This document shows positions 1-22,525 of a DNA stretch of 22,525 nucleotides, piece after piece. Under the pieces are notes generated by a model. The model had not been told where the DNA came from. It was given only the letters and a program-made list of their open reading frames with translations, and did no database searches. The position numbers were made by a program, and so were the translations under genes. Numbering within the stretch: position 1 is the stretch's first letter; each line of letters opens with the position of its first letter. Source of the stretch: a virus. The DNA is taken from positions 1-22,525 of IMG/VR virus record IMGVR_UViG_3300047557_002079. The stretch is one strand, 5' to 3'.

Positions 1-390
1 TCTTTGGGTGGTGTGTTCCGTGGGCAGAACGGGACGGCAGCGGCGTCACACAGCACGGGCGCTACTATCTATAACCCAAATCTGCCTGCCATCACTGTCT
101 GGCCAACGCCCGACAACAGCACAACGTACCAGTTTGTGTACTGGCGTATGCGTCGTGTGCAAGATGCTGGCAATGGTATTGAGACTGCGGATATGAACTT
201 CCGCTTCCTGCCATGTTTGACGGCGGGTTTGGCGTACTACATTGCAATGAAGATTCCTGAACTGACAGAGCGCTTGCCGATATTGAAGGCGGCATACGAA
301 GAGCAGTTCATGCTTGCTGCTGGAGAGGATCGTGAGAAAGCTGCTGTGCGGTTTGTGCCGCGTCGGCAATTTCTGGGTAGCGGTGCGTAA
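1..390 (+). CDS. Virion connector-region protein, 3' part (5' end outside window)
   Basis: The reading frame is open from the first base of the window, so the gene starts upstream. A TTG at base 4 is in frame but is unlikely to be the true start. The visible 129 residues contain a beta-rich part with WPTPD and YQFVYWRMRR, then a helical part with IPELTERLP and AYEEQFMLAAGEDREKA, ending in VPRRQF. From memory, this ending (long helix, acidic D/E-REKA motif, basic end) is typical of adaptor or neck-type proteins in podovirus-like and metagenomic phages, where it follows the portal and capsid genes. The stop codon directly abuts the next start. The exact role (adaptor, stopper or other connector protein) is inferred from position and general resemblance only. 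Confidence 0.6.
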   Translation, partial: SLGGVFRGQNGTAAASHSTGATIYNPNLPAITVWPTPDNSTTYQFVYWRMRRVQDAGNGIETADMNFRFLPCLTAGLAYYIAMKIPELTERLPILKAAYEEQFMLAAGEDREKAAVRFVPRRQFLGSGA

Positions 391-780
391 ATGGGCAACA
401 GATATGCTTCTGGCAAGATTGCAATTGCCATTTGCGACATCTGCGGCTTTAGGTACAAGTTGCGGCAGTTAAGCGAACTTGTCGTCAAGACAAAACGCGT
501 TAATAAGTTGGTATGTCCTGAGTGCTGGTCGCCTGATCATCCGCAGTTGCAGTTGGGTATGTATCCGGTTGACGATCCGCAGGCGCTGCGTAACCCGCGT
601 CGAGACTCAACGTACGTAACTGCGGGCGTGAATTTGGCGGGCAACCCCACGGGTGGCTCAAGAGACATTCAGTGGGGATGGAATCCAGTAGGCGGAGCGA
701 GCGGATTTGATGCGCCTCTCACTCCGAATTACTTGGTTGCTCTGACATCTGTTGGTACAGTAACGGTTACAACTACGTAA
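391..780 (+). CDS. Small phage protein with N-terminal zinc ribbon
   Basis: This 129-residue protein has two CxxC pairs, Cys15/Cys18 (CDIC) and Cys42/Cys45 (CPEC), separated by 23 residues rich in Lys and Arg. That spacing is typical of a zinc-ribbon or rubredoxin-type knuckle that binds one Zn ion. The second half is Pro/Gly/Asn-rich (LRNPRRDSTYVT, then a GGSRDIQWGWNP stretch) and ends in Thr/Val-rich sequence, so it may be extended or virion-associated. The start ATG directly follows the TAA of the upstream gene, which suggests coupled translation. Small zinc-ribbon proteins occur between connector genes in several environmental phages, with no function known to me. Nucleic-acid binding or a structural role are both possible. 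Confidence 0.7.
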   Translation: MGNRYASGKIAIAICDICGFRYKLRQLSELVVKTKRVNKLVCPECWSPDHPQLQLGMYPVDDPQALRNPRRDSTYVTAGVNLAGNPTGGSRDIQWGWNPVGGASGFDAPLTPNYLVALTSVGTVTVTTT

Positions 781-789
781 GGAATTATC

Positions 790-972
790 ATGGACGCTAA
801 AGCTGCTGTGCATAAGCACGAAGCCAACATGCACCCTGGCAAGAAGCCGACTAAGTTTGCTAAGGGCGGCAAAACGAATCTTCAGATGAAGCAGCTTGGC
901 CGCAACCTTGCCAAGGTTGCTAACCAGAAAGTTTCATCGTTTACGTACAAGAAATCTGGTCGGGGTGGCTAA
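790..972 (+). CDS. Small basic phage protein (60 aa)
   Basis: The protein has 60 residues, is strongly basic and contains the stretches GGKTNLQMKQLGRNLAKVAN and SFTYKKSGRGG. A good ribosome-binding site (AAGGA, 779-783) lies 6 bases before the ATG. The pattern GGKTN...MK..GRN.AK..NQ followed by a Gly/Arg tail recurs, as far as I recall, in short ORFs next to adaptor genes in aquatic phages. Its charge would fit contact with packaged DNA or a negatively charged partner, but this is inference. No catalytic motif, membrane segment or cysteine is visible. It ends one base before the next start. Confidence 0.65.
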   Translation: MDAKAAVHKHEANMHPGKKPTKFAKGGKTNLQMKQLGRNLAKVANQKVSSFTYKKSGRGG

Positions 973-973
973 C

Positions 974-1132
974 ATGGACAAGAAGCCAACCAAACTGCAA
1001 CCGTCTCCGGCGCCCAAGGTTGATCTCAAAAACAATGGGTACCCTGAGAAAGATGTAAAGTCAACCGGTATAAAGATTAGAGGTACCGGTGCTGCTACCA
1101 AAGGCGTGATGGCTCGCGGGACAATGGCGTAA
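974..1132 (+). CDS. Very small basic phage protein ending in RGTGAATKG...ARGTMA
   Basis: This is a 52-residue ORF read from the ATG at 974, one base after the stop of the previous gene. An in-frame upstream ATG at 896 exists but lies well inside the previous gene, so 974 is preferred. The N-terminal half is Lys/Pro-rich (KKPTKLQPSPAPK) and probably disordered. The C-terminal end RGTGAATKGVMARGTMA resembles a short conserved tail (RGTGAA.KG..ARGPMA-like) that I recall in many aquatic phage mini-proteins near the connector genes. Function is unknown. Together with the preceding 60-residue protein it forms a pair of mini basic proteins immediately upstream of the adaptor gene. Confidence 0.6.
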   Translation: MDKKPTKLQPSPAPKVDLKNNGYPEKDVKSTGIKIRGTGAATKGVMARGTMA

Positions 1133-1135
1133 GCA

Positions 1136-2044
1136 ATGAACTACGGCGAACTTCAGGCAAACATTCAGGACATCGTAGAGAATACGTTTCCTGCGGCTAC
1201 TATTGCCATGTTCGTCCGTCAGGCCGAGCAGCGGATCTACAACTTCATTCAGTTCCCGTCGCTTCGCAAGAACGTGACGGGGAACGTTACGGCAAACAAC
1301 AAGTATCTTGCGGCGCCGTCCGACTTCTTGTCGGTGTACTCCATAGCGGTTATTAAAACCAATGGCGAGTACGTGTACTTGTTGAACAAGGATGTCAACT
1401 TCATCCGCGAAGCATACCCAAGCCCGACCGCCACCGGCCTGCCAAAGCACTATGCAATATTTGGTCCGGGGTACTCAGAGGTAAATGAGCTGTCGTTCAT
1501 CTTGGGTCCGACGCCTAATCTTGGCTACGGGGTCGAGCTGCATTACTACTACTATCCAGTGTCGATTGTGCAGTCAGCGATTGCAACATTTGGTGCGTTG
1601 ACCGGCGGATCAGGGTATGTCAATGGAACGTACTTTGATGTGCCGTTAACGGGCGGATCGGGGCAGGGCGCAACAGCCAAAGTAGTCGTGGCCGGCAATA
1701 CAGTAACGTCGGTTGCAATTACCAATCCGGGTGTGTACTACGCGGCTGGCAACGTGCTTGGTATTGACGCAAGCAATGTTGGCGGAACGGGCGCAGGCTT
1801 TTCCATCCCAATTGCCACGGTTAACAATGCAACGGGTACGTCGTGGTTGGGCGATAATTTTGACTCGGTGCTATTGAACGCGGCTTTGGTTGAAGCGGCG
1901 AGGTTCATGAAGGCCGAGCCAGAAACAATTGCCAATTACGACAAGCTGTTTGCGGATGCTGCGGCTCTGGCGAAGATGTTGGGCGATGGCAAGCAGCGCA
2001 TGGACGCGTATCGTGATGGTCAAGTTAGGGTGCCTGTGCGGTGA
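1136..2044 (+). CDS. Head-tail adaptor-like protein with inserted glycine-rich domain
   Basis: The protein has 302 residues. Its N-terminal part (about 1-150) has a helical start (NIQDIVENTFPAATIAMFVRQ), an aromatic pair (IYNFIQFPSLRKN), then a strand-rich part with LAAPSDFLSVYSI. Its last 70 residues form a helical end (LLNAALVEAARFMKAEPETI, then LGDGKQRMDAYRDGQVRVPV). This architecture is known from phage adaptor proteins that sit under the portal (P22 gp4-like or DUF6682-like). Residues about 152-230 interrupt it with a Gly/Thr/Val-rich segment. A four-base overlap (GTGA) links it to the next gene. The start ATG at 1136 has no strong ribosome-binding site and probably depends on translation of the upstream ORF. 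Assignment to P22 gp4 itself is not claimed. Confidence 0.65.
   Translation: MNYGELQANIQDIVENTFPAATIAMFVRQAEQRIYNFIQFPSLRKNVTGNVTANNKYLAAPSDFLSVYSIAVIKTNGEYVYLLNKDVNFIREAYPSPTATGLPKHYAIFGPGYSEVNELSFILGPTPNLGYGVELHYYYYPVSIVQSAIATFGALTGGSGYVNGTYFDVPLTGGSGQGATAKVVVAGNTVTSVAITNPGVYYAAGNVLGIDASNVGGTGAGFSIPIATVNNATGTSWLGDNFDSVLLNAALVEAARFMKAEPETIANYDKLFADAAALAKMLGDGKQRMDAYRDGQVRVPVR
1589..1825 (+). other. Inserted Gly/Val-rich beta domain within adaptor-like protein
   Basis: Residues about 152-230 of the adaptor-like protein carry TGGSGYVNGTYFDVPLTGG, then GATAKVVVAGNTVTSVAI, then NPGVYYAAGNVLGID and GGTGAGFSIPIATV. This order (GSGY.NGTY..VPLTGG, alternating Val strand, .GY..G..L, GTG.GFS) is a mobile beta-structured insertion that I recognise from many unrelated aquatic phage virion proteins. 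It splits an otherwise continuous adaptor fold, so it probably projects from the connector surface. Function is unknown; a decoration or carbohydrate-binding role is possible. Confidence 0.6.
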
Positions 2045-2487
2045 GTACAATTATTCAAACGCAAACAACCAGCTTCAAAGCTGAGTTGCTTCAAGGCATC
2101 CATGATTTGCTGACGGATACGCTTCGCATAGCGTTATACACCGCCAATGCAAATCTCAATGACGCAACTGTCGCATACACCACTGCCGCAGAGGTAGTCG
2201 GATCTGGTTATACGGCAGGCGGTCAAATATTGACAGTTGAAGGCAACGCAATCAACACGCTTGGTTATGTTGCATACGTCAACTTTAACAACGTGTTGTG
2301 GTCCCCGGCGTCATTTACTGCGCGTTGTGCTTTGATCTATAACGCGAGTAAGATCAATCCCAGCACGGGTACGGGCAGGTCAATTGCCGTTTTAGACTTT
2401 GGCTCGGACAAGATTGCAACAAACACATTCCCAATCACCATGCCGCAAAACACGGCGACTACGGCGTTAATACGCTTATCTGTTTAA
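2041..2487 (+). CDS. Conserved phage virion-associated protein, function unknown
   Basis: This 148-residue protein starts at a GTG inside the GTGA overlap with the adaptor gene. It begins with TTSFKAELLQGIHDL, followed by TLRIALYTANANL, a GSGYTAGGQ turn, an aromatic strand region (VNFNNVLWSPASFTARCALI) and VLDFGSDK, and ends in ALIRLSV. From memory, the order (FK.ELL.G.HD, ALYT, GYTAGG, W....ITARGA.IYN, DFGSDK) belongs to a very common small beta-sandwich-like protein found beside tail genes in environmental phages. It has no enzyme motif. Its place between the adaptor and the fibre genes suggests a tail or fibre-attachment component, which is inferred. Confidence 0.65.
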   Translation: MSTIIQTQTTSFKAELLQGIHDLLTDTLRIALYTANANLNDATVAYTTAAEVVGSGYTAGGQILTVEGNAINTLGYVAYVNFNNVLWSPASFTARCALIYNASKINPSTGTGRSIAVLDFGSDKIATNTFPITMPQNTATTALIRLSV

Positions 2488-2496
2488 GAGGCAGCC

Positions 2497-3075
2497 ATGA
2501 ACTTGGAAAAAGCTCAATCAACTGACGTCGTGTCGTCAGCAATGGTATGCAACGGCGGTGCCGACGCCAAGGTTCGTGGTGGCGGCGTGTTTCGTGCCGA
2601 GTGCATAGACAAAGATGGCAATCTAAAGTGGGTTGCGGAGTCAAGCAATCTTGTGGTCAACCAAGGCCTGCAAGATATGAATACGCAATACTTCAAAGGC
2701 GTATCGTATAGCGCATCTTTTTTTCTTGGCCTAATTACTGGTCCCGCCTCAAGCACGACGTTTGCTGCTGGCGACACGCTTGCCACACACCTAGGCTGGA
2801 CCGAGTTCACGGATTATTCCGGTACTCGCAAAGCCATGACGTTTGGCACGGCAAGTACGGCTGACCCGTCTGTCATCTCGAACACCGCATCTCCGGCAAG
2901 CTTTGCAATTACAGGCGCGGGCGGTATTGTGGCTGGCGCTTTCCTTTGCACGGTAGCTTCTGGCACGTCTGGCGTGCTGTTTTCGGAGGCCGACTTCCAG
3001 TCGCCCGGCGATAGAACTGTGGTATCAGGCGATACGTTGAATGTGACGTATACCTTCAGCCTTGATGCGCTGTAA
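2497..3075 (+). CDS. Conserved phage virion protein (NLVVN...DMNTQYF family)
   Basis: The protein has 192 residues and a clear ribosome-binding site (AAGAGG, 2486-2491) 5 bases before the ATG. Landmarks in order are CIDKDGNLKWVAESSNLVVN, QGLQDMNTQYFKG, FFLGLITGP, GDTLATHLGWTEFTDYSGTR, TASPASFAITGAG, and a C-terminal GDTLNVTYTFSLDAL. I recognise this order (DG..KW....NLV.N.GL.D.N..YF, then GW.E...Y....R, then GD.L.V.Y.FSL) from a widely distributed small phage protein of unknown function encoded in tail modules. The fold is predicted all-beta. It is probably a virion protein; which part of the tail is not visible from the sequence. Confidence 0.65.
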   Translation: MNLEKAQSTDVVSSAMVCNGGADAKVRGGGVFRAECIDKDGNLKWVAESSNLVVNQGLQDMNTQYFKGVSYSASFFLGLITGPASSTTFAAGDTLATHLGWTEFTDYSGTRKAMTFGTASTADPSVISNTASPASFAITGAGGIVAGAFLCTVASGTSGVLFSEADFQSPGDRTVVSGDTLNVTYTFSLDAL

Positions 3076-3077
3076 GG
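3074..3077 (+). promoter_or_regulatory. Ribosome-binding site AAGG deciding a GTG start
   Basis: AAGG, overlapping the TAA of the previous gene, lies 6 bases before GTG 3084. It supports GTG as the start. The nearby ATG at 3079 is in another frame and does not open the repeat protein. Confidence 0.5.
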
Positions 3078-3083
3078 CATGTT

Positions 3084-4298
3084 GTGTTTGGCGGTAGCTC
3101 GTTTGCAGCCGCTCCTTTTGCGGATATAGGCGCCGGAGCAACATACAACGTTAGCGTTGTTGTTTCGGCGTCTGCCAGTGACGCCACAAGTGCGCTTGCG
3201 ATTTTTGCCAGCAACGCGTCTGAATCTGCACAGGCTAGCAAGTCCATTGCAGTTGCGGCGTCAATATTTAACGCAGCCGCCCAAGATTTAGCTACGGCGC
3301 AAGACAATATTGCATCGCAAGTTGTGTTTGTGTCGTCTGTCGCAGACACGACGTCTGTGTCTGACACAACATCGTCGGCTGTTAATTTTGCGGTGTCCGT
3401 TGCCGACGCGGCGGAAGCAGCCGATACAAGCGCAGCTAGCGTTGTGTTTGTCAGCAACATAGCTGAGTCTGCGACAGTTGGAGACGTTGTATTTTCCGCC
3501 GCAGACTTTGGTTCCAATATTGCAGAAGACGGGACCGCCCAAGACTCTGTGTCTGCGTTGGCGGATTTCAGGTCAACTGTTAGTAACTTGATAGTCGCTA
3601 ACGATCAGGCTGATGCTGCCGCTACGTTTATTACTAGCATCAGCGATCAAGCCCAGGGAACAGACGCTGCGTCATCTAGCGCTGACTTTAATGCAGCGGT
3701 GGTTGATCATGGTCGCGTATACGTAATCTTTAACACCCAAGTAGATTTTGCGGTTGATGTAATTGAAGACACGCGAATTAGCGACGCGACTAGCGCCCAA
3801 GTTCAGTTTGTAGCGAATATTGACGAACAGACTTCGGCGCTCGACGATGTAAGCGCGACTGGTACATATTTTGTTATCGTCAACGAAAACGCGGTGGCGT
3901 ATGACGAAGCATCGGCGCTTGCCGTCTTTGCGTCCAATATTGCAGAGGCTAGTAGTGCGTTGGACGTTGCGGTGGTGGCGCCGTCAATATTTAACGCGGT
4001 GGTGTCAGACGCATCGCGAACGGCAGACAATGTTGTTTCATCTGTCGTGTTTTATGCTACCGTCACAGAAGGTGTGCGGCTTACAGATACGTTGTTTGGT
4101 CGGTATCTTTGGGAGCCCATAGATGACGATCAGGTGCCGGCTTGGGGTACTATAAACAACAATCAAAGCGTAACATGGGCGGCAGTTAACGATAGTCAGA
4201 GTCCTGCGTGGACCGGGGTGCCAACTAACGCCACATCATGGGTAACAATCGACAATACACAGGGTTCCGTGTGGGTCGACATTAACATTCAAAATTGA
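3084..4298 (+). CDS. Repeat-built virion protein (16 x 20-residue repeats plus Trp repeats)
   Basis: This 404-residue protein starts at GTG 3084 (MFGGSSFAAAPFAD). Residues 21-342 are a run of sixteen 20-residue units, most beginning with Phe and many with acidic residues near position 7 and Asp at position 13, for example FGSNIAEDGTAQDSVSALAD. Residues 343-404 are six segments each beginning with Trp (W343, 354, 365, 376, 386, 397), with I/V-N/D-N-Q motifs such as WGTINNNQSVT. The composition is poor in Cys and Lys and rich in Ala, Ser, Val and Asp. Such a regular repeat suggests an elongated beta or fibrous stalk. The Trp-repeat tail resembles the C-termini of some phage structural proteins I recall. 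It lies directly before the long tail-fibre gene, so a role as tail fibre, collar whisker or fibre connector is inferred. Confidence 0.6.
   Translation: MFGGSSFAAAPFADIGAGATYNVSVVVSASASDATSALAIFASNASESAQASKSIAVAASIFNAAAQDLATAQDNIASQVVFVSSVADTTSVSDTTSSAVNFAVSVADAAEAADTSAASVVFVSNIAESATVGDVVFSAADFGSNIAEDGTAQDSVSALADFRSTVSNLIVANDQADAAATFITSISDQAQGTDAASSSADFNAAVVDHGRVYVIFNTQVDFAVDVIEDTRISDATSAQVQFVANIDEQTSALDDVSATGTYFVIVNENAVAYDEASALAVFASNIAEASSALDVAVVAPSIFNAVVSDASRTADNVVSSVVFYATVTEGVRLTDTLFGRYLWEPIDDDQVPAWGTINNNQSVTWAAVNDSQSPAWTGVPTNATSWVTIDNTQGSVWVDINIQN
3144..4109 (+). repeat. Sixteen in-frame repeats of 20 residues (60-61 bases period)
   Basis: Phe (Tyr in two units) recurs every 20 residues from residue 21 to 342; two units (beginning at residues 41 and about 282) have one extra residue (21), both followed by IFNA. 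The approximate consensus is F-x-S-x-V/I-A-E/D-x-x-x-A-x-D-x-x-S-A-x-x. The units are diverged at DNA level, so this is an old repeat and not a recent slippage product. The two 21-residue units share FASN near the start and SIFNA at the end, which suggests a block of units was duplicated as a whole. Confidence 0.85.
4110..4295 (+). repeat. Six Trp-spaced repeats of 10-11 residues
   Basis: Trp occurs at residues 343, 354, 365, 376, 386 and 397 of the preceding gene's product. The complete units follow W-x-x-I/V-D/N-x-x-Q-x-x-x; the fourth is one residue shorter and lacks the Gln. This is a separate repeat type from the 20-residue one that it follows. Confidence 0.8.
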
Positions 4299-4308
4299 GA
4301 GTCTGAAC

Positions 4309-7300
4309 ATGGCGCTTGTTGTCAAAGACAGAGTACGTGTAATCACTACTACGACTGGCACGTCAGACTTTTCACTCGGATCAGCGGTTACCGGGTATCA
4401 GTCATTTAGCGTAATTGGCAACAACAACACGACGTATTATGTCGCGGTAGATCCTTCAACCGGCGACTGGGAGGTGGGGGTTGGCACGTTTTTATCTGCC
4501 GGGCCCACGCTCACACGCGACACAATATTGGAATCCAGCAATGCAGGCAGCAAGGTTGTGTTTGCTGCTGGCGCCAAAGATGTATTTGTTAGCTACCCAG
4601 CGGAACGTGCTGTTTATCTAAATGCTGCGGGTTCAGCAGTTGATGTTCTGGATATTGGCACGCTAGGTACAAGCACGGCTAACATTAGTAACGCTAACAT
4701 TACTGCTGGCACAGTGGCGACTACGCCAACGTCTGCTACGGACATCGCTAACAAAAGTTATGTTGATACGATTGCATCGTCTGGCATTACGTATCACACC
4801 CCGGTCAAGTATGAAGTTCCTAACACGACTGGCAACTTAAACGCCACATACAACAATGGCGTGGCTGGTGTTGGGGCAACGTTAACAAATGCGGGAACCA
4901 AAGCGGCGTTTGCGCCAGACGGACCTACTGCACAAGTAGGTGACCGTATTCTGGTTTACAACCAGACCAATGCGTTTGAGAACGGCATCTACGAAGTAAC
5001 GACAGTTGGTACGCCAGACCCAGGCGGCACAAATTGGGTTCTTACTCGTACATCAGACGCAAATTCGTACGCGGTTAAAGATCCTAACAAGCTTGGTAAT
5101 GGCGACGCATTTTTTATCACGTCCGGCAATACGGGCGCTGGTGAAACGTATGTGTGCAATACGGTTGGCCCAATCACGTTTGGCACGACGGCCATTACGT
5201 TTGTACAGGTCAGTGATGCAACGTTGTACACAGCCGGGACTGGGTTAACGCTTTCCGGAACACAGTTCAGTATCACCCCGGTGGGCACCGCTGGTACGTA
5301 TGGCTCGGCATCTCAAGTGCCGGTTATCGTTACAAATGCTAGCGGTCAGGTGTCTAGCGTAACGAATACTGCTATTGCAATTAGCGCTGGCGCTGTATCT
5401 GGTTTGGCTGCGTCTGCTACTACGGATACAACCAATGCAAACAATATTACGTCGGGCACGCTCGATATTGCGCGGATCAGTGGCTCATATACAGGCATTT
5501 CTGGAGTTGGCACTCTTACTGCTGGCACTTGGAACGCTAGCACTATTGGCGCTGCTTATGGCGGCACCGGTTTTGCTTCATACGCTGTGGGAGATCTGTT
5601 ATACGCGGATACAACGACGTCGCTTGCAAAGTTAGCAGATGTTGTTGTTGGTAATGCGCTGATCTCTGGGGGTGTTGGCACAGCGCCGTCATGGGGCAAG
5701 ATTGGTTTAACGACTCACGTATCCGGTACCCTGGGTGTGGCTAATGGCGGTACTGGAGCGGCAACGCTAACCGGCTATGTATATGGCAACGGTACGGGCT
5801 CATTTACAGCGTCAACCAGCATCCCCAACGGTGCAACTACTGCAACCAGCGCTAATACTGCAAGCGCAATCGTTGCGCGGGACGCATCTGGTAATTTCTC
5901 GGCGGGAACAATTACGGCAGCCCTGTCTGGCAATGCAAGCACCGCAACATCTGCGACAACAGCCACAAACTTGGCCGGAGGCAGCGTTGGCACCATCCCG
6001 TATCAAACAGCGGCAGCAACGACAGCAATGTTGGCTGTTGGAACGTCTGGCCAATATTTGAAATCCAACGGAGCGGCAGCCCCGTCTTGGGATAATTTGC
6101 CTGCCGTAAACAACGGTACGCTTACGATGGCAGTATCTGGAACCGGTCTATCTGGATCGGCAACGTTTACTGCCAATCAGGCTGGCAATTCAACATTTAC
6201 CGTAACTTCAAACGCGACCAGTTCGAATACAGCATCGACCATCGTTGCAAGAGACGCGTCTGGAAATTTTAGTGCAAGCACAATTACGGCCAGCCTATCA
6301 GGCAATGCAACATCTGCAACAACATCTACCAATTTAGCGGGTGGCAGCGCGGGTACCATACCGTATCAAAGCGCCGCTGGCACTACCGCTATGTTGGCGG
6401 CTGGCACTGCTGGGTTTTATCTACAGGCCAACGGAGCGGCAGCGCCGTCGTGGGTTGCTCCGCCCACTATTGGCAATGGCACGTTGACGATGAACGTGTC
6501 TGGCAACGGACTGTCTGGTTCGCAGACATTTACCGCCAATCAATCGGGTAACGCAACATATACCGTGACGTCAAATGCGACGTCTGCAAATACGGCATCG
6601 ACAATTGTTTTTCGTGATGCTTCTGGCAACTTTAATGCTGGAATAGTAACCGCTACACAGGGCGGGTATACCTTGCCGGATACAGGGGTATCAGCGCAAT
6701 GGATTTATCTGGGGCGTTGGTCTGGGATGACCCAGGCCGGGGCCAAGCTTCAAATCAAAATTGTTGCTGCCGCTGGGTATAACGCCAGTATTGCACAAAA
6801 TTGTTTGACGGAAATTTACTTCAAGACGTCCAACGGATCATCGTTTCAAGCTGGGACCACAGGTAACTTTTTTGCAGATGGTCAGGCATGGAGAACTGGG
6901 CCTACCGCTACCACGCCATCAACAATCCGAGTAGTGCAAACCAACACTACGACCTATGATATATACGGTAATTTTGCCGCTTATAGCGGTGTAAATTCAT
7001 TTTATACAGTTAGCGTGGCAAATGGGTCGTGGACGCATAGCGGCACGATAGTTACGCCAACGGGCAACTCGATAGATCTGCCGGTCTATCAAATACTGGA
7101 TAGTAATAATTACAACATCTATGCTCCAACGTTAACCGGAACAGGCGCTTCTGGAACCTGGGGTATAAATATTACGGGCAATGCTGCGACGGCTACCACG
7201 GCAGGAAACGTCAACAACGGCACGTTGACCATGAACGTGTCCGGGACTGGGCTGTCGGGGTCAGCCACATTTACCGCGAATCAGGCTGGTAACTCTACAT

Positions 7301-10300
7301 TTACCGTCACATCGAATGCAACAGACTTAAATACGGCGTCGACTATTGTTGCCAGAAACGCTTCTGGCAATTTTGCTGCCGGAACAATTACAGCATCGCT
7401 GTCGGGCAATGCAACATCTGCAACAACAGCTACAAACTTAGCTGGTGGTAGCGCCGGGACTGTGCCATATCAGTCTGCTGCTGGCACTACTGCAATGTTG
7501 GCTGCCGGTACGGCTGGGCAGTATTTACAGTCAAATGGCGCCGCAGCGCCTAGTTGGGCAACGCTTCCAACAATAGGCAACGGAACGTTGTCCATGGGAG
7601 TGTCTGGTAATGGTCTGTCAGGTTCTGCCACGTTTACCGCAAACCAATCTGGCGGCGCAACATTCACAGTTACGTCTAATGCAACGGCAGCTAATACGGC
7701 GAACACCATTGCATATCGGGATGCAAACGGCGGGTTCGCTATTGGATATGTGAATAACAATACTTGGTACAACTATAACGACAATGATCGCAACGCTGGC
7801 AGTGCAACGTACTACCCAAATGCGTCCACAAGAGCTGTACGGTATTTCTTTGCCAACTCTAGTTCAACCGGAACGGGCGGCAACTATGCAGGTGTTCTAC
7901 AGTTCAATCCTTGGGACGGAACCACTGCTAGTACTGGCGATGCGTCATACCAACTAGCGTTTGGATCAACTGCTGCCAATGGTGGCGGCATACCACAGCT
8001 AAACATTCGCAAAGGTATCGATACCACGTGGAATAGCTGGTACACGATACTGCACTCAGGTAACTATAACAACTACAGCCCAACATTGTCTGGCGCCGGG
8101 GCAAATGGCACGTGGGCTATTAACGTTACCGGGTATTCCGCTTATGTATCAAATGCAGTAACGTTTAATAACGGTGGAGCTGGCGGAGCTTCGGGCTCTA
8201 CCTTTAATGGCAGCTCTGCATTGACTGTAAGCTACAACACAGTAGGTGCGCCAAGTACAACTGGCACAAATGCAAGCGGCACTTGGGGCATTAACATTAC
8301 AGGTAATGCGGCAACGGCTACAACCGTCTCACGCGGATCCGGCAACATCGCGGAAGTCACGGCGCCTGGATCCGGGACCTACAACAAGCACGTCGTCTAC
8401 GCCACCGCTGCGGAATTCGGGATCGAGGCCGCGCTTGCGACCGACGCCGTGGGCGGGGCCAAGTTGCCGGTGGTCTTAACTTGGCGTGGTGGTTACGCGG
8501 TTCAAGGCGGTCTCAAGATCACCGGCCCGTCGGCTGCCGAGCTTGGCGGCAACGTCGTACTCCATGCCGGCAACTATACGTCGTATGTTGGCAATGGCAC
8601 GTTAACGTTAGGCGTATCTGGCAACGGATTATCAGGTTCGCAAACGTTCACCGCAAACCAATCTAGTGCTGCGACGTTCACGGTGACGTCGAATGCCACA
8701 AGCGCAAATACGGCTTCAACAATTGTTTTTCGTGATGCGTCAGGAAACTTTTCTGCCAATGCAGTTACGACCGCATCAGATTCAACAATTAGCACGCTAA
8801 CTATCGGTCGCGGCGCGGGCTCGGTTGCAAGCAATACAGCCATTGGCGTAAGTGCGCTGTCAACCAATACGACGGGCTCAAATAATACCGCCGTAGGCAA
8901 CGGGGCGCTTATTTCCAACACAACGACATTTGGTTCAACGGCTATTGGCGACAACGCCATGTACTACATGCGCGGTAACAGCAATACTGCTGTTGGCCGC
9001 CAAGCAATGTTTGGATCGTTAACTCCGGCGAATAACACCGGAGCTAACAACGTCGCAGTTGGATATTTAGCTGCGCAAACAATTACCAGCGGAAACTATA
9101 ACGTCGCGCTTGGTGTTAATTCTTTGCGCAATGTAACCACAGGAACGTATAACGTCGGAGTTGGTGCGGAAACGCTCTATAACATAAGCTCGCAACTAAA
9201 TAATGTTGCGGTTGGTTTTCAAACGCTGTATTACATGGGCGGCACGGCCAACATTGGTATTGGCTATCTTGCCATGACTGGCAGTACAACGCCGGCCAAT
9301 AATTTTGGGTCATACAATATTGCGCTGGGCCAAGAAGCGTTGGCGGGGGTGACGTCGGGAAGTTACAACATTGCGATTGGCTATCAAGCATTAGACGCAA
9401 ACACCACTGCAAGTTCCAATGTTGCAATAGGCACAAGCACACTGGGTTTAGCAACAACCGCGACGCAAAATGTTGCCGTGGGTTCAGCGGCGCTTGCGGC
9501 AACCACCGGCAGTCAAAACACTGCAATTGGCGAATCGGCTGGAACATCAATCACCACGGGGTCAAAGAACACAATTATTGGCCGGTATACCGGCAATCAA
9601 GGCGGGCTCAACATTGCCACCTTGAGCAATTACATTGTGCTGTCTGATGGAGATGGCAATCCGCGTGGATACTTTGACAATAATGGTAATTACATAGTTG
9701 GCGCCGACATTCGCTCTACATCGCAAAACGGCGGGCAGATGACGGGTTTTCGCAATATGGTTATCAATGGCGGCATGGTCATTGATCAGCGAAATAACGG
9801 AGCTGCGGTTGTATATACAGCTGCTACACAAACGTATGTGGTAGATAGGTTTGGATGCTTTGGAACGTTAGCCGGAAAATTTACGATTCAAAGAAACCAA
9901 GGGTCTGTTACTCCTCCAGCGGGTTTTTCTAATTATCTGGGAGTCACATCATCTGCCGCCACCACCCCAGGAGCAACAGATCTTTATGCGCTGTTCCACA
10001 AAATTGAAGGGTTTAATTTTTCCAGGGCTTCATTTGGAACTGCGAACGCACAGTCGCTTATCCTCTCATTTTGGGTGCGCAGTTCACTCACAGGAACGTT
10101 TGGCGGCGGGTGTTTTAATTCGGCTGCAAACAGAAACTATGTGTTTTCGTATTCAATATCCACCGCCAATACATGGGAGCGCAAATCTATAACTATCCCC
10201 GGAGACACGACGGGAACGTGGTTAACAGACAACGGCGTTGGTTTTCAATGGTGGACGGATTTGGGATCGGGATCCTCAAATAGAGGAGCAGCCGGATCAT

Positions 10301-10722
10301 GGACGACGAACGTATTTTATGGAGTAACTGGCGGAGCCAGCATTGTTGGCACAAGCGGAGCTACATTTTATATAACCGGAGTTCAACTGGAAGTAGGTAC
10401 TGCGGTAACGCCGTTTGAACATCGCAACGTCGCAACAGAATTTTCCATGTGCCAACGATATTACGAAGTTGGGTCAGATATTAGCCTTTGGTCTGGATAT
10501 GCGGTCAATGGAAGCACGTACTATTCCTTGTGTAGATTTGCTACGACAAAACGCGCCAGTCCGACGGTGGTGTCGACTTATGTAGCAGCGGCGGGGTTTC
10601 CGGCAACGGCACCCGCCACACTGGCGAACCGCTCCGATCAATTTTGGGCGTCCGCAGTTTGTAATGTAACGTCCAATGGCGGGTATTTCCAGTTCTCTTG
10701 GACGGCTAATGCGGAGCTATAG
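4309..10722 (+). CDS. Giant modular tail fibre protein (2137 aa)
   Basis: The largest complete gene here. Residues 1-105 form a conserved fibre N-terminus (VKDRVRVITTTTGTSDFSLG, VSYPAERAVYLN) that probably docks to the virion. Residues about 145-323 hold a second known phage fibre domain (DIANKSYVD, ITYHTPVK, NGIYEVT). From about 500 to 1470 come Thr/Ala/Gly-rich modules, with five copies of NGTL(T/S)-type sequence, interrupted by three inserted domains (about 783-935, 1142-1254 and 1341-1424). Residues about 1509-1755 are a YadA-head-like run of N-x-A-x-G repeats. The end (1811-2137) begins NMVINGGMVIDQR and holds GVQLEVGTAVTPFEHR and CQRYYE, a widespread phage lectin-like or carbohydrate-binding tip. 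It is most likely the main receptor-binding fibre. GAG in TGAGAG near 4300 may be its weak ribosome-binding site. Confidence 0.85.
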   Translation: MALVVKDRVRVITTTTGTSDFSLGSAVTGYQSFSVIGNNNTTYYVAVDPSTGDWEVGVGTFLSAGPTLTRDTILESSNAGSKVVFAAGAKDVFVSYPAERAVYLNAAGSAVDVLDIGTLGTSTANISNANITAGTVATTPTSATDIANKSYVDTIASSGITYHTPVKYEVPNTTGNLNATYNNGVAGVGATLTNAGTKAAFAPDGPTAQVGDRILVYNQTNAFENGIYEVTTVGTPDPGGTNWVLTRTSDANSYAVKDPNKLGNGDAFFITSGNTGAGETYVCNTVGPITFGTTAITFVQVSDATLYTAGTGLTLSGTQFSITPVGTAGTYGSASQVPVIVTNASGQVSSVTNTAIAISAGAVSGLAASATTDTTNANNITSGTLDIARISGSYTGISGVGTLTAGTWNASTIGAAYGGTGFASYAVGDLLYADTTTSLAKLADVVVGNALISGGVGTAPSWGKIGLTTHVSGTLGVANGGTGAATLTGYVYGNGTGSFTASTSIPNGATTATSANTASAIVARDASGNFSAGTITAALSGNASTATSATTATNLAGGSVGTIPYQTAAATTAMLAVGTSGQYLKSNGAAAPSWDNLPAVNNGTLTMAVSGTGLSGSATFTANQAGNSTFTVTSNATSSNTASTIVARDASGNFSASTITASLSGNATSATTSTNLAGGSAGTIPYQSAAGTTAMLAAGTAGFYLQANGAAAPSWVAPPTIGNGTLTMNVSGNGLSGSQTFTANQSGNATYTVTSNATSANTASTIVFRDASGNFNAGIVTATQGGYTLPDTGVSAQWIYLGRWSGMTQAGAKLQIKIVAAAGYNASIAQNCLTEIYFKTSNGSSFQAGTTGNFFADGQAWRTGPTATTPSTIRVVQTNTTTYDIYGNFAAYSGVNSFYTVSVANGSWTHSGTIVTPTGNSIDLPVYQILDSNNYNIYAPTLTGTGASGTWGINITGNAATATTAGNVNNGTLTMNVSGTGLSGSATFTANQAGNSTFTVTSNATDLNTASTIVARNASGNFAAGTITASLSGNATSATTATNLAGGSAGTVPYQSAAGTTAMLAAGTAGQYLQSNGAAAPSWATLPTIGNGTLSMGVSGNGLSGSATFTANQSGGATFTVTSNATAANTANTIAYRDANGGFAIGYVNNNTWYNYNDNDRNAGSATYYPNASTRAVRYFFANSSSTGTGGNYAGVLQFNPWDGTTASTGDASYQLAFGSTAANGGGIPQLNIRKGIDTTWNSWYTILHSGNYNNYSPTLSGAGANGTWAINVTGYSAYVSNAVTFNNGGAGGASGSTFNGSSALTVSYNTVGAPSTTGTNASGTWGINITGNAATATTVSRGSGNIAEVTAPGSGTYNKHVVYATAAEFGIEAALATDAVGGAKLPVVLTWRGGYAVQGGLKITGPSAAELGGNVVLHAGNYTSYVGNGTLTLGVSGNGLSGSQTFTANQSSAATFTVTSNATSANTASTIVFRDASGNFSANAVTTASDSTISTLTIGRGAGSVASNTAIGVSALSTNTTGSNNTAVGNGALISNTTTFGSTAIGDNAMYYMRGNSNTAVGRQAMFGSLTPANNTGANNVAVGYLAAQTITSGNYNVALGVNSLRNVTTGTYNVGVGAETLYNISSQLNNVAVGFQTLYYMGGTANIGIGYLAMTGSTTPANNFGSYNIALGQEALAGVTSGSYNIAIGYQALDANTTASSNVAIGTSTLGLATTATQNVAVGSAALAATTGSQNTAIGESAGTSITTGSKNTIIGRYTGNQGGLNIATLSNYIVLSDGDGNPRGYFDNNGNYIVGADIRSTSQNGGQMTGFRNMVINGGMVIDQRNNGAAVVYTAATQTYVVDRFGCFGTLAGKFTIQRNQGSVTPPAGFSNYLGVTSSAATTPGATDLYALFHKIEGFNFSRASFGTANAQSLILSFWVRSSLTGTFGGGCFNSAANRNYVFSYSISTANTWERKSITIPGDTTGTWLTDNGVGFQWWTDLGSGSSNRGAAGSWTTNVFYGVTGGASIVGTSGATFYITGVQLEVGTAVTPFEHRNVATEFSMCQRYYEVGSDISLWSGYAVNGSTYYSLCRFATTKRASPTVVSTYVAAAGFPATAPATLANRSDQFWASAVCNVTSNGGYFQFSWTANAEL
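6109..8763 (+). repeat. Five copies of the fibre module beginning NGTLxM/L-V-SGxGLSG
   Basis: Copies begin near 6109, 6472, 7213, 7576 and 8590. The distances 6109-6472 and 7213-7576 are both 363 bases (121 residues). Each copy carries SGxGLSGSxTFTANQ, TFTVTSNAT or close variants and then NTA(S/N)TI. The first, third and partly the fourth continue into the NLAGGSxGTxPYQ and YLQSNGAAAPSW parts. A partial copy lacking the first half lies at about 5826-6108. Copies agree well in protein but differ at many third codon positions. Confidence 0.85.
8331..8580 (+). other. High-GC inserted cassette inside the tail fibre
   Basis: By hand count 163 of 250 bases are G or C (65%), against 47-53% in 60-base blocks on each side. 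Codons here end mostly in C or G (GTC, ATC, ACC, GCC, AAG), unlike the mixed third positions of the rest of the gene. The product (residues about 1341-1424) includes GNIAEVTAPGSGTYNKHVVY, FGIEAALATDAVGG and VVLTWRGGYAVQGG, then LHAGNYTSYV, which rejoins the repeat module. The frame is kept. This suggests a receptor-binding or chain-extension cassette acquired by recombination from a GC-rich source. Confidence 0.75.
8815..9600 (+). repeat. About 15 YadA-head-like repeats (N-x-A-I/V/L-G)
   Basis: Motifs NTAIG, NTAVG, STAIG, NTAVG, NVAVG, NVALG, NVGVG, NVAVG, NIGIG, NIALG, NIAIG, NVAIG, NVAVG, NTAIG and NTIIG follow one another at roughly 13-27 residue spacing, most followed by a small residue pair and Leu or Met (for example GNGAL, GYQAL). 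This is the pattern of the left-handed parallel beta-roll in trimeric autotransporter heads and in some phage fibres. It predicts a trimeric beta-roll shaft before the lectin-like tip. Confidence 0.8.
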
Positions 10723-10724
10723 AG

Positions 10725-10901
10725 ATGTATCAAATAATGTTCAATGCAATTACTGGGCAGTCGGATACTGTGAAACGTTTAAGCGACAACGCCTATATCC
10801 CTTTTGATACGGCCAACCGCGACTACGAAATGTATTTACAATGGCTTGCCGAGGGCAATCAGCCCTTGCCGGCAGACAACCCACAGAGGAGCGAAGCATG
10901 A
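10725..10901 (+). CDS. Small fibre-associated protein (58 aa)
   Basis: A short ORF starting two bases after the fibre stop, with GGAG at 10712-10715 close upstream. The protein begins MYQIMFNAITGQSDTVKRLS and includes AYIPFDTANRDYEMYLQWLA, then EGNQPLPAD. The pattern IPFD..N.DY..YL.WLAEGN.P.PAD is common in short proteins and in the ends of tail-fibre-assembly-type proteins that follow fibre genes. It may be a fibre chaperone or a small fibre-tip component; this is inferred from motif and position. The final GCATGA overlaps the next start. Confidence 0.7.
   Translation: MYQIMFNAITGQSDTVKRLSDNAYIPFDTANRDYEMYLQWLAEGNQPLPADNPQRSEA
10885..10891 (+). promoter_or_regulatory. Ribosome-binding site AGAGGAG deciding the start at 10898
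   Basis: AGAGGAG, close to the anti-Shine-Dalgarno complement, lies 6 bases before ATG 10898. It decides against the in-frame ATG at 10841, which lies inside the previous gene and has no such site. Confidence 0.75.
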
Positions 10902-11062
10902 ACGAACTCAACCTTAGCTTGACCCTGGACGAACTGAACATTGTGATGAACGGTCTGGGTAAGCTGCCGCTTGAAACGTCCATGAATGTATGGGGCAAGC
11001 TTCGGACGCAAGCTGAAAAGCAGCTGAACCCGCCGCCAGCAGAAGAGCTAAAGAATGAATGA
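10898..11062 (+). CDS. Small phage protein (54 aa), function unknown
   Basis: The 54-residue protein starts at 10898 in an ATGA overlap with the previous gene and has a strong ribosome-binding site. Sequence MNELNLSLTLDELNIVMNGL is followed by GKLPLETSMNVWGKLRTQAE and a Pro-rich end (PPPAEELKNE). The pattern beta strand, then L..EL..V...L..LP......L...L..QA, is familiar from very short ORFs next to fibre and lysis genes in phages. It is probably a helical mini-protein. No function can be assigned. Confidence 0.65.
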   Translation: MNELNLSLTLDELNIVMNGLGKLPLETSMNVWGKLRTQAEKQLNPPPAEELKNE

Positions 11063-11144
11063 AGACGACAAAGACGTTGCTGCGCTAGGCTTTATTGTCG
11101 CGGTAGTTGGCTTTACAGTTGTCTTGCTGATTGCCATTCTATGA
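11055..11144 (+). CDS. 29-aa single-pass membrane mini-protein
   Basis: The ORF overlaps the end of the previous gene by 8 bases and the start of the next by 4 (ATGA). The product has an acidic head (MNEDDKDVAA) followed by an uninterrupted hydrophobic stretch, residues 11-29 (LGFIVAVVGFTVVLLIAIL), long enough for one membrane helix. Its place just before a membrane-anchored protein and a holin makes a lysis-related role, such as an accessory holin or antiholin peptide, possible, but this is inference. Translation is not proven for so short an ORF; the double overlap with neighbouring genes supports it. Confidence 0.5.
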   Translation: MNEDDKDVAALGFIVAVVGFTVVLLIAIL

Positions 11145-11593
11145 TTGACATCCATAAAACCATTGGAGCCGTCGCTGCGAGCATAGCTGCCCTGGGGGGT
11201 GGTTATACGCTATTTGACAAGTTTGGATGGTTTGAGAAGCCGATCATTGAGTGGGCGCCAGACCACTTCCAAGTCAAAGACGCCAAGGTTGGTGAACCAA
11301 TTGAGGTGACGGTAGCTCGGATCAAGAAGCGTGATGACTGCTCGGTAGAGTCGTTTATCCCAGCGATTCGTGACGGCAAAGGCGTGGTTCGTGAAGCGGT
11401 GCCCTCAAACTCAAAGTTCTCTGGGCCTGCTGGGCCAGAAGTGGATACGTTCACCTACTTCCTGACGCTCAAAGAAGATCCTGCGCCGGGTAAAGCAACA
11501 TTGCTTGCCACGATCAAGTACAAATGCCCAGAAGGTGAGCGCGTAGTCACGTATCCACGGCACAAGAACCTGTCCTTCATGTTGGAGAAATAG
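11141..11593 (+). CDS. Membrane-anchored protein with predicted beta domain, lysis region
   Basis: The 150-residue protein has an N-terminal hydrophobic segment at residues 8-24 (IGAVAASIAALGGGYTL) followed by an aromatic, basic patch (FDKFGWFEKP), consistent with a signal anchor. The remaining 120 residues look beta-rich (GEPIEVTVARIKKRDDCSVE, TFTYFLTLKEDP, KATLLATIKYKC). Cys67 and Cys129 could form a disulfide if the domain is periplasmic. There is no lipobox, so it is not a typical outer-membrane spanin. It lies between a 29-residue membrane peptide and the holin gene, starting in an ATGA overlap. A role in lysis or in cell-envelope control is inferred from context; function is unknown. 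Confidence 0.6.
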   Translation: MIDIHKTIGAVAASIAALGGGYTLFDKFGWFEKPIIEWAPDHFQVKDAKVGEPIEVTVARIKKRDDCSVESFIPAIRDGKGVVREAVPSNSKFSGPAGPEVDTFTYFLTLKEDPAPGKATLLATIKYKCPEGERVVTYPRHKNLSFMLEK

Positions 11594-12091
11594 ATGGCAC
11601 CCCTACTGGCAGGCATAGTTTCTTCTCTCATACAGAACAACTTGCCCAAGGTTGCACAAGCAGTTGTTGACAAGGGTCTGGATTATGTGCAGGAGAAGAC
11701 CGGTATTGAGCTGAAGCCTGATATGAGTCAGGACGAAATCAAGGCTTTGCGTGAAGCTGCTCAGAAGCATGAAGAGTTCAAGATCGAGCAGGCGAACAAG
11801 AACACGGCAGACGCTCGGGCTATGCAGGTAGCGGCGCTTCAGCAGGACGATAAGTTCTCTAAGCGTTTCGTGATGTACTTGGCTACCTTCTGGTCGCTGA
11901 CGGCGGTGGCTTACATCTTCCTGATTACGTTCACGAACATCCCCGAACTCAACGTCCGGTTCGCAGACACAATATTGGGATTCTTGCTTGGCACAGTGGT
12001 GGCGACGATCCTGAACTTTTTTCTTGGGTCGAGCGCTGGATCTAAAGAGAAAACCGAAGCTTTGACGGCGGAGCTGAAGCATGATCGCTAA
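11594..12091 (+). CDS. Holin, GTA/3-TM holin family
   Basis: This 165-residue protein has a hydrophobic N-terminal helix (MAPLLAGIVSSLI), a charged helical middle with a Glu/Lys-rich stretch and the motif NTADARAMQ (residues 70-78), and two clear membrane segments at about 93-113 and 124-146, followed by a short basic-acidic tail. This order matches the holin superfamily known from gene transfer agents and many proteobacterial phages (Holin_3TMs, PF11351, named from memory). It would form the membrane lesion that lets the endolysin reach the wall. A ribosome-binding site GGAG (11584-11587) precedes it. It overlaps the endolysin gene by 11 bases, which supports a joint lysis cassette. Confidence 0.8.
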   Translation: MAPLLAGIVSSLIQNNLPKVAQAVVDKGLDYVQEKTGIELKPDMSQDEIKALREAAQKHEEFKIEQANKNTADARAMQVAALQQDDKFSKRFVMYLATFWSLTAVAYIFLITFTNIPELNVRFADTILGFLLGTVVATILNFFLGSSAGSKEKTEALTAELKHDR

Positions 12092-12626
12092 CTGGGACTT
12101 TGCATTTACCAAGATGATCGGACATGAGGGCGGGTTCACGGACGACCCGCAAGATCCGGGCAACAAGTTGCCAGACGGGCGACCGGGCTGTACAAACCTT
12201 GGTGTAACGCAACGCGCCTGGGAAACCTATGTTGGCCGGCAGGTAACGCATGATGAGATGCGGGCACTTACGCCGGCTGCGGTAAAGCCCTTCTACAAAA
12301 CACAATATTGGGATAAAGTACGCTGTGACGATCTGCCACACGGGGTAGACTACGTGGTCTTCGATACGTGTGTTAATTCCGGCCCCGGTCGGGCGGCCAT
12401 GATTCTTCAGGAAGCGGCTGGTGCTAATCCTGATGGTTCTATTGGCCCCATGACTTTGCGAGCCGTGCAAGCGCAGCCTGTCAATGCGCTCATCTCAGAT
12501 TTTTGTGCCCGCCGTTTAGCATTTATGAAGAACCTCCCAGGTTGGGGCCGGTTTGGCGGCGGTTGGGAACGCCGCGTACAAGAAACAGAGAAGTACGCCC
12601 TAGGCCTAGTGCCCAAGGATAATTGA
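12081..12626 (+). CDS. Endolysin, GH108 N-acetylmuramidase
   Basis: This 181-residue protein has the GH108 hallmark GHEGGF at residues 14-19, with Glu16 the expected catalytic residue. Further family signs are a T-N-L-G-V-T segment (38-43), the YW pair (76-77), FDTCVNSGPGR (94-104), and DGSIGPMTL (118-126) in the C-terminal peptidoglycan-binding-like part (PG_binding_3), then WGRFGGGWERR. Length agrees with single-domain GH108 lysozymes. There is no signal peptide or SAR helix, so release through the holin is expected. GGAG at 12071 lies upstream of ATG 12081. It would hydrolyse the MurNAc-GlcNAc bond of peptidoglycan. No Rz/Rz1 spanin pair is recognisable after it. Confidence 0.9.
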   Translation: MIANWDFAFTKMIGHEGGFTDDPQDPGNKLPDGRPGCTNLGVTQRAWETYVGRQVTHDEMRALTPAAVKPFYKTQYWDKVRCDDLPHGVDYVVFDTCVNSGPGRAAMILQEAAGANPDGSIGPMTLRAVQAQPVNALISDFCARRLAFMKNLPGWGRFGGGWERRVQETEKYALGLVPKDN

Positions 12627-12627
12627 C

Positions 12628-14253
12628 ATGCCAAGCACCTACTCCCCAAGTCTAAAGATACAACTGATTGGCATTGGCGAAGAGACCAATCAGTGGGGTT
12701 CCATCACAAATACGAACTTTCAGTATGCCCTTGAAGAGGGGATTACTGGTTACGCGGACGCCACCTTCCCGACGGACTCCAACTATGCGTGGGGCGCGGG
12801 TTATGTTAACTCTAACGGCGCACAAGCGCAGCGCAACCTTGTGATTCGCGTGCTTGGGACGATCTCGGCCACTCGCGAATTCATCGTTCCGACGATTGAG
12901 AAGCAGTACATCATCTTCAACAACACGGTTGGCGGCCAAGCAATATTGGTCAAAACGTCGGGCGGCACCGGCGTAACCATACCGAACGGCGTGCGCATGC
13001 ACGTCTTTGTTGACGGGGTAGATGTTGTCCAAATGGACAACTATGATGTTACGCGGACCATTGGGTCGTTGACGTTAACAACTGCTCTGCCCATAGCATC
13101 TGGCGGGACGGGCGCTGCAAATGCGCCGGCAGCTCGAACCAATCTTGGATTGGCTATTGGTACGGACATTCCAAGCCCTACGGGAACCGGGGCCTCCGGC
13201 ACCTGGGGGATTAGCATCACTGGGAATGCGGCGACGGCTACGACGGCTACGACGTCTGGCAACGTGACCGGCACGGTGGCTGTAGCAAATGGCGGAACTG
13301 GAGCGACGACGGCGCCAAATGCCCGGACCAATCTTGGATTAATTATTGGCACAGATATTCCGTCGCCTACGGGAACTGGTGCTTCTGGAAACTGGGCAAT
13401 CAACGTTACGGGCACCTCTGCCAATGTGACCGGGACTGTTGCTATTGCTAATGGCGGGACGGGCGCCGCGACAGCGCAGTTGGCTATCAACGCTTTGGCC
13501 GGGGCTACCACGGCTGGACAATATTTGCGTGGCAACGGCACCAATATTGTGATGTCGGCTATCCAGGCTGCGGATGTGCCGACGCTAAACCAAAACACGA
13601 CTGGCACAGCGGCCAATGTAACAGGCACGGTTGCAATTGCTAATGGCGGCACCGGGCAAACGACGGCAACCGCAGCAATCAATGCGCTGCTGCCAAGTCA
13701 GTCTAGCCAAAGCGGCAAATACCTGACAACGGACGGCACTAATACGTCATGGGCAACGGTGGCGGGCGGTGTAACAACGTTTTCTGCTGGCACTACAGGG
13801 TTTACCCCTAGCACAGCAACATCTGGTGCCATAACCTTAAGTGGCACGTTAGCGGTAGCCAACGGTGGAACGGGTGTCACAACGTCGACTGGTACGGGTT
13901 CAACCGTATTAAGCACAAACCCAACGCTGTCTGGGGTTACGCTAAACGACGGCTACACAGAAGAAATCGCAGTCATTTCTGGAACATCTCCGTCCTTGAG
14001 TCCGGCTAATGGTTCGATTCAGACGTGGATATTAGCCGCAAGCAGCAACCCGTCATTTGGCACGTGGAATAATGGGCAGAGCATTTTGTTAATGATTGAC
14101 GATGGCTCGTCATACACGGTAACGTGGCCAAGCACGACGTGGCTTACGAATGGCGGTTTGGCGCCAACATTGGCAACATCTGGTTATACCGCCATCGTTC
14201 TGTGGAAAGTTGGCGGTACAGTGTATGGCGCACGCGTCGGAGACAATGTGTAA
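12628..14253 (+). CDS. Second tail fibre protein (541 aa)
   Basis: A ribosome-binding site (AAGGA, 12615-12619) lies 8 bases before the ATG. Residues 1-140 are a conserved phage fibre N-terminus (STYSPSLKIQLIGIGEETNQ, WGSITNTNFQYALEEGI, then VPTIEKQYIIFNNTVGGQA and GVRMHVFVDGVDVVQMD), probably for docking. Residues about 150-440 hold GGTG-centred repeats with ARTNLGLxIGTDIPSPTGTG (twice) and VTGTVAxANGGTG (three times), a standard flexible or beta-helical fibre pattern. The last 100 residues (SPANGSIQTWILAASSNPSF, GQSILLMIDDGSSYTVTWP, then LWKVGGTVYGARVG) form a known C-terminal phage fibre domain. It shares the segment GTGASGTWGI.ITGNAATAT with the giant fibre upstream. The stop TAA overlaps the next ATG (TAATG). 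Probably a secondary receptor-binding fibre. Confidence 0.85.
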   Translation: MPSTYSPSLKIQLIGIGEETNQWGSITNTNFQYALEEGITGYADATFPTDSNYAWGAGYVNSNGAQAQRNLVIRVLGTISATREFIVPTIEKQYIIFNNTVGGQAILVKTSGGTGVTIPNGVRMHVFVDGVDVVQMDNYDVTRTIGSLTLTTALPIASGGTGAANAPAARTNLGLAIGTDIPSPTGTGASGTWGISITGNAATATTATTSGNVTGTVAVANGGTGATTAPNARTNLGLIIGTDIPSPTGTGASGNWAINVTGTSANVTGTVAIANGGTGAATAQLAINALAGATTAGQYLRGNGTNIVMSAIQAADVPTLNQNTTGTAANVTGTVAIANGGTGQTTATAAINALLPSQSSQSGKYLTTDGTNTSWATVAGGVTTFSAGTTGFTPSTATSGAITLSGTLAVANGGTGVTTSTGTGSTVLSTNPTLSGVTLNDGYTEEIAVISGTSPSLSPANGSIQTWILAASSNPSFGTWNNGQSILLMIDDGSSYTVTWPSTTWLTNGGLAPTLATSGYTAIVLWKVGGTVYGARVGDNV

Positions 14254-15479
14254 TGATTTTTGCCAGACTGCTCGCAGCTACCGCTTCTGCGTACTCAACA
14301 CGACAAATCATTGTGTCGGGTGACCCCGGCGCCAATGAAATATTTGGATGGGTTGTTGCGCTCTCCGACGACGGTCAGACAATAGCGGCTGGTTCACCCG
14401 CAGACGATAGTACGTTTAGCGATACTGGCGCGGTGTACATTTTTACCAAGTCAGGCTCTTCTTGGACGCAACAGCAAAAGCTAACGGCAAGCGACAGGGA
14501 AACGTCTGATTTTTTTGGGAGGTCTGTTGCTATTTCGGCTGATGGCAATACAGTGATTGGCGGCGCCCCTTTTGAAGACGTGTCGCCTTACACGACAAAT
14601 GGAGCTGCGTACGTTTTTACTAGGTCTGGATCAACTTGGACAGAACAGGCAAAGCTTGCGCCAAATGATATGGAAGGGGGCGAGCGATTTGGCTGGTCTG
14701 TTGCGCTATCAGATGACGGTAACACGGCTCTTATTGGGGCATATTTAGAAAACACATCGCCATACACAGACAACGGCGCGGCGTATGTGTTTACGCGTTC
14801 TGGCTCAACATGGACGCAGCAGGCCAAATTAACGGCAAGCGATTTGCAGACCAGTGATTTGCTTGGCATTTCGGTGGCTCTGTCTAGCGACGGAAACACA
14901 GCAATACTGGGCGCTTCCAATGAATCTACGTCTCCGTATACTTCTAATGGTGCGGCGTACGTGTTTACTAGGTCTGGCTCAACATGGACGCAGCAAGCAA
15001 AATTAACCGCGAGTGATTTAGGCAACAGTGATTATTTTGGCGTAAGCGTTGCCATATCTGATAATGGAAACACTGCCATCATTGGAGCCCCAGAAAAAAC
15101 GGGTTCGAACGGAGCGGTTTATGTGTTTACCCGATCCGGATCGACGTGGACGCAACAACAAAAGCTTGTTGCCCCCACTACGTTAGCCAGTTCAAAATTT
15201 GGTCAAAGCGTTGCCTTGTCTGGGGATGGTACGCAAGCCATGGTCGGCCGAATTGGCGGGTTCATTAATGATCCGGGCACTGCTTATTTGTACAAACTAC
15301 AAGGCGGCACATGGTCTGTGCGGCACCTGTTTACTATGGGCAGCAATTCAAGCGCTTCTTCAAACTATTACGGAAATGCGGTTGGCATTTCTGCGGACAC
15401 GGGCGCTGTAATTATTGTTGGGTTCCCGTATTACAACGACGGCACCGCTGATGTTGGCGGCGTTTACATTTATACGTAG
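14253..15479 (+). CDS. FG-GAP-repeat beta-propeller protein (seven blades)
   Basis: The start is placed at ATG 14253 in the TAATG overlap, with GGAGA at 14239-14243. An in-frame ATG at 14124 would lie 129 bases inside the fibre gene and is rejected. The 408-residue product is almost entirely seven repeats, residues 24-80, 81-138, 139-196, 197-254, 255-308, 309-363 and 364-408. The core pattern is D-x-F-G-x-S-V-A-x-S-x-D-G-N-T-A-x-x-G-A-P, then NGAAYVFTRSGSTWTQQAKL. This is the FG-GAP/integrin-alpha type beta-propeller. The N-terminus (MIFARLLAATASA) is weakly signal-like. Its coupling to a fibre gene suggests a virion surface adhesin, fibre-tip partner or secreted protein; function unproven. 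Confidence 0.75.
   Translation: MIFARLLAATASAYSTRQIIVSGDPGANEIFGWVVALSDDGQTIAAGSPADDSTFSDTGAVYIFTKSGSSWTQQQKLTASDRETSDFFGRSVAISADGNTVIGGAPFEDVSPYTTNGAAYVFTRSGSTWTEQAKLAPNDMEGGERFGWSVALSDDGNTALIGAYLENTSPYTDNGAAYVFTRSGSTWTQQAKLTASDLQTSDLLGISVALSSDGNTAILGASNESTSPYTSNGAAYVFTRSGSTWTQQAKLTASDLGNSDYFGVSVAISDNGNTAIIGAPEKTGSNGAVYVFTRSGSTWTQQQKLVAPTTLASSKFGQSVALSGDGTQAMVGRIGGFINDPGTAYLYKLQGGTWSVRHLFTMGSNSSASSNYYGNAVGISADTGAVIIVGFPYYNDGTADVGGVYIYT
14322..15476 (+). repeat. Seven FG-GAP-like repeats of 45-58 residues
   Basis: The repeat lengths are 57, 58, 58, 58, 54, 55 and 45 residues. Blades 2-5 are close copies (AAYVFTRSGSTWT or its AVYVF variant in all four), while blades 1, 6 and 7 are diverged. 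Blade 7 stops at VYIYT and lacks the WT..QKL outer strand seen in the others. The N-terminal TRQIIVSG could supply that strand and close the ring. Confidence 0.8.
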
Positions 15480-15481
15480 CC

Positions 15482-17404
15482 ATGACGCTCAAGAAACTTG
15501 TCCTCAAGCCCGGCGTCAACCGGGAGAATACGCGATATACCATGGAGCAAGGTTGGTATACCAGCGATAAGGTACGGTTTCGTCAGGGCACGCCCGAAAA
15601 GATTGGCGGGTGGACCCGATTGTCGCAGTATGAATATCTCGGTGTCTGCCGCGCATTGTTTTCTTGGGCGGCGCTGGATTCCAATGTTTGGACAGCGGTT
15701 GGCACCAACCTTAAGTTTTACGTAACGCTGGGTACGCAATACTATGACATCACGCCCATCAGGTCGACGACCCCAGCTGGCGCGGTCACGTTTTCTGCGG
15801 TAACGGTTTCTCCGTATAGCTCAACCATTACCGTCACGGACGTTGCGCATGGCGCATTGATCAATGACTTTGTGACATACAGCGGCGTTGCCGTGGGCGG
15901 CCTGGGTGGCAACATTACGCAGGCTGTGCTTGAGCAGGAATATCAAGTAGCACAAGTTATTGATCAAGATACATACACCATTATTGCCAAAGACCCGACC
16001 ACAGGTTTGCCGGTTACTTCTAACGCTTCAGATACCGGGAATGGTGGAGCGACGGTAATAGCCGCTTATCAAATTAACACTGGGAGCGCGATTGCAACCG
16101 TGCCTAGCCCGGGGCCGTCAGCGTCTTGGGGTTTGGGTAGCTGGGGTTCAGGCCCGTGGGGCGGCGGCGCTAACGTTGTGTTGCCGTTGCGCGTATGGAG
16201 CGAAGGCAACTTTGGCGAAGACCTAATCTTTGGGCCGCGTGGCGGGGGCATGTACTACTGGGACACAAGTCTTGGTACGAATGTGCGAGCGGTTGCGCTG
16301 GATGGGATTCTAGGCGCCACCGATGTGCCGACTGTTCAAAACTTCATTCTGATCTCAGACATTTATCGGTTTGTGTTTGCGTTTGGCTGTAATGACTACG
16401 GCTCTTCTACACAAGATCCGATGTTAATTCGATGGTCAGATCAAGAGGATTCAATTAATTGGTCGCCGTCGGCTACTACGCAGGCTGGAAGTCTCCCGTT
16501 GTCTCGCGGATCAGAGATCATCACAGCCATCCAATCACGGCAAGAGATTGTGGTATGGACGGATACTGCGGTCTATTCATTGCAATATTTGGGCGCTCCC
16601 GAAGTGTGGGGAGCTCAGCTTCTAGGCGACAATATTTCTATCGCTGGTCAGAATGCAGTAGCTTTTTCCAATGGCGTTGCATTTTGGATGGGCGTAGACA
16701 AGTTCTACCGGTATGACGGTCGAGTTCAAACATTGCGATGCGACCTTCGGCAGCATGTGTTTGGCGACATTAATTTGTTGCAGTTGGGGCAGGTATGCTC
16801 AGGGACCAACGAAGGCTTTAACGAAGTCTGGTGGTTCTATTGCTCTGCAAATTCCACTGTTGTAGACCGGTACGTGGTGTACAACTATTTAGAAGACATT
16901 TGGTATTACGGGTCTTTGGGTCGCACCGCGTGGATTGATTCTGGGTTGAGGGCGTACCCGTTGGCCGCGACGTATAGCAACAATCTTGTCGAGCATGAGT
17001 ACGGTGTTGATGACAATCAAACGGACGTGACTTTGCCGATTGTTGCAACAATTGAGTCGGCGGAATTTGACTTGGATGATGGTGACAAGTTCATGTTCAT
17101 TCGGCGGGTTCTGCCAGATATTACGTTCCGTGGATCGACGGCGAATAACCCATCTGGGGAGCTGTCGCTGATTCCCATGCAGAACTCCGGTTCGGGCTAT
17201 AACAATCCGCGTTCGGTTGGCGGGTCAAGTAACGCTGGCGTGGTGCGTAGCGCTACAGTTCCGATTGAGCAGTTTACTGGTCAGGTCTATATTCGTGTAC
17301 GCGGGCGACAGATTATTGTGAAGTTTGAGTCGTCGGATGTTGGCGTAGCATGGCAGCTTGGTTCGATGAGGCTTGACGTGCAGCCTGACGGGAAGCGAGC
17401 ATGA
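15482..17404 (+). CDS. Tail hub-like virion protein (P22 gp10-like, tentative) with inserted domain
   Basis: The 640-residue protein starts MTLKKLVLKPGVNRENTRYT and includes WYTSDKVRFRQGTPEKIGGW near the N-terminus. The motif VRFR.G.PEKIGGW is very common in aquatic-phage tail proteins. Further landmarks are WGLGSWGSGPWGGG, LIFGPRGGGMYYW, MLIRWSDQEDSINW and VWTDTAVYSLQYLG, then ISIAGQNAVAFSNGVAFWMG and YRYDGRVQTLRC. This pattern of repeated W/D-rich strands fits a beta-propeller-like hub, as known for P22 gp10 and T7 tail tubular protein B. Family identity is suggested, not proven; P22 gp10 is shorter (about 470 residues). Residues about 100-200 look inserted. The stop overlaps the next ATG (ATGA). 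Confidence 0.6.
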   Translation: MTLKKLVLKPGVNRENTRYTMEQGWYTSDKVRFRQGTPEKIGGWTRLSQYEYLGVCRALFSWAALDSNVWTAVGTNLKFYVTLGTQYYDITPIRSTTPAGAVTFSAVTVSPYSSTITVTDVAHGALINDFVTYSGVAVGGLGGNITQAVLEQEYQVAQVIDQDTYTIIAKDPTTGLPVTSNASDTGNGGATVIAAYQINTGSAIATVPSPGPSASWGLGSWGSGPWGGGANVVLPLRVWSEGNFGEDLIFGPRGGGMYYWDTSLGTNVRAVALDGILGATDVPTVQNFILISDIYRFVFAFGCNDYGSSTQDPMLIRWSDQEDSINWSPSATTQAGSLPLSRGSEIITAIQSRQEIVVWTDTAVYSLQYLGAPEVWGAQLLGDNISIAGQNAVAFSNGVAFWMGVDKFYRYDGRVQTLRCDLRQHVFGDINLLQLGQVCSGTNEGFNEVWWFYCSANSTVVDRYVVYNYLEDIWYYGSLGRTAWIDSGLRAYPLAATYSNNLVEHEYGVDDNQTDVTLPIVATIESAEFDLDDGDKFMFIRRVLPDITFRGSTANNPSGELSLIPMQNSGSGYNNPRSVGGSSNAGVVRSATVPIEQFTGQVYIRVRGRQIIVKFESSDVGVAWQLGSMRLDVQPDGKRA

Positions 17405-18774
17405 CGCTGATTGTCACGACAGACTATGAGCTGCAAAAGATAGCTCCGCCCGCCCTGCCGCAAGCCACCCCGATTTATTCCCAGGCGTATCAGGATCAGT
17501 TCAACAATGTTCTGCGTCTGTACTTCAACCGACTAAACAACATTCTGAGCCAGCTCATGGCAATTGACACGTCTATTCCGATTTCCTTCCCGCCGACCGC
17601 ACTGGATGCGTTTGGCCGGCAGCGTGTTAGTCAGCCATATACGCTCTTCGATAGCCAAAACCGATATGCCGCTGACAACCAATTTGACGTGGCTGTCACG
17701 GGGACGGGGGTTGCTACATACTTGCCCAACGAAGCAGCGGTCAAGATGGAAGTTACGGGCGCCGGCGCTGGGTCGGTAGTGCGGCAGAGCTATCGTTCGT
17801 TCCCGTATCAGCCCGGCAAGGGGCTGTTGGTGTTGGCAACATTTGTGATGGATGGAAGCCAAAACCTAAATTTGACGCAGCGGGTTGGTTACTACAACGC
17901 ACAAAACGGTGTCTTCTTCCAGCGCATTGATGGCACGTATTCGTTTGTCCTACGTTCGTATGTAACCGGATCGGTGTCAGATGCGCGGACGGTTAACCAA
18001 TCTAGTTGGAACGGCGACAAACTGGATGGTACTGGCCCATCAGGGTTAACCCTAGATCCCAGCAAAGCTCAAATATTGTGGATGGATTTTGAGTGGCTGG
18101 GTGTTGGCTCGGTGCGATGCGGCTTCATCATCAACGGTCAGTACATTGTTTGCCATACGTTTGAGAATGCCAACGTCATTGCCAACGTGTACATGACGAC
18201 TGCAATATTGCCTGTGCGGTACGAGATTGTCAGTACGGCGGCGGTTGCTGCGTCCATGAAAGCGATCTGTTGCTCGGTGGTTTCAGAGGGCGGCTTTGAG
18301 CAAACGTCGATTGATCATGTTGCGCGGCGAACGACAATCTTAGGCACAATAAGCACGACATTCCTGCCGTTGGTGTCGATTCGTTTGGCCTCCGGCAGGC
18401 TGGGCGCGGTAGTGCTGCCAAATCGCATTCAGATGCTCCCCACCACAAGCCAAAACTATGAGATTGCGTTGGTCAAAAATCCAACACTGACGAGCGCGTC
18501 TTGGGTGGCGGTGCCAACAGATTCCAATGTTGAGTACGATGTATCTGCGACAGCAATGACAGGCGGCAGCATTGTGCAAACCGATTACGTTACGGCATCA
18601 GGATCTGGTGGCGTTGGCAATACAAGCGAGCCTACCGGTTATAACTGGGATTTGCAGTTAGGGGCTAGCATTGCTGGCGTGAGCGACATATACACGTTGG
18701 GAGTGCGCGTGGTGTCTGGGGCTACAACCGGCGACGCTGTTGGGTCGCTTTCGTTCTACGACTTGACGCAGTAA
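17401..18774 (+). CDS. Conserved phage virion protein (DAFGRxRVSxPxTLFDSQxRY family)
   Basis: The 457-residue protein starts in an ATGA overlap. Residues 1-60 are helical (YSQAYQDQFNNVLRLYFNRL). Then comes the conserved block DAFGRQRVSQPYTLFDSQNR, followed by beta-rich sequence with VVRQSYRSFPYQPGKGLLVL, RVGYYNAQNGVFF, WNGDKLDGTGPSGLTLD, ILWMDFEWLGVGSVRCGF, and PVRYEIVS. The order DAFGR.RVS.P.TLFDSQ.RY, then YQPGK, RVGYF...NGVFF, W..DKLDG.GPSG...D....Q......WLG.G.VR.GF is known to me from large tailed phages, including marine ones, always unassigned. It is probably a structural protein of the tail or baseplate. Its fusion of an N-terminal helical segment with the beta block may be variable between phages. 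Confidence 0.65.
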   Translation: MTLIVTTDYELQKIAPPALPQATPIYSQAYQDQFNNVLRLYFNRLNNILSQLMAIDTSIPISFPPTALDAFGRQRVSQPYTLFDSQNRYAADNQFDVAVTGTGVATYLPNEAAVKMEVTGAGAGSVVRQSYRSFPYQPGKGLLVLATFVMDGSQNLNLTQRVGYYNAQNGVFFQRIDGTYSFVLRSYVTGSVSDARTVNQSSWNGDKLDGTGPSGLTLDPSKAQILWMDFEWLGVGSVRCGFIINGQYIVCHTFENANVIANVYMTTAILPVRYEIVSTAAVAASMKAICCSVVSEGGFEQTSIDHVARRTTILGTISTTFLPLVSIRLASGRLGAVVLPNRIQMLPTTSQNYEIALVKNPTLTSASWVAVPTDSNVEYDVSATAMTGGSIVQTDYVTASGSGGVGNTSEPTGYNWDLQLGASIAGVSDIYTLGVRVVSGATTGDAVGSLSFYDLTQ

Positions 18775-18789
18775 TTAGGACGCGCCGAC

Positions 18790-21700
18790 ATGGGCTGGTT
18801 GAAAGATCGATTAAAAGACGCTGGGGACTTTTTTTTCCACGGTGGCCTTGAAGATGACATCAAGGAGCTAGGTCGTTCCATTGACGATAGCGTTCATTCG
18901 CTTGGTCGGCGCGTTGAAGACACGATCAAGGGATTTGCAAAGCAGATTGAAGACGATCCGCTTAAAGCGGCGGCGTCTGCGTTAGCTATTTACTCTGGTC
19001 AGTGGTGGGCGCTTCCTGCTGTTAACGCAACAGATGCGCTGCTTGCCGGCGCGGACTTGGAAGATGCGGCCAAGATAGCTGCAAAAACCGCAGCCGCCCA
19101 ATACATTACCCAGCAAATTACAGGGTACGTGGGCGAGTCCGATACGGTTCGCCAGTTTGGGCGTGACATATCAGAGTTGTTGGATGCGCAAAGTGCGCCC
19201 GGTGGCGTGGATTCATGGTCGGAATGGGCAGATTACGCGGAAGCGGCCATACCCGAAGAAGACATTATTGCGTTTGCCAACCTTGGATCGAATGGTCTTA
19301 ATGCAGCCGCGCAAACTGTCGTAAGCGGGGTCGCTGGCGCCGCTGCTGCGGGTGTTAATGCGCTGATTCAAAAGAAAGACATTCCGTCAGCGCTACTGCA
19401 AAGCGTTACAAACACAGCGTTCCGCACTGTGTTGAACTCGGGGCTGTCGAACGACGCAATTAGAAATGCTCCGGACTTTGTGAAGCGGGCGTTGGCCACT
19501 GCTGGCGCGGCGGGTGTGCTTGGCGAAAGCATGTCGCAGGCGGGCGCAGGATCATTGCTTAATGACGCAATGATTTATGTCAAAGACCAGCTTGCAGATA
19601 AATACAAAGATCTAACAAAAACAATTTCGAGCACATTCCCAAACCCATGGGAATCTATGCAAGGCGGCCCAGACACGTTTACGAGTACCGCCGACCCTAT
19701 GGACAAAGCCAGGGCCGCGCTTAATTCGTTTACCAAGTGGTCAGAAGCGGCAAAGTTACAGTACAAACGGTATGAAACCGCGTTTAATAATATTCCCGTA
19801 TTTCAAGAGGAATTAACTTCGCATTACAACATGCTCACAGATCCGGCTGCATTTGCTGCGGCTCGACGCGATCCGAATAGCGGTTATGGCTATTCGTGGA
19901 TGAGCGATGATTTTGCTAAAGAGCGTATGTTGCAGGCGTATAAAAACGCCGAAACCGGGCTAACCAATTCTAAGTTGGTGGTATCAGAGTTTTCGTCGCA
20001 ATATTGGCCAGAATTTTTACCAAAATTAGAGGCGGCACGGCAGCGGTTTGCAACGGAAGTAGCAAACGCTACTAATATTGATGCGCAATTGGCAGCAGAA
20101 GCGCTGTCAACAATGCAAACGTATGATCAGATTGCCAATACCGTTGCGCTTGCGCAAGGCGTAGACGTAAGCAAAGCGGATCGAGTGCAGATTCGCAACT
20201 TAATGGATCAAGACAAACCGCTAGAGGCGGCGTACAACTACGCGGTTAAGACAAATCCCAACTTCCTTACAGAGTCCATCAAGAAGTATGAGTCCGACGT
20301 TGCAGCGGGCAAGACGCCTGACTACAACGCCATGGACCTTTTGGTGCGAGACCTTAGTAAATACGATGTTGTAAAGCGCCTCAATCCGGATTTCAATGCT
20401 GATGAGTACAAAAAGATCAATCAGCTGGACGTCTCCAATCCGTATGAGCACTACCTAACCAAGGGTAAAGACGAAGGATTGATGGGCAGCCAGTTGGAAA
20501 CAAACTGGCGTACGTCATTAGAGAAGTCCCGGTTGCTTGGTGAGGCCGCCCAGTTAATTGGCGTTGGTGTCAATGAACTGTCGCCAGAAACTCGACAGGC
20601 TCTTAGCACGGCAATTGACCAAAAGTTTGCAGATCCCCGCGACTTCAAAGAGATGGCAGAAACATCTCTGCGCAATTGGGATGATGTTGCTGGTTTGAAG
20701 TTGGCCCCTGCCCGTCTGGCCACGCTGAAGTCTGGCGAAGGAATGCAGATTGACGTGTCTGGTGCTGGCATCAAAGCTGTGGAAAGTTTTGAGTTTGGCC
20801 CTGATGACAAGCTTGCTGCGATGGGCTATAGGCGGCAAGCAGATATTGACGCGGATATTTCCAAGGGTAATGCAGAGCTACAAAAATATTTTGGCAAGTC
20901 AATTACAGATAAGGTTCGGATTGGCACCACCGACGATATGGCGCGTGGTGTTGGAAAGTTTATTGAGATACCTAATACCAATACGCGAGCGTATGTGGTG
21001 TCGGTAGCCCCAGATGCAGAGCTAGATGCTGTGCCTTCAGATAATCTTGCTCGCCTAGATACTCTGGTCAATGCGCCGGCATCGTACTTTGATGGCGATG
21101 AACAGTTACGCGATTACTTCAAAGGCATATTAGACGCCGCAAAGGGCGCTGCGCTTAATACGCCCGCTGTTCAATTGTTGCAATTTGCCGGCAACGCAAT
21201 TGAAACGATGGTTCCTGACACCGCCAAAGGCGTCGGGATGAAGGCGGCGGCCAATGTTATTCAATCGTTCAATGGGCTGGTAACGTTAGCGGGCATCAAC
21301 CCGTCGAGCACGCCGGTTGGTAAGTTTGCCGAACAACTGATGGAACTTGGCAAGGCCAAGACTTCAGATGAATATCGCGCTGCCGTAGCGGCGATGGAAA
21401 AGAATTACGGAGAGGCCAAGGGCGCTTGGGGTGCGGCCAAAGCGATCTGGGGCAACCTTACAAACTATCCAACAGAATTCCTGTCAGAAGTTGTCATTTC
21501 TGAAGGTCTGCAAGAAATTGTCCCGCTGCTAATTGGTGGTGGCGCGACAGTCGCGGCCCGTGGTTTGGCGCTTGCCCGTGGCATGGGAACCAAGCTGGCC
21601 CAACAAATGGGTGCGCGGGCAGGTCTGGCCGCAGGGGCCGTATCTGATATTGCTGAGAGCGTAGGCGGCTCAGCTGGCAATGCGTTTGAAGAAGCTTATG

Positions 21701-22525
21701 ACATTGCCAAAAACAAGATGGGCAAGTCAGAGGCTGAGGCAACAGAGATTGCTCTTGGCGTAGCTGCGCGGTCAGGTCTTATATCTGGCATGGTTACCGG
21801 CCTGTCGCTTGGCATGGGCGGTGGCGCACTGGAAAAGGCATTCCTGGGTAAAACCGGCTCAGGGAATCTAGCGTCGACCATTGAAGAAGTTGGTCGGCGC
21901 ATGAAAGATGGCGTCAAGATTGTTGGCAAAGAGTTCGCCTCTGAAAGCATAGAAGAAGGGTTAACCAGTGCTTATACAGAAAGCCAGCTTTACGCGCTTG
22001 ATCCTAGCCGTGACGTAGGCGCCAATATTGCAACGTCCATGATTCTGGGCGGAATTGCGGGCGGCGGAACTGCGGGCAGTGCTTACGGTGCCAAAGCCAG
22101 CAGAGACATCATCGCGAACGCGCTGGCCATCAACCCGCAGGTTCAGCAGACAATTCAAAGTGCGCCCAATATTGCGGAGGCGCAAAAGGCGTTAGGAGAT
22201 CTTGGCATATCGAACGCTGCTGTTCAAACGGATCTGTTGAATAACAAGTTCGATGGTCAGATTGTTAGTTCAAACGAAGCGTATTCAGCCCTTCGTAATA
22301 ACACGGGGTATAACCCAACAGATGCAGATGTTGCGGCACTGTCAGGCGTTCGTCCGGAGGCCAACCTACAGAACGATGCGCTTCAGTATATTGATCCGCG
22401 CATGGTTGATGAGGCGGAAGTGCGCCAAGCCATGCAAGCGCTTGGATATAGCTCGCCCACCAACGAAGAGGTTGCGCAATATTTGGGGCAGCGTGACGAA
22501 GCCGGCACGTTAGGCGACATTAATC
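18790..22525 (+). CDS. Giant virion protein, N-terminal 1245 residues (3' end outside window)
   Basis: Read by eye from ATG 18790 (AGGA at 18777-18780, 9 bases upstream), the frame stays open to the last base. The N-terminus (MGWLKDRLKDAGDFFFHGGL, DDPLKAAASALAIYSGQWWA) is a familiar start of giant aquatic-phage proteins. Residues 535-565 (FNADEYKKINQ, NPYEHYLTKGKDEGL) match the Y....PDV...P..HYL..G..EGR motif known from secreted or repeat proteins. Residues about 905-1105 have glycine-rich hydrophobic helices (IVPLLIGGGATVAARGLALA, GLISGMVTGLSLGMGGGAL, SMILGGIAGGGTAGSAYG) alternating with acidic segments. Residues 1173-1245 start a repeat (GYNPTDADVAALSG, GYSSPTNEEVAQYLGQ). A DNA-ejection or internal-core role is inferred; a polyvalent multi-domain protein is also possible. 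No enzyme motif is seen in this part. Confidence 0.7.
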   Translation, partial: MGWLKDRLKDAGDFFFHGGLEDDIKELGRSIDDSVHSLGRRVEDTIKGFAKQIEDDPLKAAASALAIYSGQWWALPAVNATDALLAGADLEDAAKIAAKTAAAQYITQQITGYVGESDTVRQFGRDISELLDAQSAPGGVDSWSEWADYAEAAIPEEDIIAFANLGSNGLNAAAQTVVSGVAGAAAAGVNALIQKKDIPSALLQSVTNTAFRTVLNSGLSNDAIRNAPDFVKRALATAGAAGVLGESMSQAGAGSLLNDAMIYVKDQLADKYKDLTKTISSTFPNPWESMQGGPDTFTSTADPMDKARAALNSFTKWSEAAKLQYKRYETAFNNIPVFQEELTSHYNMLTDPAAFAAARRDPNSGYGYSWMSDDFAKERMLQAYKNAETGLTNSKLVVSEFSSQYWPEFLPKLEAARQRFATEVANATNIDAQLAAEALSTMQTYDQIANTVALAQGVDVSKADRVQIRNLMDQDKPLEAAYNYAVKTNPNFLTESIKKYESDVAAGKTPDYNAMDLLVRDLSKYDVVKRLNPDFNADEYKKINQLDVSNPYEHYLTKGKDEGLMGSQLETNWRTSLEKSRLLGEAAQLIGVGVNELSPETRQALSTAIDQKFADPRDFKEMAETSLRNWDDVAGLKLAPARLATLKSGEGMQIDVSGAGIKAVESFEFGPDDKLAAMGYRRQADIDADISKGNAELQKYFGKSITDKVRIGTTDDMARGVGKFIEIPNTNTRAYVVSVAPDAELDAVPSDNLARLDTLVNAPASYFDGDEQLRDYFKGILDAAKGAALNTPAVQLLQFAGNAIETMVPDTAKGVGMKAAANVIQSFNGLVTLAGINPSSTPVGKFAEQLMELGKAKTSDEYRAAVAAMEKNYGEAKGAWGAAKAIWGNLTNYPTEFLSEVVISEGLQEIVPLLIGGGATVAARGLALARGMGTKLAQQMGARAGLAAGAVSDIAESVGGSAGNAFEEAYDIAKNKMGKSEAEATEIALGVAARSGLISGMVTGLSLGMGGGALEKAFLGKTGSGNLASTIEEVGRRMKDGVKIVGKEFASESIEEGLTSAYTESQLYALDPSRDVGANIATSMILGGIAGGGTAGSAYGAKASRDIIANALAINPQVQQTIQSAPNIAEAQKALGDLGISNAAVQTDLLNNKFDGQIVSSNEAYSALRNNTGYNPTDADVAALSGVRPEANLQNDALQYIDPRMVDEAEVRQAMQALGYSSPTNEEVAQYLGQRDEAGTLGDIN
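22306..22525 (+). repeat. Start of a 46-residue repeat in the giant protein
   Basis: Two units are visible: GYNPTDADVAALSG at 22306 and GYSSPTNEEVAQYLGQ at 22444, 138 bases (46 residues) apart, allowing one inserted Ser. Between them lies YIDPRMVDEAEVRQAMQALG. The second unit is cut by the window end. The same Y(I/V)DPR.V...EV...(F/A)..LGY.(P)T..EV..(F/Y).GQ pattern recurs many times in giant aquatic-phage proteins, so more units are expected downstream. Confidence 0.65.

Follow-up and report, generated by a model that had tools for sequence, protein, structure and literature searches.

What protein is encoded by the very long open frame that runs off the end of this viral sequence? The window analyzed here is the whole virus record IMGVR_UViG_3300047557_002079, with a length of 22,525 bases. 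The frame starts with an ATG at position 18790 and stays open to 22524 (all features given here lie on the plus strand), confirming the 1245 codons without a stop described in the first-pass annotation. Given the base composition, the probability of meeting no stop over 1245 codons is ~2e-26. The frame is unfinished because the record, and with it the contig, stops at 22525, inside the gene. The sequence past this point was obtained from a second IMG/VR contig, L002, which shows nucleotide identity to the window over all 3735 bases of the giant ORF. Its translation adds 779 codons and reaches codon 2024 with no stop before the contig's own end, ruling out a stop codon soon after 22525. Complete relatives have 2207–2326 residues (L008, 2207; L038, 2237; L004, 2326). 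The full protein, which belongs to a short-tailed aquatic phage, has ~2,200 residues, and the frame in the window encodes its first half.

Searches with the conserved C-terminus and the Gly-rich region yielded a family of ~30 distinct giant proteins, whose complete members range from 1346 to 2598 residues. Their common plan consists of an amphipathic N-terminus, an HYL..G..EG motif, a Gly-rich helical region of ~400 residues, repeats of ~47 residues, a variable coiled coil, one or two dockerin-type modules and a conserved C-terminal tail. No full-length counterpart of the family was found among 50,697 phage genomes. Direct tblastn searches of these records with the ORF and its complete relatives returned nothing, a coiled-coil match only, or a coiled-coil match together with one N-terminal match. 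In addition, the 1245 residues encoded in the window have no match in Pfam or PHROGs.

The suggestion that enzyme domains follow beyond the window does not hold. Profile searches of the complete relatives detected no enzyme domain at the Pfam or NCBIfam cut-offs; the second half contains repeats, coiled coil, dockerin modules and the conserved tail instead. Likewise, no Pfam, PHROG or NCBIfam match to a single-subunit RNA polymerase domain was obtained for these relatives.

The first 79 residues (18790–19026) form an amphipathic segment that is common to the family, as seen by blastp within it, and to a 639-aa protein of phage MW202545.1 (hhalign E 3.3e-15). This segment agrees with the earlier description of an N-terminus typical of giant aquatic-phage proteins. 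The description does not extend to the N-terminal part as a whole: in the close relative L004, an unrelated module of 522 aa stands in place of residues 1–445 (18790–20124), and the alignment between the two proteins starts at residue 446. As this replacement occurs despite near-identical upstream genes (640 and 457 aa, 99% and 98% identical between the window and L004), it amounts to a module exchange at the N-terminus. The HYL..G..EG motif is present as reported, and its correct span, read in the sequence, is residues 554–563 (20449–20478) and not 553–564.

The best-conserved part of the protein is an all-helical Gly/Ala-rich region at residues 740–1150 (21007–22239), with invariant Glu and Gly positions across 31 aligned sequences. 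Structure prediction, proposed earlier for residues 880–1120, was run on the Gly-rich region and returned an almost entirely helical model, with a mean pLDDT of only 61. The three hydrophobic, Gly-rich stretches placed at ~905–1105 by the first-pass annotation were recovered as the top 19-residue Kyte–Doolittle windows within that span. They start at residues 910, 987 and 1080 and comprise residues 910–928 (21517–21573; score 1.65, 4 Gly), 987–1005 (21748–21804; 1.46, 4 Gly) and 1080–1098 (22027–22083; 1.11, 6 Gly). Their hydrophobicity is moderate and borderline. A PDB sequence search with the Gly-rich profile gave nothing meaningful, and a PDB fold search with the model gave weak matches only, mostly to helical membrane proteins (E 0.3 or worse).

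Profile comparison relates this region to the N-terminal domain of the virion RNA polymerases (vRNAPs) of N4-like phages. Residues 970–1105 (21697–22104) pair with N4 residues 325–446, and the Gly-rich profile aligns with a profile of ten vRNAP N-terminal domains with an hhalign probability of 87 and an E-value of 3.7e-6. The score of 48.1 compares with a maximum of 26.4 in 120 column shuffles, and a second control gave 55.9 against a maximum of 29.5. Four family members (L015, L020, L030, and L025) match phrog_2206, 'virion RNA polymerase', at profile positions 98–514 of 3406 (E 9e-8 to 3e-4). N4 gp50 residues 1–600 fall in the same group (E 1.3e-132), and six reversed, locally shuffled or fully shuffled query controls gave no hit. 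The window's own sequence is below significance against phrog_2206, which is reached by family members and the profile alone. Similarly, comparison of the region with the single N4 sequence is weak (probability 5) and becomes significant only with the vRNAP profile.

The N-terminal domain of N4 gp50 was described as membrane-spanning and entered nanodiscs, and its predicted membrane helices are residues 224–278 (PMC12633501). These helices come before the aligned core (N4 325–446), which adjoins them without overlap. Judged from profile similarity, the Gly-rich region is probably a membrane module related to that of the injected RNA polymerase of N4.

The Gly-rich region is followed by a terminal repeat. 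The first-pass annotation had noted it with a unit length of 46 residues; the repeat is there, and its best period is 47, with 46 ranking second in the longer protein of L002. The window contains two units, at about residues 1151–1197 (22240–22380) and 1198–1244 (22381–22521), the first of which gives blastp self-matches to later units, and approximately three more are present past the window in L002. The 47-residue repeat has no match among solved structures. The coiled-coil and low-complexity region that comes after the repeats is highly variable in length across the family.

Further toward the C-terminus, the giant relatives carry one or two dockerin-type modules. Pfam Dockerin_1 (PF00404; cut-off 22.9 bits) is matched by L008, L038, and L004 with 34.2, 28.0, and 24.4 bits, respectively. 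L002, the window's own continuation, scores 19.6, under the cut-off, and ends before the second module. Of the 26 complete proteins, 22 have a strict Ca-loop pattern within their final 260 residues, a pattern absent from every shuffled set; L012, L013, and L040 have, by eye, a variant of the loop. The C-terminal model of the L008 module has block pLDDT values of 85–94 over residues 21–90. The seven best Foldseek matches of this module in the PDB are all dockerins or cellulosome complexes, each of them weak (E above 0.1), and VIA-align of the module with seven dockerin or cellulosome structures gave Z-scores of 5.2–6.1 over 47–59 residues. Pfam, the conserved Ca-loops and the confident model together support a predicted dockerin fold in the giant relatives, and the modules may bind calcium, to judge by their loops.

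No cohesin partner was found among the proteins encoded in the window. Dockerin-like sequences have been mentioned in phages before, in a gene of the podophage VvAW1 with blastp homology to dockerin type I and in HSE2, where a structural protein has a carbohydrate module said to be dockerin-like. The C-terminal tail, ...VTVK.PDP..I.Y.YDW.SIFANP.Q..MF.SPYA.GG.V....ELL.IL.G, is kept in nearly all members. An A.GG.V motif common to proteins of the cassette is a lead only: it had been spotted ahead of any test, and the independent one gave a weak result.

The giant gene sits in a late cassette, after the nozzle gene and beside known ejection genes. The window also encodes an SU10-type adaptor (PF24175; 1136–2044, E 2.9e-20). 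The gene order comprises a 640-aa tail protein of the nozzle or 'stabilization' type (phrog_3287; 15482–17404, E 3.4e-70), a 457-aa virion structural protein that possibly holds the needle position (phrog_1645; 17401–18774, E 1.6e-106), the giant gene, genes for ~290, ~275, and ~600 aa, and a large polyvalent protein. The ~275-aa product, second after the giant, matches phrog_4287 (DNA ejection protein) with an E-value of 3.7e-5. SU10 has, in order, nozzle gp17, needle gp18, the 'membrane protein' gp19 and gp20–gp24; its virions contain gp20–gp24, but these proteins are gone once the genome has been released (PMC9509320).

The polyvalent gene, four positions after the giant, carries ddrB-ParB (1.3e-20) or LPD39 (1.7e-15), and aligns with SU10 gp24 (E 1.5e-5) and N4 gp50 (8.6e-5). 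We rejected the candidate that the giant protein is itself a polyvalent effector: this enzymatic function belongs to the separate downstream gene, and the complete giant relatives do not combine at least two unlike effector or enzyme domains, as polyvalent proteins do in a single chain.

MinM2, DSL-LC04, and MW202545.1 have counterparts of the two genes that follow the giant, in the case of the first gene partly as fusions. The 639-aa protein of MW202545.1 is the N-terminal segment of the giant family fused to the C-terminal module of the first downstream gene (E 1.8e-6), which argues that the giant and the product of the next gene act together. The MW202545.1 cassette with this fusion ends in an SLT transglycosylase; none was found in the giant family or its cassette.

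Because the Gly-rich region resembles the gp50 domain, the gene occupies the slot of the ejected SU10 proteins and the window has an SU10-type adaptor, the best reading is that the giant ORF probably encodes an internal virion (pilot) protein of an SU10-adaptor-type short-tailed phage, which would be ejected and insert into the membrane. The first-pass annotation had already proposed that the protein may be ejected together with the DNA and act in the membrane; synteny and the likeness to the N4 vRNAP N-terminal domain lend support to this proposal.

We infer how packaging, ejection, membrane insertion and docking of the giant protein might proceed. The protein would be packaged within the head or the portal region, to exit via the nozzle before or together with the DNA. 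The Gly-rich region (residues ~740–1150, core 970–1105) would then unfold from a soluble bundle and enter the inner membrane, a route already suggested for the gp50 N-terminal domain of N4. The long coiled coil, together with the repeats, could serve as an extensible rod of variable length, and the dockerin-type modules and the C-terminal tail as docking sites, probably calcium-dependent, to the portal, the tail or other ejection proteins. More speculatively, and with only a small chance of being right, the dockerins might be calcium-switched couplers. Folded in the head or in bulk medium, they would lock the rod to its partners, and the calcium change at envelope crossing would release or re-dock them, such that calcium would gate the assembly of the ejection channel in a widespread group of aquatic phages.

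The main rival to ejection and membrane insertion is a tape-like protein, plug or needle lodged in the nozzle channel or projecting from it, a long trimeric coiled coil with dockerin-type joints that pierces the outer membrane and is then discarded. The giant gene lies near the needle slot of P22/SU10-type phages, a position that counts against the ejection reading. The SU10 gene directly after the nozzle is indeed that of the needle, gp18, but in the window this slot is already occupied by the 457-aa phrog_1645 protein. In favor of this rival, tail fibre proteins give weak matches to the long coiled-coil regions, and DSL-LC04 has in the equivalent position a protein annotated as tail tape measure protein. 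However, the giant protein has no similarity to the N4 plug, gp53, and SU10 gp18 matches neither the family N-terminus nor the Gly-rich region, the two parts compared. Furthermore, the 1346–2598 residues of the family far exceed the 322 of the SU10 needle, and a best-conserved region that is a Gly-rich helical module like that of an ejected vRNAP is unexpected for a needle. We consider this rival unlikely.

An internal scaffold of the head, part of the core or bound to the portal, that stays in the particle and has no membrane role would agree with the low-confidence helical-bundle model and the borderline hydrophobicity. The Gly-rich likeness would then reflect general helical-bundle composition, but the similarity to the vRNAP N-terminal domain exceeds that of reversed and column-shuffled controls of equal composition, making a scaffold quite improbable. 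Most improbable of all is a polyvalent protein with an N-terminal half that acts as a delivery device and a C-terminal part that is enzymatic inside the host. The Gly-rich region does resemble a segment of the neighboring polyvalent protein in L004 (E 1.4e-5), and weak Foldseek matches to viral models include a fragment of a phage RNA polymerase as well as several giant polyvalent proteins. The tie to the neighboring gene comes from that one L004 sequence, since a 12-sequence profile of the downstream gene gave no significant match to the Gly-rich profile; comparison with the DNA transfer protein of DSL-LC04 also gave no similarity. Against an enzymatic C-terminal half stand its composition of repeat, coiled coil, dockerin and tail, with no enzyme domain above cut-off, and the separate location of the polyvalent gene.

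An ejected, membrane-inserting virion protein, the reading we favor, belongs to a known kind. In the literature searched, no protein was found that joins a vRNAP-type N-terminal module to repeats, a long coiled coil and dockerin folds. The analysis defines a family of ~30 giant virion-region proteins of uncultured phages, for which the reference phage collection offers no counterpart of full length. Its results suggest a transferable delivery part, used by polymerase-free ejection proteins, in a portion of the membrane-associated N-terminal domain of the N4 vRNAP, and would bring the dockerin fold, best known from cellulosomes, into the DNA-delivery apparatus of phages.

The giant family and N4 gp50 (Schitoviridae; phrog_2206) are both giant proteins with genes in the ejection region, and share a core of ~120 residues with G.S.EEA, KE.VEE, and NIA..D...D motifs and a Gly-rich end. 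Unlike gp50, the family has no RNA polymerase domain; its members instead combine repeats and coiled coil with dockerin modules and the conserved tail. SU10 (Kuravirus) has the same adaptor type, and its gp19 and gp20–gp24 are encoded in the same place after the nozzle, whereas the N-terminus and Gly-rich region of the giant have no detected counterpart in SU10 gp18–gp24. The 759-aa 'tail tape measure protein' of DSL-LC04 and the 639-aa protein of MW202545.1 occupy the same post-nozzle slot and both have the C-terminal module of the next gene; the latter also has the N-terminal segment of the giant family. They are a third of the giant's size or less; comparison revealed no Gly-rich region in either, and no repeats, coiled coil or dockerin were noted.

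By proposed function, the giant protein may be set beside the inner-membrane ejection proteins T7 gp16 and P22 gp16. These are soluble in the virion and insert into the membrane after ejection (PMC8954989); in contrast to them, the giant family has no transglycosylase domain found. Finally, the dockerin-type module of the giant differs from the type I dockerin (PF00404) of cellulosomes in its setting, a phage virion-region protein, and in its degenerate first loop, and shares with it the F-hand Ca-loop D.N.D...(D/T/S)..D.

A short motif, [FMLY][AGR].GG.[VIAM], is found across 20 loci in three unrelated proteins encoded near one another: the C-terminus of the giant protein (its first 1245 codons at window 18790-22524, + strand) and the products of the first and third genes downstream (+1 and +3). 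In this set, composed of the family loci L004, L008, and L020 and 17 further loci, the motif occurs in the giant protein at 19 loci, in +1 at 13, and in +3 at 18, and in none of the 70 upstream neighbours. Among four independent phages, 4 of 29 downstream proteins carry it versus 1 of 52 upstream. Part of the giant-gene matches fall within the helical glycine-rich region (residues 740-1150). The motif may be a signal for packaging or processing.

In MW202545.1, a 639-residue Cys-rich protein (8947-10866) joins the N-terminal segment of the giant protein to the GEYV module of the +1 gene.

Of two genes with SU10_adaptor similarity in the window, that at 1-390 is below the cut-off (E = 6.4e-4), and that at 1136-2044 (2.9e-20) also has a glycine-rich segment of ~75 residues that matches tail-fibre and baseplate PHROGs. 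A GH108 endolysin gene (12081-12626; PF05838, 2.4e-25) is flanked by tail genes. The 2137-residue tail-fibre-like protein (4309-10722) ends in a region that it shares with L002, a contig identical to the window over 3735 bases of the giant ORF; the part before this region differs in L002. The place of the window's FG-GAP repeat protein gene (14124-15479; PF14312, 4.1e-82) is held in L002 (5376-6440) and L004 (60-1124) by an unrelated-looking 354-residue protein. This is a swap of a probable tail-appendage gene between otherwise near-identical phages.
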